Assembly: GCA_026984795.1 (NCBI GenBank)
Contig: JALSRK010000008.1
Span: forward strand, 1 to 64,000
Origin: Solibacteraceae bacterium
Lineage (GTDB): Bacteria; Acidobacteriota; Terriglobia; Bryobacterales; Bryobacteraceae
Direction of reading: 5' to 3'
Length of the DNA: 64,000 nucleotides
Shown here: one piece after another, positions 1 through 64,000 of the stretch
Numbering within the stretch: position 1 is the first letter of the stretch
Layout of the letters: each line of letters begins with the position of its first letter
Program-made: the position numbers and the translations under genes
The notes under the pieces: generated by a model
The model's input: the letters and a program-made list of their open reading frames with translations, nothing else
What the model was told of the DNA's origin: nothing
Database searches by the model: none

Positions 1-249
1 TTCGCCAGCGGTCCGTAATCGGTGGGCCAAGACGAGCGACTAGAGACCAGCGACTAGCGACGAGAGACCAGCGACCAAGTGTGCGAGTGGTACTATTTCT
101 ACGGGGCGTACGGTCGGGCCGTGGGCGGCCGGAACTCGCCGTTATGATCTTTTCGCCCTCCAGCAGATGGGTCTGCGCGAAGCGGCATCACGGGAAGCAT
201 GCCGCCGGACGGGTGCCGGCCGCACGAAGCATCACGCGAGGGTGCGCTC
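1..249. other. Intergenic window edge, no gene
   Basis: No convincing coding frame is visible. The stretch lies downstream of the minus-strand ThuA gene. Its only notable feature is a short direct repeat at 42-75. The open frames across it have no recognisable protein similarity and one continues antisense into the ThuA gene. Confidence 0.5.
42..75. repeat. Short direct repeat, 13-bp unit, 21-bp period
   Basis: AGAGACCAGCGAC occurs at 42-54 and again at 63-75. The spacer carries further partial copies of the GACTAGCGAC core. The period is 21 bp. It lies outside any gene and nothing in it suggests a promoter or attachment site. Its function is unknown. Confidence 0.6.
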
Positions 250-1740
250 CTATTCGAGCTTGCGTGCCGCCCACAGAATCGCGTTGCGGACCAGGCGGCG
301 GTAAGCGGGGTGGCGCATAGTCGAGGCCGAGTGGCCGAATTGGATGTAGACGGCGCGGGCCGTCTTGGAAGGGCCGACGTAGACCACCGGACGGTCGTTG
401 AGCGGGTGGCCGGTCTCCATCAGCACCTGGATGTCCGGCGAGTGCCACATGTTTTGGTAGGCCTCGTCGTGGAGGACGAGGGGGCCGACGCCGCGCAGGA
501 CCGGGTGGCGGGCCATGCCTTTGGCCGGGTAGGCGACAATCTCGACGCCCTCTTTGTAATGCGAGGCTTCGTGGCCGCCGGCAGGCTTCGTGAAATACTT
601 GCCGCCGATGACCTGTTCGTACCACCACGGCCAGTCCGTGTAATCGACGATCGCGTGGTGGATGGAGACCACGCCGCCGCCGCTTTCGACATAGCGTTTC
701 AGGTGCGCCCGCTGGGCCTCGGCCAGCGTCTCGTGCATGTCGTGGAGCACCACGGCGTCCCAGCGCTTCTCCATGCCTTCGCGGAAGGCCTGCTCCGGCG
801 AGACGGCGTGTTTCCAGACGATGTCCGGGTAGCTGTCGAAGAGGGTGTAGAACTCGACCGGGTAGGCGTGGCCCCCGGTGACGACCAGGACGCGGACGGC
901 GTTGGCGCTCTTGGCCGGGACGGGATCCAGGCGCGCCGGCAGCGTCACCCGGCCGGTGGCGGCCCACTCGGCGGCGCGGGCGAACATGGCCAACACGCCC
1001 GGCTGCCAGAGGGCGGAGACGTCATGGCCCAGGGGCGAATAGGCGGCGCGGCCGGCCCCGTACCGCACCACCCAGAGCATCGGCTCCTTCTTGCCGGTGC
1101 CGCGGCGGGCAGGGTCGCTGTAGGCCTGCGCGACGACGTGCGCGCCGGGGAGCAGATCGATGCGGTGGTAGAGTTCGTCGTTGGCCAGGAAACCGCCGGG
1201 AAAGCCCTGGGCGATGGGGTGGTCCGGATCGGCCCACTCGACGGGGAAGACGTGGCGGACGGAGTGGCCGATGTTTTCCGGTTTCCAGTCCAGGCCCAGG
1301 ATCTTGCGCCAGGCAGCCCAGCCGGAGGAGCGTGGCTCGGGGTATTGCCACTTGCCTTCGCGGAACTCCATGCCGAAGAAGGTCCCGTAAGCGGCCAGGT
1401 GGAAGGCAAACAGGCCCTTGCCGGAGCGGACGAACTCCTCGATGGCGGCCTCGGTCTCCGGCCCCCAGCGCGGGCCGTTGTAGTTGACGAAGACGAGGTC
1501 GTAGTCCTCGAGCGTGGCGGCGGTGATGCCCGCGGGCTCCTCCTCGACGCGCACTTCGAAGCGGCCGGTCTGCTCGAGGACGCGGCGCAGCAGCGGGGTG
1601 GTCTGCCGCCAGTCGTGGTAAGGGAGGTCGCTCGAGCCGGTGAGGATGAGTGTCTTGATGGGGGCCTGGGCGGCGCGGGCGGCAAACGCCGGGGCAAGAC
1701 ACAGCAGCAAGAGAAGAAGACGCGGCAGCCGCTGGGACAT
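250..1740 (-). CDS. Secreted protein with two tandem ThuA domains
   Basis: This 496-aa protein has a clear signal peptide (about residues 1-23: a leucine run, then AFAARA), so it acts outside the cytoplasm. Two ThuA-type class I glutamine-amidotransferase-like domains follow, at about 27-245 and 283-495. Both begin with a beta strand leading into a glycine turn (LILTGSSD and VLVVTGGHA), and both contain a GKGLFAFH/GGGVVSIH-type strand. ThuA proteins are linked to trehalose or other sugar use, but the reaction is poorly defined. An AAAGGAG ribosome site precedes the ATG. The gene follows the ThDP enzyme after 59 bp on the same strand, so the two may be cotranscribed. The fold is secure; the substrate is unknown. 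Confidence 0.82.
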   Translation of the reverse strand: MSQRLPRLLLLLLCLAPAFAARAAQAPIKTLILTGSSDLPYHDWRQTTPLLRRVLEQTGRFEVRVEEEPAGITAATLEDYDLVFVNYNGPRWGPETEAAIEEFVRSGKGLFAFHLAAYGTFFGMEFREGKWQYPEPRSSGWAAWRKILGLDWKPENIGHSVRHVFPVEWADPDHPIAQGFPGGFLANDELYHRIDLLPGAHVVAQAYSDPARRGTGKKEPMLWVVRYGAGRAAYSPLGHDVSALWQPGVLAMFARAAEWAATGRVTLPARLDPVPAKSANAVRVLVVTGGHAYPVEFYTLFDSYPDIVWKHAVSPEQAFREGMEKRWDAVVLHDMHETLAEAQRAHLKRYVESGGGVVSIHHAIVDYTDWPWWYEQVIGGKYFTKPAGGHEASHYKEGVEIVAYPAKGMARHPVLRGVGPLVLHDEAYQNMWHSPDIQVLMETGHPLNDRPVVYVGPSKTARAVYIQFGHSASTMRHPAYRRLVRNAILWAARKLE

Positions 1741-1799
1741 CGGAACGTACTCCTTTCACACCGGCCGGGCATGAAGCGGTGGCCGGTGGCGAGACCATT

Positions 1800-3476
1800 C
1801 TACCGGTTGGCGGCGCCCGCCGCCTTCTTGCGCTGGATCACCCACTCGCTGAACGGGGAGCGCGCCGGGCGGATCTCGACGTTGAGCAGATAGGGCTCGC
1901 CGGAGGCGAAGGCGCGCTGAACGGCGGGGCCGATCTGCTCCAGCCGGGTGATGCGCTCGGCCTTGCCGCCGAAGGCTTGCATGACGCGGTCGTAACGGCT
2001 GCGCCGCAGCTCGCAGCCCACGGTGGTGCCGTAGACGGCGCTCTGCAGTTCGCGTTCGACGCCCCAGGCGCCGTCGTTGCCGACGATGACGACGACGGGA
2101 AGGCGGTGGCGGACCAGGGTGTCCAGCTCGGCCAGGTAGAAGCCGAGGGAGCCGTCACCGGTGATCATGAGGACGCGGCGGCGGGGGTTGGCGATCTGGA
2201 GTCCGATGGCGTTCGGCAGGCCCGCGCCGATGGTGGCCAGCGGGCCCAAGCGGACCCAGCCGCCGGGCCGGTTGGCGGGCAGGATGGCGCGGCCCCAGTG
2301 GACGAACTCGCCGCCGTCCCAGGCGTAGAGGCACGGGGGCAGGTGGCGCTTCAGCTCGAAGAAGAAGGCGGCCGGGTGGATGGGGGCGCCGGAATCCGAA
2401 GCGTGGCGCTCGAGTTGGGCGAGCCAGTCGCGGCGGTAGCGCCGGAGCCGGGCGAGCCAGCGTTTGCGGTCCGGCCAGCGGCGTTCGCGCGCGGCTTCGT
2501 TCATCATGCGCAAGGCGGCCTTCAGGCCGGCGCAGATGCCGAGCTCGAGCGGACGGGTGTGTCCGAGCTCGGGCGCGTGGATGTCGATCTGGAGGAAGCG
2601 GGCCTCGGGGGAGAAGAGCCTGGGACCGCCGAGGGTGAGGCGCGAATCGATGCGTTTGCCGAGTACCAGCACCAGGTCGGCTTCCGGGAAGGCGCGGGTG
2701 ACGGCGCGGTTGAGCGCCGGATCGGCGTAGCCCATCGAATAGCGGAAGCTGTCGGGGACGGCGCCGCGGCCGAGGGCCAGGGAATAGTGCGGCAGGCGGG
2801 TGCGGGCGAGGAATTCCCGGAGTTCGGCGCCGGCGTCGGCCCACCAGACGCCGCTGCCGGCGATGACGACGGGGCGCTCGGCGGCCTGGAGCAGATCCAG
2901 GGCCTTTTCGATTTCGTTCGGAGCGGGAGCGAGCTCTGGCGGAGGGAGGAGCTGCGGCGCGGGAAGCGGGCGATCGGTAGCGCCTTCGAAGACGTCGGCC
3001 GGAACGGATAGGTGGACCGGGCCCATGCGGCCGGCGGTGGCTTCGGCGAAGGCGCGGCCGAGCAAGTAGGGCACCTGAGCCGGATTGCCGGCCTGGGCGG
3101 CCCATTTCACCACCGGCGCGGCCATGCCTACCTGATCGATCACCTGGAAGAGCTGCCGGCCGGCTCCGGCGGCGGGGGCGGCTCCGCTGACGGCGACCAG
3201 CGGGCTGCCGATCAGATACGCGGTCGCGATCCCGGTGAGCGAGTTTGTATGGCCGGGGCCGCCGGTGACCAGCGAGACGGCGGGGCGGCGGCGCTGGCGG
3301 GCGACGACGTCGGCGGCGTGGGTGACGCCGGATTCGTGGCGCATGTCGATGATGCGGATACCGGCGGCGTCGGCGCGGGAGAGGACCTCGTTCAAGTGGT
3401 CGCCGACCAGGGTGAAGAGCTCCCGGATGCCCGCCTGGAGGAGGGTTTCGACGAAGAGTTGTGCGCCGGTGGGCAT
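1800..3476 (-). CDS. Thiamine-pyrophosphate-dependent enzyme (acetolactate synthase/oxalyl-CoA decarboxylase-like)
   Basis: A 558-aa cytoplasmic enzyme with the three-domain ThDP architecture. The N-terminal pyrimidine-binding domain carries the RHESG motif with the conserved catalytic Glu. A central domain follows (about 190-330). The C-terminal pyrophosphate domain has GDGSLGF and a GNDGAWG metal-binding motif. Length and motifs match IlvB-type enzymes, but no regulatory small subunit (ilvN) is adjacent. A catabolic or oxalyl-CoA/2-hydroxyacyl lyase role is therefore as likely as acetolactate synthesis. I chose the ATG at 3474-3476 because similarity to the family begins there (MPTGAQLFVE). 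The frame stays open far upstream, but that part is antisense to galE and is not coding. Confidence 0.8.
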   Translation of the reverse strand: MPTGAQLFVETLLQAGIRELFTLVGDHLNEVLSRADAAGIRIIDMRHESGVTHAADVVARQRRRPAVSLVTGGPGHTNSLTGIATAYLIGSPLVAVSGAAPAAGAGRQLFQVIDQVGMAAPVVKWAAQAGNPAQVPYLLGRAFAEATAGRMGPVHLSVPADVFEGATDRPLPAPQLLPPPELAPAPNEIEKALDLLQAAERPVVIAGSGVWWADAGAELREFLARTRLPHYSLALGRGAVPDSFRYSMGYADPALNRAVTRAFPEADLVLVLGKRIDSRLTLGGPRLFSPEARFLQIDIHAPELGHTRPLELGICAGLKAALRMMNEAARERRWPDRKRWLARLRRYRRDWLAQLERHASDSGAPIHPAAFFFELKRHLPPCLYAWDGGEFVHWGRAILPANRPGGWVRLGPLATIGAGLPNAIGLQIANPRRRVLMITGDGSLGFYLAELDTLVRHRLPVVVIVGNDGAWGVERELQSAVYGTTVGCELRRSRYDRVMQAFGGKAERITRLEQIGPAVQRAFASGEPYLLNVEIRPARSPFSEWVIQRKKAAGAANR

Positions 3477-3608
3477 GGGAACGAAACCGGTTCGCTTTAT
3501 GGGGGCCAAGGGCCGCGCGAAGCCCCCGAGCTCGCGAATATGCCATGCTAATACATCTGGCTCCCTTTGTCCGCCTGAGCCGGCGCGGAGCCGGGGCGAT
3601 CCACAGTC

Positions 3609-4589
3609 ATGGCGAAGATTCTGGTCACTGGAGGAGCCGGCTACATCGGCTCGCATACGGTTTATCTGCTGCTGAAGAACGGCTTCGACGTCACCGTCGT
3701 GGACGACTTGTCGCGCGGCCATATGCACAACGTTCCGTTGAAACGTCTCCGGGAGCTGCGGCTGCAGGACACCGAAGCGCTGGTCGATCTCTGCGACACG
3801 GTGAAGTTCGACGCCGTGATCCACTTCGCGGCCTACATCGCGGTGGGGGAATCCACCGAGCAGCCCGAGCTGTACTTCAGCAACAACGTCGGGGGCTCGC
3901 TGTCGTTGTTCACGGCGATGCGGGAGACGGGCGTCCGCAGGCTGGTGTTTTCCTCGAGCGCGGCCGTCTACGGCACCCCGAAGGAAGTTCCGGTGAGCGA
4001 GGACGCGCCGATCGCGCCGGTGAGCCCGTACGGGGAATCCAAGGCGATGGTGGAGCGGATGCTGCGGTGGTTGGACGAATACAGCGGGCTGCGGAGCGTG
4101 TCGCTGCGGTACTTCAACGCCTGCGGGGCGGAGCCGGGTTCGGGGCTGGGCGAGGAGCACGAGCCGGAGACGCACTTGCTGCCGCTGGTGCTCCGGGCGG
4201 TGCTCACGGGCGAGCCGGTGACAGTGTTCGGCGACGACTACGCGACGCCGGACGGCACCTGCATCCGGGACTACATCCATGTGAGCGACCTGGCGCGGGC
4301 GCACATCCTGGCGGTGGAGAAGCTGCTCGAGGGCGCGCCGAGCGACACGCTGAACGTCGGCACCGGCCGGGGCTACTCGGTGATGGAGGTGCTGCGGGCG
4401 GTGGAGAAGGTGACGGGCAAGAAGGTCCCCTACAAGATCGGGCCGCGGCGCGCCGGGGATCCGCCGGAGCTGGTGGCCGATCCGGGACGGCTGAAGCGGA
4501 CGCTCGGCTGGGAGCCGGAGTACACGGACCTTGAGCGGATCGTGGCCACGGCCTGGGAGTTCGAGCAGGCGAAGAAGGAGAACAAGTAG
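3609..4589 (+). CDS. galE: UDP-glucose 4-epimerase
   Basis: A 326-aa extended short-chain dehydrogenase that interconverts UDP-glucose and UDP-galactose for cell-surface glycans. The Rossmann NAD motif GGAGYIGSH is at residues 8-16. The catalytic Ser region SSSAAVYG is near 116-123, and YGESK (Tyr about 141, Lys about 145) completes the triad. The domain order, and the DGTCIRDYIHV segment typical of GalE, support the specific call over a general epimerase. The length is normal. pyrE follows after 7 bp, so the two are probably one transcript. The ThDP gene diverges upstream. Confidence 0.93.
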   Translation: MAKILVTGGAGYIGSHTVYLLLKNGFDVTVVDDLSRGHMHNVPLKRLRELRLQDTEALVDLCDTVKFDAVIHFAAYIAVGESTEQPELYFSNNVGGSLSLFTAMRETGVRRLVFSSSAAVYGTPKEVPVSEDAPIAPVSPYGESKAMVERMLRWLDEYSGLRSVSLRYFNACGAEPGSGLGEEHEPETHLLPLVLRAVLTGEPVTVFGDDYATPDGTCIRDYIHVSDLARAHILAVEKLLEGAPSDTLNVGTGRGYSVMEVLRAVEKVTGKKVPYKIGPRRAGDPPELVADPGRLKRTLGWEPEYTDLERIVATAWEFEQAKKENK

Positions 4590-4596
4590 GCGAGCG

Positions 4597-5157
4597 ATGG
4601 CGGAGGCAACGGATCGGGAGCGGCTGAAGAAGATCCTCGAGACGCTTTCGGTGCGGCGGGGCGAAGAGTTTACGCTGGCCAGCGGGCGCAAGAGCACCGT
4701 CTACGTGGATGCGCGGCTGACGACGCTGAAGGCCGAGGCGATGCCGCTGATCGGGAGGCTGTTCCTGGATAAGATGGCCGAGCGCGGCTGGCGCCCGGCG
4801 GCGGTGGGCGGCCTGACGATGGGGGCCGATCCGATCGTGGCGGCGATCGCCCGGGAGAGCCTGGAGCGGCCGCCGGTGATCGACGCCTTCATCGTGCGCA
4901 AGGAGGCCAAGCGGCACGGCATGCAGCGGCGGATCGAGGGGCTGGGCGAGAGAGGGCCGCTCGAGGTGGTGATCGTCGAGGACGTGGCGACGACGGGCGG
5001 CTCGGCGGCCAAGGCGATCGAGGCCTGCCGGGAAGAAGGGCACCGGGTGCTGGGGGCGATCGCCCTGGTCGATCGCGAAGAGGGCGCGGCCGAGCACATC
5101 GAGAAAGACCTGGCGTGCCCGTTCGACCGGATCTTCCGCCTGAGCGAACTGGGATAG
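4597..5157 (+). CDS. pyrE: Orotate phosphoribosyltransferase
   Basis: A 186-aa type I phosphoribosyltransferase making orotidine 5'-phosphate from orotate and PRPP in pyrimidine synthesis. The PRPP-binding signature VVIVEDVATTGGSA is near residues 123-136. The N-terminal FTLASGRKSTVYVDAR segment is typical of PyrE. The ATG at 4597 begins the similarity and lies 7 bp after the galE stop; the frame is open further upstream only inside galE. The gene converges on the response regulator, whose stop is 15 bp away. No other pyrimidine genes are in the window. Confidence 0.93.
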   Translation: MAEATDRERLKKILETLSVRRGEEFTLASGRKSTVYVDARLTTLKAEAMPLIGRLFLDKMAERGWRPAAVGGLTMGADPIVAAIARESLERPPVIDAFIVRKEAKRHGMQRRIEGLGERGPLEVVIVEDVATTGGSAAKAIEACREEGHRVLGAIALVDREEGAAEHIEKDLACPFDRIFRLSELG

Positions 5158-5172
5158 CATGTCGGGACCGTT

Positions 5173-6630
5173 TCAGGCCGGGGGGCCCGCGGCCAGGTAG
5201 ACGTCGTAGGCGGTGACGCGGCCGGGCTCGGCGCGCAGCACGATGTCGCCGCCCATGGCGCGGACGATCTCGCCCAGGGCAGGGCAGTCCTCTTCCACCG
5301 AGTTCGGCGGGGGAATCATGACGTTTCCGGCGGAGCTGATCGAGACGAGAGCATAGACGCCGGCTTCGAGGCGCGTGTGGGCGCGGGCGTATTCGGTGAG
5401 CAGCTCCACTTCGTCGGTTTCGATCTCGATGCGGCCGCCGAAAGGCAGGCGCCGGCTGCTCAGCAGGACGAGGTCGAGGATCGCCTGCTCCAGCGCCGCC
5501 GGGCGGGCGACGGCGTGAACCGGCTTCTTGGCAGCAAGGGTTTCCACATAGACGCCCTGGCCGGCGACGAGGGGCAGGACGGGCGCGAGATCTTGGACGA
5601 GCTGGTCGAGGGCGACGGTGCGGGGGCGGTCTGCGCTGTGGGAGGCGAGCACACGGATCTTCTCGACCAGGACTTTCAGGCGTTTCATCGTTTCCTCAGC
5701 GGGATCCGGCTGGGGCGCCGTCGCGCCCGCGCAGCCGCCTTCGGATTCCGCCGGGCCCTCCCCGGACGCCGGTGAAACGGAGGCCAGCAGATCGGCGGCG
5801 CCGGAGGCGAGGCGCTCGAGGGTTTCCAAGCGGTGGTGGAGGCCGTGGGTGACGGCCCAGCCGGCGTGTTCTTCGAGGCGCCGGGCACGGAAGACGAAGG
5901 CCGCGCCAACCACTTCGCCCTCCTCGTCGCGGAGGGGTGAGACGGCGCCTTCCACCGGGCTTTCGGTTCCGTGCCGGCTGACGAGCAGAACATCGTCGCC
6001 GATGCCCACGCTCCTGCCTTCCCGCAGGACGCGCCACGCCGGATCGGGCTTGAGGGAGCCGGTGCGCCGGTCCAGCAGGACGATGACGTCGCCGGCGGGG
6101 TGTCCGCAGGCCTGGGCCCGGTCCCAGCCGGTGAGGCGCTCGGCGGCCCGGTTGAGGAAGGCGACGCGGGCATCGGCCCCGGTGAGCACGACGGCGTCCT
6201 GGAAGCTGCCGAGCGCGGTGGCCAGGCGGTGTTCGCTTTCCCGTAGGCGGCGCTCCCGGGGGTGGCGGTCCAAGGCGATCTCGACGGCGGAGCGCAACGA
6301 GCGGTCGTCGAAGGGCTTCAGCACGTAGCCCGACGGAGAGCTGCGTTTGGCCCGGGCGAGGATCGAGTCGTCGGCATAGGCGGTAAGGAACACCACCGGG
6401 ATGCCGAGCCGCTCGTGAAGCTCCTGGGCGGCGTCGATGCCGTCCATGCGGCCTTTCAGTTTGATGTCCATCAGCACCAGATCCGGCTCGGTCTCCACCG
6501 CCCGCCGGATGGCTCCGACTCCGGAAGCCGCGGCGCCGACGACGTGATAGCCGAGCTTGCGCAGCGACTCTTCGATGTCGGCCGCCACCACGCGTTCGTC
6601 TTCGACAACGAGGATCTTAGGTTTTCTCAT
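5173..6630 (-). CDS. Response regulator: REC-PAS with degenerate kinase-like C-terminus
   Basis: A 485-aa cytoplasmic signalling protein. A CheY-like receiver occupies about 1-120, with acidic pocket E10/D11, phosphoacceptor D55 (LVLMDIK) and the conserved Lys in YVLKPF. A PAS domain follows at about 130-245. The last 180 residues look like a histidine kinase dimerisation and ATPase module that has lost its catalytic parts: no clear phosphoacceptor His box, no N-box Asn (LVLLSSRRLP instead) and no DxGxG. It is therefore an output or scaffold protein rather than a working kinase. It overlaps the upstream kinase gene by 4 bp, implying translational coupling and a cognate pair. Confidence 0.82.
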   Translation of the reverse strand: MRKPKILVVEDERVVAADIEESLRKLGYHVVGAAASGVGAIRRAVETEPDLVLMDIKLKGRMDGIDAAQELHERLGIPVVFLTAYADDSILARAKRSSPSGYVLKPFDDRSLRSAVEIALDRHPRERRLRESEHRLATALGSFQDAVVLTGADARVAFLNRAAERLTGWDRAQACGHPAGDVIVLLDRRTGSLKPDPAWRVLREGRSVGIGDDVLLVSRHGTESPVEGAVSPLRDEEGEVVGAAFVFRARRLEEHAGWAVTHGLHHRLETLERLASGAADLLASVSPASGEGPAESEGGCAGATAPQPDPAEETMKRLKVLVEKIRVLASHSADRPRTVALDQLVQDLAPVLPLVAGQGVYVETLAAKKPVHAVARPAALEQAILDLVLLSSRRLPFGGRIEIETDEVELLTEYARAHTRLEAGVYALVSISSAGNVMIPPPNSVEEDCPALGEIVRAMGGDIVLRAEPGRVTAYDVYLAAGPPA

Positions 6631-7784
6631 AGTGGTTGGTCTCCCTGTTCGTCTCGAGGACGCTCCGGGAATGTCACCCGGAACTCGGCGCCGCCGTCGC
6701 TGTGGACCGAGAGTGCGCCGTTGAGTTGCTCGGTGAAGATCTCGACGAGCCGCAGCCCGAGAGAGCCGCCGGCGGGCAGGCCGTTGGCGAAGCCGACGCC
6801 GTTGTCGCTCACGGCGAGCGTCCAGGCGAAGCGGGTGGGGACGCCGGCGGGCGCCCGTCTCATGACGATGCGGATCTCGCCGGGGCGGCCGCCGGGGAAG
6901 GCGTGCTGGAGGGCGTTGCTGACCAGCTCGTGGACGATGAGGCCGCAGGGGACGGCGAGGTCGATCGGCAGGCGGGCGCCGCCGGCGTCGATGACGAGCG
7001 AGATGCGCGCCGAATCGACTCCATAGGAGCTGAAGAGGCTGGCGGCCAGCCGCTTGACGTACTCGCCGAAATCCACCGAGTCGATGTGGCCGGAGCGGTG
7101 CAGTTGTTCGTGCACCAGGGCCATCGCCCGCACGCGCCCCTGGCTCTCGGCGAGGATGCGCAAGGCTCCCTCGTCGGTGACGCGTGACGCCTGGAGGCTC
7201 AACAGGCTCGAGATCACTTGCAGGTTGTTCTTCACCCGATGGTGGACCTCGCGGACGAGCACTTCTTTCTCCCGCAGCGCCGCGGCGGCCCGCCGCAAGG
7301 CGTTATGGCGCTCGAGGGCCGCGCCGTAGAAGGCGGCCAGCGTCCGGAGCAGCCCTTCACCAGGTGCGGCGTCCGCCGGCCGGGCGACGACGATCTCCCC
7401 GGCGGGGCGTCCACCGGCGGCGACCCGCACGGTGAGAACCGTACCCCGGCGGTCGCGTTGCGCCGCCGAAATCCGTTGGCCGGACGGCACGCCGCACGAG
7501 CAGAGGACGGCGGAGCGCCCGGACGGCTGGTCCAAGGCGGTGACGTAGCCCCAGGCGCTGCCGGTGAGGCGTAAGGCCTCCCGGAGAACGGCAACGGCCA
7601 TCTGTTCGGGCTCGGGGGAGGTGGAGAGGAGCGGCTCGCGGAGCCGTTCCAGGGCCGGGCCGAGCGCCGTGGGGGCACGGCGGCCCCGCGGGCGGCGGGC
7701 GGCGGCGCGCCACCGCCGGACGACGGACCGAAGCCGCCGCCGGAATGCGGTCCGGACCGCGTTAGCCAAGCTCCACCTCGCCAT
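6627..7784 (-). CDS. Sensor histidine kinase (GAF-HisKA_2-HATPase)
   Basis: A 385-aa soluble kinase. A basic N-terminus leads to a GAF-like sensor domain (about 50-165), then the HisKA_2-type phosphoacceptor box REVHHRVKNNLQ (about 178-190). The HATPase_c domain shows the N box (HELVSNALQHAF), the G1 box (SDNGVGF) and the G2 box (GGSLGLRLV). No membrane segment is seen, so it likely senses a cytoplasmic cue. The motifs are intact, unlike those of its overlapping partner regulator, so phosphotransfer should run from this protein to D55 of that partner. Its start diverges from the adenosyltransferase gene across 211 bp. Confidence 0.87.
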   Translation of the reverse strand: MARWSLANAVRTAFRRRLRSVVRRWRAAARRPRGRRAPTALGPALERLREPLLSTSPEPEQMAVAVLREALRLTGSAWGYVTALDQPSGRSAVLCSCGVPSGQRISAAQRDRRGTVLTVRVAAGGRPAGEIVVARPADAAPGEGLLRTLAAFYGAALERHNALRRAAAALREKEVLVREVHHRVKNNLQVISSLLSLQASRVTDEGALRILAESQGRVRAMALVHEQLHRSGHIDSVDFGEYVKRLAASLFSSYGVDSARISLVIDAGGARLPIDLAVPCGLIVHELVSNALQHAFPGGRPGEIRIVMRRAPAGVPTRFAWTLAVSDNGVGFANGLPAGGSLGLRLVEIFTEQLNGALSVHSDGGAEFRVTFPERPRDEQGDQPL

Positions 7785-7995
7785 GTCGAAGGGTCTCGTT
7801 CACCGCCCCGATTCTACGCCGGGGACGCCGGAGCGCAGCCGAGGCCGCAAGGTCAACTGATTGAAAACAGGGATATTATTCATGGCGGTTCCTACGTGAC
7901 CGCCGCTGCGGCGTTCTGCCTCCAGGCGGCGGGAGGGCGAAATCGGATAACCTGGGGAAATCCCGGCGCTGTCCGGGGAGTTCCGGGAGGAGCCC
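7785..7995. other. Divergent intergenic region
   Basis: The 211-bp space between the kinase (minus) and the adenosyltransferase (plus) holds an AT-rich island near 7860-7885 that could contain promoters. I could not define a convincing -35/-10 pair on either strand. No cobalamin-riboswitch core was recognised. Confidence 0.4.
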
Positions 7996-8625
7996 ATGAG
8001 CGAAACGCCTTTCGACAAGCCGCGGCTGAAGTTGAACAAGATCTATACGCGCACGGGAGACGAGGGCCGGACACGGCTGGCGAGCGGCCGGCAGGTCTCC
8101 AAGGCCGATCCGCGGCTCGAGTGTTACGGCGCCGTGGACGAGCTGAACGCCTACGTCGGCATGGCGCGGCTGACGGCCGGCGGTTTGTCGAACCGCGAGC
8201 CGCGCCTGAAACCTCTGGCCGAGAGCCTGCTGCGGGTGCAGCACGAACTGTTCAACCTCGGCTCGATCCTGGCAACCGATCCGGAAGCCGCCGGTGAGCG
8301 CCAGCCACGGATCACGGCGGCCGAGGTGGAGCGGCTCGAAAAAGAGATCGACGCCGCTTCGGCGGAGCTGCCTGAGCTGACGTCGTTCGTCCTGCCGGGC
8401 GGGAGCCGGCTGAACGTGGAGCTGCACGCGTGCCGTACGGTCTGCCGGCGTGCCGAGCGGCTCGCGGCGGGCCTGGCCGAGACGGAACGCGTCTCGCCGG
8501 AAGTCCTGCGCTATTTGAACCGCCTCAGCGACGCCTTCTTCGTTTGGAGCCGCTGGGTGAACCGGCTGCTGCGCGTCGAGGAGACGCTCTGGGACCCGAA
8601 CCGGGCGGCCTCGGCGGGCGGCTGA
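7996..8625 (+). CDS. pduO: PduO-type cob(I)alamin adenosyltransferase
   Basis: A 209-aa enzyme that transfers the adenosyl group of ATP to cob(I)alamin, making adenosylcobalamin. The family signature KIYTRTGDEGRTRL lies near residues 14-27. The conserved AVDELNAYVGMAR and the C-terminal LNRLSDAFFVWSRW helix follow. The length is typical of the trimeric PduO/MMAB class. It stands alone and converges with the oxoglutarate decarboxylase gene. Its product could serve any B12 enzyme; the corrinoid cluster at 60-64 kb uses methyl-corrinoids and would not need it directly. Confidence 0.9.
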   Translation: MSETPFDKPRLKLNKIYTRTGDEGRTRLASGRQVSKADPRLECYGAVDELNAYVGMARLTAGGLSNREPRLKPLAESLLRVQHELFNLGSILATDPEAAGERQPRITAAEVERLEKEIDAASAELPELTSFVLPGGSRLNVELHACRTVCRRAERLAAGLAETERVSPEVLRYLNRLSDAFFVWSRWVNRLLRVEETLWDPNRAASAGG

Positions 8626-8658
8626 GAGTTCTCGAGATCTCCTCCAGCCGGCGCCCCC

Positions 8659-11600
8659 TCACGAAGGCCGCGGCGGCGGGGCAAACGCGGCTTCGATGAC
8701 GGCCGCCTGCTCTTCGAGGTGTTTGCGGTAGGAGCCGGTGGCCGGCGCGGCGCTGGCCGGACGCCCCACGTACCGGAGCTCCAGGCGGCGGCTCTCGAGC
8801 AGCCGCTGCATGTGCTCCCACACGAACCGCCAGGCGCCCATGTTGCGGGGCTCTTCCTGCACCCAAACGAGATCCGTCACCCCCTGGTAGCGTTCGAGGA
8901 TGGAGGCGAGGCGCTCTTCCGGGAAGGGGTAGAGCTGCTCGACGCGGACGATGGCCACGTTGTTGGCCTTTTTCCCCTCGCGGGCGGCGGCCAGCTCGTA
9001 GTAGACCTTGCCGGAGCACAGCAGCAGCCGGGCGATGCGGTCGGGCGGCGATCCGCCGGCATCGTCGAGGACTTCCTGGAACGCCCCGGAGGTGAGCCCC
9101 TCGGCCGGGGAGACGCACCGCGGGTGGCGGAGCAGGCTCTTCGGGGTGAAGATGACGAGCGGCTTGCGGACGCCGCGGCGGTCCGGCCCGCCGTACATCT
9201 GGCGGCGCAGCAGATGGAAGTACTGTGCCGGGGTGGTGCAGTTGGCCACCTGGATGTTGTTCTCGGCGGTGAGGACGAGGAAGCGCTCGATGCGGGCGCT
9301 GGAGTGCTCGGGGCCCTGGCCCTCATAGCCATGCGGCAGCAGCATCACCAGCCCGCTCGGCTGGCCCCACTTCTGTTCGGCGCAGGTGATGAACTGGTCG
9401 ATCATGATCTGGGCGCCGTTAGCGAAGTCGCCGAACTGGGCCTCCCAGATGACCAGCGTGAGCGGATCGCCGACGCTGTAGCCAAACTCGAAACCAAGGA
9501 CGGCGTACTCGCTGAGCGAGCTGTCATAGACTTCGAAGCGGGCCTGGTCTGGGGCGAGGTGCTGTAGAGGGATGTACTCGCGGCCGTCCTCGTAGTCGAA
9601 CAGGGCCAGGTGGCGCTGGCTGAAAGTGCCGCGGGAGCTGTCCTGACCGCTCAGGCGCACCGGCGTGCCTTCGAGGACGAGGCTGCCGAAGGCGAGGGCT
9701 TCCGCGGTGGCCCAGTCCATCGGAGAGCCGTCGAGGACGGCGCGGCGGCGATCGAGGAAACTGCGGAGTTTCGGGTGGAGGCGGAAGTCCGGCGGCAATT
9801 GGGTGATGCCATTGACGACGCGCTCGATGGTGCTGCGGTCCACGGCGGTCCGGGGGCGGAAGGTGGAGATCTCGCCGGGGCCGAGCCGGCCGAGGTCCTG
9901 GATCTCGTAGTGCGCCTCCTTCTCCTGGGCCTTCCGGTAGCCCTCTTCGAGCCGCTGCTTGAAGGTGCGGCGGCGCTCGTCGACCCATTCCTGGCTGACG
10001 ACGCCTTCACGCACCAGCTTGCGGCTGTAGAGCGTGGCCACCGAGGGGTGGGTGCGGATCTTGCGGTAGAGGATGGGCTGGGTGTAGCTCGGGTCGTCGG
10101 CCTCGTTGTGGCCGTGGCGGCGGTAGCAGAACATGTCGATCACGACGTCCTTGCCGAACGTCTGGCGGTAGTCGAAGGCCAGCTCGACGACGCGGGCGAC
10201 GGCTTCCGGGTCGTCGCCGTTGACGTGGAAGATCGGGGCCTGGACCGTCTTGGCGACATCGGTGGAGTAAGGCGACGAGCGGGCCTCTTCCGGGCCGGTA
10301 GTAAAGCCGATCTGGTTGTTGATGATGACGTGGATGGTGCCGCCGGTCGAGTAGCCGCGGAGCTGGGAGAGGTTCAGCGTCTCGGCCACCACGCCCTGGC
10401 CGGCGAAGGCGGCGTCTCCGTGCACGAGGATCGGGATGACGCGTTTGCGTTCCGTGTCGCCCAGGCGGTCCTGTTTGGGGCGCACGATGCCTTCGACGAC
10501 GGGATCGACGGCCTCGAGGTGGCTGGGGTTCGGGGCCACGGCGACGGCGAGCTCGTTGCCGGCGGGCGAGCGGTGGTGGCCGGCCGCGCCCAGATGGTAC
10601 TTGACGTCGCCCGAGCCCTGCGTGCTCTGCGGGTCGATGTAGCCCTCGAACTCGGCGAAGATCTGGGTGACGGGCTTGCCGACGACGTTCGAGAGCACGT
10701 TCAGGCGGCCGCGGTGGGCCATGCCGATGACGGTTTCCACGACGCCGTTGTCGGCGGCGCGGTCGAGCAGCTCGTGCAGAATCACGATGGCCGCCTCGGC
10801 TCCTTCGAGAGAGAAGCGTTTGTGGCCGACGAAGCGGGCGCCCAGGAAGTGCTCGAACTCCTCGGCCTCGAGCAGGCGCTCCAGGATCCGGACGCGGCGC
10901 TTCGGGGCGATGGGCCAGTGGTTGGCCTGAGGCTCCATGCGCCGTTGCAGCCACTCCTTCTGCTCCGGATGCTGGATGTTCATGTACTCGCAGCCGATCT
11001 TGCCGCAGTACGTGCGCCGCACCGTTTCGAGGATTTCGCGGAGGGTGGCGACGCGGTGGGAGGAGTCTTCGGCCAGGGGCTGGCCGAGGGTACCGGTCAG
11101 GAACTCGCGATCCAGGTCCCACAGCGTGAGGCCGTAGTTGGCCGGATCGAGTTCGGGATGGTAATGGGGCTCGGAGCCGAGCGGATCGAGGTCGGCGATG
11201 AGATGCCCGCGCACGCGGTACGCGTTGATGAGCTGCAGGACAGCGGCTTCCTTGGCGATTTCGGCGGTCCGCCCGCCACCGAGGCCGGCAAGCGAGGTTG
11301 CCCGGTCCCGCTTCCACCGGATCGGCTGGTAAGGGATGTTCAGGGCGGCGAAGATCGCCTCGTAGAAGCCGTCCTTGCCCTCGAGGAGTTCCTGGACCCG
11401 GCGCAGGAACATACCGGATTCGGCGCCCTGGATGATGCGGTGGTCGTAGGTGCAGGTGGCGGTCATCACCTTGCCGAGGCCCATAGCCGCGAGCACTTCC
11501 GGGTCGGTGCCCCGGTATTCGGCGGGGTAGTCGATGACCCCGGTGGCAATGATCGCGCCCTGGCCGGTCATCAGACGCGGAACGGAAGCCGAGGTGCCGA

Positions 11601-12273
11601 CGGTGCCGGGGTTGGTGAGCGAGACGGTGGCGCCTTCGAAGTCCTCGACCTTCAGGCGGCCGGACCGCGCCCGTTCCACGAGGTCTTCGAAAGCGGCGAC
11701 AAAGCGCTTGAAGTCGAGCGAACCGGCGTCCTTGATGCTGGGTACCAGGAGCATCCGCGCGCCGTCGCGCCCTTCGACATCGACGGCGATGCCGAGATTG
11801 ATGCGGGGCCGCGCCAGCCGGGCCGGTCCGCCGGGGGTCTCCACGTAGGCGCTGTTCAGATTGGGGAAATCGCGGAGAGCCCGAGTGACGGCGAAGGCGA
11901 TCAAGTGGGTGAAGGAGATCTTGCCCTCACCGGCCAGCGTCCGTTGCTGGTTGATGAGGCGGCGGTTCTCCTCCATCACTTTCACCGGGATGGTGCGCTG
12001 GGACGTCGCCGTCGGGACGGACAAGCTGGCATCCATGTTGCGCGCCAGGCGGGCGGCGGCTCCACGCAAAGGCTTGGTTTCTTCGCCGGGACGGGCGGGC
12101 GGTGCGGCGGTGGCGGAGGTTTCCGGCGCCGGCTGCCGGGCGCCGCCGTTGTGCTCGAACACCGGGCGCCAGCTTTCGTCCACGGAGGCCTTGTCGTGGA
12201 GAAACTGCAAGTAGAGTTCGTCTTCGATCCACTGGTTGATGCCCGGATGCGGGACGGATTTTTTGTGCGTCAT
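8659..12273 (-). CDS. kgd: Multifunctional 2-oxoglutarate decarboxylase/dehydrogenase E1 fused to E2 succinyltransferase domain
   Basis: A 1204-aa TCA-cycle enzyme of the actinobacterial Kgd/OdhA type. A short N-terminal segment (about 10-40, NQWIEDELYLQF) matches the usual E1o tail. An E2 acyltransferase core follows (about 85-335) with the Kgd-style motif DHRIIQGAESG. The ThDP-dependent E1 follows (about 380-1204) with HRGRLNVL, GDAAFAGQGV and INNQIGFTT. No lipoyl domain is present, so a separate lipoylated E2 would be needed for full dehydrogenase activity. The ATG at 12271-12273 has AGGGG 11 bp upstream; an in-frame start at 12300 would add nine residues and is less likely. Confidence 0.92.
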   Translation of the reverse strand: MTHKKSVPHPGINQWIEDELYLQFLHDKASVDESWRPVFEHNGGARQPAPETSATAAPPARPGEETKPLRGAAARLARNMDASLSVPTATSQRTIPVKVMEENRRLINQQRTLAGEGKISFTHLIAFAVTRALRDFPNLNSAYVETPGGPARLARPRINLGIAVDVEGRDGARMLLVPSIKDAGSLDFKRFVAAFEDLVERARSGRLKVEDFEGATVSLTNPGTVGTSASVPRLMTGQGAIIATGVIDYPAEYRGTDPEVLAAMGLGKVMTATCTYDHRIIQGAESGMFLRRVQELLEGKDGFYEAIFAALNIPYQPIRWKRDRATSLAGLGGGRTAEIAKEAAVLQLINAYRVRGHLIADLDPLGSEPHYHPELDPANYGLTLWDLDREFLTGTLGQPLAEDSSHRVATLREILETVRRTYCGKIGCEYMNIQHPEQKEWLQRRMEPQANHWPIAPKRRVRILERLLEAEEFEHFLGARFVGHKRFSLEGAEAAIVILHELLDRAADNGVVETVIGMAHRGRLNVLSNVVGKPVTQIFAEFEGYIDPQSTQGSGDVKYHLGAAGHHRSPAGNELAVAVAPNPSHLEAVDPVVEGIVRPKQDRLGDTERKRVIPILVHGDAAFAGQGVVAETLNLSQLRGYSTGGTIHVIINNQIGFTTGPEEARSSPYSTDVAKTVQAPIFHVNGDDPEAVARVVELAFDYRQTFGKDVVIDMFCYRRHGHNEADDPSYTQPILYRKIRTHPSVATLYSRKLVREGVVSQEWVDERRRTFKQRLEEGYRKAQEKEAHYEIQDLGRLGPGEISTFRPRTAVDRSTIERVVNGITQLPPDFRLHPKLRSFLDRRRAVLDGSPMDWATAEALAFGSLVLEGTPVRLSGQDSSRGTFSQRHLALFDYEDGREYIPLQHLAPDQARFEVYDSSLSEYAVLGFEFGYSVGDPLTLVIWEAQFGDFANGAQIMIDQFITCAEQKWGQPSGLVMLLPHGYEGQGPEHSSARIERFLVLTAENNIQVANCTTPAQYFHLLRRQMYGGPDRRGVRKPLVIFTPKSLLRHPRCVSPAEGLTSGAFQEVLDDAGGSPPDRIARLLLCSGKVYYELAAAREGKKANNVAIVRVEQLYPFPEERLASILERYQGVTDLVWVQEEPRNMGAWRFVWEHMQRLLESRRLELRYVGRPASAAPATGSYRKHLEEQAAVIEAAFAPPPRPS

Positions 12274-12420
12274 CGGTGGGAATTCCCCTAGACATCCCAT
12301 CGGGCGGGCACGGGACCCCCTCTGAGGTCATCATAGCGTGACCGGGCGGGGATGTTTCCCGACCCAAGGAGCGGGTAAGGGCCGCGCTGCGCCATTGCAG
12401 GTCGGGCCGTGGACGCGGGC

Positions 12421-12645
12421 TTACTTATGGCGGTAGGTGATGCGTCCTTTGGTCAGGTCGTAAGGCGACATCTCCACGGTGACGCGGTCGCCCGGCAGGA
12501 CGCGGATACGGTGGCGGCGGAGCTTGCCGGCGAGATGGGCCAGGATCACATGATCCTTGTCGTGATCCAACTGCACACTGAACAAACCGCTGGGAAACTT
12601 TTCTATGACCGTCCCCTGGACCTCGATATTGTCCTCTTTGCTCAT
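12421..12645 (-). CDS. infA: Translation initiation factor IF-1
   Basis: A 74-aa S1/OB-fold protein that binds the ribosomal A site during initiation. The sequence is near canonical: [13 protein letters not shown] at the start, and [24 protein letters not shown] at the end (quoted here as [16 protein letters not shown] then TKGRITYR). An AGGAGG ribosome site lies just before the ATG. In many bacteria infA sits in a ribosomal-protein cluster; here it stands alone between the oxoglutarate enzyme and a TPR gene, which is common outside Proteobacteria and Firmicutes. Confidence 0.96.
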
Positions 12646-12844
12646 TGTCCTCCTATGAGATGGCGCTCAGGCAGGGAACCGGTGGAGATCCGGCGCCCCA
12701 AGATCATTATACTCGCGGCGGCAAGCGGCAACGGCCAGGCAAGAGTGGAGCGACCTACCGTGCCCGCAAGCCCACGAATCAGCAGGTGCGGGCGAAGAAT
12801 ACCGGTTGCGCGCCGCTAGCCGGCACGCTGGATGGCCCGGCTCG

Positions 12845-14188
12845 TCACGGTGTGCCGGAGGACGCCTCGGCGGCAGCGGCCTGTTTCGGCACATCGGCAG
12901 GCTTCTGCTGGGCCAGGAACTGCTCCAAGCGGTTCAACTGTTTCCGCACCAGCGGAGCGTTGCGGGCGTTCGGCGTCAACTCGAGGTAACGCCGCAAATG
13001 GGTGGCGGCTTCTTCGTACTGATTCTGAAAAGCCAGTGCGAGGCCGAGGATTTGCTCCAACTGCGGCCGCTGCTTCCAATAGTTCATCTTGATGGCTTCC
13101 CGGGCGCTCTTTTCCGCGGCGCTGTTGTTCTTGAGGTTCAGATGAGCCATGGAGTTCAGGAAGTAGGCTTCCGGGAAGTCGTAGGGGTTTCTCTTCAAGA
13201 CGAGCCCGGTGAGCTCGGCGACTTGCTGCCACTGGTTGTTCATGGCATCCAGGAGGGCCAGCTTCACGTAAGGGCTCATGTATTTCTTGTCCGCCTCGAT
13301 GGCTTTCTGGTAGGCCTCGCGGGCCTTGTCGATATTCTTTTGCGCCTGGTAGACCTGTCCGAGGGCGTACCAGGCCTCGGCGTACTTCGGATACTCAGCG
13401 ACAGCCTTCTGGAACTCCTTCTGAGCCCTGTCCCACTTTTTCTTGCCAGCTTCTTTCATACCTCTCTTGAAGGCCTTCTTGGCCTTCTTCGGGGCCTGGA
13501 GGCTGGACATCGAAATGGTGTAGCCGGAGACGTTGCCGAGCTTGTGGAGGACGATGGTCCCCACGTTCGGGTTGTCGAACATCCTTCTGCCGGTCAGCTC
13601 GATCGACGTGGAGCGGTAACCCGCCAGCCGGGCGCGCAACTCACATCCCGCCAGATCCCGCTCAGAGATCCCTTCTGTCCCGGGCCCGAAAGGGCCGCCG
13701 CCCCACTGCGAGGGGGAGAGGCCGGGCGGGGTTCCGTAGCTGCCGAAGCTGGCATCGGCAATCAAGTGGGCGTTGCGGCCCACCTCGAAGCTGAAGCGGC
13801 CTTTCGAGTCGGTGTAGCCTTCCGGGATCGGCCGTCCGGCGCAGACGCGTTCGATCAGGACGTTAGGCGGTACCGGAGTCCCGTCTTCGAAGACAACCTT
13901 GCCCTGAAGGAAGATGGGGCGCCGCATTTCGGGGAAACGCTGCATCTGAGGCTGCTGGGTCTGCCCCGGAAAGGGCGTCTGGGGTTGACTGGTGTTCGGC
14001 GCTCGCGGCTGGGTAGGAACGTTTGTGCCACCCCGGCCCGTGCTGCCTCCAGTCCCCCCTGTGCCGCCGCCTCCGCTTCCGGTTCCTCCACCCCCGCCGC
14101 CTTGGGTTTGGGCCAGGGCCATCCCAACTGCGAGGATCACCGTTGCGGCCACCGAAACCACCCACCGCGCGATCTGCCGGTAGTCCAT
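12845..14188 (-). CDS. Exported TPR protein with Gly-rich linker and carboxypeptidase-regulatory-like domain
   Basis: A 447-aa exported protein of unknown role. A signal peptide (about 1-26, ending GMALAQ) is followed by a Gly/Thr/Pro/Gln-rich linker (about 28-85). A beta-sandwich similar to carboxypeptidase regulatory domains comes next (about 90-215: FLQGKVVFEDGTPVPP, then DSKGRFSFEVG). At least four TPR repeats fill about 230-425. The start is set by an AGGAGG ribosome site 6 bp before the ATG at 14186-14188; the frame is open to 14218 but has no ribosome site there. Such TPR plus regulatory-domain proteins are frequent in Acidobacteria. It is divergent from the lipoprotein gene. Confidence 0.78.
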   Translation of the reverse strand: MDYRQIARWVVSVAATVILAVGMALAQTQGGGGGGTGSGGGGTGGTGGSTGRGGTNVPTQPRAPNTSQPQTPFPGQTQQPQMQRFPEMRRPIFLQGKVVFEDGTPVPPNVLIERVCAGRPIPEGYTDSKGRFSFEVGRNAHLIADASFGSYGTPPGLSPSQWGGGPFGPGTEGISERDLAGCELRARLAGYRSTSIELTGRRMFDNPNVGTIVLHKLGNVSGYTISMSSLQAPKKAKKAFKRGMKEAGKKKWDRAQKEFQKAVAEYPKYAEAWYALGQVYQAQKNIDKAREAYQKAIEADKKYMSPYVKLALLDAMNNQWQQVAELTGLVLKRNPYDFPEAYFLNSMAHLNLKNNSAAEKSAREAIKMNYWKQRPQLEQILGLALAFQNQYEEAATHLRRYLELTPNARNAPLVRKQLNRLEQFLAQQKPADVPKQAAAAEASSGTP

Positions 14189-14282
14189 CTCAAACCTCCT
14201 GGGGAGAGTTGCCCTCATTATGGCATAGAACGTCTGCGTCCCAGCAGCTCAATTGGTTACAATGAGGACGTCGAAGTCGCCG

Positions 14283-14909
14283 ATGATGAAGCACAAAGCA
14301 CTTATTTACATCTGGTTGGGGATTCTCATCAGTCTTGCGGCCTGCAGCCAACCTCAGCCCGCACCCAAGCAAACCGCCAGGCCGGAAGCGCCGCCCGAAC
14401 CGGTCGACGGGCAAACAGCCTTCTTCCGCATGTTTCCCGCTGCCCGGAACTGGGCCCCGGATGCTCAAGGACTACGGCTCGAGAACCTGCGGATCGCCGA
14501 AGTGAAGCCCAAGGACGGCAAGTATGGGGCCTGGAGAGCCACGTTCTATTCCCCCAGCAAGAACCATGTGGGCGTGTTCAACTATTCGGTGGTCGAGGTG
14601 GGCGGCAAGATCCTGAAGGGCGTATTCCAAGATCACGAGGAACCCTACACCTCCGGCCTGGAGAAGCCCTGGCCGGTGGCGGCGTTCAAAGTGGGTTCCG
14701 AGAAGGCCTACCAAGTGGCGCTGTCCCGGAAGGAGACGAAAGCCTACGTCAAGAAGAATCCCGACCGGCCGGTCAACTTCCTGCTGGAGCAGACCAACCG
14801 GCACCCGAACCTCGCTTGGCGCGTCTATTGGGGAGAACGGCTTTCCACGAGTGACTTCTCAGTCTTCGTGGATGCCTCGACCGGGGACTTCCTGGAAATC
14901 ATCCGCTGA
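14283..14909 (+). CDS. Predicted lipoprotein of unknown function
   Basis: A protein of about 208 aa with a short signal sequence and a lipobox (SLAAC), so it is probably membrane-anchored and faces the periplasm. The mature N-terminus is Pro/Gln-rich. The folded part contains a VFVDASTGDFLEI segment reminiscent of PepSY-type modules, but I cannot assign a family. I favour the tandem ATG at 14283/14286 because it places a compact signal peptide before the lipobox; TTG 14253 and ATG 14262 are alternatives. It converges on hspR, 18 bp away. Confidence 0.65.
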   Translation: MMKHKALIYIWLGILISLAACSQPQPAPKQTARPEAPPEPVDGQTAFFRMFPAARNWAPDAQGLRLENLRIAEVKPKDGKYGAWRATFYSPSKNHVGVFNYSVVEVGGKILKGVFQDHEEPYTSGLEKPWPVAAFKVGSEKAYQVALSRKETKAYVKKNPDRPVNFLLEQTNRHPNLAWRVYWGERLSTSDFSVFVDASTGDFLEIIR

Positions 14910-14927
14910 GGGCGCCGGCCGCGTTGC

Positions 14928-15368
<441 letters not shown>

Positions 15369-15371
15369 GGC

Positions 15372-16544
15372 TCATCCCTTTACTTGTTCCCACAGTTTCG
15401 CCCGGGGATCCTCCGGATGCAGCTTCGCCAGCTCTCTGAGGATCTCCCTGGTCCGCTCGTCCCGCGCGGGCGGCGTCTGCAACACGACCTCGACAATCTG
15501 GTCCCCCCGCCGGCCTTTGCGCGTGTTCATCACACCTTTGCCCCGCAAGCGGAGCTTCTGGCCGTTCTGGGTACCTTGGGGAATCTTGAGCAGCGCCTTC
15601 CCGTCGATGGTGGGAACTTCGACTTTGGTGCCCAGTGACGCTTCCCAAACGGTGACCGGGACCTTGATGTGGATGTCGTCGCCCACCCGCTCAAAGAACG
15701 GGTGCGGCTCCACGCGGACGGTGATGTAGAGGTCGCCGGGCGGGGCGCCGCCGGTGCCGGCGTTGCCCTTGCCGCCTACCCGGAGGCGGTCGCCTGAGTT
15801 GACGCCGGGCGGGATGCGGACTTCTACGGTCTCGGTTCTCAACACCCGGCCTTCCCCGTGGCAAGCCGGACAGGCGTTCTGCAAGCGGCCGGCGCCGCCG
15901 CAACGGGGACAGGTAAGGTTGAACCGCATGGCGCCGGCTGTCTGGGTCACGGTTCCGGAGCCGTGGCACTCGGGGCAGACGGCGCTCGTCCCGCCGGCGG
16001 TTCCCGAACCGCCGCACTGGCTACAGGTGACTTGCCGGTTGATGGAAAGCCGGACCTTCGTGCCGCGAATGGCCTCCCAGAAGCCGATGTTCAGGCCATA
16101 CTCGAGGTCCGTTCCCCGCTGGGGCTGGGGTTTGGGTTCCCGGCGGGCCCGGCGGCCGAAGAACTGGCTGAAGATGTCGCTGAAGCTCGTGCCGCTGAAG
16201 GGGCCCTCGCGCGCGGCGCCGGCTCCCGTGCCGAAGTTGGAGAAGTCGAAACCGCCGAAATCGAAACCGAAGCCGGAGCCTGGACCGGACCGGGAGCCGC
16301 CGCCCGTAGCCTGGGCGTTCTCGGAGTAGAAGCCATACTGGTCATAGATCTTCCGCTTCTTCGGATCGTTGAGGACCGAATAGGCTTCCTGAATCTCCTT
16401 GAAGCGTTCCTCGGCGGCCTTGTCGCCCGGGTTGACGTCGGGGTGGTATTTCCTGGCCAGCCGCTTGTATGCCTTGCGGATCTCGTCCGCCGAGGCGCTC
16501 CGTTTGACTCCGAGAATCTCGTAGTAGTCCTTCGTCGCGGGCAT
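15372..16544 (-). CDS. dnaJ: Chaperone DnaJ (Hsp40)
   Basis: A 390-aa cochaperone that delivers substrates to DnaK and stimulates its ATPase. The J domain (about 4-70) contains HPD ([10 protein letters not shown]). A Gly/Phe-rich region follows (about 80-130). Four CxxCxGxG zinc-finger repeats ([32 protein letters not shown]) occupy about 160-220, and then the C-terminal substrate-binding domains. The ATG at 16542-16544 precedes [12 protein letters not shown]; an upstream in-frame codon at 16568 would add eight residues of no similarity. It is second in the dnaK operon; no grpE lies between dnaK and dnaJ. Confidence 0.93.
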
Positions 16545-16636
16545 GGCAATTCCGACGGCCGGCCACACGGCGGCGGCATCCCGCGGGAACGCGCCGCCGC
16601 GCCGCCCGGCCGGTCACAGGCCGATTGGGAACGAGT

Positions 16637-18634
<1,998 letters not shown>

Positions 18635-18832
18635 CGGCGCAGCTGACCGCTACGGCGCGTGGCTGCTACCGCGCTCTCTTGCCGGGCCGGCGCCTGGCCG
18701 GTCCCGATTCTCCTTCCGGCGCCGCTGTCGGCGCCGGCCCAGCGCCTCGCGGTTCGCGGCTGACCACGGGCGACCTCAGAGCCGGGGAACCCGCCGGGAG
18801 ACAAGCCCGCCGACGCCCCTTAGCACACTTAC

Positions 18833-18861
18833 ATTATCAAATCTTAGTCGTCTTTTGTCAA
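18833..18861 (-). promoter_or_regulatory. Sigma-70-type promoter of dnaK operon
   Basis: On the minus strand TTGACA (18861-18856) and GATAAT (18838-18833) are separated by exactly 17 bp, a near-consensus pair in an AT-rich island. CTTGACA and the nearby ACTAAG give a weak HAIR-like look (CTTGA-N-ACT) overlapping the promoter, suitable for HspR repression. Transcription would start near 18826. Confidence 0.72.
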
Positions 18862-19586
18862 GTATATTTTTCCTGCTTTTCGCGCTGATTCTGCCCGCGA
18901 CCCGCGCCCGAGCGGGGGAGATCCTTGCGGCCGCAGCCGCTGGCCTGGCCCCGCTGAAAGACGACCTGGCCTCGCAGTTTCAGTCCGTTAGCGCTCATCG
19001 GGTACGGTTCGTCTTTGGTGCGAGCGGCTTGCTTGCCCGCCAAATCGCCAACGGCGCCCGCTACGACGTCTACTTATCGGCGAACGAGCCCTACGTCGCG
19101 CAACTGCTCGAGGCGGGCCACCTGCTCCGGGAGACGGTTCGGGTCTACGCCCTGGGCCGGCTGGGGCTATGGGCTCCCGGCGGCGGCGTCCGCTCGCTGG
19201 AGGATCTGACGTCGCCGGCGGTGCGCCGTGTAGCGATTGCCAATCCCGCCCACGCCCCGTATGGCCTGGCCGCCAGGCAGGCGCTCGAGCGTCAGGGGCT
19301 CTGGGAGCGGCTGAAAGCGAAGATCGTTCTGGGGGAGGACGGCCGCCAGGTTTTCCGATACGCCGAGAGCCGGGACGTGGATGCCGCCCTGACCGCGTGG
19401 ACTTTCGTTGCTCACCGCGGCGCTCGGCTCGTTCCCATGCGGCGGCATGATGCGATCCGGCTCACCGGCGCGGTACTGAGCCGGTCCCCGCACCGGCAGG
19501 CGGCCGAGGAGTTCTTGGAGTTCCTCACCGGCGACGAAGGCCGGCAGGTGCTGAAGCGGTACGGTTTGTTTCCGCCGGAGGACTGA
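18855..19586 (+). CDS. modA: ModA-like periplasmic substrate-binding protein
   Basis: A 243-aa extracellular solute-binding protein of the molybdate/tungstate ModA family. After a signal peptide (about 1-22, ending ARA) it shows the ModA hallmarks: FGASGLLARQI near 60, ANEPYVAQLLEAG, and IANPAHAPYGLAARQAL for the ligand pocket. The C-terminus (EFLEFLTGDEGRQVLKRYGL) is typical. No modB or modC follows, so it is an orphan here. No in-frame ATG or GTG would give a signal peptide; the best start is TTG 18855, which overlaps the -35 box of the divergent dnaK promoter and has no ribosome site. The start is uncertain; the protein itself is secure. Confidence 0.75.
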   Translation: MSSIFFLLFALILPATRARAGEILAAAAAGLAPLKDDLASQFQSVSAHRVRFVFGASGLLARQIANGARYDVYLSANEPYVAQLLEAGHLLRETVRVYALGRLGLWAPGGGVRSLEDLTSPAVRRVAIANPAHAPYGLAARQALERQGLWERLKAKIVLGEDGRQVFRYAESRDVDAALTAWTFVAHRGARLVPMRRHDAIRLTGAVLSRSPHRQAAEEFLEFLTGDEGRQVLKRYGLFPPED

Positions 19587-19620
19587 GGAGGCAGACCTTC
19601 CAGCCGAGTGGAGGCGCTGG

Positions 19621-19626
19621 TAGAAT
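19621..19626 (+). promoter_or_regulatory. Extended -10 element upstream of the sulfatase
   Basis: TGG immediately before TAGAAT gives an extended -10 element, 10 bp before the ATG at 19637. Transcription would start about 4 nt before the ATG, so the mRNA would be nearly leaderless. No good -35 is seen. Confidence 0.4.
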
Positions 19627-19636
19627 CGACCGTATC

Positions 19637-21145
19637 ATGGCAGAGCTGAGCCGCAGAGAGTTTCTCGGCGCGGGCGCCGGCGCTCTGTCAAGTGCGGCCG
19701 CCCTGCCGATGCGCGGTGCTTCGCGGAAACCCAATGTGCTGGTCATCTACACTGACGAGCACTCCTGGTGGACGCTGGGCGTCTACGGGAGCCGCCTGGT
19801 GGGGACGCCCAACATCGACCGCATCGGCCGGGAGGGCGCAGTGTTCCGCAACTACTTCGTCAACAGCGCCGTGTGCACGCCCTCGCGCGGCTGTTTCATC
19901 ACCGGCCGCTATCCCCACGCTCACGGGGCGTACCGCAACAACATCGAGCTGAACCGCAACGAGGTGACGCTGGCGCACATGTTCGCCCGGGCCGGTTACG
20001 AGACCGGCATGGCGGGCAAGTGGCACCTGGACGGCGAGCCGCGGCCAGGGTGGATGACGCCGGCGCGCTCGATGGGGTTCGCCGACTGCAAGTGGATGTA
20101 CAACCGGGGCCATTGGAAGCGGATCATCGAGCGCCCCTGCGGGTGGCCCCAGAACCGCTCGCGGGCCCGGATCGGCCGGCAACTGGTCCAGCCGCGGCTG
20201 CCCGACGGCATGCCGGACATCGACTACGACGTGAACGCCCCGGGCCGTTACTTCACCGACTGGCTGACCGACAAGGCCATCGAGTTTTGCACGAAGAAGC
20301 GGGACAAGCCGTTCTTCTACTACTTCAGCATCCCCGATCCCCACACGCCGTTCAGCGTCGGGCCGCCCTACGACACCATGTACCCGCCCGAGGAGATGCC
20401 GGTCCCGGCCACGCTGTATGAGGAGAACTTACCGGACTGGGCCGCCGAAGCGCGGGACCGGCTCGTCCGGCGGGAGGGCTGCGCGTCCTGGCGCGACCCG
20501 AAGCGGGCCGAGATCCTGCGGCGCCGCAAGGCCCAGTATTGCGGCATGGTGAAGTGCATCGACGACAACGTGGGCCGGCTGCTCCGAGCGCTGGAAGCCG
20601 ACGGCAAGCTCGACGACACGCTGATCCTCTTCAGCTCCGACCACGGCCAGTACATGGGCGAGCACGGGCTCTATTTCAAGAACCAGCTCTACGAGACGGC
20701 CCACCGGGTAGCGCTCTTGATGCGGCTGCCGGGCGCGATCCGGCCGGGTACGGTCATCGAGGAATGCGTCGGCTCGGTGGACGTGCAGCCGACGATATTG
20801 GGGCTGCTGGGCCTCGAGAAAAGCGGCCGGGAGCAGGGCCGGGACGCTTCAGCGCTGCTGCGCCGGCAGCGGATCGAGTGGAAGAACGAGGTCTGGATCC
20901 ACCACAGCAGTCTGGAACGGGCCGGCGTCTTCACCCCGGAGTGGGAGTTCGCGCTGATCAAGGGTCACGACACGATCCTTTTTGACCGGCGCAACGATCC
21001 CGACCAGGTGCACAACCTGGCGCGGAACCCGCGGTACCGGCGGACAGTAGAAGAGCTGACGGCCCGGGTGATCGAACACAACCGCGAGGTCGATTCCCCC
21101 GCATTGCGCTGGTTGGCGAGGCTGGAGCCGTCCGGGAACGGCTGA
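19637..21145 (+). CDS. Tat-exported sulfatase (Cys-type)
   Basis: A 502-aa type I sulfatase. The N-terminus has a twin-arginine signal (SRREFLGAG), so it is exported folded. The catalytic motif CTPSRG has its Cys at residue 80, the site of formylglycine conversion. Metal-binding Asp residues are visible in IYTDEHS near 38-43 and in FSSDHGQYMGEHG. It probably releases sulfate from polysaccharides or other sulfate esters; the substrate is unknown. A separate formylglycine-generating enzyme is required. The FGE-like domain at 50-52 kb appears to lack catalytic cysteines, so the maturase is probably elsewhere. Confidence 0.9.
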   Translation: MAELSRREFLGAGAGALSSAAALPMRGASRKPNVLVIYTDEHSWWTLGVYGSRLVGTPNIDRIGREGAVFRNYFVNSAVCTPSRGCFITGRYPHAHGAYRNNIELNRNEVTLAHMFARAGYETGMAGKWHLDGEPRPGWMTPARSMGFADCKWMYNRGHWKRIIERPCGWPQNRSRARIGRQLVQPRLPDGMPDIDYDVNAPGRYFTDWLTDKAIEFCTKKRDKPFFYYFSIPDPHTPFSVGPPYDTMYPPEEMPVPATLYEENLPDWAAEARDRLVRREGCASWRDPKRAEILRRRKAQYCGMVKCIDDNVGRLLRALEADGKLDDTLILFSSDHGQYMGEHGLYFKNQLYETAHRVALLMRLPGAIRPGTVIEECVGSVDVQPTILGLLGLEKSGREQGRDASALLRRQRIEWKNEVWIHHSSLERAGVFTPEWEFALIKGHDTILFDRRNDPDQVHNLARNPRYRRTVEELTARVIEHNREVDSPALRWLARLEPSGNG

Positions 21146-21174
21146 TAGGCCGGGGGCGGAGGGCGGAGGCTCGT

Positions 21175-21666
21175 CTAGGTGCTCCCGGAGGCCGCCTGCC
21201 GCCGGACGGCGATCCGCACCACCTTCGGGCGCACCAGACGCTCGAAGTCCCGGTACTCCATCCGGATCAGCTCTGTGTGCGAGCCGGCGTTGAAGGCGAT
21301 TTCTTCATCCCGGGCCAACTCCTCGGCCACGTAAACGTCCATGCCGTAGAGATTGCCGAACGGCGGCATCGCTCCGGTTTCGCATTCCGGGAACTTCTCC
21401 TGGAACTCGGCTTCGGTGGCCAGCCGCACCGAGGAGGCGCCCGAGGCCTGTTGGAGCAGGTCGAAGTCGATCTGGCAGGAGGCCGGCAGGACGGCCATGG
21501 CCAGGTCGCCGTCGAGGACGACCATGACGACCTTCGCCAGCTCCTTACCCTTGATGTGAGCGCTGGCGGCCACCTCCTGCGCAGTGTAAGCGCGGGAATG
21601 GGTGATGGTGATGTACTTCACCTCGTTCGCATCGAGAAATTCCTTGAGCTTTCTGGCCGGCATCAT
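21175..21666 (-). CDS. YbaK/ProX-type aminoacyl-tRNA deacylase domain protein
   Basis: A 163-aa single-domain protein of the YbaK/INS family, which hydrolyses mischarged aminoacyl-tRNAs in trans. Visible family features are HSRAYTAQEVAASAHIKGKELAKVV at the N-terminus (two adjoining stretches), the AMAVLPAS strand, and the PPFGNLYGMDVYVAEEL segment that shapes the pocket. Two adjacent ATG codons begin the frame. It converges on the sulfatase gene. The amino acid edited cannot be told from sequence alone. A YeaK-like or general YbaK-like assignment is safe. Confidence 0.82.
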   Translation of the reverse strand: MMPARKLKEFLDANEVKYITITHSRAYTAQEVAASAHIKGKELAKVVMVVLDGDLAMAVLPASCQIDFDLLQQASGASSVRLATEAEFQEKFPECETGAMPPFGNLYGMDVYVAEELARDEEIAFNAGSHTELIRMEYRDFERLVRPKVVRIAVRRQAASGST

Positions 21667-21819
21667 GCCCTCCCTGGCTGCCGGTCCGTGCTGGGGAACC
21701 CCAGCCCCGAACCGGCCGGTTCCGTGCTGCCCTCATGGTAAACCCCCAGCCGGGCGATGGAAAGAGGAATCGGCGCTCTTGCCGGCGCATTCCCCGGCGC
21801 GGAACCAGCCGACATCCAA

Positions 21820-21825
21820 TACAAT
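21820..21825 (+). promoter_or_regulatory. Putative -10 giving a leaderless transcript
   Basis: TACAAT lies 6 bp before the ATG at 21832, so transcription is predicted to start at or next to the start codon. No ribosome site precedes this ATG, which fits leaderless translation. No convincing -35 is visible. Confidence 0.35.
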
Positions 21826-21831
21826 AACGGC

Positions 21832-24630
21832 ATGCTCGGAAGACTTCTTGCGCTCTTGCTCACTTGGGCGGCCCTGGCGGCAGCCGCCGAACCGATGGCG
21901 TTCCGGATCGTCTTCGGAGACCGCCGGGACCGGCCCGCAGACTACTCCGGCTCGATTCAGCTCACTGCCGGGAAGGTGGAGCGGATCGAGCCGTGGCGCT
22001 TTCTGAAAGGCGACAGCGTGGAGGGCGCGCGCCGCTGGAAGCTGGTACTCAAGCGCCGGCCGTTCGAGAACCAGCCGGACAAACCGCGCCGGATGATGGC
22101 CGATCCCCGGGTGGTGAACGTCGTCCCGGCCGGGGTGGTGGTCACGGTGAACGCTCCGGCGACGGCCACGGCTCGGGTGCGAACCGCGCAAGGGTCCTTC
22201 GAGATCCCATTGGCCGCGCTGCGCACCCGCCACCGGCTGCGATTTCTGGACGAGGACGTCGTCGTCGAGCGGGCGCCGCTGGCCGAGCAGGTCTCGGCGC
22301 CGTCGGCGGCTGAGCCGCCCGAGCAGTTCGACTACCCGTCGCTGGCCGTTGGCGCCGGCGGCGAGATGTGGGTCGCCTGGCAGGGCTATCGCAACCTGGG
22401 AGAACACGTCTACGTGCGGCGCTTCGACGGCTCTGCCTGGGGGGAAGTGGAACGGCTGACCGAGAAGAAGGGCGACATATTTCGCACCGGCGTCGGAATC
22501 GACGGCAAGAAGCGCATCTGGGTGGTCTGGAGCGAGCGCCGGGCAGGCACCTGGCACCTTTACGCAAAGCGCCGCGACGGTGAGCGCTGGGGCGGAAGGG
22601 TACAGATCACCCGGGCCCACGGACCGAATATCTTCCACCGCCTGGTGGCCGGGCGCAACGGGGATCTCCACTTGGTCTGGATGGGCCATGAGGGCGGGCA
22701 ATCTTATGTCTATTGGAGCCGCCTGGACGGTGACGAGTGGACGGCGCCGAAACGCATCAGCGGCCCCAGCGCCTGGAATCCCGAGGCGGCGGCGGATTCG
22801 GCGGGGAACCTCTGGGTGGTTTGGGACAGTTATCGGACGGGCAACTATGATGTCTTCCTGCGGCGCGTCGGCCGGGACGGCGCGCTCGGAGAAGAGATCC
22901 AGGTGACGAAGTCCTCACTGTTCCAGGCGCATCCCACGGTGGCCGTGGACGGCCAAGACCGTGTCTGGGTGGCCTGGCACGAATCGGGCGCCAACTGGGG
23001 CAAGGACTGGACCCACGAAGATCCCGAGCGAGGCACCGTCCTCTACGCGGACCGCCGGCCGAAGGTGGCCGTCTACGAGAATGGGCGGTGGCGGCAACCG
23101 GCGACCGACCTCATTTCCGCCGTACCCTTGCGTTATCGGCGCTATGTCCAGTACCCGCGCCTGGCGGCGGACGCCCGGGGGCGGATCTGGTGTGCGCTGC
23201 AGCTCCGCACCTCGTCGGCCCACAACCGCGGCGACTACTGGGCTTTCGACGGTCGATGGGAGTTCTATCTGACGACTCTGGATGGGGACCGGTGGCGTCC
23301 GGCGATGCCGCTGCCGCACTCCAGTTCCCGGCCGGAAGGGACTATCCTTGCGCTCCCCGATGGCTCCGGGGTCCGACTGGTTTGGGCGAACGACAACCGG
23401 CCCCTGTTCGCCAAGGCCTTCTACGCCCGGATTCCGACGCGGTACGAGATCTGGAGCGCCGCCTTCTCGGAAGCCGGTCCGGCTCCGAAGATCCAGCTCG
23501 AGGATTTCACCGAGCGCAACGTCGACATCCGGCCCGTACACCCCGCAGAGAAGGCTGACGTCGAGCGGATCCGCAGCTACCGGCTCACCTACAACGGCCG
23601 CACCCTGCGGATTCTGCGCGGCGACTTCCACCGGCACACGGAGATCTCCTCCGACGGCGCCGGCGACGGTTCGCTCGAGGACTACTTCCGCTACATGATC
23701 GACGCCGCGGCTATGGACACCGGCATCGTGGGCGACCACAACGCCGGCAACAACGACGAGTATTGCTGGTGGCGGACCGAGAAGGCGGCGGACCTGTTCT
23801 TGATTCCGGGCCGTTATACGCCGATGTTCGGCTACGAGCGCAGCCCGAGCTATCCCAACGGCCACCGCAACGTCGTCTTCGCCCAGCGCGGGGTGAGGAC
23901 GCTGCCGATCTCGCCCGAGGAGATGCATGGAAAGATCCGCTCCGGGCCGATCCTCTATCCTTACCTGCACAAGTACAACGGCATCGCCATGGTCCACTCT
24001 TCGGCGACGGACCAGGGCACCGACTGGGGAGACAACGATCCCGAGGTGGAGCCGCTGGTCGAGCTCTACCAGGGGTATCATGCCAGTTACGAGTACGAGG
24101 GTGCGCCGCGGGCCGAATCGGACAACCTGCGGGTGATGGTCCACGGGCGGTACCGGCCGGCCGGCTTCTGGTGGGAGGCTCTCAAGAAAGGCTACAAGCT
24201 GGGGGTACAGGCCAGCTCGGACCACATCTCCACCCATGCCTCCTACACGCTCATCTATTCGCCCGGCACGGCGCGCAAGGAGATCCTGGAGAGCATGCGG
24301 GCGCGCCACGCCTACGCCGCCACCGACAACATCGTCGTCGACTTCCGGGCCGAGGCCCCCGACGGGAAGGTCTACATCATGGGCGACGCCTTTCGCTCGG
24401 AGAGTGCGCCGCTCCTCAAATTCAAGATCCTCGGCACCGACGTGATCATGAAGGTGGACCTGATCAAGGACCAGAAGTTCGTCTACCACTCCGAGCCGAA
24501 CAGCCGGACGGTGGAGTTCACTTTCCGCGACGAGAAGCCGGAGAAGCGCGAGAGCTACTACTACGTCCGGATCCAGCAGCGGGACCGCAACCTGGCCTGG
24601 TCCAGCCCCATCTGGGTGGACTACCGGTGA
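21832..24630 (+). CDS. Secreted beta-propeller plus PHP-type (DUF3604-like) metal-dependent protein
   Basis: A 932-aa secreted protein. A signal peptide (about 1-18) is followed by an N-terminal domain, then repeated WVVW/WVAW blade motifs (about 160-540) that look like a BNR-type beta-propeller. The C-terminal third (about 595-930) is a PHP-like phosphoesterase region with GDFHRHTEISSDG, GIVGDHN and QASSDHISTH, supplying the His/Asp clusters that would bind metals; this resembles DUF3604. The likely role is extracellular hydrolysis, but the substrate is unknown. The ATG at 21832 places the signal peptide at the N-terminus; the frame is open 75 bp further upstream without such a peptide. A small HTH gene follows after 38 bp. 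Confidence 0.72.
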   Translation: MLGRLLALLLTWAALAAAAEPMAFRIVFGDRRDRPADYSGSIQLTAGKVERIEPWRFLKGDSVEGARRWKLVLKRRPFENQPDKPRRMMADPRVVNVVPAGVVVTVNAPATATARVRTAQGSFEIPLAALRTRHRLRFLDEDVVVERAPLAEQVSAPSAAEPPEQFDYPSLAVGAGGEMWVAWQGYRNLGEHVYVRRFDGSAWGEVERLTEKKGDIFRTGVGIDGKKRIWVVWSERRAGTWHLYAKRRDGERWGGRVQITRAHGPNIFHRLVAGRNGDLHLVWMGHEGGQSYVYWSRLDGDEWTAPKRISGPSAWNPEAAADSAGNLWVVWDSYRTGNYDVFLRRVGRDGALGEEIQVTKSSLFQAHPTVAVDGQDRVWVAWHESGANWGKDWTHEDPERGTVLYADRRPKVAVYENGRWRQPATDLISAVPLRYRRYVQYPRLAADARGRIWCALQLRTSSAHNRGDYWAFDGRWEFYLTTLDGDRWRPAMPLPHSSSRPEGTILALPDGSGVRLVWANDNRPLFAKAFYARIPTRYEIWSAAFSEAGPAPKIQLEDFTERNVDIRPVHPAEKADVERIRSYRLTYNGRTLRILRGDFHRHTEISSDGAGDGSLEDYFRYMIDAAAMDTGIVGDHNAGNNDEYCWWRTEKAADLFLIPGRYTPMFGYERSPSYPNGHRNVVFAQRGVRTLPISPEEMHGKIRSGPILYPYLHKYNGIAMVHSSATDQGTDWGDNDPEVEPLVELYQGYHASYEYEGAPRAESDNLRVMVHGRYRPAGFWWEALKKGYKLGVQASSDHISTHASYTLIYSPGTARKEILESMRARHAYAATDNIVVDFRAEAPDGKVYIMGDAFRSESAPLLKFKILGTDVIMKVDLIKDQKFVYHSEPNSRTVEFTFRDEKPEKRESYYYVRIQQRDRNLAWSSPIWVDYR

Positions 24631-24668
24631 GAGGGCGCGAGCAAGGCCGTCAGGCCGAAGAGAGGAGT

Positions 24669-24956
24669 ATGAAGACGCGGCACGAGAGCTTGATGCGGGA
24701 TCCGGAGTACCGGCGGCTGTACGCCGTCGAAGGTCTGGTCACGGACGCCGCCGAGTTCGTATCGCAGCTCATGGAGGAACAGGGCGTCAACAAGGCCGAA
24801 TTGGCCCGGCGGCTGGACAAGTCGCGGGCCTGGGTGACGCGCCTGTTGAGCGGCAACGCCGACATGACGATGCGAACGTTTGCCGAGCTGGTTTACGCGC
24901 TCGGCGCCGAGGCGCAGATCACGCGGCGAAAAGGGGCTGTCGCGGAGGGCCGGTGA
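24669..24956 (+). CDS. Small XRE-family HTH protein, antitoxin-like
   Basis: A 95-aa DNA-binding protein. The helix-turn-helix lies at about 40-60 (KAELARRLDKSRAWVTRLLSG, read as two adjoining stretches). The pattern matches HigA/Xre antitoxin-type repressors. A GAGGAG ribosome site sits 2-3 bp before the ATG, which fixes a start that is easily lost inside a longer open frame. It lies 38 bp downstream of the propeller/PHP gene and no toxin gene of usual size is adjacent, so it may be a solitary regulator. Confidence 0.78.
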   Translation: MKTRHESLMRDPEYRRLYAVEGLVTDAAEFVSQLMEEQGVNKAELARRLDKSRAWVTRLLSGNADMTMRTFAELVYALGAEAQITRRKGAVAEGR

Positions 24957-25044
24957 CCCACGAATCCGACTCTCGATAACGGTTCTAGCGGCTGGATCCC
25001 GCTGCTTGCAATGCTGCGGCTCCAGCTCACGGGGATCGTCTATC

Positions 25045-27237
25045 ATGATCCCTGTGACCCGTATCGGACGATTCGCCGCGCTCGCACTCGTCGCCGCCGC
25101 CTGCCAGGCGCAGACCTGGACCCTGGAACGGCTCTACACGCGGCCCTACATCTGGGGGACCGCGCCGCAGTCGCCCACCTGGGCCAAAGAAGCCCATACG
25201 CTGGTCTTCCGCTGGAACTCCGACGGCGGGCGCTTCATGGATCTGTTCGCCTATCACGCTGACGAGCAGCGCCTGGTCCGGCTCACCGATCTCGAGGAGT
25301 TCGACGACAAGCTGCTCTACACGAAAGCGGAAAAGGACGAGCGCCGGAGGGTGCACCTGCCGCCGAAGGAAGGGATCCGCTCCTTCGATGTTTCCCGCGA
25401 CGGCAAGGAGGTCGCGTTCGCTTACCGCGGCGAGCTGTTCCTCGTCCCGACGGACGGCGGCGCCGAGCCCTTCCGGCTCACCCGGACCAAGGCCGCCGAG
25501 GAAGCGCCGAAGTTCTCCCCGGACGGCAAGCACCTCTTTTCGATCCGCGGCGGCCAGGTGGTAAGGCAGGATCTGGCCACGGGGCAGTTGTGGCAGGTGA
25601 CCGACATCGAAAAGCCCGAGGCGCTCACCGGCTTCTGGGTGGCGCCGGACGGAAAGCGCATCGCCTACCGGGTGCGCCGGGGCAAGATCCGGCAGATGCC
25701 GCTGCCGAACTACTCGGGGCGCTTCGTCACCGCCGACATGTTCCCGCGGACGGTGGCCGGCGACGAGATGCCGGCCAGCGCGATCTACGTGACCGACGTG
25801 CGGGGCCGCGATCGCGTCCGTGTGGATCTCGGCGAGTGGAAAGGCAAGGGCTGGGTGTCGGAGCCGGTCTGGTCCGAGGACTCCTCGAAGCTGGCCGTGC
25901 GGCTGATCGACGCCTCGATGAAGAAGCTCGAGATCCGGGTGGCGGATCCGTTGACCGGCAAGTCGAAGGCGGTCTGGAAGGAAGAAGACCAGCGTTGGGT
26001 GCGCTGGAACGAGTTCGGCTGGTCGCCGGATTCCCAGCGCCTCTGGATCGTGAGCGAGAAGGACGGCTGGGCGCATCTTTATACGGTCCCGGCCGAAGGC
26101 GGCGAGCCGGTGCAGGTGACGCGGGGCGAGTGGGAGGTACGGCCGGAGTGGCTGAGCTTCGACAGGACGCACGAGCCGCAGTGGATCGGCGAATACATCT
26201 ACTACCACTCCACCGAGGAGGGGACCAATGAACGGCACTTCTACCGCATCCGGCCGGACGGCACGGGAAAGGAGCGGCTCTCGCGGCGCGAGGGCGTCAA
26301 CTGCGGCGTCGTTTCCGAAGACGGCCGCTACATCGCCTGGCAAATCGCCGACCTGGAGAGTCCCGCGGATCTCTACGTCGGCGAACGCCGCGTCACCCGG
26401 CGCGTCAAGCCCGAGTTCGCGGAATATCCGTGGCCGCGGACGCGCTTCGTGAGCTTCCCCTCGCGCGGCGACAAGCGTATGGTGGCGGCGAAGATGCTGC
26501 TCCCGCCGGGCTACGATCCGGACCGCAAGGACGGCAAGAAGTGGCCGGCCGTCTTTTTCATCCACGGGGCCGGCTACGCCACCAGCGTCCTGAAGCAATG
26601 GGGCAGCTACCAGGAGCAGCGCTACGTGTTCAACTCCTACCTGGCCAACCGGGGCTACGTGATCATGGACGTGGACTACCGCGGCAGCAGCGGCTACGGG
26701 CGCGAGTGGCGCACGGGCATCTATCTGCACATGGGCGGCAAGGATCTCGAAGACGTCCTCGGGGCGGTGGACTACCTGCGGAGCCTGGGCAACATCGACA
26801 TGGAGCGGATCGGGATCTGGGGCGTCAGCTACGGCGGCTTCATGACGAACATGGCGATGTTCCTGGCTCCGGACGCCTTCCGGGCCGGCTCGTCCTGGGC
26901 GTCGGTGAACGACTGGGAGAACTACAACGCCTACTACACCGGGCAGCGCCTGAACACTCCGGCGCGCAACCCGGAAGCCTTCCGCCGCAGCTCGCCCATC
27001 ACCTTCTCGCGCAAGCTGAAGGGCCATCTGCTCATTGTCCACGGCATGGTGGACAACAACGTGCTGTTCCAGGACGCCGTGCAGCTCGCCGAGAAGCTGA
27101 TCAAGGAGGGCAAACCGTTCGGCCAGGCCTATTACCCGGAGGAAAGCCACGCCTTCGTGCGCGACGAGAGCTGGATCGACGCCTGCCGCCGCACGGCGGA
27201 GTGGTTCGACCGGTATTTGAAGGGCGGCGGGCAGTAG
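25045..27237 (+). CDS. S9 family peptidase (dipeptidyl-peptidase IV-like)
   Basis: A 730-aa exported serine peptidase. The N-terminal signal (about 1-23) contains VAAACQAQ, which could be cleaved by signal peptidase I or, less likely, serve as a weak lipobox. A DPP4-type beta-propeller follows (about 60-460), then the alpha/beta-hydrolase domain. The catalytic triad is visible: Ser about 595 in GVSYGGFM, Asp about 670 in HGMVDNNV and His about 702 in EESHAFV. It would release short peptides from oligopeptides in the periplasm. The ATG at 25045 is chosen because the signal peptide starts there. Confidence 0.9.
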   Translation: MIPVTRIGRFAALALVAAACQAQTWTLERLYTRPYIWGTAPQSPTWAKEAHTLVFRWNSDGGRFMDLFAYHADEQRLVRLTDLEEFDDKLLYTKAEKDERRRVHLPPKEGIRSFDVSRDGKEVAFAYRGELFLVPTDGGAEPFRLTRTKAAEEAPKFSPDGKHLFSIRGGQVVRQDLATGQLWQVTDIEKPEALTGFWVAPDGKRIAYRVRRGKIRQMPLPNYSGRFVTADMFPRTVAGDEMPASAIYVTDVRGRDRVRVDLGEWKGKGWVSEPVWSEDSSKLAVRLIDASMKKLEIRVADPLTGKSKAVWKEEDQRWVRWNEFGWSPDSQRLWIVSEKDGWAHLYTVPAEGGEPVQVTRGEWEVRPEWLSFDRTHEPQWIGEYIYYHSTEEGTNERHFYRIRPDGTGKERLSRREGVNCGVVSEDGRYIAWQIADLESPADLYVGERRVTRRVKPEFAEYPWPRTRFVSFPSRGDKRMVAAKMLLPPGYDPDRKDGKKWPAVFFIHGAGYATSVLKQWGSYQEQRYVFNSYLANRGYVIMDVDYRGSSGYGREWRTGIYLHMGGKDLEDVLGAVDYLRSLGNIDMERIGIWGVSYGGFMTNMAMFLAPDAFRAGSSWASVNDWENYNAYYTGQRLNTPARNPEAFRRSSPITFSRKLKGHLLIVHGMVDNNVLFQDAVQLAEKLIKEGKPFGQAYYPEESHAFVRDESWIDACRRTAEWFDRYLKGGGQ

Positions 27238-27294
27238 CGCGGCGGCGCCCCCCGCATATGAGATAGGCTACTGTTTGACCCGGGCGACCGCGCC

Positions 27295-27933
27295 ATGAAG
27301 CTGCCGCCGTTCTATCCCATCCTGGACACCGGAGTGCTGGAGCGCCGGGGCTGCGGCCTGGTGGAAGCAGCCGAGGCGATCGTCGAAGCCGGCGCGCGGA
27401 TCCTCCAATTCCGGCACAAAGGCCCGTTCTCGCGGCGGATCTTCGCCGCTGCCGAGCAGGTAGCCGAACTGTGCCGCGAAAGGGGCGTCCTGTTCGTCGT
27501 GGACGACCGGGCTGACGTGGCGAAGCTCCTCGAAGCCGGCGTCCACCTGGGCCAGGAGGACCTGCCTCCGGCGGCGGCGCGGCGGATTCTGGGCGAGGGC
27601 GCCGTCGTCGGCTTCTCCACGCACAACCGGGCTCAGCTCGAGGCGGCCGCCGGGGAGCCCGTCGATTACGTGGCCCTCGGGCCGATCTTCACCACCCAGA
27701 CGAAGGAGCGCCCGGACCCGGTGGTGGGGCTCGACGGCCTGCACGCCCTGCGGCCGCTGACGGAGCGGCCCCTGGTAGCCATCGGCGGCATCACGCGGGC
27801 GGCGGCGAAGCAGGTGCTCGCCGCCGGATCCGACTCGGTGGCGGTGATCAGCGATCTGTATCCAGACGAGTGCACGCCGGAGACGATCCGCGCCCGGACG
27901 CGGGAATGGCTCGCGGCGCTGGAAGAGCAATGA
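27295..27933 (+). CDS. thiE: Thiamine-phosphate synthase
   Basis: A 212-aa TIM-barrel enzyme joining hydroxymethylpyrimidine diphosphate and carboxy-thiazole phosphate to make thiamine phosphate. Expected features are the phosphate-binding QFRHKG strand near 36-41, VDDRADVAKLLEAGVHLGQEDL (several adjoining stretches, with the metal-binding Asp), ALGPIFTTQTK and the GGI turn (VAIGGITRAAAKQVLAAG). An amino-acid permease gene starts 12 bp downstream, so they are probably cotranscribed. No TPP riboswitch was recognised in the 57 bp upstream. The other thiamine genes are not in the window. Confidence 0.9.
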   Translation: MKLPPFYPILDTGVLERRGCGLVEAAEAIVEAGARILQFRHKGPFSRRIFAAAEQVAELCRERGVLFVVDDRADVAKLLEAGVHLGQEDLPPAAARRILGEGAVVGFSTHNRAQLEAAAGEPVDYVALGPIFTTQTKERPDPVVGLDGLHALRPLTERPLVAIGGITRAAAKQVLAAGSDSVAVISDLYPDECTPETIRARTREWLAALEEQ

Positions 27934-27945
27934 GGGGACGCGCCA

Positions 27946-29343
27946 ATGCCCGACACGACGACTGAGACCAAAACCGGCCTGATCCGTGGACTGGGGCTGC
28001 TGGATGCGACGACCATCGTCATGGGGTCGATGATCGGTTCAGGCATCTTCATTGTTCCCGCCGACATCGCCCGGCAGACGGGATCGCCTGGGCTGGTCCT
28101 CGCCACCTGGGCCGTCACGGCGCTGCTGACGCTCGCCGCCGCTCTCACCTACGGAGAGCTCGCCGCCGCCATGCCCCGGGCGGGCGGGCAGTACGTCTAC
28201 CTTCGCGAGGCTTACAGCCCGCTGTTCGGGTTCCTGTATGGGTGGACGCTGTTCCTGGTGATCCAGACCGGGACGATCGCCGCGGTGGCGGTGGCCTTCG
28301 CGAAGTTCACGGGCATTTTCATACCGTGGTTTTCCGAATCGCGGTACTTGTTCCGGGCCGGACCCATTGGGGTGAGCACCCAGCAGCTTCTCGCTATCGG
28401 CGTGCTCGCCTTCCTGACGTGGGTGAACACCAGAGGGCTGCGGACCGGCGCGGTGGTGCAGAACATCTTCACCATCACCAAGGTCGGGGCGCTGCTGGGG
28501 CTGATCGCCCTGGGCTTCCTCTTCAGCAATCCGGAGGCGGTGGAGCGCAACTATGGGAACCTCTGGGACGGCGTCGAGTGGGGCTGGTTCGCGGTGAAGG
28601 CGGTGGCGGTGGCCATGGTCGGGTCGCTGTTTTCCTCCGACGCCTGGAACAACGTCACCTTCACCGGCGAGGAGGTGCGGAACCCGAGACGGAACCTGCC
28701 GCTGGCGCTGGGGCTGGGCGTGACGGTGGTCTCGGCGCTCTACCTGGCCTGCAACGTCTCGTACCTGAACCTGCTCCCGCTCGAAGCGATGCAGACGGCG
28801 GCCGAGGACAGGGTGGGTACGGCGGCGGTTTCGATGGTGCTGGGGCCGGCGGCGGTCCAGTTGATGGCGGTGGCCATCATGGTTTCCACCTTCGGCTGCA
28901 TGAACGGCATGATCCTGGCCGGGGCCCGCGTCTACTACGCCATGGCACGGGACGGGCTGTTCTTCCGGCGCGTCGCCGAAGTCCATCCGAAGCGGCACAC
29001 GCCGGTGACCTCGCTCGTGATCCAGTGCTTCTGGGCTTGCGTGCTCACCCTCAGCGGCACCTATAGCGATCTCCTGGATTATGTTATATTTGCTGTTCTA
29101 CTCTTCTACATTCTGACGATCGCAGGAGTGTTCGTGCTCCGGCGCCGGCGCCCGGACATGCCTCGTCCGTACCGGGCGATCGGATACCCGCTGGTACCGG
29201 CCGCCTATCTCGGCGCCGCGGGCTTGATCGAGGTCGTGCTGCTGCTCTACAAACCGGACTACACCTGGCCGGGGCTGATCATCGTCCTGCTGGGAATACC
29301 TGTTTATTACGTATGGCGGCGCCGGACCGCGGGCGGCAGATAA
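27946..29343 (+). CDS. APC-superfamily amino acid permease
   Basis: A 465-aa inner-membrane transporter with about 12 hydrophobic segments. The first helix carries the APC signature (DATTIVMGSMIGSGIFIVPADIA, in two stretches), where the GSGIF unwound segment binds the substrate's amino and carboxyl groups. PRAGGQYVYLREAYSP marks the loop after helix 2-3. The overall pattern resembles the LAT/PotE-like subgroup, but the substrate is not predictable. It lies 12 bp after thiE and 28 bp before the sodium symporter gene, and all three could be one transcript. Confidence 0.87.
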   Translation: MPDTTTETKTGLIRGLGLLDATTIVMGSMIGSGIFIVPADIARQTGSPGLVLATWAVTALLTLAAALTYGELAAAMPRAGGQYVYLREAYSPLFGFLYGWTLFLVIQTGTIAAVAVAFAKFTGIFIPWFSESRYLFRAGPIGVSTQQLLAIGVLAFLTWVNTRGLRTGAVVQNIFTITKVGALLGLIALGFLFSNPEAVERNYGNLWDGVEWGWFAVKAVAVAMVGSLFSSDAWNNVTFTGEEVRNPRRNLPLALGLGVTVVSALYLACNVSYLNLLPLEAMQTAAEDRVGTAAVSMVLGPAAVQLMAVAIMVSTFGCMNGMILAGARVYYAMARDGLFFRRVAEVHPKRHTPVTSLVIQCFWACVLTLSGTYSDLLDYVIFAVLLFYILTIAGVFVLRRRRPDMPRPYRAIGYPLVPAAYLGAAGLIEVVLLLYKPDYTWPGLIIVLLGIPVYYVWRRRTAGGR

Positions 29344-29371
29344 CCTCCGGCGGGTATCTTGGGAGAGCGAG

Positions 29372-30736
29372 TTGGCTCAGCGTGCACATTGGAAGTCGAA
29401 GGCGGGTTTCATCCTGGCCGCGGCAGGCAGCGCGGTCGGGTTGGGAAACATCTGGAAGTTTCCTTATGAGACCGGCGAGAACGGCGGCGGAATCTTCGTC
29501 ATCGTCTACCTGCTGTGCGTCCTGCTCGTCGGCCTGCCGGTGATGACGGCCGAGATCCTGCTGGGCCGCGCCGCGCAGTGCTCCCCGGTCGGCGCGATGA
29601 GGAAACTTGCCGGGCGCCGCAGCGGCTGGGTGATCTTCGGCTGGCTGGGAGTGGCCTCGTCGTTTCTGATCCTTTCCTACTACAGTGTGGTGGCCGGCTG
29701 GTCCCTGCACTATACCTGGCTGGCCGCGAAAGGCGGCATCAACGGGCTCGGGACCGAGGCGACCAAGGCCATTTACATGGAACTGTTCGGTAACCCGTGG
29801 CTGAACGTGGGCTGGCACTTCGTTTTCATGGCGATGACCATGGCCGTGGTGGCGGCGGGCGTCTCCAGAGGAGTGGAGCGCTGGTCGATTATCCTGATGC
29901 CGGCATTGTTCATCATGCTCGGCGGCTTGCTGATCCGAGCGATGACGCTCGACGGGTTCGGGCCGGCGATGGACTTCGTGTTCGGCTTCCATGCCGAGGA
30001 CTTCGGCCGGCGCGGAGTCCTGGAAGCCCTCGGGCAGGCCTTTTTCAGCTTGAGCCTCGGCATGGGGGCCATCCTGACTTACGGAAGCTACTTGAAGAAA
30101 GAAGACGACATCATGTCGGCGGCTGTCACGATCTCGGCCCTGGATACGGTGATCGCCATCGCCGCCGCCATGGTGCTGTTCCCGATCATCTTTTCCCACG
30201 GCATGGAGCCGGCCGCTGGACCGGGCCTGGTCTTCATCACGATCCCGGTGGCGATCAGCCAATTGCCGGCGGGCAGTTTCCTGATGATGATCTTTTTCGC
30301 CTTGCTGGTGGTGGCTGCCCTCACCAGCGCCATATCCATGCTCGAAGTGGCCACATCGTACTTCGTCGATGAGAGGAGCTGGCCGCGGACCAAGGCCACG
30401 CTGGTGGCGGGCGGCGCAATCACCTTGGTGGGCATCCCTTCGGCATTGAGCGGCAGCGTCTGGTTCTTCGGCTCGAGCATGGTGTCGGTGATCGGGATGA
30501 ACTGGTTCGACGCCCTGGGCTATCTGACCAACAACTTCATGTTGCCGCTCGGCGGGCTCGGAATTGCCTTGTTCACCGCCTGGCGGCTGAACGACGCCAT
30601 CCGGCACGACCATTTCCTCTCCGGGACTAAGTTAGGGGTCTTCTACCGGGCCTGGCTGTTCCTGCTCAAGTTCGTGGTACCCGTCGCCATCGTGTTCGTC
30701 TTTCTCGACTCCATCGGCATGCTGCGGGCAAACTGA
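29372..30736 (+). CDS. Sodium-dependent transporter of the neurotransmitter:sodium symporter (NSS) family
   Basis: A 454-aa inner-membrane symporter related to LeuT. The N-terminus has the family signature: KAGFILAAAGSAVGLGNIWKFPY (two stretches) with the sodium-binding AVGLGN core, followed by NGGGIFVIVYLL. About 11-12 membrane helices are visible. It likely imports amino acids or amines with sodium. The start is TTG at 29372, supported by a GGGAGAG ribosome site and by exact alignment of the family N-terminus. A small exported protein follows after 48 bp. Confidence 0.92.
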   Translation: MAQRAHWKSKAGFILAAAGSAVGLGNIWKFPYETGENGGGIFVIVYLLCVLLVGLPVMTAEILLGRAAQCSPVGAMRKLAGRRSGWVIFGWLGVASSFLILSYYSVVAGWSLHYTWLAAKGGINGLGTEATKAIYMELFGNPWLNVGWHFVFMAMTMAVVAAGVSRGVERWSIILMPALFIMLGGLLIRAMTLDGFGPAMDFVFGFHAEDFGRRGVLEALGQAFFSLSLGMGAILTYGSYLKKEDDIMSAAVTISALDTVIAIAAAMVLFPIIFSHGMEPAAGPGLVFITIPVAISQLPAGSFLMMIFFALLVVAALTSAISMLEVATSYFVDERSWPRTKATLVAGGAITLVGIPSALSGSVWFFGSSMVSVIGMNWFDALGYLTNNFMLPLGGLGIALFTAWRLNDAIRHDHFLSGTKLGVFYRAWLFLLKFVVPVAIVFVFLDSIGMLRAN

Positions 30737-30784
30737 AACGTTGACCGGGCAAACAGAATCGGAAAGACTGGGAAGGGAGCCACC

Positions 30785-31273
30785 ATGAGGGTGTTGAGGT
30801 TTGTCGCGGTCACGTTGTTCGTCGCCGGCGCTCTGCTCGGCGGCGGTGACAGGGCTGCTGACCGGGCCCGGGACTTCTCCGGCAAATGGAAGGCGGACCT
30901 CGCGCAGAGCGATTTCGGCTCCATGACGCCGCCGAAGTCCCTGATTCGAACCGTGGATCAGGGCAGTCTTTACGTAACGATCGTCGCGGCGCTGGAGACC
31001 GCTCACGGGCGCCGGACCAGCGAGCTGCGCTTCACGCTGGACGGCGAGGAGTCAGTGAATCAGGTGGGAGCCACGAAGATCACCGGCCTGGCGCGAATGC
31101 TGGGCAGCCACCTGCTTTTGACGACGACGAGAACGATCGAGGGGGAGAAGGTGGCGCTCGATGAACTGTGGAGCTTGTCGCCGGACGGGAAGACGCTGAC
31201 CGTCGAAGGTCTGGTGCGGACGTCCGTCGGCGAAGAGCCGATCCTCGTCGTTTTCCATCGGCTCGAGCCTTGA
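30785..31273 (+). CDS. Small exported protein of unknown function
   Basis: A 162-aa protein with a signal peptide (about 1-20). The mature part starts with DFSGKWKADLAQSDFG, a form common to small Acidobacterial exported beta-barrel proteins of the lipocalin-like sort (GxWxxD..KS). The rest alternates beta strands with Thr/Gly turns and ends in a VVFHRLEP strand. No catalytic residues stand out. A GGGAGCC-type ribosome site precedes the ATG. It may share the transporter transcript. Function is unknown. Confidence 0.68.
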   Translation: MRVLRFVAVTLFVAGALLGGGDRAADRARDFSGKWKADLAQSDFGSMTPPKSLIRTVDQGSLYVTIVAALETAHGRRTSELRFTLDGEESVNQVGATKITGLARMLGSHLLLTTTRTIEGEKVALDELWSLSPDGKTLTVEGLVRTSVGEEPILVVFHRLEP

Positions 31274-31279
31274 TCGCAT

Positions 31280-31302
31280 GGGGCGCTTCAGCGGCGCGCC
31301 CC
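31280..31302. terminator. Perfect 7-bp GC stem between convergent genes
   Basis: GGGGCGC (31280-31286) and GCGCCCC (31296-31302) form a stem with a 9-nt loop, exactly between two convergent genes. Neither strand has a clear T-run after the stem, so it is only a possible bidirectional transcription barrier. Confidence 0.35.
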
Positions 31303-31305
31303 GGC

Positions 31306-33192
31306 TCATCGGCCTGGCTTTCCCCCGCCGGCGCCCAGCCCATCGAGTAGCCGGCGGGCGGTCTCCTCGTGGGCGGTGACGTCCCGGATGTCTCCCGAGT
31401 AGTCCAGGAACAGGCGCAGGTTCCGAACCGCCGCCTCGCGCGAGTCCGCCCGGGCCGCCAGCAGACCTCGCAGGTAGAAAATCCGGGGAAAGATCAGGCT
31501 GTGGAAAGCCGATTCGGTCCGGGGCTGCCAGATCGGATTCGGCTCGAGCAGGCGTTGCGCGTCCCCGGCCCGGCCCGCTTCGATTTCCGCCCAGGCCAGA
31601 AGCACGGCCACCAGGTCGCGCTCGAGCGGGGGCGAGGTCTCATAGATCCGGCGCAGAGGCGCCGCTGCCGCCGCCGGTTTCCCGTAGAGCAGGCAGCCGT
31701 ACGCGCGGGCCAGCAGGCGGAGACGTTCCACGGGGGTCTCCGGCGGCCCCCTCCGGCCCGAATCCGCCGCCAGGCTCCAGGCGAGCAACGCATCCGGTCC
31801 CACCAGCCGGCCCCCGGCGAGCCGGGCTGCCTCTCTCAGATGGTTGCGTGCTTGGGCCGCGTCACCGGCGAGTAGCCGCCAGACCGCCAACTGGACGTGG
31901 GCTTCCGCCAGGAATCGCCGGGGAAAGGCCGGTTGCTCGACGGCCCGCTGCAAGGCCCGGACAGCTTCCGCGCGCCGGCCGGTCCAGTAGCGCCACCGGG
32001 CCTCGTCGAGGCCGATCCGGGGGTCACCCAGGTCGCGGGCGGTTCTGGCGTAGCGCTGGAACAGTTCGTCGGCGCCTTTGCGGTCTCCGCCGAACAGCCG
32101 GCACCAGGCGGCCTTCAGCAGGGGGGCGCCGCCGAGAAATCCCGGATCCTGCTCGTAGGCTGCGAGGAAGTGCTTCTCGGCCTCCTCCAACCGCCCGAAC
32201 CGGAAACAGATCTCTCCGTACGAATCCAGAGAATTGGGGGTATCCGCGTCAGCGGCGCGATAGCGTTCGAGGCTGTCGAAGGCCGCCTCGGGGTCGCCTG
32301 CATAGGCCGCCGCGTACGCGCGGGAGTTCCACCAGCCGGGATTGTCTGGATCGGTTTCGGCTGCTCGGCCATACCACTCGGCGGCTTTGGCGTAGTCGTA
32401 GAGGGATAGGAATTCCTGCGCGGTCCTGGCGGCCGTTTCCGCATCGGCCGGCAGCAATCTCGACAGCTTCTCGAGGGCGTCCGCCACCTCTTTCCGCCCC
32501 CTCGAGAGGCGGGCCTGCAGGAGTTGGAGCCGGGCCGAGGAGATCTCGTCCAGGCCGGCGCCGGGGTCTTCCGCCACGACGCGCCTGGCGGCCGGCGTAT
32601 CTCCCGTGCTCAGCAGCAAGTCCGCCAGCAGGAAGCGGGCATCGTGGAATGCGGGATCCTGCCGGAGCGCCGACTCCAGGTCCGACTGTCGGAGCTGCGG
32701 ATCGTCCAGGGTCATGGCCTGGGCGTAGTAGCGCAAGGCTTCCAAGTTCGTCGTGGGGAAGAGGCGCCGCTGCGTCGACAGCTCTTCTCCTGCCTGACGG
32801 GCGACCTCGATCAAGGCCTCGACCGGCGCCCGCCGTTCCAGGCGCCTGACGATCCTCGAACTCCGAAGATCTTCGACGTCGAAACGGAAGGCCAGTCCGT
32901 CGAGACACTCGGAGAAGTGTCCGTCCACGACGAGGGCGGCCCGGCGGTTCACCGCTTCGCCATAAGTGGGTGCGTAGAAGACGAACTGCTCCTGGCGGCC
33001 CTCTGCTTCGGAAGCAATCACCGCCGCCAGCGCGGGCCCAACCCACGCCAGGCCGGGATCGCCGGTGAGATTCTCGAGCGGGAGCACCGCGATCCGTTGG
33101 ACGATGGGCCTCGGTGCGGGCGTACAGCTACACAGGAAGCCCGCCGAGGCGATCAGGGCAATGATTCTCAGTGCGGTCCGGTCAGAGCACAC
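31306..33192 (-). CDS. TPR-repeat lipoprotein with TolB-like N-terminal domain
   Basis: A 628-aa predicted lipoprotein: the signal sequence ends in a lipobox (GFLCSC), so the mature N-terminus is lipidated. A first domain (about 30-150) begins RIAVLPLENLTGDPGLAW, the pattern of the TolB/FlgO-like domains that often precede TPRs. The rest (about 150-600) is a long run of TPR or TPR-like helices. The start codon is GTG at 33190-33192, overlapping the end of the upstream TPR gene by 11 bp, with no ribosome site, which suggests translational coupling. It probably acts as a periplasmic scaffold; partners are unknown. Confidence 0.78.
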   Translation of the reverse strand: MCSDRTALRIIALIASAGFLCSCTPAPRPIVQRIAVLPLENLTGDPGLAWVGPALAAVIASEAEGRQEQFVFYAPTYGEAVNRRAALVVDGHFSECLDGLAFRFDVEDLRSSRIVRRLERRAPVEALIEVARQAGEELSTQRRLFPTTNLEALRYYAQAMTLDDPQLRQSDLESALRQDPAFHDARFLLADLLLSTGDTPAARRVVAEDPGAGLDEISSARLQLLQARLSRGRKEVADALEKLSRLLPADAETAARTAQEFLSLYDYAKAAEWYGRAAETDPDNPGWWNSRAYAAAYAGDPEAAFDSLERYRAADADTPNSLDSYGEICFRFGRLEEAEKHFLAAYEQDPGFLGGAPLLKAAWCRLFGGDRKGADELFQRYARTARDLGDPRIGLDEARWRYWTGRRAEAVRALQRAVEQPAFPRRFLAEAHVQLAVWRLLAGDAAQARNHLREAARLAGGRLVGPDALLAWSLAADSGRRGPPETPVERLRLLARAYGCLLYGKPAAAAAPLRRIYETSPPLERDLVAVLLAWAEIEAGRAGDAQRLLEPNPIWQPRTESAFHSLIFPRIFYLRGLLAARADSREAAVRNLRLFLDYSGDIRDVTAHEETARRLLDGLGAGGGKPGR

Positions 33193-34006
33193 GAGGTTTC
33201 ATCGCCAGCAGCCGCTCGAACTCCTCATTGCCTTGCAGCGCCTTGAAGTCGGGGTCTTTCCGGAACTTCTCGCGATTGCGGAAGCCCTCCTCCAGAGCCT
33301 TGCGCATGTACAGCAGCGCGCGGTCGAACATCCCGGCGCGGGCGTAAGTCTTAGCCAGATAGAAGTGGAACTTGGCCCGCTCTTTCACGCTGCGCTCCTG
33401 GAGCAGGGAACCTGCCGTATTGCGGTGCTCGAAGACGTCGGGGTCGAGTTCCAGCGCCTTCTGGTAGGCGGCGAAGGCGTCCTTGTACTTCTTCCTGGCG
33501 AAGTAGGCGGTGCCGAGGTTGCTGTAGATCGAGGCGGACTTCGGAGCATAGCGCAGGGCTTTCTTGTATTGGTTGATGGCCTTCTTGTGTTTGCGCTGGG
33601 CGTAGTAAATCGTGCCGATGTTGTTGATCGCCTCGGCGTACTTCGGGTCCAGGCGGAGGGCCATCTGATAGTTTTCCATGGCCGCTTTGAAGTCCAGCAA
33701 CTGATGGTAGGCGATGCCGATCTTGTTGTAGAGGACAGCTACGTCGTGGATGCCTTCGCGGTACGTCTCGATCGCTTCCCGGTACATCTTCCGCGCCATC
33801 AGGATGTCGCCGCGCTGCATGGGCGACAGGGGCGCCGGGGGACACTCCGGGCGGGAAGCGGCCGTCGGGGCGGCTGTGCTTTGGGTTTCATGGAGGCGGG
33901 CATCTTCGGCGGCTGCCGGCGCCGGCTGGCTGCCCGTCTGCCCGGCCAATGCCGGGACGGCGGCCAGCACAGCCAGGGGAATCAAGATCCAGTGGCGGAA
34001 CGCCAT
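33182..34006 (-). CDS. Exported TPR protein
   Basis: A 274-aa protein with a signal peptide (about 1-22, ending PALAG). It has a short Ala/Pro-rich segment and then at least five TPR motifs (about 65-245), with typical alternation such as YREAIETYREG and NNIGTIYYAQRKHKKAINQYKKAL (adjoining stretches). An AGGAGG ribosome site precedes the ATG. It is cotranscribed with the TPR lipoprotein downstream (11-bp overlap), so the two may form one periplasmic complex. The PBP gene lies upstream on the same strand, 22 bp away, and could share the transcript. Confidence 0.78.
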   Translation of the reverse strand: MAFRHWILIPLAVLAAVPALAGQTGSQPAPAAAEDARLHETQSTAAPTAASRPECPPAPLSPMQRGDILMARKMYREAIETYREGIHDVAVLYNKIGIAYHQLLDFKAAMENYQMALRLDPKYAEAINNIGTIYYAQRKHKKAINQYKKALRYAPKSASIYSNLGTAYFARKKYKDAFAAYQKALELDPDVFEHRNTAGSLLQERSVKERAKFHFYLAKTYARAGMFDRALLYMRKALEEGFRNREKFRKDPDFKALQGNEEFERLLAMKPRVL

Positions 34007-34028
34007 GGTGCCTCCTAACGTGAAGTCT

Positions 34029-36578
34029 CTACCTAAATATATCCAACAGGCGCCCGAAGAACCCTTTCTTTTTCGGTTTTCCGGGCTTTTTGGGTTTCAA
34101 GACGATCTGCCGCGGCGCGGACTGGGAAGTCCGGGCCACGCGTTTCTGTGGCCGGGCGGCGGCTTGCGCCGCCGGCGCTTTCTCTGGAGTTACGTCCCAG
34201 CCCGCCACTTGGCTCGTCGCACCGCTGCAGAGCGAGACCGGCTGCGTGCCGGCGATAAAGACCTCCCGTACCGGCTCGGACCCGCAGCCGGCGGCGGCGA
34301 GCTTGCCGCTGGCCGGGTCGATGTCCACCGTGACCACCCCTTCCGGCGGTTCGAAAGGCCGGGCGTTGCGGTAAGGCGGATAGGTGTGGGCGCGCTTCAT
34401 GAACTCGGTCCAGATCGGCAGAGCCGTCTGCGCCCCTTCCAGCTTGATGTCGCGGTAGTCGTCGTAGCCGACCCAGACCACGCACAGCAGCTCGGTCGTG
34501 TAACCGGCGAACCAGCCGTCGTGCGAAGTTCCGGTCTTGCCCGCAGCGGGCTGCCGGAATCCGAGCAGCCGGGCGCGCACCGCCGTGCCGGACCGCAAGG
34601 TCTCTTCGAGGATGTTCGTCATCAGGTAGGCCACGCGGGGGTCGAGGGCCGGCCGCGGCGCCGGATGGTATTCGAACAGCACTGACCCGCTCTCGTCGCG
34701 AATCCTTTGGATGAAGTACGGGCGCACCACTTCGCCCCGGTTGGCGAACATGGTGTACGCCCCGGCGATCTCCAGCGGCGTGACCTCGTAGGAGCCGAGC
34801 GCCACCGCCGGCGTCGGCTGAATGTTCATGTTCAAGCCGGCGCGCTGCGCCATCTCGACGACCTTGTCGTAACCAACCATCTCGGCCACCTTCACGGTCG
34901 GCACGTTGAGCGACTTGGAAAGCGCCCGCCGGAGGGTGACCTCTCCGTAGTATTTGTTCTTGTACCCGTGGGGCTCGTACGGTTTGTCGTCGTACCAGAA
35001 CGTGGTGGGTTCGTCGACGATCCGCGTCTGCGGAGTGAACACGACCGGACCGCCCTCCACCGCCGTATTGAGCGCCGCGGCGTAGACGAACGGTTTGAAG
35101 ACCGACCCCGGCGGCCGTTTGGCCAGCACCCGATTGAGCTGGCTCTGCGCGTAGCTGCGCCCGCCAACGACGGCCTTGACGGCCCCGGTATGGGGATCCA
35201 GCGCCACCAGAGCGGCTTGTATGGGCGGCCATCCCTTCTCGGGCGTGCGGCCCAGCCGCCGGCAGCGATCGTCGATCTCTTTTAGTCCCAGCCGCATCGC
35301 CTCCACCGCGTCCTTCTGGAGCCTCGGGTCGAGGGTGGTATCGACGCGGAAGCTGTGCGACTGGAAGTCGTACTCGGAGAACTGCCGCCGGAGCCAGTCG
35401 TTCACCATGTCCACGAAATAGGGCGCTTCGCCTGTGTCGGTGGCTCCACGGACGACGTTCAGCGGAGACTCGGCCGCCACGGCGTACTCCCGCTCCGTGA
35501 TCATGTCGTTCTCGAGCATTTGCTTCAGCACCCAGTTGCGGCGCGCCCGGGCGCGCCCCGGGTTGCGGAACGGATTGTAGAGTCCGGGACCCCGCGGCAG
35601 CCCGGCCAGCAGCGCCGCTTCGGGCAGCGTCAGGTCGTGGACGTGCTTGTTGAAGTAGGCCTGGGCGGCCTGCCCGAAACCGTGGATGGCGAAGCTGCCC
35701 ACGTGGCCCAGATAGATCTGGTTCGCATAATACTCGAAGATCTGTTTCTTCGTGAGTCTTCGCTCGAGCTGCAGCGTGATCAACACCTCCGCCAGCTTGC
35801 GGCTCCAAGTGCGCTGGCTGCGGTCGAGCCAAATGTCGCCCGCCACCTGCATGGTGAGCGTCGAGGCGCCCTCGCGGATGCGCCCGGCTTTGATGTTGAC
35901 GTAGGCCCCTTTGAGGATCCGGATCGGGTCGAAACCGGCGTGCTGGAAGAAGCGCTTGTCCTCGGCGGCGAGAATCGCGTTGACCAGATGCTTCGGCAGA
36001 TCCTCGAAGCGGACCAGCAGGCGCTTCTCGCGGCTGCGGTTGAACAGGCTGGTGATCAGCTCCGGCTCGAGGTGGTAGATCGTCCGTTCCGTGTTGTCCC
36101 GCAGCGAAATGATCTTCGAGACGCGGCCGCCGTCGAAGAAGATCACCGCGTCCTCGCCCGGGAAAGCGGAGTCCTTGCCGGGAAAGATCTCAATGGCGTC
36201 AGGGCGCAAGTGATACCAGCCGATGCGGTTCCGGCGGGACTCGCTGTAGCCGGCCCGCCGCAACTGGGCGACGACCTCGTCCATCGTCCGGCGGTCTCCG
36301 ACCATCACCTGCTCCGGCGCCGCGTAGAGCACCGCCGTATGGCCGATCGGGCCGGCGGCCAGCTTCTCGTCGGTTAGGCGGGCGAAATGAATGTAGTAGT
36401 ACGTCGCCGTGAGAGCGGCCGCCATGAAAGCGGCCACCATGAGGCCGAGGCAAACCTTGCCCCCGGGCGTCCGGAGGAAACGAACCAGTAACGACTTTTT
36501 TCGCTTGCTTCGCGACTTCTTCCGCACGCTCAATGCAGCTTCCCGATTTCTATCTTCGCACGCTTTGTCCTCTCCCAC
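34029..36578 (-). CDS. Class A penicillin-binding protein (PBP1b-like bifunctional transglycosylase/transpeptidase)
   Basis: An 849-aa inner-membrane peptidoglycan synthase. A very basic cytoplasmic N-terminus (RKKSRSKRKK) precedes one membrane helix (about 40-64). A small domain (about 80-165) occupies the place of UB2H in PBP1b. The glycosyltransferase domain contains AEDKRFFQHAGFD with the catalytic Glu. The transpeptidase domain has SVFK (Ser near 490), the SLN motif and KTGT (near 676). A Pro/Lys-rich tail follows. The start is GTG at 36576-36578; a shorter start inside the basic tail is possible. Confidence 0.92.
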   Translation of the reverse strand: MGEDKACEDRNREAALSVRKKSRSKRKKSLLVRFLRTPGGKVCLGLMVAAFMAAALTATYYYIHFARLTDEKLAAGPIGHTAVLYAAPEQVMVGDRRTMDEVVAQLRRAGYSESRRNRIGWYHLRPDAIEIFPGKDSAFPGEDAVIFFDGGRVSKIISLRDNTERTIYHLEPELITSLFNRSREKRLLVRFEDLPKHLVNAILAAEDKRFFQHAGFDPIRILKGAYVNIKAGRIREGASTLTMQVAGDIWLDRSQRTWSRKLAEVLITLQLERRLTKKQIFEYYANQIYLGHVGSFAIHGFGQAAQAYFNKHVHDLTLPEAALLAGLPRGPGLYNPFRNPGRARARRNWVLKQMLENDMITEREYAVAAESPLNVVRGATDTGEAPYFVDMVNDWLRRQFSEYDFQSHSFRVDTTLDPRLQKDAVEAMRLGLKEIDDRCRRLGRTPEKGWPPIQAALVALDPHTGAVKAVVGGRSYAQSQLNRVLAKRPPGSVFKPFVYAAALNTAVEGGPVVFTPQTRIVDEPTTFWYDDKPYEPHGYKNKYYGEVTLRRALSKSLNVPTVKVAEMVGYDKVVEMAQRAGLNMNIQPTPAVALGSYEVTPLEIAGAYTMFANRGEVVRPYFIQRIRDESGSVLFEYHPAPRPALDPRVAYLMTNILEETLRSGTAVRARLLGFRQPAAGKTGTSHDGWFAGYTTELLCVVWVGYDDYRDIKLEGAQTALPIWTEFMKRAHTYPPYRNARPFEPPEGVVTVDIDPASGKLAAAGCGSEPVREVFIAGTQPVSLCSGATSQVAGWDVTPEKAPAAQAAARPQKRVARTSQSAPRQIVLKPKKPGKPKKKGFFGRLLDIFR

Positions 36579-36882
36579 GGTGGAGTAGAGTCCCGGAGCC
36601 GTTGCTCCCGGCTAAGCCGTTCAGCAGACACACTTTCCGGTCCTGCGTTCAGAGACACCGCGGGCGTTCGGAAAGTGCCTGGGGCGGCGAGCCGCCCGGA
36701 TCCGGCCCCCGGGGTCTCCGGGCCGGCGCAGGCGCGAGGAAGCGCCGCCGTTTCGGCGGCTGGGGCGCGGGCGCGTGGTATAGTCGGCGGCCGAGGGGGA
36801 CCGTCTGGGATCTTCCGCGGACAAACCACCCCGGAAGGACTCAAACCAGCTTTGAGCCCTACCTCGTAATCGAGGGACGACC
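36579..36882. other. Divergent intergenic region with a putative plus-strand -10
   Basis: The 304 bp between the PBP and SLATT-like genes contain no supported gene. A TGG followed by TATAGT (36779-36784) makes a good extended -10 on the plus strand, giving a leader of about 92 nt for the SLATT-like gene. Palindromic GC-rich runs (for example around 36740-36770) could fold, but I see no known RNA. Confidence 0.45.
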
Positions 36883-37506
36883 ATGAAGAAGCAAACGACT
36901 CCTCCGGCGCCCGTGTCGCCCGTCAGCCTCGCCTGGAGCGGCCGCGCGCTCCGGGAATCCATGGTGCAGGCGGCGCTTTACCTCGAATCGGCCTTCGAAC
37001 GCCAGATCGATTGGTATCATCAGAGGAAACGGTCCAAGGCCCGGCTCTCGCGCGCCCTGAGGGCGCTGGCCCTGCTGGCGTTCATCGGCGGCGGTTTGAC
37101 GCCTTTGGCGGGAATGGCGTTGCCAGGGCTGTTCGGGCGGGCCGGCCTCGAACCGGGCGGGGCGGCTTCCTTGCTGATAGGCATCGCCGCCGCCTGTCTG
37201 GCCTTCGACCGCTTTTTCGGATGCTCCAGCACCTGGTTGCGCTACGTGACCGCGGCGCTGTCGCTCGAATCCCAGCTCGAGCGGTTCCGCTACGAGTGGC
37301 CGCGCCGGTCGCTGGCGGCGGGAGAGGAACTTGCCCCGCGCGACGCCGAGCGGCTGGTTCGCTTTTTCCAGGAAACCGCCGCGGCGATGCGCAAGACGGT
37401 CGAAGAGGAGACCAGCGCCTGGGTGGCGGAATTCCACGCCAACTTGCTGCGGCTGGAGCGCGACCTGACCTCGAGGCGGGTCCCGGGACGCCGGAAGGCG
37501 GCCTGA
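36883..37506 (+). CDS. Two-helix membrane protein, SLATT/DUF4231-like
   Basis: A 207-aa protein with two membrane helices (about 59-80 and 95-113) between amphipathic cytoplasmic segments. The pattern matches SLATT/DUF4231 proteins: YLESAFERQIDWYHQR before helix 1, then DRFFGCSSTWLRY right after helix 2, then LESQLERFRYEW, and a late ET..W..EF segment. SLATT proteins are proposed pore-forming effectors of nucleotide-signal immunity systems, yet no cyclase or sensor gene is adjacent. A stand-alone housekeeping or stress role is equally possible. The family call rests on my reading of the pattern only. Confidence 0.6.
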   Translation: MKKQTTPPAPVSPVSLAWSGRALRESMVQAALYLESAFERQIDWYHQRKRSKARLSRALRALALLAFIGGGLTPLAGMALPGLFGRAGLEPGGAASLLIGIAAACLAFDRFFGCSSTWLRYVTAALSLESQLERFRYEWPRRSLAAGEELAPRDAERLVRFFQETAAAMRKTVEEETSAWVAEFHANLLRLERDLTSRRVPGRRKAA

Positions 37507-37592
37507 AGAAGCTCGCGCGGGCGGCGTGCGGGCCCTTCTGAGGGTTGGCGGCGCCCCTGATCCCCGGCCTTTTCTGGTATTCCTGAAAGCAG

Positions 37593-39230
37593 ATGTGGGG
37601 CCGATTCGCACTGGCGGCCGGAGTGGCGGCGGCGCTCGCCGCCCAATACCCTCCGGATCCGAACGCCCGTGGTTCCATTTCCGGCAGGGTGGTGCATTAC
37701 GAGAGCGGACGGCCGATTCCCCGGGTGCAGGTGATTCTGCAGCCTGTCTCGGCTGAGACCGCTCCCGTGGCCGCCAGCACCGGCCGGGACGGACGGTTCG
37801 TTTTCCGGCGGCTGCCGTCCGGCTATTACTCGATCCGCGCCCAGCACGCGGGCTACCTGCCGGCCACCTTCGCGCAGACCGAGTTCACCAGATTGCCGTA
37901 CGTCTTCGGCCTGATGCCGGGCGAGAAACTGGAGAACATCGTGATCCGGCTGCGGCCCGCTGGAGTGATTTCCGGCAAGGTGGAGTTCGGCGACGGGGAG
38001 CCGGCGGTCGGCGTGCCCGTGCAGTTCTACCGCGAGTATTTCTTCCGGGGCCGCCACGGGTTCCAGCTCGCCGGGACGGCCCGCACCGACGACCGCGGCC
38101 TCTACCGGATCTACGGCTTGCCGCCCGGGCGCTACTATGTCGTGGCAGCCTACTCTCCGCCGGCGCCGGGTCCCGGCGTGCGTGAGCAGCGGCCGCTGGA
38201 CGAGAACGGCCGGCCGCTGCCCGATGAACGTTTCGTCACCACCTATTACCCCTCCACTCACCGCATGATCGAGGCGGCGCCGGTGCGGCTGCGGCGGAGC
38301 GAGCAGCTCGACCATATCGACATCACCCTGGTCCGGGCCCGGGTGGCGCGTATCCGGGGCCGCGTGGTCAGCGCGGTGACCGGCGACGTCCTTATGGGCT
38401 CCGACGTCCGCCTCCGCCAGCCTTCCCCCGTGGCCGACGTGCTCGTGGACGCGCCGGCCTCGGTTCGTCCCCGCCCGGACGGCGGTTTCGAGATCGTCGG
38501 CGTCACGTCTGGATCCTATATCGTCGTCGTAAATGCCCACGAAGACGGCGCCCGGCTGACGGCGCGCGTTCCGGTGACCGTCTCCGGGACCGACATCGAC
38601 AATTTCTCCATCACCGCCGAGCCGTACCGTGCTCTAAAAGGCCGGGTGGTGACCGACGACACCATCGACTTTCCGCTGTCGGTCTTCCGGGTGACCCTCG
38701 AGCCGGCCAGCGATTCCGTCCCCGCCACCTCGGGCTCGGTGGACGAGAGCGGGCGCTTCGAGGTGGAATTCGTTCCCGGCGAGACATACGAGGTCTTCTT
38801 GCTCGACGGCCCCCCGGACGTCTACCTGGAAAGCGCCCGGATCGGCGGCTTCGACGTCCTGCGGACCGGCTTTCAGGCGGAGACCGGTAACTTGCCCCCC
38901 ATGGAGCTGAGATTCAGTACGCGGGGAGCCACCGTGCGCGGGGAAGTAGCCGATTCATCCACCAAGGTGGCGCTGGGGGCGACGGTGGCGCTGGTTCCGG
39001 ACCCCGCCCGCGGGCGGATCCAGTACTTCAAGATCACCACCACCGACGCGTACGGCATCTACGAACTCCGCGGGGTGGCCCCGGGGCGTTACACGCTGCT
39101 CGCCTGGTGGGACGAGCCTCCGTGCGAAGTCTACGACATCGAGAGCCTGGACGCCTGCCGCGAGGCGGGCAAGAGCATCGAAGTGCGCCGGGGCGACAAC
39201 CTCATGATCAACCTGCGCCTGACCCCCTGA
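37593..39230 (+). CDS. Exported protein with repeated carboxypeptidase-regulatory-like domains
   Basis: A 545-aa secreted protein. After a short signal peptide (about 1-17) the first module reads [21 protein letters not shown] then [22 protein letters not shown], the classical CarboxypepD_reg beta-sandwich. A second ([12 protein letters not shown]...) and at least two further similar modules follow. The last has [21 protein letters not shown]. Such multi-module proteins without a catalytic domain are abundant in Solibacter-type Acidobacteria; they may bind carbohydrate or act at the cell surface. No TonB-dependent barrel is attached. Function is not known. Confidence 0.8.
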
Positions 39231-39340
39231 AGCCGAGAGGCCGGGGCCAAACTTCCCGCGACCGATCGCCGTCTCGCTCATCTAACCAAAAGACAGCGAT
39301 CCACTCGTTGATCGAAATCCAATTACATCAGGAGGGTGAC

Positions 39341-39952
39341 ATGGCTTTTTCGCTTCCCGCTCTACCGTACCCGTTCGACGCGCTGGAGCCCAGCATCGAC
39401 GCCAGGACGATGGAGATTCACCACGGCAAACATCACGCGGCCTACGTGAACAACGTCAACAAGGCTCTCGAGCAGGCGCCGGATCTGGCCGACCTGTCCA
39501 TCGAGGAACTTCTGGCTGACAACTGTGGAAAGGTCCCGGAAGCGATCCGGACGGCCGTGCGCAACAACGGCGGCGGTCACGCCAACCACAGCCTGTTCTG
39601 GCGGATCATGGGGCCGAACGCCGGGGGACAACCCTCGGGCGCGCTGGCCGAAGCCATCCGCAGCAGCTTCGGCAGTTTCGACAACTTCAAGGACAAGTTC
39701 TCCACCGCCGCCGCCACGCGGTTCGGATCGGGCTGGGCCTGGCTGGTGATCGCCGACGGCAAGCTGGACGTCTATTCCACGGCGAACCAGGACTCGCCCA
39801 TCATGCAGGGCCATGTGCCGATTCTGGGCCTCGATGTCTGGGAGCACGCTTACTACCTCAAGTATCAGAACCGGCGGCCCGAGTACATCGCGGCCTGGTG
39901 GAACGTCGTGAACTGGCCGGCGGTCGAACAGCGCTTCAGCGAAAACAAGTGA
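39341..39952 (+). CDS. sodA: Superoxide dismutase (Fe/Mn family)
   Basis: A 203-aa enzyme that dismutates superoxide to oxygen and peroxide. The four metal ligands are visible: His27 in [12 protein letters not shown], His about 82 in [11 protein letters not shown], and Asp about 168 and His about 172 in [12 protein letters not shown]. The YSTANQDSP segment favours a manganese or cambialistic enzyme over strict Fe. A textbook AGGAGG ribosome site lies 8 bp before the ATG at 39341; the frame is open upstream without similarity. No signal peptide is present, so it is cytoplasmic. A terminator follows. Confidence 0.96.
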
Positions 39953-39993
39953 CGGCTTTCCCGCCGGCATTGTGGCGAACCGGCGGTGAAACG

Positions 39994-40030
39994 GGGCGCT
40001 TCCGGACGGGACCGGGGGCGCCCTTTCTGT
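39994..40030 (+). terminator. Rho-independent terminator after sodA
   Basis: GGGCGC (39994-39999) pairs with GCGCCC (40018-40023), with an inner CCGG/CCGG pairing, followed by TTTCTGTT. A second perfect stem, CCGCCGG/CCGGCGG (39961-39967 and 39980-39986), precedes it. Together they separate sodA from the type VI locus. Confidence 0.6.
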
Positions 40031-40057
40031 TGGAACCCTTTCGAGCGCTGATATAGT
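40030..40057 (+). promoter_or_regulatory. Promoter of the first tssK gene
   Basis: TTGGAA (40030-40035) and TATAGT (40052-40057) are 16 bp apart. Transcription would begin near 40064, about 9 nt before the tssK ATG at 40073, where no ribosome site is visible. The message would be nearly leaderless. The -35 touches the end of the sodA terminator. Confidence 0.45.
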
Positions 40058-40072
40058 AAGTGTTGGACTGAG

Positions 40073-41428
40073 ATGAAGCGTCTGCAGCCGGTCATCTGGT
40101 CGAAAGGGACCTTTCTGACGCCCCAACACCTGCAGCTCCAGGACCGGTATGCCGAAAGCTCCCTCCAGTTTCGGTTGGAAGCCCTGAACTTCCGGCCCTG
40201 GGGGTTCCTCGATCTCCAGATCGCCCAGGAGAGCCTGGCCGGGGGGAATCTGGCGATCGCTTCGGCCCGCGGGATCTTCCCCGACGGCTTGCTCTTCGAT
40301 ATCCCCGATTCCGACCCGCCTCCGGCCCCGAAAGCCCTCCAGCCCTACTTCGAGGAAGGCGTCGAGGAAGTGGTGTTCGCTTTGGCCATTCCGCCGCACC
40401 TGGAGCGGGGTTTGAACATCTCTTCGAACTCCAGCGGGGCCGATACGCGGTATATCGCCGAGGTGACCACCGTCCGCGACGAAATTTCGGCGCGCACGGA
40501 AAAGCCGTTGCAAATCGCCCGGAAGAACTTCCGGCTGCTGGCTGAAAACGAGCTCCGGCGCGGCACCCCGGCTTTGAAGCTCGCCCGGGTGCGCAAGACC
40601 GAGGCGGGCGCTTACGAGCTCGACGCCGCCTTTGTGCCGCCGCTGCTCGACATCGGCGCCAGCAACCTGCTGGTCTCCATCGCCCGGCGGCTGGTGGAGA
40701 TCCTTACCGCCAAGAGCGCCCAGCTCTCCGGCACGCGGCGGCAGAAGAACCAGAGCCTGGCCGAGTTCACGGCCTCCGACGTGGCCCACTTCTGGCTGCT
40801 TTACACGGTGAATACCCACTTGCCGCTGGTCCGGCACATCTTCGAGACCCGGCGGGGCCACCCCGAAGCTCTTTACGAGCTCATGCTCGGGCTTACCGGG
40901 GCCCTGACGACCTTTTCGCTCGAGGTCCGGCCGCGGGATCTGCCGACTTACGACCACGACAACCTCGGCGAATGCTTCGCCGTACTCGACGAGATTCTTC
41001 GCCGGCTGCTCGAGACCGTGATTCCGGCGAACTTCGTGGCTCTGCCGCTCAAGCTCGTGCGGCCTTCTATCTGGGCCACCGCGCTTGACGACGACCGCTA
41101 TCTCAGAAACACCAAGATGTATCTCGCCATCCGGGCCGAGATGGGCGAGGCGGACCTGATCGCCAAGGCGCCGCAGCTCGTCAAGGTTTGCTCCGCCAGC
41201 CACATCGAGCACCTGGTGAAGCAGGCCCTCCCGGGCGTGCAACTGAGCCATGTGCCTCGGCCGCCGAGCGCGATCCCGGTGAAGCTGAACTACCAGTACT
41301 TCAGCTTGAACCAATCGGGTCTCGCCTGGGAGGCCATCGGCCGAGCCCGGAACCTGGCCGCCTATGTGCCCGGGGACTTCCCGGAGCCGCAGCTCGAACT
41401 CGTCATCCTTCTGCCGCAGGCGGCTTGA
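40073..41428 (+). CDS. tssK: Type VI secretion baseplate protein TssK (copy 1)
   Basis: A 451-aa TssK/ImpJ/VasE homologue. TssK is the baseplate subunit that joins the TssEFG wedge to the TssJLM membrane complex. The N-terminus (VIWSKGTFLTPQHLQLQDRY) is the classic TssK opening, and GIFPDGLLFDIPD matches the shell domain. The central four-helix region includes GHPEALYELMLGLTGALTTF and YDHDNLGECF. It is separated from the rest of the type VI genes by two opposite-strand genes and overlaps the methyltransferase gene tail to tail by 26 bp. A second, clearly diverged TssK lies at 44884. Confidence 0.9.
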   Translation: MKRLQPVIWSKGTFLTPQHLQLQDRYAESSLQFRLEALNFRPWGFLDLQIAQESLAGGNLAIASARGIFPDGLLFDIPDSDPPPAPKALQPYFEEGVEEVVFALAIPPHLERGLNISSNSSGADTRYIAEVTTVRDEISARTEKPLQIARKNFRLLAENELRRGTPALKLARVRKTEAGAYELDAAFVPPLLDIGASNLLVSIARRLVEILTAKSAQLSGTRRQKNQSLAEFTASDVAHFWLLYTVNTHLPLVRHIFETRRGHPEALYELMLGLTGALTTFSLEVRPRDLPTYDHDNLGECFAVLDEILRRLLETVIPANFVALPLKLVRPSIWATALDDDRYLRNTKMYLAIRAEMGEADLIAKAPQLVKVCSASHIEHLVKQALPGVQLSHVPRPPSAIPVKLNYQYFSLNQSGLAWEAIGRARNLAAYVPGDFPEPQLELVILLPQAA

Positions 41429-42917
41429 AGCCCTCCGCTTCCAAGAAGCCTGAGCCCGCCAGAGAGCGCAGCAGAGCGGTGAACTCCGCCGGGCCGATCC
41501 GCTCGTGGATCAGACCTTCCCGCCGGCAGAACTCGTAGATCTGCCGGCCGGTGCGCGGCTGCGTGCACTCGGCCAGGACCTGCGCCGTCCACGGCTGGAT
41601 TCCGGACTCGGCGCGGAAGGGATAGTCCGTGCTCACCGTGATGCCGGTGACGGCGACGCCTTCCCTCTCGAACGCGTGCTCTGAGGTCATGCGGCACTGC
41701 GGCGAAGTCCGGTAGCGGGATTCCAGCAGCACTCGTTCGAAGCCCGGGGCGGCGGACCGGCCGAGCCACTCCATCATCCAGGCGATCTCCGCCGGTCCCG
41801 TGCGGGGTCCGGCCACGCAGCGGTTCAGGAACGGGGGGCGCGAGGAATCGGCATGCTTCTCGACGACGAGCATCCCGTGGCAGAAGGAGCGGACGCCGGC
41901 CTGTTCGAAGCGCCGGAGCAGCTCCCGCGCCTCTTCCGGAGAACGCTGTCCCCGGAAGGCGAGACTGGAGGCAAGGGCTTCCGGGGGAAACGTGTCGATC
42001 TCGACGAACAGGAGGTCGAAGGCTTCCGCCTCGCCGCCCAGCCATTCCCGCGCCCGGCGCTCGAAACTCTTCTCGTTGAGATCCAAGCCCGTGGTCAGGC
42101 AGTAGAGCCGCCCGCCGGGCGCGAGGACCTTCGGAGCGCCGGCCACGACGCCGTGCGAGATCGCCTCTCCGGCTTCACCGGCGTCGCGGAAGGTCCATTT
42201 GGAGCGGAGCGCCGGCACGTAGGGCGGATGAGCGACGATGCGGTCGAACTCGAGTCCTTCCACCGGCTCGTAGAGGTCGCCTTCGACGGCGTGGAAGTTC
42301 TCCAGGCCGTTCAGACGGGCGTTGAATCGTGCGAAGTGCGCCGCCCGCGCCAGCACGTCGGCCGCCCAGGCCTGCCGGGCGACGCCGCTCGCCGCCGCCG
42401 AGAGCGCCGCTACGCCGGTTCCGGCGCAGAGGTCCAGGAGGCGGTCGCAGGGAGTCCGGGGCAGCAGCCGGAGAAACTCGCCCGTGGCCTTCGTGATCGC
42501 CGGGTAAACGGCGTCGGCCGGAGCCTGATACGGCCCGCCTCCCGGCGCGCAGTGCCGGTCGGAGACCAGCAGCACGCCCTCGCATGGCGCGAGCATGACC
42601 GGTGAGAGGAGCCGGCCGGCCGCCGAGGGATCCTTGTCCAATAACCCCAGCCGCCCCATGGCCTCCGTGATCGCGCCTGGGATCGCCGCGTCCCATTCGG
42701 CCTTCGGAACCGACTCTCCGAGCACGTACAGCCGGGCCAGCAGCCCCAGGCGGGATTCGCGATCCGCGCCCTCGACGCGGCCCCTGCCGCCCAGGACCTC
42801 GTAGAGCTTTCCCACGCCTGCCGTCCGGCAGAGAGGCTCGGGGGCGAACCCGGCGCCGGTAAGGAAATCGCGGACCTGTTCGAAGTCGTCAGAAGATCCG
42901 AATCGAAGAGGAAACAA
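41403..42917 (-). CDS. SAM-dependent methyltransferase (HemK/PrmC-like fold) of unknown substrate
   Basis: A 504-aa class I methyltransferase. An N-terminal helical domain (about 1-145) precedes the Rossmann domain, where LLDLCAGTGVAAL (motif I) and IVAHPPYVPA (the NPPY-like motif IV, with the Asn replaced by His) lie. A C-terminal domain (about 310-504), perhaps winged-helix near the end, completes it. The NPPY motif is usual in enzymes that methylate amide or exocyclic nitrogens of proteins, RNA or DNA; the loss of Asn makes the substrate uncertain. It starts 21 bp after the FTRLF-repeat gene and is probably cotranscribed with it. Confidence 0.72.
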   Translation of the reverse strand: MFPLRFGSSDDFEQVRDFLTGAGFAPEPLCRTAGVGKLYEVLGGRGRVEGADRESRLGLLARLYVLGESVPKAEWDAAIPGAITEAMGRLGLLDKDPSAAGRLLSPVMLAPCEGVLLVSDRHCAPGGGPYQAPADAVYPAITKATGEFLRLLPRTPCDRLLDLCAGTGVAALSAAASGVARQAWAADVLARAAHFARFNARLNGLENFHAVEGDLYEPVEGLEFDRIVAHPPYVPALRSKWTFRDAGEAGEAISHGVVAGAPKVLAPGGRLYCLTTGLDLNEKSFERRAREWLGGEAEAFDLLFVEIDTFPPEALASSLAFRGQRSPEEARELLRRFEQAGVRSFCHGMLVVEKHADSSRPPFLNRCVAGPRTGPAEIAWMMEWLGRSAAPGFERVLLESRYRTSPQCRMTSEHAFEREGVAVTGITVSTDYPFRAESGIQPWTAQVLAECTQPRTGRQIYEFCRREGLIHERIGPAEFTALLRSLAGSGFLEAEGFKPPAAEG

Positions 42918-42938
42918 TGTGTCGGCTCCTTCCGGGAG

Positions 42939-44669
42939 CTAGTCTTTCAGCACGAAGTACAGTACCACGGCCACGGCGATGAGGAACAAGGCGATGAGCG
43001 TCACGATCAGCCAGACCGGCACGCCCTTGCGAGGCGGTTCGGGCTCGGGCTCCTGCGGCGCGCTTTCGGCGGCCGGCTGCTGTTCGGCTCCGGCCACGGC
43101 CCCCGCCTGAATGATGCGCGTGAAGTCACTGGGCCCTTCTTCCTCCATGACCTCGCCGGCAGGTTCAGGCTCCGGCTCGGGAGCGGTCCGGAAGGCCTGG
43201 GTGGCGTCGGCGCTCGCTGACGCGGCCGGCGGAGCGGCCATCTTGAAAAGCCGAGTGTATTCGCCGGGTTCTTCTTTCTTCTTATCCGGAGCCGGGAGCG
43301 GCTCGGCCTGGGAGAGATCTTTCCTCGCCAGTTCGCCCTCGGCCAGCGGTGAGTGGAACATCGCGTCGAACTCATCCTGTTTGGCGCCGCCGGGAGGCGT
43401 CGCGGGGCCGGGCGTGCGGGCCTGCTCCATGAGGCGGGTGAATTCGCCCGGCTCCTGGGTTTGCTTGTCGGGCCGGGAGATCTCTTGCGGGACGTCCACG
43501 GACTGGAACAGGCGCGTGAAGTCTCCGGGCTCTTGTTTCTCTTGCGGCCGCGGGGCTGCCGGCATCGCATCCTGGGTGGGGAGGCGTTCGCCTGCCTCGA
43601 AGAGCCGGGTGAACTCACCCGCGTCTGGTTTCTGACCTGGCGCAGCTTTTTGAGGGGGCGGTTGCGCCGGCGGCTCCGGCCTCTTGGCGGCGGGCATCGC
43701 CGGCTCGGTGGGCAAGCTGCCGGGTTCGGCCTGGAAGAGCCGGGTAAACTCGCCGGCGTCCTCGGGCGGCGGCGGGCCTGCGGGCTGGGGTTCCGGCTTG
43801 GCCGCCTTGGGTTCCGGAGCGGGAGACTTGCCAGCGGCGGGAGCGGACCCTGTCTGAAACAGTCGGGTGAACTCGCCGGCGTCCTGCGTGGGCTGGGACG
43901 CGGGTTGGTCGGCCGTCTCCTCGGGGGAGGCTTCGGGCTTCCTGGCGGCGGGCATCGCCGGCTCGGTGGGCAAGCTGCCGGGTTCGGCCTGGAACAAACG
44001 GGTGAACTCTCCCGCATCCTGTTCGGGTTGGGGCGGCGCTTTTTCGGCGGGCGGTTCGGCAGCAGGCTCCGGCTTGCCGGCCACCGGCATGGCCGGCTCG
44101 GTGGGCAAGCTGCCGGGTTCGGCCTGGAAGAGCCGGGTGAACTCGCCGGCGTCCTCGGGCGGCGGCGGGCCCGCGGGCTGGGGTTCCGGCTCGGCCGCCT
44201 TGGGTTCCGGAGCGGGAGACTTGCCAGCGGCGGGAGCGGACCCTGTCTGAAACAGTCGGGTGAACTCGCCGGCGTCCTGCGTGGGCTGGGACGCGGGTTG
44301 TTCGACCGGCTCCTCAGGGGAAGCTTCGGGCTCCTCGGCGGCGGGCGGCGCCTCGGCCTTCGGCGCCTCGGCTGGTTCACTGGGTTGGGCCGGAGCGGGT
44401 TCGGCCTGGAACAGCCGGGTGAACTCGCCGGCGTCTGTGCCGCCCCCGGGCGGCGGAGCAGGCCCCGTCCCCGGACCGGCAGGCTTCAGCGGCGCCGGGC
44501 GCAGCGGCTCTTCGGGGGCGGAAGCGAGGTCCGTTTTCTCACCGCCGGCCTCCCCGGCTCCCGCCTTCAGTCTGTCGATGGGCGGGATCCGCCACATGCC
44601 GACCCGCGCCAGCGGATCATCCCCCGCCTTGCCCTGGCCTTCCGGATGTCGCTTCTCCTCGTCGGCCAC
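42939..44669 (-). CDS. Tail-anchored Pro/Ala/Glu-rich protein with about twelve FTRLF-type motifs
   Basis: A 576-aa protein I cannot assign to a characterised family. Nearly all of it is low-complexity Pro/Ala/Glu sequence, probably disordered, carrying a motif about every 30-70 residues: seven copies of DAGEFTRLF, then PGDFTRLF, PGEFTRLM, QDEFDAMF, PGEYTRLF and PSDFTRII. A single membrane helix ends the protein (VPVWLIVTLIALFLIAVAVV, then LYFVLKD). The array would therefore hang in the cytoplasm from a C-terminal tail anchor. I chose GTG 44667-44669, six bp after GGAGG; a GTG at 44690 is possible but has no ribosome site. It sits between two tssK genes, on the other strand. A role in type VI assembly or its regulation by the nearby kinase is inference. 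Confidence 0.75.
   Translation of the reverse strand: MADEEKRHPEGQGKAGDDPLARVGMWRIPPIDRLKAGAGEAGGEKTDLASAPEEPLRPAPLKPAGPGTGPAPPPGGGTDAGEFTRLFQAEPAPAQPSEPAEAPKAEAPPAAEEPEASPEEPVEQPASQPTQDAGEFTRLFQTGSAPAAGKSPAPEPKAAEPEPQPAGPPPPEDAGEFTRLFQAEPGSLPTEPAMPVAGKPEPAAEPPAEKAPPQPEQDAGEFTRLFQAEPGSLPTEPAMPAARKPEASPEETADQPASQPTQDAGEFTRLFQTGSAPAAGKSPAPEPKAAKPEPQPAGPPPPEDAGEFTRLFQAEPGSLPTEPAMPAAKRPEPPAQPPPQKAAPGQKPDAGEFTRLFEAGERLPTQDAMPAAPRPQEKQEPGDFTRLFQSVDVPQEISRPDKQTQEPGEFTRLMEQARTPGPATPPGGAKQDEFDAMFHSPLAEGELARKDLSQAEPLPAPDKKKEEPGEYTRLFKMAAPPAASASADATQAFRTAPEPEPEPAGEVMEEEGPSDFTRIIQAGAVAGAEQQPAAESAPQEPEPEPPRKGVPVWLIVTLIALFLIAVAVVLYFVLKD
43701..43907. repeat. Internal 207-bp duplication, copy A
   Basis: This stretch is nearly identical to 44094-44300, with about three mismatches by eye (for example GGGTA/GGGTG and GCCTG/GCCCG). 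The offset is 393 bp, or 131 codons, so frame is kept. It encodes two FTRLF motifs and the linkers between them. The similarity is recent enough to suggest unequal recombination inside the gene. Confidence 0.8.
44094..44300. repeat. Internal 207-bp duplication, copy B
   Basis: Partner of the repeat at 43701-43907. A shorter third copy of its first part (the segment encoding LPTEPAMPA and the preceding motif) lies near 43951-44010. Confidence 0.8.
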
Positions 44670-44813
44670 TGAACTCCTCCGAAGAATCACACCGGTCCGG
44701 CCGCCGCCGGCCGAATTCCCGGGTCTTGCCCCTTATCAATAGTGACACCGACTCCGCCCGGATTCAATGACTGCCTCCAGAGCCCGAGTTAGCGGAATCC
44801 GCGGCGCCGCACT

Positions 44814-44819
44814 TATAAT
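44814..44819 (+). promoter_or_regulatory. -10 element for tssK copy 2
   Basis: A perfect TATAAT occurs 64 bp before the second tssK ATG, in the divergent region next to the FTRLF-repeat gene. No good -35 is present 17 bp upstream. It is the likely promoter of the tssK2-tssL-tssM-kinase run. Confidence 0.5.
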
Positions 44820-44883
44820 ACGAAACGGCGGGCACTGCACCGGAACAGGCACGCGGCTCGCACGCCGATCGACCGAGTGGGAC

Positions 44884-46236
44884 ATGAAGCAGCTTTCCAG
44901 GGTCGTCTGGTCGGAGGGGATGCACCTGGCGCCCCACCATTTCCAGGCGCAATCCCGCTATTACGAAGACACGATCCACTTCGCCACTTCGGCTCTCTGG
45001 TTCGCTCCGTACGGTTTCTCGGGCTGGGAACTGGATGCGGAGGCATTGAAGAACGGTACGGTCTCTGTCGTCCACGCCCGGGGCCTGTTTCCGGATGGGC
45101 TGCCGTTCCACCTGCCGGAATGCGATCCGCCGCCGCCGCCGCGAAACATCACCGACGATTTTTCCCCGGTGGCTGACCGGCTGCTCGTCTATCTCGGTGT
45201 GCCCGGGCGGCGGGAGGATGGCCCCACCTGCGTCCTGGAGTCCGGGGCCGCCAATCCCAGCGCGCGTTACGTCGCCGAACCCCAGACGATCCCGGACGAA
45301 AACACGGGGCGTGACGAAAAGGTCGTTCGGGTGGGGCGGAAGAACCTGAGGCTTTACTTGGAGGACGAGCTGAGCGAGGACGTCATGGCCATGCCGCTGG
45401 CGCGGATCATGCGCGACGGGGCGGGGCATTTCGTCTACGACCCGGAGTTCATCCCGCCATGCCTGAAGATCAGCGCCAGTCCGCGGCTCACACAGATCCT
45501 GACCCGCCTGTTGGATGTGCTCGAGGACAAGAGCGCCACCCTCGCTCCGGAAGCCGCCGGGGGCGAAGCCGCGGCCACCTTTTCCCAGCGCGAGGTGGCC
45601 GGTTTCTGGTTCCGGCACTCGGTGAACAGCGCCCTCTCCTCGTTGCGGAACCTGTGCCTGGTCAAGCAGGGCCATCCTGAAGAGGCCTACATGGAGCTGG
45701 CCCGGCTCGCCGGGGCCCTCTCGACCTTCGCCTTGGACGCTACGCCGGCCGACATTCCACTGTACGACCACGACCACCTCGACCGGTGCTTCGGCGAGTT
45801 GGACGAGCGCATCCGCTTTCATCTGGAGACCGTGCTGCCCACCAACTGCGTGTCAATCGCGCTCGCGCCGACCCAGAATTACTTCTACGCCGGTAAGATC
45901 ACTGACGCCCGGGTCTTCGGCCGCTCGCGGTGGATCTTCTCGATCCGTTCCCGTATCGGCGAGGCGGAGCTGATCCGGCTCACGCCGCAACTGGTGAAAA
46001 TCTGCTCCCGGGCCTTCATCGGCAAGCTCGTGGAGCGGGCCTTGCCGGGCCTGACGCTCACCCATTTGCCGGTGCCGCCCTCGGCGGTGGCTCCCAAAGT
46101 GGAGCGCCAGTACTTCGCGATCGCCAAGGCCGGGCCGTGTTGGGAACACATGGTAAAGACCAGGGAGGTGGGCGTTTACGTCCCGGGCGAGCTGCCGAGC
46201 CCCGAAATCGGCATTCATGTCATTCTGGGGGCTTGA
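44884..46236 (+). CDS. tssK: Type VI secretion baseplate protein TssK (copy 2)
   Basis: A 450-aa TssK homologue. It starts KQLSRVVWSEGMHLAPHHFQ, closer than copy 1 to the usual TssK N-terminus. GLFPDGLPFHLPE, GHPEEAYMELARLAGALSTF and YDHDHLDRCFGELDERI line up with copy 1. The two proteins share the fold and key segments but differ widely elsewhere, so they are old paralogs rather than a recent copy. I chose the ATG at 44884 because similarity begins there. tssL follows after 20 bp, then tssM and a kinase, forming one likely operon. Confidence 0.92.
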   Translation: MKQLSRVVWSEGMHLAPHHFQAQSRYYEDTIHFATSALWFAPYGFSGWELDAEALKNGTVSVVHARGLFPDGLPFHLPECDPPPPPRNITDDFSPVADRLLVYLGVPGRREDGPTCVLESGAANPSARYVAEPQTIPDENTGRDEKVVRVGRKNLRLYLEDELSEDVMAMPLARIMRDGAGHFVYDPEFIPPCLKISASPRLTQILTRLLDVLEDKSATLAPEAAGGEAAATFSQREVAGFWFRHSVNSALSSLRNLCLVKQGHPEEAYMELARLAGALSTFALDATPADIPLYDHDHLDRCFGELDERIRFHLETVLPTNCVSIALAPTQNYFYAGKITDARVFGRSRWIFSIRSRIGEAELIRLTPQLVKICSRAFIGKLVERALPGLTLTHLPVPPSAVAPKVERQYFAIAKAGPCWEHMVKTREVGVYVPGELPSPEIGIHVILGA

Positions 46237-46256
46237 ATTCTTGAAGGGGAGTGGAG

Positions 46257-46991
46257 ATGGCTGGAGGAGAACATGCCGTCGCGGCGCAACCGCGGCGTTC
46301 CGTATCCCGTGAGCCGAACCTGGCGTACCTCTACCAGGAAGTCTTCACGGCGATCGTCCGCCTGCGCACCAACCGCCAGAGCGTCACCGACGCCGAGGCC
46401 TTCCGCGTCCACATGCGGCAGCTGATCGGCGCCGCCGAGAAGAACGCCCAGGCCCGCGGCTACACGCTCGAGGACATTCGCCTGGCCACTTTCGCCGCGG
46501 TGGCTTTCCTGGACGAGTCGGTTCTGAATCTGCGGGACTCCGCGGTCTTCGCCGACTGGCCGCGCCGCCCGATGCAGGAAGAGCTGTTCGGCGGCCACGT
46601 CGCCGGCGAGCTCTTCTTTCAGACGCTGGACCGGCTTCTCGGCCGCGGCGATTCCACCGAAACCGCCGACGTCCTCGAGGTCTTCCACCTCAGCCTGCTG
46701 CTCGGCTACCGGGGCAAGTACGGCATCGGCGGGCAGGCGGAACTCGACGCGCTGATGCGGAACATCGGCGACAAGATCCGCCGCATCCGCAAGGATCAGG
46801 GGTGGTTCTCTCCCGCCTGGGCCCCCGTGGGAACCCTGGCGACGGCGCAGCAGGACCCCTGGATCAAACGTCTCGCGATCACTGCCGGCGTCTGCCTGAT
46901 CGTGGCTTTGCTGCTGTTCGCCGGCTACCGGTTCTCTCTCGCTTCCGGCGTGGGGGACCTGGTAGCCCTGGTCACCCAAGTGAGGAGCTGA
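46257..46991 (+). CDS. tssL: Type VI secretion protein TssL (DotU/IcmH family)
   Basis: A 244-aa inner-membrane protein of the type VI membrane complex. The cytoplasmic DotU domain (about 20-190) shows AYLYQEVFTAIVRLR, LATFAAVAFLDESVL and FHLSLLLGYRGKYG, all family landmarks. One C-terminal helix (about 205-225, RLAITAGVCLIVALLLFAGY) anchors it, and no peptidoglycan-binding OmpA domain follows. The ATG at 46257 has a GGGGAG site; the in-frame GTG 6 bp upstream is less likely. It lies between tssK2 and tssM, 6 bp before tssM. Confidence 0.92.
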   Translation: MAGGEHAVAAQPRRSVSREPNLAYLYQEVFTAIVRLRTNRQSVTDAEAFRVHMRQLIGAAEKNAQARGYTLEDIRLATFAAVAFLDESVLNLRDSAVFADWPRRPMQEELFGGHVAGELFFQTLDRLLGRGDSTETADVLEVFHLSLLLGYRGKYGIGGQAELDALMRNIGDKIRRIRKDQGWFSPAWAPVGTLATAQQDPWIKRLAITAGVCLIVALLLFAGYRFSLASGVGDLVALVTQVRS

Positions 46992-46997
46992 TCCGCC

Positions 46998-49900
46998 ATG
47001 TCGCTGTACGCCATCCTCAGCCTCCTGATGCTCGTCTACATGACGCTCGTTTTCTTCGCCGGGACCTTTCTGGGGCTCCAGGGCAGCGACCTGTGGATCT
47101 TCCGCGCCATGATGGCGCTGATCGGCGTCCTCGGCATGGCCGTCTACCTCTGGTATTACTTCAAGAGCGTCCGTCCGCAGCGCCTCAAAAGGGACAAGCA
47201 GGGGGGCGGGGAAGCCGAAAAAGGCGACCGCGAAACGGACTATCTGATCAAGGAGGCCGAGTCGCGGCTGGCTTCCGCCGAGCTGGGCGGCAAGGCCAAG
47301 ATCGCCAACCTTCCCGTCTTGCTCGTCACCGGCAAGCCCGGTTCGGCGAAGACTTCCACGCTGGTACATTGCGGTCTCCATCCGGAGCTGATCGCCGGAC
47401 AGGTCTGGAGCGGCGACCTGATCGCCCCGACGGCCTCGGCCAACATCTGGTTCGCCGAGAGGTCGGTCTTCGTAGAGGCCGGCGGCAAACTGCTGGCGCG
47501 CCGGAACGCCTGGAAACGGCTGTTGAAGAAACTTCGGCCGCGCACGCTGAGTGCGGTGTTCGGAGCCCGGCGGGACGCTCCCCGGGCCGCCCTCGTTTGC
47601 GTTTCCTCCGAGGAGTTCCTTCAGGCCGGCTCTTCGGACGCCTTGGCCGGCCGGGCGCGGGAGCTGCGCCAGCGCCTCGAAGAAGCCTCGCAGGCGTTTG
47701 GCGTCCGGCTCCCGGTTTACGTGCTCTTCACCAAAGCGGACCGCATCGCTTTTTTCGCCGAGTACGCCCGGAATCTTCAGGATGAAGAAACCGGCCAGGT
47801 GGTGGGCGTCACCGTTCCGGCCGATGCGGCCTCCGGCGACGGCATTTATACCGAGCGCCAGACCCGGCTGCTCCAGCGGTACTTCGACAACCTGATCTAC
47901 ACGCTGTGCGACCGCCGCACGGACCTGCTCTCGCGGGAGCGGGACGAGAACGCCCGGGCCGGCATCTACGAGTTTCCCCGGGAGCTGCGCAAGCTGCGAC
48001 AGAACCTGGTGCAGTTCCTCGTCGATCTTTGCCGGCCGAGCCAGTTGCGCGCCGGCCCCTTCCTGCGGGGCTTCTATTTTTCCGGCGTCCGCGCCATCGT
48101 GGTCCGGGAGGCGGCCGAGCGGCCCCGCGCCGCCGATCGGGGAGCCCGGGAGATCGACGCGGCGACGATGGTGTTTACCACCGAGGAGGCCCGCAAGGCG
48201 GCCAGGGAGGGGCGCCCGGCGGTGGCCCGCAAAAAGCCCCAGTGGATCTTCCTCTCGCATCTGTTCAAGGACGTCATCCTCGCCGACGGCCTGTCCAACG
48301 AAGGCGCGGGCGCGAGCGTCAAAGCCAACCGCATCCGGCGGATTCTGCTCGCCACCGCCGGCTTCATGCTCGTCTTCTGGATGGTGGCCTTGACCGTCTC
48401 CTTCTTCGGCAACCGCCGCCTGGAGACCGAGGTGATGGAGTCGGTGCAAGGGATCGGCGAGGCGGAAGCGGCGGCGGGCGCATTGCCCTCCGTGGACGCC
48501 CTGACCCGGCTCGAGACCGTCCGCCAGGCGCTGGAACGGCTCACGCAGTATCGCATCGACGGCCCGCCGTGGCGGCTCCGCTGGGGGCTCTATATCGGCA
48601 ACGACCTCTACCCGGCCGTCCGCCGCGTCTACTACAGCCGGTTCCACCAGCTCCTGTTCGCCGACACGCAGGCGAACCTACTGGCCACCCTGCAGCGTCT
48701 GCCGGACCGTCCGTCGCCCACCGACGAATACCAGCCGATCTACAACACCTTGAAGGCGTACTTGATCACCACCTCGCATCCCGACAAGAGCTCGCCGGAA
48801 TTCCTCACGCCGGTCCTGATGGAGCATTGGGTGCGGCACCGGGATGTGGACGAGGAGCGCCGCAATCTGGCCGAGCGGCAGTTCGCCTTCTATGCCGCCG
48901 ACCTGCTGAACTCCAATCCCTTCTCTGAGGAGAACGACCAGCTCGCCATCGAGCGCGGCCGCCGGTACCTCTCCCAGTTTGCCGGCGTGGAGCGCGTCTA
49001 CCAGTTCATGATCGCGGAGGCTTCCCGGCAGAACCCCTCCATCAACTTCAACCGGATGTTCCCCGGCTCGGCGGCGGTGGTGGTGAACAACCGCGAGGTG
49101 CCGGGGGCGTTCAGCAAGAACGGCTGGGCCTTCATGCAGGACGCCCTCAAGAACGCCGACCGCTTCTTCGGAGGCGAGGAGTGGGTGCTGGGCAAGCAGC
49201 CCGCCGCCCGGATGGACCCGGGCCAGCTGGCCGCCCAGCTCGCCGAACGATACCGCAGGGAGTTCATCGAGCAGTGGCGGGAATACTTGCGGGATACCCG
49301 CGTGGTCCGCTACCGGAGCCTCGCCGATGCGGCGAAGAAGCTCGGCGTGCTCTCCGGGGCGCAGTCCCCGCTGCTGGCGGCGCTGTGGCTGGCCTCCCGG
49401 AACACCGCCGTCGATTCCGAGGACATGAAGAAAGTGTTCCAGCCGGTGCAGTACGTGGTGCCGCCGGAGAGCGAGGACCGGTTCATCGGCGACTCGAACG
49501 CCGCCTACATGCAGGCGCTGCTCGGGTTGCAGAGCGCCGTCGAGCAGGCCGCCGGGGCGGGATCGAACCGCGACGCCTTCGTCGCCCAGATCAACGCCCA
49601 GGCGGCCCAGGCCAAGGTCACCACCCGGCAGCTCGCCCAGAACTTCCGGGTGGATCCGCAGACCCGGATCGGCCCCACCGTCGAGCAGCTTCTCGAACGG
49701 CCCATCGTCTACGCCGAGGCGCTCGTCCGCGCGCTCGGCCCTGCCGAGTTGAACGCCAAGGGGCGGGCGCTGTGCTCTCAGTTCCACGCCCTGATGCGGA
49801 AGTACCCGTTCCGGCCCGACGCCGCTCAAGAAGCCACGCTCGCCGAGGTCGCGGCGATCTTCCAGCCCGGCGCCGGCGCTCTGTGGACGTTCTATGAGGA

Positions 49901-50468
49901 AGATCTCAGAGAGTACCTGATCCGCCAGGGCGGCCTCTTCGCCCAGAAACCCGGCAGCAAGATCCGCATCAACCCGGCGTTCATCAACTTTTTCAATCGC
50001 GCCGCCGTCTTCTCCGAGGCGCTCTATCCGGCGGGTTCCACCGAGCCGAAGCTGGCTTTCAAACTCACCGGTCACCCGGCCGAGGGAATCCGGCGGATCC
50101 GCCTGACTATCGAGAACCAGACTCTGACCATCGGACGCCGGCCTGCCTCGCTGGTCTTCGTCTGGCCCGGCAACCGCAACCAGCGGGTGTCGCTGACCGG
50201 CCAGTTCGGAGGCGGGCCGGAGCTGGCGTTCACTTCCTATCAGGGCTTGTGGGCCGTCTTCCGCTTTTTCGGCGACGCCGACCGGTGGCAGACGGCCGGC
50301 AACGTCCACAAGCTGGAGTGGATTCTCCGCCAGGGGCGCGCCGGACGGCCCCTGACACTGCCCGACGGGCGGCCCCTGACCGTGCGGTTCGATCTGGAGG
50401 CCGCCGCACCGGTGTTTTCCAAAGACTTCTTGGCGAGCCTGCGCTGCGTCTCCACCGTGGCCCGCTGA
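46998..50468 (+). CDS. tssM: Type VI secretion membrane-complex protein TssM (IcmF)
   Basis: A 1156-aa inner-membrane protein. Two N-terminal helices (about 4-26 and 35-58) lead into a cytoplasmic ATPase-like domain with the Walker A-like VTGKPGSAKTS (about 110-120). A third helix (about 448-470, LLATAGFMLVFWMVALTVSF) leads to the large periplasmic part (about 475-1150), including the C-terminal beta domain typical of IcmF. TssM spans the periplasm and links TssL to the outer-membrane TssJ; no TssJ-like lipoprotein is seen here. The kinase gene begins 22 bp downstream. Confidence 0.95.
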   Translation: MSLYAILSLLMLVYMTLVFFAGTFLGLQGSDLWIFRAMMALIGVLGMAVYLWYYFKSVRPQRLKRDKQGGGEAEKGDRETDYLIKEAESRLASAELGGKAKIANLPVLLVTGKPGSAKTSTLVHCGLHPELIAGQVWSGDLIAPTASANIWFAERSVFVEAGGKLLARRNAWKRLLKKLRPRTLSAVFGARRDAPRAALVCVSSEEFLQAGSSDALAGRARELRQRLEEASQAFGVRLPVYVLFTKADRIAFFAEYARNLQDEETGQVVGVTVPADAASGDGIYTERQTRLLQRYFDNLIYTLCDRRTDLLSRERDENARAGIYEFPRELRKLRQNLVQFLVDLCRPSQLRAGPFLRGFYFSGVRAIVVREAAERPRAADRGAREIDAATMVFTTEEARKAAREGRPAVARKKPQWIFLSHLFKDVILADGLSNEGAGASVKANRIRRILLATAGFMLVFWMVALTVSFFGNRRLETEVMESVQGIGEAEAAAGALPSVDALTRLETVRQALERLTQYRIDGPPWRLRWGLYIGNDLYPAVRRVYYSRFHQLLFADTQANLLATLQRLPDRPSPTDEYQPIYNTLKAYLITTSHPDKSSPEFLTPVLMEHWVRHRDVDEERRNLAERQFAFYAADLLNSNPFSEENDQLAIERGRRYLSQFAGVERVYQFMIAEASRQNPSINFNRMFPGSAAVVVNNREVPGAFSKNGWAFMQDALKNADRFFGGEEWVLGKQPAARMDPGQLAAQLAERYRREFIEQWREYLRDTRVVRYRSLADAAKKLGVLSGAQSPLLAALWLASRNTAVDSEDMKKVFQPVQYVVPPESEDRFIGDSNAAYMQALLGLQSAVEQAAGAGSNRDAFVAQINAQAAQAKVTTRQLAQNFRVDPQTRIGPTVEQLLERPIVYAEALVRALGPAELNAKGRALCSQFHALMRKYPFRPDAAQEATLAEVAAIFQPGAGALWTFYEEDLREYLIRQGGLFAQKPGSKIRINPAFINFFNRAAVFSEALYPAGSTEPKLAFKLTGHPAEGIRRIRLTIENQTLTIGRRPASLVFVWPGNRNQRVSLTGQFGGGPELAFTSYQGLWAVFRFFGDADRWQTAGNVHKLEWILRQGRAGRPLTLPDGRPLTVRFDLEAAAPVFSKDFLASLRCVSTVAR

Positions 50469-50490
50469 GCGCTGACTGACGATTCCGCCC

Positions 50491-52266
50491 ATGGACGAGC
50501 CCAAACGCATCGGCAAATACGAGCTCCGGGAATACCTCGGAGGCGGCATGGCCCGTGTCTACAAGGCCTGGGACACGGTAATGAGCCGCATCGTCGTCGT
50601 CAAGGTGCTCAAGCCGGACGCCGCCCGCGATCCGGACTCGAAAGCCCGGTTTCTGCGCGAAGCCCAGACCGCCGGCGGCCTGACCCACGACAACGTCATC
50701 CGCGTCTACGACTTCGGCGAAGAGGACGGCGCCCCGTACATGGTGATGGAGTATCTCGAGGGCCGGGACCTGGCCGAGGCGATCCGCACCGGGGAGGCCG
50801 GCGACCTGGCCCGCCGCCTCCAGATCGCCCTGGAGGCGGCCCGGGCGCTCGAGTACATCCACCGCCACGACATCATCCACCGCGACATCAAGCCGGAAAA
50901 CATCCACGTCGATACCAGCGGGCGGGTCCGGCTCATCGACTTCGGCATCGCCAAGCGTCCGGAGATGAGCCTGACGCGGACCGGCTTCACCCTAGGCACC
51001 CCCTATTACATGGCCCCCGAGCAGGTTTGCGGCGAGTCGGTCACGGTGAGGACCGATATCTACGCCTACGGCATCCTGCTCTACGAGCTGCTCGCGGGGA
51101 CCAAGCCGTACCAGGGCGAGAAGATCGAGCAACTCTTCTACAAGATCCTCAACGAGCCGGTGGATCTCGCCCCGCTCCGGGCCCAGGGCGTTCCGGACTC
51201 CGTGTGTGCGCTCATCGAACGGTGCACGGCGAAGGACCCGGCGGGGCGCCCGGAGTCGATGTCAGAGGTCTGCACGGTGCTCGAGCAGGCGCTGGCCGGT
51301 CTCGGGCGGGCGCCGGCGGCGCCAGGCTTTCAGGCCGGTCCGGCGCCGGCCTCGTTGCCGACCCAGGCGCCGCCCCGGGCGCCCACAGCCATCCGCGAGA
51401 CAGGGCCGGCCGCTCCCGCAGCCCCCCCGCCCGTGGCGCCGCCGAAACCGTCCCGGGGCAGGCCGAAGTGGTTGCTGCCGGTGGTGGCCGGCGGGATCGT
51501 AGTGGTCCTCGTCGTCTTGTTTGTCGTCTTGCGCCCGACGGCGCCTACCGTCGTGGAGAAGCCCATCGTACCTCCGAAGCCCGAGCTGGCCGGCACGATC
51601 GCCACCCCTACCGGCGAGATGATTCTCATCCCGGCCGGTGAGTTCCTGTTCGGCCCCGATGCCCGGCCCGAGACACTGCCCGCTTACTATATCGACAAGA
51701 CGGAAGTCACGAATGGAACCTGGAGAAAGTACTGCGAAGCCGTCAACCGGCCTTTGCCCAAGGACTTCCCTGACAACAGGCCGGACTTGCCGGTGGTGAA
51801 CATCACCTTTGACGAGGCGCAGGCCTTTGCCCGGTGGGCGGGCAAGCGCCTGCCGAACGCCCGGGAGTGGGAGAAGGCGGCCCGGGGGACGGACGGCCGG
51901 CCCTACCCCTGGGGCTCCGAGCACGACCCCTCGCGGGCCAATGTCCAGGACAACCCCGGTCTGGGCGAACCGGGCCTGCTGCCGGCCGCCTCCTTCGCTA
52001 TCGGGGCCAGCCCGTACGGGGTGCTCCAGATGGCGGGGAACGTGTGGGAGTTCGTCGCCGAACGGGTGACCCCCAGCGATCAGGCCCTGAAGGTCTTCGC
52101 CGGGCTGCTCGAGCCGCCGCCGCGCCGCGACGAGCCTTGGTACACGATCCGCGGCGGTTCCTACTCCCAGCCGTTGCCCAAGAACGTCACGTTCGAGTGG
52201 GGAGCCGTGCCGGCGCGCTTCCAGGGCCCGGATATCGGCTTCCGCTGCGTGAAAGAAGTCCCGTAA
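50491..52266 (+). CDS. Transmembrane Ser/Thr protein kinase with C-terminal FGE-sulfatase-like domain (PpkA-like)
   Basis: A 591-aa PknB-type kinase. The kinase domain (about 8-275) has a glycine loop (YLGGGMARVYKAWD), catalytic Lys38, HRDIKPEN with Asp about 132, DFG at about 150-152 and the GTPYYMAPE segment. A Pro/Ala-rich linker and one membrane helix (about 326-348) follow. The external part (about 370-591) is an FGE-sulfatase/C-lectin-like domain (EMILIPAGEFLFGPD, KRLPNAREWEKAARG, GFRCV). Its only evident Cys near the end is the structural one, so it probably binds ligand rather than making formylglycine. Its place after tssM suggests it is the PpkA-type controller of this type VI system. 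Confidence 0.88.
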   Translation: MDEPKRIGKYELREYLGGGMARVYKAWDTVMSRIVVVKVLKPDAARDPDSKARFLREAQTAGGLTHDNVIRVYDFGEEDGAPYMVMEYLEGRDLAEAIRTGEAGDLARRLQIALEAARALEYIHRHDIIHRDIKPENIHVDTSGRVRLIDFGIAKRPEMSLTRTGFTLGTPYYMAPEQVCGESVTVRTDIYAYGILLYELLAGTKPYQGEKIEQLFYKILNEPVDLAPLRAQGVPDSVCALIERCTAKDPAGRPESMSEVCTVLEQALAGLGRAPAAPGFQAGPAPASLPTQAPPRAPTAIRETGPAAPAAPPPVAPPKPSRGRPKWLLPVVAGGIVVVLVVLFVVLRPTAPTVVEKPIVPPKPELAGTIATPTGEMILIPAGEFLFGPDARPETLPAYYIDKTEVTNGTWRKYCEAVNRPLPKDFPDNRPDLPVVNITFDEAQAFARWAGKRLPNAREWEKAARGTDGRPYPWGSEHDPSRANVQDNPGLGEPGLLPAASFAIGASPYGVLQMAGNVWEFVAERVTPSDQALKVFAGLLEPPPRRDEPWYTIRGGSYSQPLPKNVTFEWGAVPARFQGPDIGFRCVKEVP

Positions 52267-52274
52267 GGGCTCTG

Positions 52275-52296
52275 CCGCGGACGAGTGGTTCCGCGG
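52275..52296. terminator. Hairpin after the kinase gene
   Basis: CCGCGG (52275-52280) and CCGCGG (52291-52296) pair across a 10-nt loop, followed by TATCTTGAAA. There is no true T-run, so it is at best a weak terminator. It separates the type VI genes from the lipid operon. Confidence 0.3.
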
Positions 52297-52393
52297 TATC
52301 TTGAAATGCCGAACCGGCGGTTGCTAGGCTTTCTAATTGTGACCGTGGTGCTTGCTCATCACGCGCCGGTACCGGCAAAGGAGCAGTCCACCG

Positions 52394-53923
52394 TTGATCG
52401 ACGCCCGTGACACTCTTGGCCGGCACGAGATCCTGCTGATCGGGGCCAACGGCTTTCTCGGCAAGGTGCTTCTCGCCTTGCTCCTGGCCCGCTTTCCGCA
52501 TTTCCGGCATCTGCACGTCGTCATGCGCCCGAAGCGCCGGCTTTCACCGCAACAGCGCTTCGAGCGGGAGGTGCTCGCTTCGCCCCCGCTCGAAGCGGTG
52601 CTGGAGCGCTTCGGCCGCTCGCGGATCCCGGAACGGATTACGGTGCATGCGGGCGACCTCGGCGAACCGGACTGCGGGCTGAGCGAGGAAGCTCTGGAGG
52701 CGCTGGCCGGCCGCGTGGGGCTGGTGATCAACTGCGCCGGACTGGTGGAGTTCTTCCCTCCGGTAGACGATTCGTTCGCCACCAACGTGGACGGCGTCGA
52801 GCACGTGATCGGGCTGGTGCGCCGCTTGGGGGCGAAGCTGCTCCACGTTTCCACGTGCTTCGTCTGCGGCGAGGCCGACGGGCTGATCGAGGAGTCCGAG
52901 CCGATCCTGGGCTTCTACCCCCGCCGCAAGGGGCCCCGGGACCAGGGCTTCCGCCACGACCGCGAGATCCGCTACATGCGCGAGCGGATCGCCGAGATCT
53001 ACCACGCCGCCGGTCTGAATCGAGGCGACCGCCGCCCCCGGGAAATCACCCAGAAGCTCAGCGACCTCGGCCTGCAGCGCGCCTATCAGTGGGGCTGGAC
53101 CAACACCTACACGTATACAAAGAGCCTCGGCGAACAACTCATCGCGGCTGAGGAAGACCTGGAATACGCCATCGTGCGGCCAGCGATCGTGGAAGCGGCT
53201 CTCGAGTTCCCGCTGCCGGGTTGGGTCGAGGGAGGCCGCACCGCCGTGCCGCTGGTGATGATGGCGATGAGCGGGTTGCGCCACTGGGCGGTGCGCGAAG
53301 ACGCCCCGATGGAGGTCGTGCCGGTCGACCTCGCCGTCTCGGCGATTCTGATCGCCGGGGTCATGTTGCTGAACGGCTGTGCCGAGCAGGTCTACCATGT
53401 CTCGACGGCCGACGTGAATCCCATCTACTACGGCGACCTCATCCGGATGCTCTACCGCGAGTACCGGCGCCGCCGGAGGAGCGGCAACGGGGGGTTTCGT
53501 TTGCCGGTCCCCCCTCTGGGCGTACGCGTGCTCACGCCGGAAGAGGCCCGGCGGCGGGGCGAACTCCAGCAGAAGACGATCACCTTGCTGCAGCAGTGGG
53601 CCACCGACACCCGCCGGCTGATGGAGCGCAACGGCCTGCCTGGCGTCCAGGGTGTCCGGCGTCTGGCGACGCGCCTGCGCCAAACCGGTCTTCGCATCAT
53701 GGTGCGGGACCAGGCCCTCGACCTCTACCGGCCTTTCATGCACGACAACCGGTTCATCTTCGAGAGTGAAAACATCCGCGCCGCCTGGCGCCGGCTGAGG
53801 GAAGAAGACCAGCGTAAGCTGCCCTGGAACCCCGAACAGATCGATTGGCGCGATTACTGGATCAACCGGGAAGTGGAAGGCGTCAGGAAGTGGGTCCGGG
53901 CCGAGTCTGCGCTCGGCGTTTGA
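52394..53923 (+). CDS. Fatty acyl/thioester reductase (NAD_binding_4, male-sterility-type SDR)
   Basis: A protein of about 509 aa that should reduce an acyl thioester to aldehyde or alcohol with NADPH. The N-terminal Rossmann motif is IGANGFLGKVLL (about 14-25). VINCAGLVEFF and LLHVSTCFV are family strands, and YTKSLGE (near 240) provides the catalytic Tyr and Lys. The C-terminal 150 residues form the usual FAR-type helical extension. No ATG fits; TTG 52394 has AAAGGAG 10 bp upstream, and TTG 52352 is an alternative. It is first in the lipid operon, 9 bp before the ligase gene, so it may act on acyl groups activated by that enzyme. Confidence 0.82.
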   Translation: MIDARDTLGRHEILLIGANGFLGKVLLALLLARFPHFRHLHVVMRPKRRLSPQQRFEREVLASPPLEAVLERFGRSRIPERITVHAGDLGEPDCGLSEEALEALAGRVGLVINCAGLVEFFPPVDDSFATNVDGVEHVIGLVRRLGAKLLHVSTCFVCGEADGLIEESEPILGFYPRRKGPRDQGFRHDREIRYMRERIAEIYHAAGLNRGDRRPREITQKLSDLGLQRAYQWGWTNTYTYTKSLGEQLIAAEEDLEYAIVRPAIVEAALEFPLPGWVEGGRTAVPLVMMAMSGLRHWAVREDAPMEVVPVDLAVSAILIAGVMLLNGCAEQVYHVSTADVNPIYYGDLIRMLYREYRRRRRSGNGGFRLPVPPLGVRVLTPEEARRRGELQQKTITLLQQWATDTRRLMERNGLPGVQGVRRLATRLRQTGLRIMVRDQALDLYRPFMHDNRFIFESENIRAAWRRLREEDQRKLPWNPEQIDWRDYWINREVEGVRKWVRAESALGV

Positions 53924-53932
53924 GTCGCGGAA

Positions 53933-56707
53933 ATGGGAGTTCCCAGCACGCAGCTCGAAGCGGGTCTCGTCGAACGGCAGTTCCTCGATCTGTTGCGCCA
54001 GTGGCTGCGCGAGCGCGGCAAGTCCGAGCCGCCGGGCGGCGTCGGCCTCCGGTCCAATCTGCAGCGGGATCTCGGTTTCGACGCTGCGGATCTCTCTGAC
54101 TTCCTTGTGCGGTGCGAGGCGGCGTTCGAGGTCGCTCTGCCCAGCGCCCTGGTGGACGAAGCTGAGACGCCGGCCGGCTGGGTGAAGGCGATCCTGGAGA
54201 GCAGCTCGCGGAGCGCCGCCGAGGCTCGCTACCGCGTACCTCCGCCGCCTGAAGAGTTCCTCGCCGAACCCACCGGCGCTGCTACTCTGGCCGAGGCGCT
54301 CACCTTGCATGCGGAAACCGATCCGGGCCGCGTGCACATCCACTTGCTCGAGGGCCGCCGGGGAGCAGCCGTCACCTACGGTTCTCTCTACGACGACGCC
54401 TCATTGATCGCCGCCGGCATGGCCGACCTCGGAGTCCGCCCCGGCGAAACCGTGGCCGTAATGCTGCCGACATCGGCCGACTTTTTCGCTGCCTTCTTTG
54501 GGGTGATGTTCGCCGGCGGAATCCCTGTGCCGGTCTACCCACCGACGCGGCCGGACCGCATCGAGGATTACGTGCGGCGCCAGGTGGTGGTCTTGCGCCG
54601 CGCCGGGGTGCGCTATTTGATCGCTTTCCCCGAAATCCGCTCGGTGGTGCAGCTTCTGCGGGTGATGGCGCCCTCGCTGGTCGAAGTCACCACGATGAAG
54701 CAGCTCCGGCGGGCCCGGGGCCGCCTGGGCTTCGGTTCGGTGCGGCTGCCGGAGCTGGCCGTTCTGCAGTTCACCTCGGGCTCCACCGGCGACCCCAAGC
54801 CGGTTGCCCTGACCCACTCCAACGTGCTGAACAACATCCGGGGTATCGGTGCGGCCATCGAAGTCCGCCCGGGCGACGCCTTGGTAAGCTGGCTGCCGCT
54901 CTACAGCGACCTCGGTCTCATCGGCTGTTGGCTCTTCAGCTTGTACTACAGCGTGCCGCTGACGGTGCTCTCGCCTTTGGAATTCCTGAGGGCGCCGGAG
55001 AGGTGGCTGTGGGCGATCCACGAGTCGCGGGGAACTCTTTCGGCCGGGCCGAACTTCGCCTATGAGCTGTGCGCGCGCCGCATCCCGGCCTGGAAGATGG
55101 AGGGGCTGGACCTGAGCACGTGGCGCGTCGCCGTGAACGCCGGCGAGCCGGTGCTGCCGGCCACAGTGGACCGGTTCACGAACCGCTTCGCGCCTTATGG
55201 TTTCCGGCCGGAAGCGTTCCTGCCCTGCTACGGGCTGGCCGAGGCGGCGGTCGCCTTGACGATGCCGCCGGTGGGACGCTTGCCCGTGCGCGACCGTGTG
55301 CGGCGGCCGGAGTTCGAACGCGAAAGCCGGGCGGTGGCCGCCGAAGCGGGCGATCCGGCGGCCCTCTGCTTCTTCTCCAACGGCCGTCCCATCCAGGGCC
55401 AGGAGATCCGCCTCGTGGACGGCCGGGGCAGGGAGGTGCCCGAGCGCACTGTCGGACGGCTGCTTTTCCGCGGCTCCACCACGATGAAAGGCTACTACCG
55501 CGATCCGGAAGCTACTGCGGCCGCCGTCCGGGAGGACGGCTGGGTGGACAGCGGAGATTACGGCTACCTGGCCGGCGGCGAGTTCTATTTCACCGGCCGG
55601 AGCAAGGAAGCGATCTTCAAGGCCGGGCGGGTGATGAATCCGCTGCACGTCGAGGCGGCCCTGGGGAGCGTTTCCGGAGTCGTGCCCGGCTCTGCCGTGG
55701 TTTTCGGTGTGCCCGAGGAGATGACCGGCGCCGAGCTGCTCGTCGTCGTCGCCGAGACGGGGGCGAATGCCCAAGAGGACTTCCGCCGGATTGAAGCCGA
55801 GATCACCCGGGTGGTGGACGCTTATCTCGGCATGCCGCCGGACCGAATCCAACTGGTCGCGCCCGACTGCCTGCCCCGCACCCCGAACGGCAAGATTCGG
55901 CGCAACGAGATCCGCTCGCGTTACGCGCGCGGGCGCTTGCGCACGTATCACCGCCCGCCGTGGCTGCAGATCCTGCGGCTGCGTTGGGAGAACCTCGGCG
56001 CGCTGGCCTTGCTCGGCTTACGCCGGATTCGAGTGGCCGCCGGGCGGCTGGTGACGAACGCCGCCGGGGCGGCGGCCGGCTTGGCGGCGGGCGTTGCCGT
56101 CCGGTTGACCGGACAGGTGCGCCTGGTTCCCCCGGTGTGCCGGGCGATTCTCCGGTTGCACGCGCAACGTTTCTCATTACAAGGAGCCGGACTCCTCGAG
56201 AATGACCGGCCGGCTGTGCTGGTCGCGAACCGCTCCGGTCTGTTCGACCCCTTGGCGCTGGTGGCGGCGATCCCGCGGCCGGTGCGTTTCGCTGACCGTG
56301 CGGCGCTGCTCGGGCTGCCGCGCCCCCTGGCGTGGCTCCTGGAGCCCCTGGTGCTGGGTACCGAGGAGGGCTTCGCTGTTCCGGCCGCCGGCCGCGTTCG
56401 CGACCGCGTGCGCAAGGCGTTGGCAGCCGGTCTCCTGGTGGTGTGTTTCCCGGACAGCCGGGTGGGCGAGGCCGTCTCCCGGTCCCGCTACCGCATCGAT
56501 CCGTTTCATGCCGCGCTCGAGACCGGGGCGCCGCTCCATCCGGTCTCGGTTCGGCAGCGGGCGGTGCAGCAGACCGGACCGGAGCGCGTCCGCGCGCGGC
56601 GGGTGACGATGATCATCGTCCGCGAGCCGCTGGACGCGGGTCCGCGACCGGACCTGCTCGAGTTGCGGGACCGCGCCCGGGAGGCGATCGGAGAATACCA
56701 TGCCTGA
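53933..56707 (+). CDS. Acyl-AMP ligase fused to degenerate acyl-carrier and PlsC-like acyltransferase domains
   Basis: A 924-aa three-part protein. Residues about 1-90 resemble an acyl carrier protein, but the phosphopantetheine site reads GFDAADL, so the serine is missing. Residues about 100-680 are an AMP-forming acyl ligase of FAAL type, with FTSGSTGDPKP (about 280) and a C-terminal TPNGKIRR containing the catalytic Lys (about 650). After hydrophobic helices (about 690-740), residues about 755-924 resemble a PlsC acyltransferase. However, the HxxxxD site reads NRSGLFD (Arg for His) and the FPEGTRS site reads FPDSRVG. The first and last domains are therefore probably non-catalytic. It overlaps plsY by 8 bp. 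Confidence 0.82.
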   Translation: MGVPSTQLEAGLVERQFLDLLRQWLRERGKSEPPGGVGLRSNLQRDLGFDAADLSDFLVRCEAAFEVALPSALVDEAETPAGWVKAILESSSRSAAEARYRVPPPPEEFLAEPTGAATLAEALTLHAETDPGRVHIHLLEGRRGAAVTYGSLYDDASLIAAGMADLGVRPGETVAVMLPTSADFFAAFFGVMFAGGIPVPVYPPTRPDRIEDYVRRQVVVLRRAGVRYLIAFPEIRSVVQLLRVMAPSLVEVTTMKQLRRARGRLGFGSVRLPELAVLQFTSGSTGDPKPVALTHSNVLNNIRGIGAAIEVRPGDALVSWLPLYSDLGLIGCWLFSLYYSVPLTVLSPLEFLRAPERWLWAIHESRGTLSAGPNFAYELCARRIPAWKMEGLDLSTWRVAVNAGEPVLPATVDRFTNRFAPYGFRPEAFLPCYGLAEAAVALTMPPVGRLPVRDRVRRPEFERESRAVAAEAGDPAALCFFSNGRPIQGQEIRLVDGRGREVPERTVGRLLFRGSTTMKGYYRDPEATAAAVREDGWVDSGDYGYLAGGEFYFTGRSKEAIFKAGRVMNPLHVEAALGSVSGVVPGSAVVFGVPEEMTGAELLVVVAETGANAQEDFRRIEAEITRVVDAYLGMPPDRIQLVAPDCLPRTPNGKIRRNEIRSRYARGRLRTYHRPPWLQILRLRWENLGALALLGLRRIRVAAGRLVTNAAGAAAGLAAGVAVRLTGQVRLVPPVCRAILRLHAQRFSLQGAGLLENDRPAVLVANRSGLFDPLALVAAIPRPVRFADRAALLGLPRPLAWLLEPLVLGTEEGFAVPAAGRVRDRVRKALAAGLLVVCFPDSRVGEAVSRSRYRIDPFHAALETGAPLHPVSVRQRAVQQTGPERVRARRVTMIIVREPLDAGPRPDLLELRDRAREAIGEYHA

Positions 56708-57296
56708 GTTCACCCCCGACTTGCTGCTCCGGCTGGCTGTTGCCTTTCTCATGGGGTCGATTCCCTTTGCCATAGTCGCCATGTGGGGCAGCGGCATCGA
56801 CATCCGGAAGGTCGGCTCCGGCAATCCCGGCTTCAACAATGTCTTGCGGGTCAGCAAGCCGCGTTCGATCCTCTGCCTGGCAGGCGACCTCGGAAAAGGC
56901 ATCGCGGCGGTCGTGCTGCTCTACCGCCCGGGAGAACCGCTCACCGCCGCCTGGCTGTTGGGCTTCGCGGTGATGCTCGGCCACTGTTACAGCCCTTGGC
57001 TGGGCTTCCGGGGCGGCAAGGGCATCGCCACTTCCGCCGGGGTCATGCTCGTTCTCTATCCGGCCCTGGCGCTGGCCTGCGTGGCCGGCTACGTGGCGCT
57101 GCGCCTGGTGGGGAAGAAGAGAGGCTGGCCCGAATCGGGCGCCATTGCGTCGCTGAGCTGCTGGGCGGTGTTCGCCGTCCTTGTCGGGGTTTTGCAGGGG
57201 CCGCTGCTGGGCGGGATGGCCGCGATCATGTTCGCGATCGTCACCTGGCGCCACAAGGACAATTTGCGGCGCATCGCCGCGGCGGGGTCCGGCTGA
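56700..57296 (+). CDS. plsY: Glycerol-3-phosphate acyltransferase PlsY
   Basis: A 198-aa inner-membrane enzyme that acylates glycerol 3-phosphate from acyl-phosphate. The three PlsY motifs are visible: GSGNPGFNN (usually GSGNPGATN) near 38-46, GHCYSPWLGFRGGKGIATS near 96-114, and RHKDNLRRI near the end. At least five hydrophobic helices are present. The start overlaps the ligase stop by 8 bp, and the HAD gene begins 3 bp after its stop. Since chromosomes often carry plsY elsewhere, this may be a second copy dedicated to the operon's unusual acyl or alkyl chemistry. Confidence 0.9.
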   Translation: MPEFTPDLLLRLAVAFLMGSIPFAIVAMWGSGIDIRKVGSGNPGFNNVLRVSKPRSILCLAGDLGKGIAAVVLLYRPGEPLTAAWLLGFAVMLGHCYSPWLGFRGGKGIATSAGVMLVLYPALALACVAGYVALRLVGKKRGWPESGAIASLSCWAVFAVLVGVLQGPLLGGMAAIMFAIVTWRHKDNLRRIAAAGSG

Positions 57297-57299
57297 GTG

Positions 57300-57965
57300 A
57301 TGACCCGCCGGCTGGCTTTCTACGACCTGGACGGCACCCTGGTCTCGAGCAACGTCGTCACACAGTACGCCTGGTACGTCCGCCGGCTCGGTTCCTACTC
57401 CCGGCTGGCGAAGCTGGCCCTTTCGGCGCCGGTTCTGCTGGGGTTCGAGCTCTATTCCAGGCGCGCTTTCAATGTCTTTTTCTATCGTTTCTATCGCGGG
57501 CTGCGGCGCGACTGGCTGGAGGCCCAGGCGGAGGGCCTGTTCGAGGAGGTGTTCCGCCCCAACCTCTACCCCCGTTCCTCCGGGCTGGTGGCCGCGGACA
57601 AGGGCCAAGGCTTCGAAACCGTGCTGGTGACCGGGAGCCTCGATTTCGCTCTCGGGCCGCTGGTGGCCTTCTTCGGCTTCGATCACGTCATCGCCAACCG
57701 GCTTGTTTTCCGGAAGGGCGTGGCGACAGGCGAGATTGCGCCGCCGCTGATCGCCGAAAATGAGAAGGTCGCGGCCATGAAGCGGCTGTGCGCCACACGC
57801 AACGCCGACATCGCCCAGTCCAAGGCTTACTCCGACAGCCTGTCGGACCTACCCATGCTGGAGGCCGTAGGCCGGCCGGCGGTGGTCCATCCAGGGCGCC
57901 GGCTCCGCCGTGTCGCTTCGCGGCGCGGGTGGCCGATACTCGACTTGAAGTCTGCGGATCGCTAA
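57300..57965 (+). CDS. HAD-IB family phosphatase
   Basis: A 221-aa haloacid-dehalogenase phosphatase. Motif I is FYDLDGTLV with the nucleophile Asp and acid Asp; motif II is VTGSLDFAL; motif III-IV is YSDSLSDLPML. Between them lies a hydrophobic helical cap (about 45-80) that could dock to a membrane. HAD-IB members dephosphorylate phosphoserine-like or lipid phosphates, and some act with acyltransferases. Its position after plsY, in the same transcript, suggests a phosphatidate-like or lysophosphatidate substrate. The ATG at 57300 is preferred over the GTG 3 bp upstream. Confidence 0.82.
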   Translation: MTRRLAFYDLDGTLVSSNVVTQYAWYVRRLGSYSRLAKLALSAPVLLGFELYSRRAFNVFFYRFYRGLRRDWLEAQAEGLFEEVFRPNLYPRSSGLVAADKGQGFETVLVTGSLDFALGPLVAFFGFDHVIANRLVFRKGVATGEIAPPLIAENEKVAAMKRLCATRNADIAQSKAYSDSLSDLPMLEAVGRPAVVHPGRRLRRVASRRGWPILDLKSADR

Positions 57966-57971
57966 ACTGAC

Positions 57972-58067
57972 ATGTTCCTCGGAGCTGTGAACTACAAAAA
58001 GATGCCATCCATGCATAGCGGCGGCGAAGAGAGGCGCCGTCACGACGCCGTGGGGGGACTGCGATGA
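57972..58067 (+). CDS. Possible 31-aa leader peptide overlapping the epimerase start
   Basis: An ATG at 57972 opens a 31-codon frame (MFLGAVNYKKMPSMHS, then GGEERRRHDAVGGLR) whose TGA overlaps the ATG of the next gene in an ATGA arrangement. This is the spacing used in translational coupling. No clear ribosome site precedes it and its third-position GC is lower than in neighbouring genes. I do not recognise it. Confidence 0.25.
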   Translation: MFLGAVNYKKMPSMHSGGEERRRHDAVGGLR

Positions 58068-59053
58068 GCCGCCCCATCCTGATCACCGGGGCCACGGGCT
58101 TTCTGGGCAAGCACCTGGTGGCGCAGTTGCGCTCGCGGCCCGATTGCCCGCCGTTGCGAATCTTCGCCTACGGCCCCTGCCCGTGGGAAGGCAAGGAGGG
58201 TTTTGAAGTCGTCCCCGGGGACATCTGCGATGCCGCTCAGGTCGAGCGGGCCATGGAAGGATGCTTCCAGGTCTATCACCTCGCCGGGTTTGTCTCCCGC
58301 AATCCCCGGGACCGGGAGCGGCTCGAGAGGGTCCACGTCGGGGGCACGCGCAACATCTGTGAAGCGGCGCTGAAACACCGGCCGGAAAAGATCGTCGCCG
58401 TCTCTTCGTCGGGAACGATAGCCGTCAGTTGGGAGCCGGCGGTGTTCGATGAGACGGCAGGCTGCCCAGAAGAACTGATCCGCCGCTGGGCCTACTACGA
58501 CACCAAGGCCCGGGCCGAGCGGCTGGCCCTCGATTACGTCGACAAGCACGGGCTGCCGATCGTCGTCGTCAATCCCGGTCTGCTGCTGGGCCCTGGCGAC
58601 GACATGGGCTCATCGACCGGCGACATCGCGCTGTTTCTCCAAGGTCAGGTAATGGCCCTGCCCCGGGGCGGGATGTGCTTCGTGGATGCCCGTGACGCCG
58701 CCGCCGGACTGGCGCTCGCCATGGAAAAGGGCCGCCCGGGCGAACGGTACCTGCTCGGCGGGCCGAACTGGAGTTTCCGTGAAATCATCGAACGGGTGGC
58801 GGAGCTCACCGGCCGGAAAGCGCCGCGGCTGAGGCTGCCCCCAAGGTTGGCTCTCTGGAGCGCCCGGCTCATGCGGCGGCTGCTGCCGCTCTTCGGCCGC
58901 CAGTTCAAGATGGACGACGTGACCATCGAGATGTCTTCGTATTACTGGTACTTTACCTCGGCCAAGGCGGCCAGGGAGCTGGGCTTCCAGACGCGGGATC
59001 CGATGCAGACGCTCCGGGCGACGATCGACGACCTAATGCAGCGGCGGCCATGA
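58064..59053 (+). CDS. NAD(P)-dependent epimerase/dehydratase (dihydroflavonol-reductase-like SDR)
   Basis: A 329-aa extended short-chain dehydrogenase. The Rossmann motif ITGATGFLGKHL is at about 7-18. The Ser region reads AVSSSGTIAVS, and YYDTKARAE holds the Tyr-Lys pair. Sequence order resembles HpnA/dihydroflavonol-4-reductase-like proteins, often found in lipid and hopanoid clusters. It would oxidise or reduce a lipid-linked hydroxyl or ketone. The stop overlaps the lipid kinase start by 4 bp. A GGGGGA site precedes the ATG. Confidence 0.83.
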   Translation: MSRPILITGATGFLGKHLVAQLRSRPDCPPLRIFAYGPCPWEGKEGFEVVPGDICDAAQVERAMEGCFQVYHLAGFVSRNPRDRERLERVHVGGTRNICEAALKHRPEKIVAVSSSGTIAVSWEPAVFDETAGCPEELIRRWAYYDTKARAERLALDYVDKHGLPIVVVNPGLLLGPGDDMGSSTGDIALFLQGQVMALPRGGMCFVDARDAAAGLALAMEKGRPGERYLLGGPNWSFREIIERVAELTGRKAPRLRLPPRLALWSARLMRRLLPLFGRQFKMDDVTIEMSSYYWYFTSAKAARELGFQTRDPMQTLRATIDDLMQRRP

Positions 59054-60000
59054 AGACCGCAGTTGTCGCCAATCCGCGGGCGGCCGGAGGGCGGGCGGCG
59101 AAACGCTGGCGGCAGGTGGCGCGGCGGCTGACCTCGCGCTTCGGCCCCCTTGAAGTCCGTTTCACGGAACGGCCGGGGCACGCGACCGAGCTGACCCGGG
59201 ACCTGCTCCTCGAGGGCTTCGACTGCATCATCGGCGTGGGCGGCGACGGCACCTACAACGAGATCGCCAACGGCTTCGTCGAAGACGATCGTCCGGTCCG
59301 CCCCGAGGCCTGCCTCGGGCTGCTGCCGATGGGTACCGGCGGCGATTTCCGGCGCACTCTCGAGATCCCGGCGGGGCTCGATGAGATGATCGAGGCTTTG
59401 GCCTCGGCTCAGCCCGTGGAGATCGACCTGGGCAAGATCCGTTACATCCGGCATGACGGCCGCCCGGCGCAGCGCTACTTCACCAACGTCGCCAGCATGG
59501 GCATGGGCGGTGAAGTCTGCGTGCGGGCGAAGAACTTCTTCAGCCGTCTGAGCGGGCGCGCGGCGTTTCTTTACGCCACGCTGCAAGCCTTCCTCGTCTA
59601 CCGCCCCGGCCTGATCGACCTGTACTTGGACGGCTCCGCTGAGGGGAAGCGCTACCGCGTACTGAACATCGCCGTCGGCAACGGCATGTATCACGGCGGC
59701 GGCATGTACGTCTGTCCGGAAGCGAAACTCGACGACGGCTGGCTCGAGGTGACGGTGATCGAGCACCTCGGCCCGCTGACCATGTTGCGCAACCTGGACT
59801 ACCTGTACTCGGGAAAGATCTACGAGTACCCGAAAGTGCACCATTTCCGGGCCAGACGGCTCCGCGCCGAGGCCGTACAGACGGTCCGCATCGAGGTGGA
59901 CGGCGAGGGCCTGGGGATGCTGCCGGTGGAGATCGGCGTTGTGCCCAAGGCGATGCGGCTTCTGGTTCCCGTGGTCCGGGCGCCCGAGCCCGCCGGCTGA
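59050..60000 (+). CDS. Diacylglycerol/lipid kinase (YegS/LCB5 family)
   Basis: A 316-aa cytoplasmic or membrane-associated lipid kinase. The nucleotide-binding motif GVGGDGTYNEIANG is near 60-73, followed by GLLPMGTGGDFRR, both hallmarks of the DAGK catalytic family. The C-terminal beta domain contains VAVGNGMYHGGG-like sequence (NIAVGNGMYHGGGMYV), in which substrate-binding residues lie. It would phosphorylate diacylglycerol, an alkyl-glycerol or a sphingoid base. It is last in the lipid operon, overlapping the epimerase by 4 bp. A phosphatase and a kinase in one operon suggest remodelling of a lipid headgroup position. Confidence 0.87.
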   Translation: MKTAVVANPRAAGGRAAKRWRQVARRLTSRFGPLEVRFTERPGHATELTRDLLLEGFDCIIGVGGDGTYNEIANGFVEDDRPVRPEACLGLLPMGTGGDFRRTLEIPAGLDEMIEALASAQPVEIDLGKIRYIRHDGRPAQRYFTNVASMGMGGEVCVRAKNFFSRLSGRAAFLYATLQAFLVYRPGLIDLYLDGSAEGKRYRVLNIAVGNGMYHGGGMYVCPEAKLDDGWLEVTVIEHLGPLTMLRNLDYLYSGKIYEYPKVHHFRARRLRAEAVQTVRIEVDGEGLGMLPVEIGVVPKAMRLLVPVVRAPEPAG

Positions 60001-60312
60001 GAGCGGGAATCAGCTCGGTGACCCGCCTCCTTTCCCGCACGAGTCCGAAGCCGCCGCCTCTGGAGTCCCGGACGGCCCACGTGATGCCGTTGGGCTCTAA
60101 CAGCCGGCGCTCGTCGCCGGGGGCGGGCCGGAAGGAAGCGGTGGCGCCGGGGTGGCGATTCACAGATCCTGGGCGGGCAAGGGCGCCGCGGCGTGCGACG
60201 GCCGGCAGGTCCGAATTCCGGCCGCCCGCTTTCGTCATCTGGTAGAATCAGTGGTCGCGAAAGCGGACAGGCTCATCCTGTTTGCGGCGCGAGTTCTCCA
60301 GGAGAGATCCAT
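60001..60312. other. Intergenic region upstream of the corrinoid cluster
   Basis: The 312 bp hold no secure gene. A TGG followed by TAGAAT (60243-60248) is a good extended -10 for the corrinoid gene, giving a leader of about 58 nt. A minus-strand frame over about 60001-60238 reads ITWAVRDSRGGGF then RERRRVTELIPAL, faintly like a small Acidobacterial protein; it may be a remnant or chance. I saw no SAM or cobalamin riboswitch core. Confidence 0.4.
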
Positions 60313-60948
60313 ATGGCCGACCTGAACAAGCTGCACGACGCCATCCTCTACGGCGACCAGAAGACCGCGGTGGCGATCACCGAGGAGGCCCTGGCCGAGA
60401 AGATCGACCCCCAGAAGTTGATTCACGAGGCGATGATCCCGGCCATGAACGAAGCCGGCAAGAAGTTCGAGTGCGAGGAGTTCTTCGTCCCCGAGCTGTT
60501 GCTGGCGGCGCGGGCGATGAAGGGTGCGCTCAAGCTCATCCAGCCGCTGCTGGCCGCCTCCGGGGCCGAACCCATCGGCACGGTCGTGATCGGTACCGTC
60601 AAGGGCGACCTGCACGACATCGGCAAGAACCTCGTCGCCTCGATGCTCGAGGGCGCGGGGTTCCGCGTCGTGGACCTGGGAGCCGACGTGCCGGCCGACA
60701 GGTTCATCGAAGCCGTCGAGAAGGAGAAGCCGAACCTGGTCTGCATGTCGGCGCTGCTGACGGTGACGATGCCTGCCATGAAGACCACCATCGAGGCACT
60801 CAACCAGGCCGGCGTTAGAGGCAAGGTGAAGGTGATGGTTGGCGGAGCCCCCGTGACGCCCGAATACGCCGCCGAGATCGGCGCCGACGGCTACGCCGAC
60901 AACGCTTCGACGGCTGTCGCCAAGGCGCGGGAGCTGATCGCCGCCTGA
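60313..60948 (+). CDS. Corrinoid (B12-binding) methyl-carrier protein, MetH/MtbC-like
   Basis: A 211-aa methyl-carrier protein. An N-terminal four-helix cap (about 1-88) precedes the Rossmann-like B12 domain (about 90-211). The DxHxxG motif is DLHDIGKNL with His101 as the lower cobalt ligand; SALLT and VMVGGAPVTPEYAAEIGADGY complete the site. It shuttles methyl groups between a donor and an acceptor enzyme. A GGAGAG ribosome site precedes the ATG; the frame is open further upstream without similarity. The homocysteine methyltransferase gene follows after 15 bp, indicating its acceptor partner. Confidence 0.93.
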   Translation: MADLNKLHDAILYGDQKTAVAITEEALAEKIDPQKLIHEAMIPAMNEAGKKFECEEFFVPELLLAARAMKGALKLIQPLLAASGAEPIGTVVIGTVKGDLHDIGKNLVASMLEGAGFRVVDLGADVPADRFIEAVEKEKPNLVCMSALLTVTMPAMKTTIEALNQAGVRGKVKVMVGGAPVTPEYAAEIGADGYADNASTAVAKARELIAA

Positions 60949-60963
60949 CTCCGGGAACCCGCC

Positions 60964-61812
60964 GTGCCGAAACCGATCCTCACCGATGGCGCTTGGGGAA
61001 CCCAGCTCCAGGCTCGGGGTCTGCCCCCGGGAGAATTGCCGGACCTGTGGAACCTCACCCGCCCGGAACTCGTGGAAGAGGTACCCCGGGCCTACGTGGA
61101 GGCCGGCAGCGAGATCGTGCTCACGAACACCTTCCGGGCCAACCGGATCGTCGTGCACGCCAAGCATCCGGAGATCGACGTCCGGGCGGTGAACCGCGCC
61201 GGGGTCGAGATCTCCAAGCGCGCCGCCGCCGGCCGGGCGAAGGTCTTTGCGTCCATCGGCCCTTCGGGCAAGCTCCTCATGATGGGCGAGGTCACCGAAG
61301 AGGAGTTGGAGGCCGCCTTCCGCGAGCAGGCCGAAGCCTTGGCCGAGGCGGGCGCCGACGCCCTGGTGATCGAGACGATGTCGGACCTGGCCGAAGCCAA
61401 GATCGCCCTGGCGGCGGCCAAAGCGACGGGACTGTTCACCGTCGCCTGCATGGTCTACGACTCCGGCAAGAACAAGGACCGCACGATGATGGGCGTCACT
61501 CCGGAACAGGCCGCCGCGGAGCTGGCCGAAGCGGGGGCCGACGCGATCGGAGCCAACTGCGGCAACGGCATCGCCGGCTACGTGCCGGTCTGCGAGCGGC
61601 TGCGCGCGGCCACGGACCTGCCGGTATGGATCAAAGCCAACGCGGGGCTGCCGGAGATACGCGGCGGCGAGGCCGTCTACTCGACCACGCCCGAAGAGTT
61701 CGCCTCCCACGTGCCGCGGCTGGTGGAGGCCGGGGCCTCCTACATCGGGGGCTGCTGCGGAACCTCGCCGGACTACATCCGCGCCGTACGCGAGGTCTTG
61801 GATCGCCTGTGA
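60964..61812 (+). CDS. Homocysteine S-methyltransferase domain protein (MetH N-terminal module-like)
   Basis: A 282-aa TIM-barrel methyltransferase. The three zinc-binding cysteines of the MetH/BHMT family are present: Cys199 in GANCGNG, and Cys264-Cys265 in GGCCGTSP. The N-terminus (LTDGAWGTQLQARGL) and LTNTFRANR are also family typical. It should move a methyl group from the neighbouring methyl-corrinoid protein to homocysteine, giving methionine. The start is GTG at 60964. No folate-binding or SAM-reactivation domain is fused to it, unlike full-length MetH, and the missing functions are partly supplied by neighbours. Confidence 0.9.
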   Translation: MPKPILTDGAWGTQLQARGLPPGELPDLWNLTRPELVEEVPRAYVEAGSEIVLTNTFRANRIVVHAKHPEIDVRAVNRAGVEISKRAAAGRAKVFASIGPSGKLLMMGEVTEEELEAAFREQAEALAEAGADALVIETMSDLAEAKIALAAAKATGLFTVACMVYDSGKNKDRTMMGVTPEQAAAELAEAGADAIGANCGNGIAGYVPVCERLRAATDLPVWIKANAGLPEIRGGEAVYSTTPEEFASHVPRLVEAGASYIGGCCGTSPDYIRAVREVLDRL

Positions 61813-61863
61813 ACCGGCCCGTCCATTGCCCCGGTCCCACTCCCGGAGGATGACCGCCGGCCG

Positions 61864-62610
61864 ATGCGCCTGAAGCTCATCTCTTGCGAAATCCTCCTCC
61901 GGGAGATGTGCCACGTCGTAGCCCGCTCGCCGCACACCATCGACATCGAGTTCCTCCCGAAGGGCCTGCACGACATCGCCGGGCAGGGCATGTGCGGGAA
62001 GATCCAGGAGGCTGTGGACCGCGCCGGCGGCGGCTCCTACGACGCCGTTCTGCTCGGCTACCTGCTGTGCGGGATGGGCGTCGAGGGGCTGACGGCGCGG
62101 TCGCAGCCGCTGGTGGTTCCCCGCGGCCACGACTGCATCACACTGTTTCTGGGAAGCCGGCGAGGCTACCAGGAATACTTCGAGAACAACCCCGGCACAT
62201 ACTTCAAGACCTCCGGCTGGATCGAGCGTGGCCGCGACCTCAGCCAGCCGGGCGCCGACACGCTGAGTACGAAGTTCGGCCTGCCCCGCTCGTTCGAGGA
62301 GCTCGTCGAGCGCTACGGCGAGGACAATGCGCGCTATCTGTGGGAGACCCTCGGGCAGTACACGAAGAACTACTGGAAACTGGTCTTCATCGAGATGGGC
62401 ATCGAGCCGAACGGGGATTTCGAGGAGGCCACCCGGCGCGAGGCGCAGGAGGCGGGCATGGAGTTCGAGAAGCTCGCCGGGCGCCTGACGCTGTTCGAGA
62501 AACTCGTCTCCGGGGACTGGGACGAAGAGGACTTCCTCGTCGTGCCGCCGGGCCGCCGCATCGTGGCCACCCACGACGAGCGGGTGATCGCCGCCGAGGA
62601 GGCTTCGTGA
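61864..62610 (+). CDS. DUF1638 family protein
   Basis: A 248-aa cytoplasmic protein of the DUF1638 family, which repeatedly occurs beside corrinoid methyltransferases. Landmarks are the N-terminal KLISCEILLREMCHVVARSP, VLLGYLLCGMGVEGL and PRGHDCITLFLGSR, with conserved Cys and His that might bind metal. From memory, a DUF1638 protein is needed with split MetH proteins in a marine alphaproteobacterium; its biochemical action is unknown. It lies between the homocysteine methyltransferase and the reactivation protein, so it belongs to the same operon. Confidence 0.85.
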   Translation: MRLKLISCEILLREMCHVVARSPHTIDIEFLPKGLHDIAGQGMCGKIQEAVDRAGGGSYDAVLLGYLLCGMGVEGLTARSQPLVVPRGHDCITLFLGSRRGYQEYFENNPGTYFKTSGWIERGRDLSQPGADTLSTKFGLPRSFEELVERYGEDNARYLWETLGQYTKNYWKLVFIEMGIEPNGDFEEATRREAQEAGMEFEKLAGRLTLFEKLVSGDWDEEDFLVVPPGRRIVATHDERVIAAEEAS

Positions 62611-62647
62611 ACTGTCGAACGACTGTTCCAGAGGGTGGAGGGCGCCG

Positions 62648-64000
62648 GTGCGTCTGATCCCGATCCGTCTCGAGCCTCTCGGGCGCACCCTGGAGCTGCC
62701 CGCGGGCACGCCGCTGCGCGATGCGCTGTTCGCTTACGGGGTCGAGTTCCCCTGCGGGGGCCGGGGCAAGTGCCGGCGCTGCCGGGTGCGGGTGCTCGAA
62801 GGCGACCTGCCGCCCTCGCCGGGCGAGGAGCGGATCCTCGATCCGGAGGAGATCCGGGCGGGCTGGCGTCTGGCGTGCCGGGCGGTGGCCACCGCTCCGG
62901 TGACCCTCGAGGTCGGGCAGTGGGAAACCACCATCCTGGCCGACGAAACCGAGTTCCAGTTCACGCCGCGCGAGGGAACCGGCGTCGCGGTGGACGTCGG
63001 AACCACCACCTTGGTGGCGCAGCTCCTCGATTTGAAGACCGGCCACGTACTCGGCGTGCAGACGGCGCTGAACCCTCAGGCCGCCATCGGGGCTGACGTA
63101 ATGAGCCGCGTCGAGGCGGCGCTGGCGCCGGAGGGCGCGGAGAAGCTCACTGGGGCCGTGCGGCGGGCGGTGGGTTCGCTCATCGCTTCACTCGAGCCGG
63201 ACGAGCGTCTCCGGGAGATCGTGCTCGTCGGCAACACCGTGATGCATCACCTGTTCTGCGCCATCGACGTGGAGCCGCTCTCCCACTATCCCTTCCGGCC
63301 GGTCCGCGACGGGCTGGAGACGTTCCGCGCCCGCGAGCTTGGCTGGGAGCTGCCGGGCGACCCGGTGGCGCAGTTCCTGCCCTGTCTGGGCGGCTTCGTG
63401 GGCAGCGACCTGCTGGCCGGCATCCTTGCCGCCGGGATGGATCGCCGCCGGGATCCCATGGTTCTGATCGATCTGGGGACCAATGGCGAGATCGTCGTCG
63501 CAGCCGAAGGGCGGATCCTGTGCGCCTCGACGGCGGCCGGCCCGGCGTTCGAAGGCGGCCGCATCTCGGCCGGGATGCGGGCCGCTACGGGGGCGATCGC
63601 CGAGGCCGCGCTCAGCGACGGGCGCCTGATCGTCCACGTCATCGGCGGTGGCGAACCACGCGGCATTTGCGGCAGCGGACTGGTGGATCTGGCCGCCTGT
63701 GGACTGGCTCTCGGCAAGATCCTGCCCAGCGGGCGTTTCGCCGATGGCGCCAGGGAATGGCCCATCGCCGGTAGGGTGAGCCTGCTGCAGCGCGACGTCC
63801 GGGAGCTTCAGTTGGCCAAGGCGGCGGTGGCCGCCGGCATCCGGCTGCTGCTCGAGCGTCTCAAACTCGAGACGGGCCGCGTCGGGCGGCTCTACCTGGC
63901 GGGCGCCTTCGGCAACTACGTTAACCGTGACTCAGCCCGCCGTATCGGATTGATCCCATTCGACTTAGACAGGGTAGAGCCGGCCGGCAACACGGCCCTG
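62648..64000 (+). CDS. Corrinoid activation/reactivation protein (RamA/RACE-like, 2Fe-2S plus ASKHA), truncated by window end
   Basis: 451 codons are present with no stop before the window edge. The N-terminal ferredoxin-type domain has Cys36, Cys42, Cys45 and Cys77 (CX5CX2CX31C) for a [2Fe-2S] cluster. The rest is an ASKHA ATPase of the DUF4445/RACE family, with AVDVGTTTLVAQ, VLIDLGTNGEIV, GICGSGLVDL and YLAGAFGNYV. Such proteins use ATP to reduce inactive Co(II) corrinoid back to Co(I), here presumably on the neighbouring corrinoid protein. The GTG start is supported by a GGAGG site. A few tens to about 150 residues are probably missing downstream. Confidence 0.9.
   Translation, partial: MRLIPIRLEPLGRTLELPAGTPLRDALFAYGVEFPCGGRGKCRRCRVRVLEGDLPPSPGEERILDPEEIRAGWRLACRAVATAPVTLEVGQWETTILADETEFQFTPREGTGVAVDVGTTTLVAQLLDLKTGHVLGVQTALNPQAAIGADVMSRVEAALAPEGAEKLTGAVRRAVGSLIASLEPDERLREIVLVGNTVMHHLFCAIDVEPLSHYPFRPVRDGLETFRARELGWELPGDPVAQFLPCLGGFVGSDLLAGILAAGMDRRRDPMVLIDLGTNGEIVVAAEGRILCASTAAGPAFEGGRISAGMRAATGAIAEAALSDGRLIVHVIGGGEPRGICGSGLVDLAACGLALGKILPSGRFADGAREWPIAGRVSLLQRDVRELQLAKAAVAAGIRLLLERLKLETGRVGRLYLAGAFGNYVNRDSARRIGLIPFDLDRVEPAGNTAL

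What the first reader, a model, noticed from the sequence alone, without database searches (positions are those of the whole stretch)
42939..44669. Tail-anchored FTRLF motif-array protein inside a type VI secretion locus
Seen: twelve spaced motifs, seven of them identical DAGEFTRLF, in a disordered Pro/Ala/Glu chain anchored by one C-terminal helix, lying between two tssK genes. Eleven of the twelve keep a Thr in a [FY]TR context. Inference: a repeated docking or phosphorylation platform, possibly recruiting baseplate, TssL or FHA proteins, or serving as substrate of the kinase at 50491. I know of no described type VI component of this form.
Basis: partly seen in the sequence, partly recalled or inferred. 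Interest (0 to 1): 0.82.

Follow-up and report, generated by a model that had tools for sequence, protein, structure and literature searches.

The report
Motif-comb protein of two-TssK type VI systems
A membrane-anchored, mostly unstructured protein carrying about a dozen copies of a short threonine-centred motif sits beside the genes of a two-TssK type of bacterial weapon (type VI secretion) in soil acidobacteria, and a related motif occurs in the machine's own membrane protein TssM, which suggests a shared and still unknown docking or phosphorylation partner.

Summary
In detail: a 583-residue minus-strand protein (42939-44690) with 7 DAGEFTRLF copies, 5 variants and one C-terminal membrane helix. 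It is no oddity. Of 92 Bryobacteraceae genomes with a tssK2-type TssK, 81 have an array that I read, 10 have it by motif-pattern hits only, 1 could not be read; of 50 genomes without TssK, 1 has one. All six tssK2-type genomes found outside the family have one; none was seen at five single-TssK loci. Most copies start with a degenerate kinase N-lobe, which the window copy lacks. Thr is the most conserved motif residue (225 of 237, Ser 2, that column left unscored). A related motif, [GA]ATxPhiF, lies in the TssM cytoplasmic linker of two-TssK systems (30 of 33) and in none of seven other TssMs. No Pfam (above cut-off), NCBIfam or PADLOC family matches. Best reading: a membrane-tethered multivalent docking comb of the two-TssK T6SS, Thr probably phosphorylated, reader probably shared with TssM (TssK2/TssK1 most likely). 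FHA is a weaker candidate: T6SS-linked FHA genes are sporadic and the window's has lost two phosphate-contact residues. Phosphorylation and binding are inferred, not shown.

The parts
42939..44690 (-). motif-array gene, 583 aa, tail-anchored
   Evidence: ORF and translation; no Pfam family above cut-off, none in NCBIfam or PADLOC
43599..44435 (-). seven identical DAGEFTRLF motifs (44409-44435, 44250-44276, 44127-44153, 43992-44018, 43857-43883, 43734-43760, 43599-43625)
43110..43532 (-). five variant motifs (43506-43532, 43428-43454, 43356-43382 with Asp for Thr, 43245-43271, 43110-43136) and half-motif DATQAF 43191-43208
44580..44606 (-). RVGMWRIPP element; a similar RxGxWKxP element is seen after the kinase-like N-lobe in several homologues (by eye)
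42948..43016 (-). C-terminal membrane helix (tail anchor), Arg-Lys on its N-terminal side
   Evidence: weak DotU tail hit, E 0.025, below cut-off
40073..41428 (+). tssK1
   Evidence: Pfam T6SS_VasE 3.5e-139; NCBIfam TssK 7.1e-128
41403..42917 (-). methyltransferase (MTS, DUF7059-like) between array and tssK1; not in every locus
44881..46236 (+). tssK2, divergent from the array gene
46251..46991 (+). tssL
   Evidence: DotU 1.8e-47
46998..50468 (+). tssM
   Evidence: IcmF-related 3.2e-61; NCBIfam TssM 7.9e-126
48156..48176 (+). DAATMVF motif in the cytoplasmic linker of TssM, related to the array motif
50491..52266 (+). Ser/Thr kinase fused to FGE-sulfatase-like domain
   Evidence: Pkinase 9.1e-52, FGE 1.2e-36

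Best explanation
The protein is a regular accessory of a two-TssK (TssK1 + TssK2) subtype of the Acidobacteriota T6SS. SHOWN by sequence: a C-terminal membrane helix, a Pro/Ala-rich chain with a few to about twenty Thr-centred motifs (mostly [DE][FY]T[RKQ][MLFVI]F), in most genera a degenerate kinase N-lobe at the N-terminus, near-perfect co-occurrence with tssK2, and a related single-copy motif [GA]ATxPhiF in the cytoplasmic linker of TssM of the same systems. INFERRED: the chain faces the cytoplasm and works as a comb of ligands that holds many copies of one T6SS partner at the inner membrane near the TssL-TssM complex, handing it to the single TssM site during assembly. The partner is most likely the baseplate adaptor TssK2 (or TssK1), the components that travel with the motif. 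The strict Thr suggests that binding is switched by Ser/Thr phosphorylation; the kinase-like N-lobe would dock the kinase by N-lobe pairing.
For: Co-occurrence: 61 relatives, motif clusters in 24 of 31 TssK genomes and 0 of 30 without. 160 genomes: 92 tssK2-type, of which 81 arrays read, 10 by pattern hits only, 1 unreadable; 1 real array in 50 TssK-free genomes. Position: array beside tssK2 in 20 of the 25 tssK2 genomes of the 61-set, beside tssK1 only in 4, elsewhere in 1, and in 55 of 64 further stretches upstream of tssK2; the same rule gave 0 of 26 comparison stretches. Six of six tssK2-type genomes outside the family have one; none seen at five single-TssK loci. Thr most conserved with that column unscored: 225 of 237; 72 of 78 in 14 sequences not used for the model; 418 of 452 in the arrays (E 9, A 8, D 7, S 6). 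Most C-terminal motif Thr 28 of 28. TssM linker motif 22 of 24, 1 match in 25,410 residues outside, and in 7 more tssK2-type TssMs; absent from 7 TssMs of other types. N-lobe: HMM from array proteins hits kinases at E 5.8e-8 and weaker; AF2 pLDDT 88-96 per ten residues over 1-90; Foldseek best hit S. aureus PknB, E 3.7e-4.
Against: No binding or phosphorylation data. TssK as reader rests on co-occurrence alone. Window copy, L039 and L047 lack the N-lobe, and the arrays of three family-f2 genomes (L205, L207, L208) give no N-lobe hit, so it is dispensable. The acidic -2 residue is Ser in 22 of 85 windows of the 14 held-out sequences. Three of 26 TssMs lack the linker motif though an array is present (L064, L065, L066). 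TssM and array motifs differ at -2 and -1 (GA against EF). One genome (G534) keeps an array without detectable TssK. TssMs are homologous and arrays duplicate internally, so counts are not independent events.
Confidence: 0.5

Rival explanations
1. A multisite version of the known threonine-phosphorylation pathway: a Ser/Thr kinase phosphorylates the motifs and an FHA-domain protein binds the phosphothreonines, as Agrobacterium Fha binds phospho-Thr14 of TssL.
For: Thr far above Ser (225 to 2; 418 to 6) fits FHA selectivity for pThr; acid at -2 (E 188, D 21 of 244) fits the acidic preference at -2 to -5 reported for mycobacterial kinases (passages of PMC6030727); motif resembles the GarA ETTS phospho-motif (passages of PMC5448819; the following VF is recalled); TssM of L039 reads QATSVFRAG. 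The window genome has an FHA protein in a cluster with tssG, clpV and vgrG, and an FHA gene lies beside tssK1 in G426; four related FHA proteins keep the R, S and N phosphate contacts.
Against: T6SS-linked or full-length match to that FHA protein in about 5 of 25 tssK2 genomes; G405 and G410 have an array and only one FHA domain each by the search; window FHA has Asp and Lys at the Ser and Asn contacts.
Confidence: 0.25
2. A phosphorylation-independent hydrophobic docking motif of FxxPhiF type; Thr is a structural residue.
For: F at -1 (208 of 244), hydrophobic at +2 and F at +3 (213 of 238) are strongly kept; Asp or Glu replaces Thr in 6 of the 12 non-Thr windows, as in the window's KQDEFDAMF, and in 16 of 34 in the arrays.
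Against: Thr is the most conserved column and Ser rarely replaces it; the most C-terminal copy keeps Thr in 28 of 28 while +3 varies (F 13, I 6, M 6, V 3); the TssM motif and the GATxxF half-motif lose F at -1 but keep Thr.
Confidence: 0.2
3. A kinase sink or activator: the kinase-like N-lobe pairs with a T6SS kinase and the motifs are competing substrates that set a threshold for phosphorylating the single TssM site.
For: N-lobe homology to kinases; related motif in TssM; kinase after tssM in 10 of 21 covered loci.
Against: N-lobe missing in the window copy and others; about half of the covered loci have no kinase next to tssM.
Confidence: 0.1
4. A passive low-complexity spacer or repeat-expanded protein with no specific partner.
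For: Pro/Ala-rich; internal duplication in the window copy.
Against: Motif columns conserved while linkers diverge, tight co-occurrence, related TssM motif.
Confidence: 0.05

Closest known systems
TssL phospho-Thr14 / Fha docking in Agrobacterium tumefaciens T6SS (PMC3953482, passages read)
   Same: an inner-membrane T6SS protein with a cytoplasmic Thr site that recruits a T6SS partner
   Different: one site on a core component there; many sites on a separate dedicated protein here; phosphorylation and FHA binding shown there, not here
PpkA-Fha condensates in Acidovorax citrulli T6SS (PMC12607579, abstract, condensate section and Discussion read)
   Same: membrane-linked multivalent recruitment of T6SS parts controlled by a Ser/Thr kinase
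   Different: no motif array or kinase N-lobe fragment is described in the parts read; there the kinase and Fha themselves condense
GarA ETTS phospho-motif (passages, PMC5448819)
   Same: Glu two residues before the second Thr; Thr phosphorylated by Ser/Thr kinases
   Different: GarA carries its own FHA domain (also named passages) and one site; the array has no FHA domain
Bacterial PknB-type kinases
   Same: fold of the N-lobe (Foldseek best hit 4eqm)
   Different: only the N-lobe is present, without the beta3 lysine; absent altogether from the window copy

Membership tests
T6SS component (accessory, two-TssK subtype) | gene lies in T6SS loci and co-occurs with T6SS genes | tested here: met
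T6SS component (accessory, two-TssK subtype) | needed for or physically part of T6SS | not testable with these tools
   no experiment possible
T6SS threonine phosphorylation pathway (PpkA-Fha) | Ser/Thr kinase encoded with the T6SS | tested here: inconclusive
   present in the window; kinase after tssM in 10 of 21 covered loci
T6SS threonine phosphorylation pathway (PpkA-Fha) | FHA protein with intact pThr pocket | tested here: inconclusive
   T6SS-linked or full-length match in about 5 of 25 genomes; contacts intact in four related proteins, S to D and N to K in the window genome
T6SS threonine phosphorylation pathway (PpkA-Fha) | phosphorylated Thr | not testable with these tools
   needs phosphoproteomics
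Protein kinase | N-lobe fold | tested here: met
   homologues only, not the window copy; single N-lobes give no Pfam kinase hit
Protein kinase | beta3 Lys and a catalytic C-lobe | tested here: not met
   no Lys at that column in the 22 aligned N-domains (mostly His; read by eye); structured part ends near residue 93, then low confidence
DotU/TssL | DotU domain | tested here: not met
   only the membrane tail aligns, E 0.025, 14.7 bits against a cut-off of 27
GarA/OdhI | FHA domain | tested here: not met
   no FHA hit in the 11 array proteins scanned

The most novel reading that the evidence does not exclude
A core-like, previously undescribed component of a two-TssK T6SS: a tail-anchored ligand comb plus a matching single site in TssM form a Thr-switched hand-over device that recruits baseplates (TssK2/TssK1) to the membrane complex, with a pseudokinase N-lobe as kinase dock.
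Probability: 0.35. Interest if true: 0.9.

Novelty: categorically new. Interest (0 to 1): 0.77.

Why it matters
How the T6SS baseplate finds and joins the membrane complex, and how phosphorylation controls this, is only partly understood. Here a component of new form occurs with one T6SS subtype in several families of a phylum, with a motif whose Thr, multiplicity and related copy in TssM make concrete, testable predictions (peptide pull-downs, Thr-to-Ala combs, phosphoproteomics). It also supplies a sequence marker that separates two-TssK from single-TssK systems.

Tried and rejected
Family libraries: Pfam gave only sub-threshold hits for the array proteins, most of them in the membrane tail, and nothing useful for four N-lobes alone; NCBIfam (five array proteins) and PADLOC (four) gave nothing. 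Strict phylum-wide motif pattern hit 3 of 396 genomes: misleading as a negative, since it also missed the six tssK2-type genomes that do have arrays. Single motif hits elsewhere: twelve stretches were fetched (L183-L194); in the eight where the motif was found in an open frame (L183, L185, L186, L187, L189, L190, L191, L194) none was an array, in the other four no such frame was found; a vWA protein in G479 (L181) looks genuine. FHA as universal reader: weakened. Kinase at 50491 as dedicated partner: weakened. Literature: searches of the open-access library for the motif strings, Acidobacteria T6SS, two TssK and disordered or tail-anchored T6SS proteins listed no description of this protein in what I saw (listings); subscription papers and preprints are not covered. 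Rows dropped or special: L052 is cut by a contig end, so its 'terminal' motif is not the true one (27 of 27 without it); L062 and L064 left out of the linker density count for lack of anchors; L198 TssM had no anchors and is not counted, though it has EATDLF at residue 605; G171's tssK1 contig (L209) showed no array, its tssK2 contig did; L205 and L206 are two ends of what is probably one array of G352. Genome counts were transcribed by hand.

Full report
What is there. The feature is a minus-strand gene, 42939-44690, of 583 codons. Twelve motifs are present as described, eleven with Thr, plus a half-motif DATQAF. The protein is Pro/Ala/Glu rich with one C-terminal membrane helix preceded by Arg-Lys, which by the positive-inside rule puts the chain in the cytoplasm (inference). 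Its neighbours are tssK1 (+), a methyltransferase (-), tssK2, tssL, tssM and a kinase-FGE fusion (+). Seven identical motifs partly reflect duplication inside this gene.

A conserved protein family. Loci around tssK2 in relatives were fetched and read. In 61 relatives, TssK was found in 31 and clusters of the motif DNA pattern in 24, all of them TssK-positive; none in the 30 without. Twenty-five of the 61 have a tssK2-type TssK, and an array was read in all 25: beside tssK2, divergent from it, in 20; only beside tssK1 in G405, G412, G419 and G426; and in G396 on a contig other than that of its two tssK genes. The six TssK-positive genomes without tssK2 are G406, G407, G409, G411, G413 and G452; of these only the incomplete G411 (62%) showed an array, beside tssK1; TssK loci of G406, G407, G409 and G413 were negative by the rule, G452 was judged by pattern only.

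Larger sample. In 160 genomes of the family (tallied), 92 have a tssK2-type TssK (best E below 1e-135). Of these 87 have at least two same-strand pattern hits. To turn counts into readings I fetched the stretch upstream of tssK2 in 64 of the 68 not in the 61-set: 53 hold an array by a fixed rule (two or more motif windows, more than 25% Pro+Ala) and two more (G460, G486) an N-lobe homologue, so 55 of 64; the same rule gave 0 of 26 comparison stretches. G479 (L195) and G507 (L166) had been read. With the 24 of the 61-set that makes 81 read. Ten rest on pattern hits: G556 and G497 (hits beside tssK1), G530 (a cluster on the tssK1 contig but about 18.6 kb from tssK1), and G493, G477, G522, G481, G551, G529, G495 (3-7 hits each, places not seen). 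G549's contig ends just beyond tssK2. Among 18 genomes with other TssK hits, 4 pass the count rule (G411, G533, G565, G566) and all four are arrays; G476 has an N-lobe array beside two TssK genes. The TssK next to the array in G476, G533 and G566 matches tssK2 better than tssK1, so these are divergent or broken tssK2 below my cut-off. The other 13 were not all examined for divergent arrays. Among 50 genomes without TssK three pass: G473 (two contigs) and G554 (hits 10.7 kb apart; the one read, L158, is not an array) are not arrays; G534 is a real one with none of the six window T6SS-locus proteins recognisable within 18 kb. Fisher's test on the raw rule, tssK2-type against no TssK: p = 4e-28; genomes are related, so this is descriptive.

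Beyond the family. Of 396 genomes of the phylum, 63 have a TssK hit. Six outside the family have a tssK2-like protein (46-57% identity; two of them just above my E cut-off) and a second TssK: G274, G113, G172, G352, G249, G171. All six have an array protein beside tssK2 or tssK1 (L202-L208); in G352 it is cut by contig ends. The arrays of the three family-f2 genomes (G352, G249, G171) use mostly GSFTQMF- or GFTSLL-like motifs and show no N-lobe hit. Five loci with a single TssK (L210-L214), out of 56 genomes with TssK but no tssK2-type protein in this sample, were inspected and showed no array under the same filters. The strict pattern missed these distant arrays, so absence by pattern is weak evidence.

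Motif. With the central column left out of the scoring, 237 windows in 28 arrays have T 225, E 4, D 2, S 2, A 2, M 2; the next best columns are F at +3 (213 of 238) and F at -1 (208 of 244). In 14 sequences not used to build the model, T is 72 of 78 (S 3, A 2, E 1); nine of these were reached through tssK position or N-lobe rather than the DNA pattern, though some were picked out of their loci with a Thr-containing filter. In the arrays, T is 418 of 452 (E 9, A 8, D 7, S 6, four others 1 each). The most C-terminal motif has T in 28 of 28 (27 of 27 without the truncated L052) while its +3 residue varies. About half of the non-Thr windows carry Asp or Glu, including the window's KQDEFDAMF; this may be phosphomimetic or may mean that phosphorylation is not needed. 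A hydrophobic segment lies within 9 residues of the end in 36 of 42 sequences; five of the other six are cut by contig ends and L066 has its strongest segment further in.

TssM. A related motif, [GA]ATxPhiF, lies in the variable cytoplasmic linker of TssM: 23 of 26 TssMs; in 24 TssMs with clear anchors, 22 linkers of about 58 residues have it against 1 match in 25,410 residues elsewhere. Seven of seven further anchored tssK2-type TssMs have it or a near variant (SATGFF, SATAFF), including the distant ones, so 30 of 33; seven TssMs of other types do not (L071, and L072 by clustering; L210-L214). It shares Thr, the hydrophobic +2 and F +3 with the array motif and matches the half-motif near the C-terminus of many arrays (GATQAF and the like). 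It lacks the acid and F before Thr, so a common reader is an inference.

N-terminal domain. Twenty-two array proteins were aligned over a starting domain of about 100 residues. An HMM built from them alone hits neighbouring kinases at their N-lobes (E 5.8e-8 and weaker). The AlphaFold2 model of one homologue has pLDDT 88-96 (means of ten residues) over residues 1-90 with the strand and helix order of a kinase N-lobe, then low confidence, then the membrane helix; Foldseek's best PDB hit is S. aureus PknB (E 3.7e-4, probability 1.00, the only one below 0.001) and nearly all of the 50 listed are kinases by name. The beta3 Lys is replaced (by eye). The window copy, L039 and L047 lack this domain.

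Reader. FHA was the natural guess. The window genome has two FHA domains: an FHA-GAF-SpoIIE protein and a 270-residue protein at the end of a T6SS cluster with tssG, clpV, vgrG and a PAAR-M91 protein on another contig. The latter keeps the Gly-Arg but has Asp and Lys where four related proteins have the Ser and Asn contacts (contact positions recalled from FHA structures). A T6SS-linked or full-length match to it was found in about 5 of 25 tssK2 genomes (G000, G402, G403, G426, G438); G405 and G410 have an array and a single FHA domain by the search. What travels with the array is tssK2, with tssL and tssM, hence the proposal that TssK2 (or TssK1) reads the motif. This is inference from co-occurrence.

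Mechanism, step by step. Shown: anatomy, conservation, co-occurrence, TssM motif, N-lobe homology. Inferred from established biology: TssK links baseplate and TssL/TssM (recalled); Ser/Thr phosphorylation controls T6SS through Fha or TssL in other bacteria (passages and sections of PMC3953482 and PMC12607579). Inferred here: the array gathers the partner at the inner membrane and hands it to the TssM site; Thr phosphorylation is the likely switch. I put the multivalent docking comb with a partner shared with TssM at 0.5, a canonical FHA reading at 0.25, a plain hydrophobic docking motif at 0.2 (these overlap in part).

Novelty. No family in Pfam (above cut-off), NCBIfam or PADLOC, and no description in the open-access searches made. 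The setting (T6SS), the kinase N-lobe and the idea of Thr-based docking are known; the component is not. I rate it categorically new as a component, with the caution that its function is untested.

Noticed in passing
window 40073-41428 and 44881-46236; Two distinct TssK paralogues (about 40% identical) mark a T6SS subtype in several families of the phylum; they might form the two TssK trimers of each baseplate wedge (inference, wedge make-up recalled).
   Followed up: partly
window 41403-42917: Methyltransferase (MTS with DUF7059-like stretch) overlaps the 3' end of tssK1 by 26 bases and recurs in 12 of the loci clustered.
   Followed up: no
L091 8532-9344 (G000:C6): T6SS-cluster FHA protein of the window genome has lost two phosphate-contact residues that four related proteins keep.
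   Followed up: partly
L181 4280-6880: A VIT-vWA protein in G479 carries one PEPGEFTRMFG motif in a linker, perhaps another client of the same reader.
   Followed up: partly
L180 4398-5447 (G534): An array gene with N-lobe and three motifs in a genome without detectable TssK: orphan or relic.
   Followed up: partly
L091 3845-7832: Calpain-family (C2) protease gene beside vgrG and a PAAR-peptidase M91 protein: likely T6SS effectors of the window genome.
   Followed up: no
window 52394-56707: Acyl-reductase-like (Male sterility) and AMP-binding/acyltransferase genes directly after the kinase.
   Followed up: no
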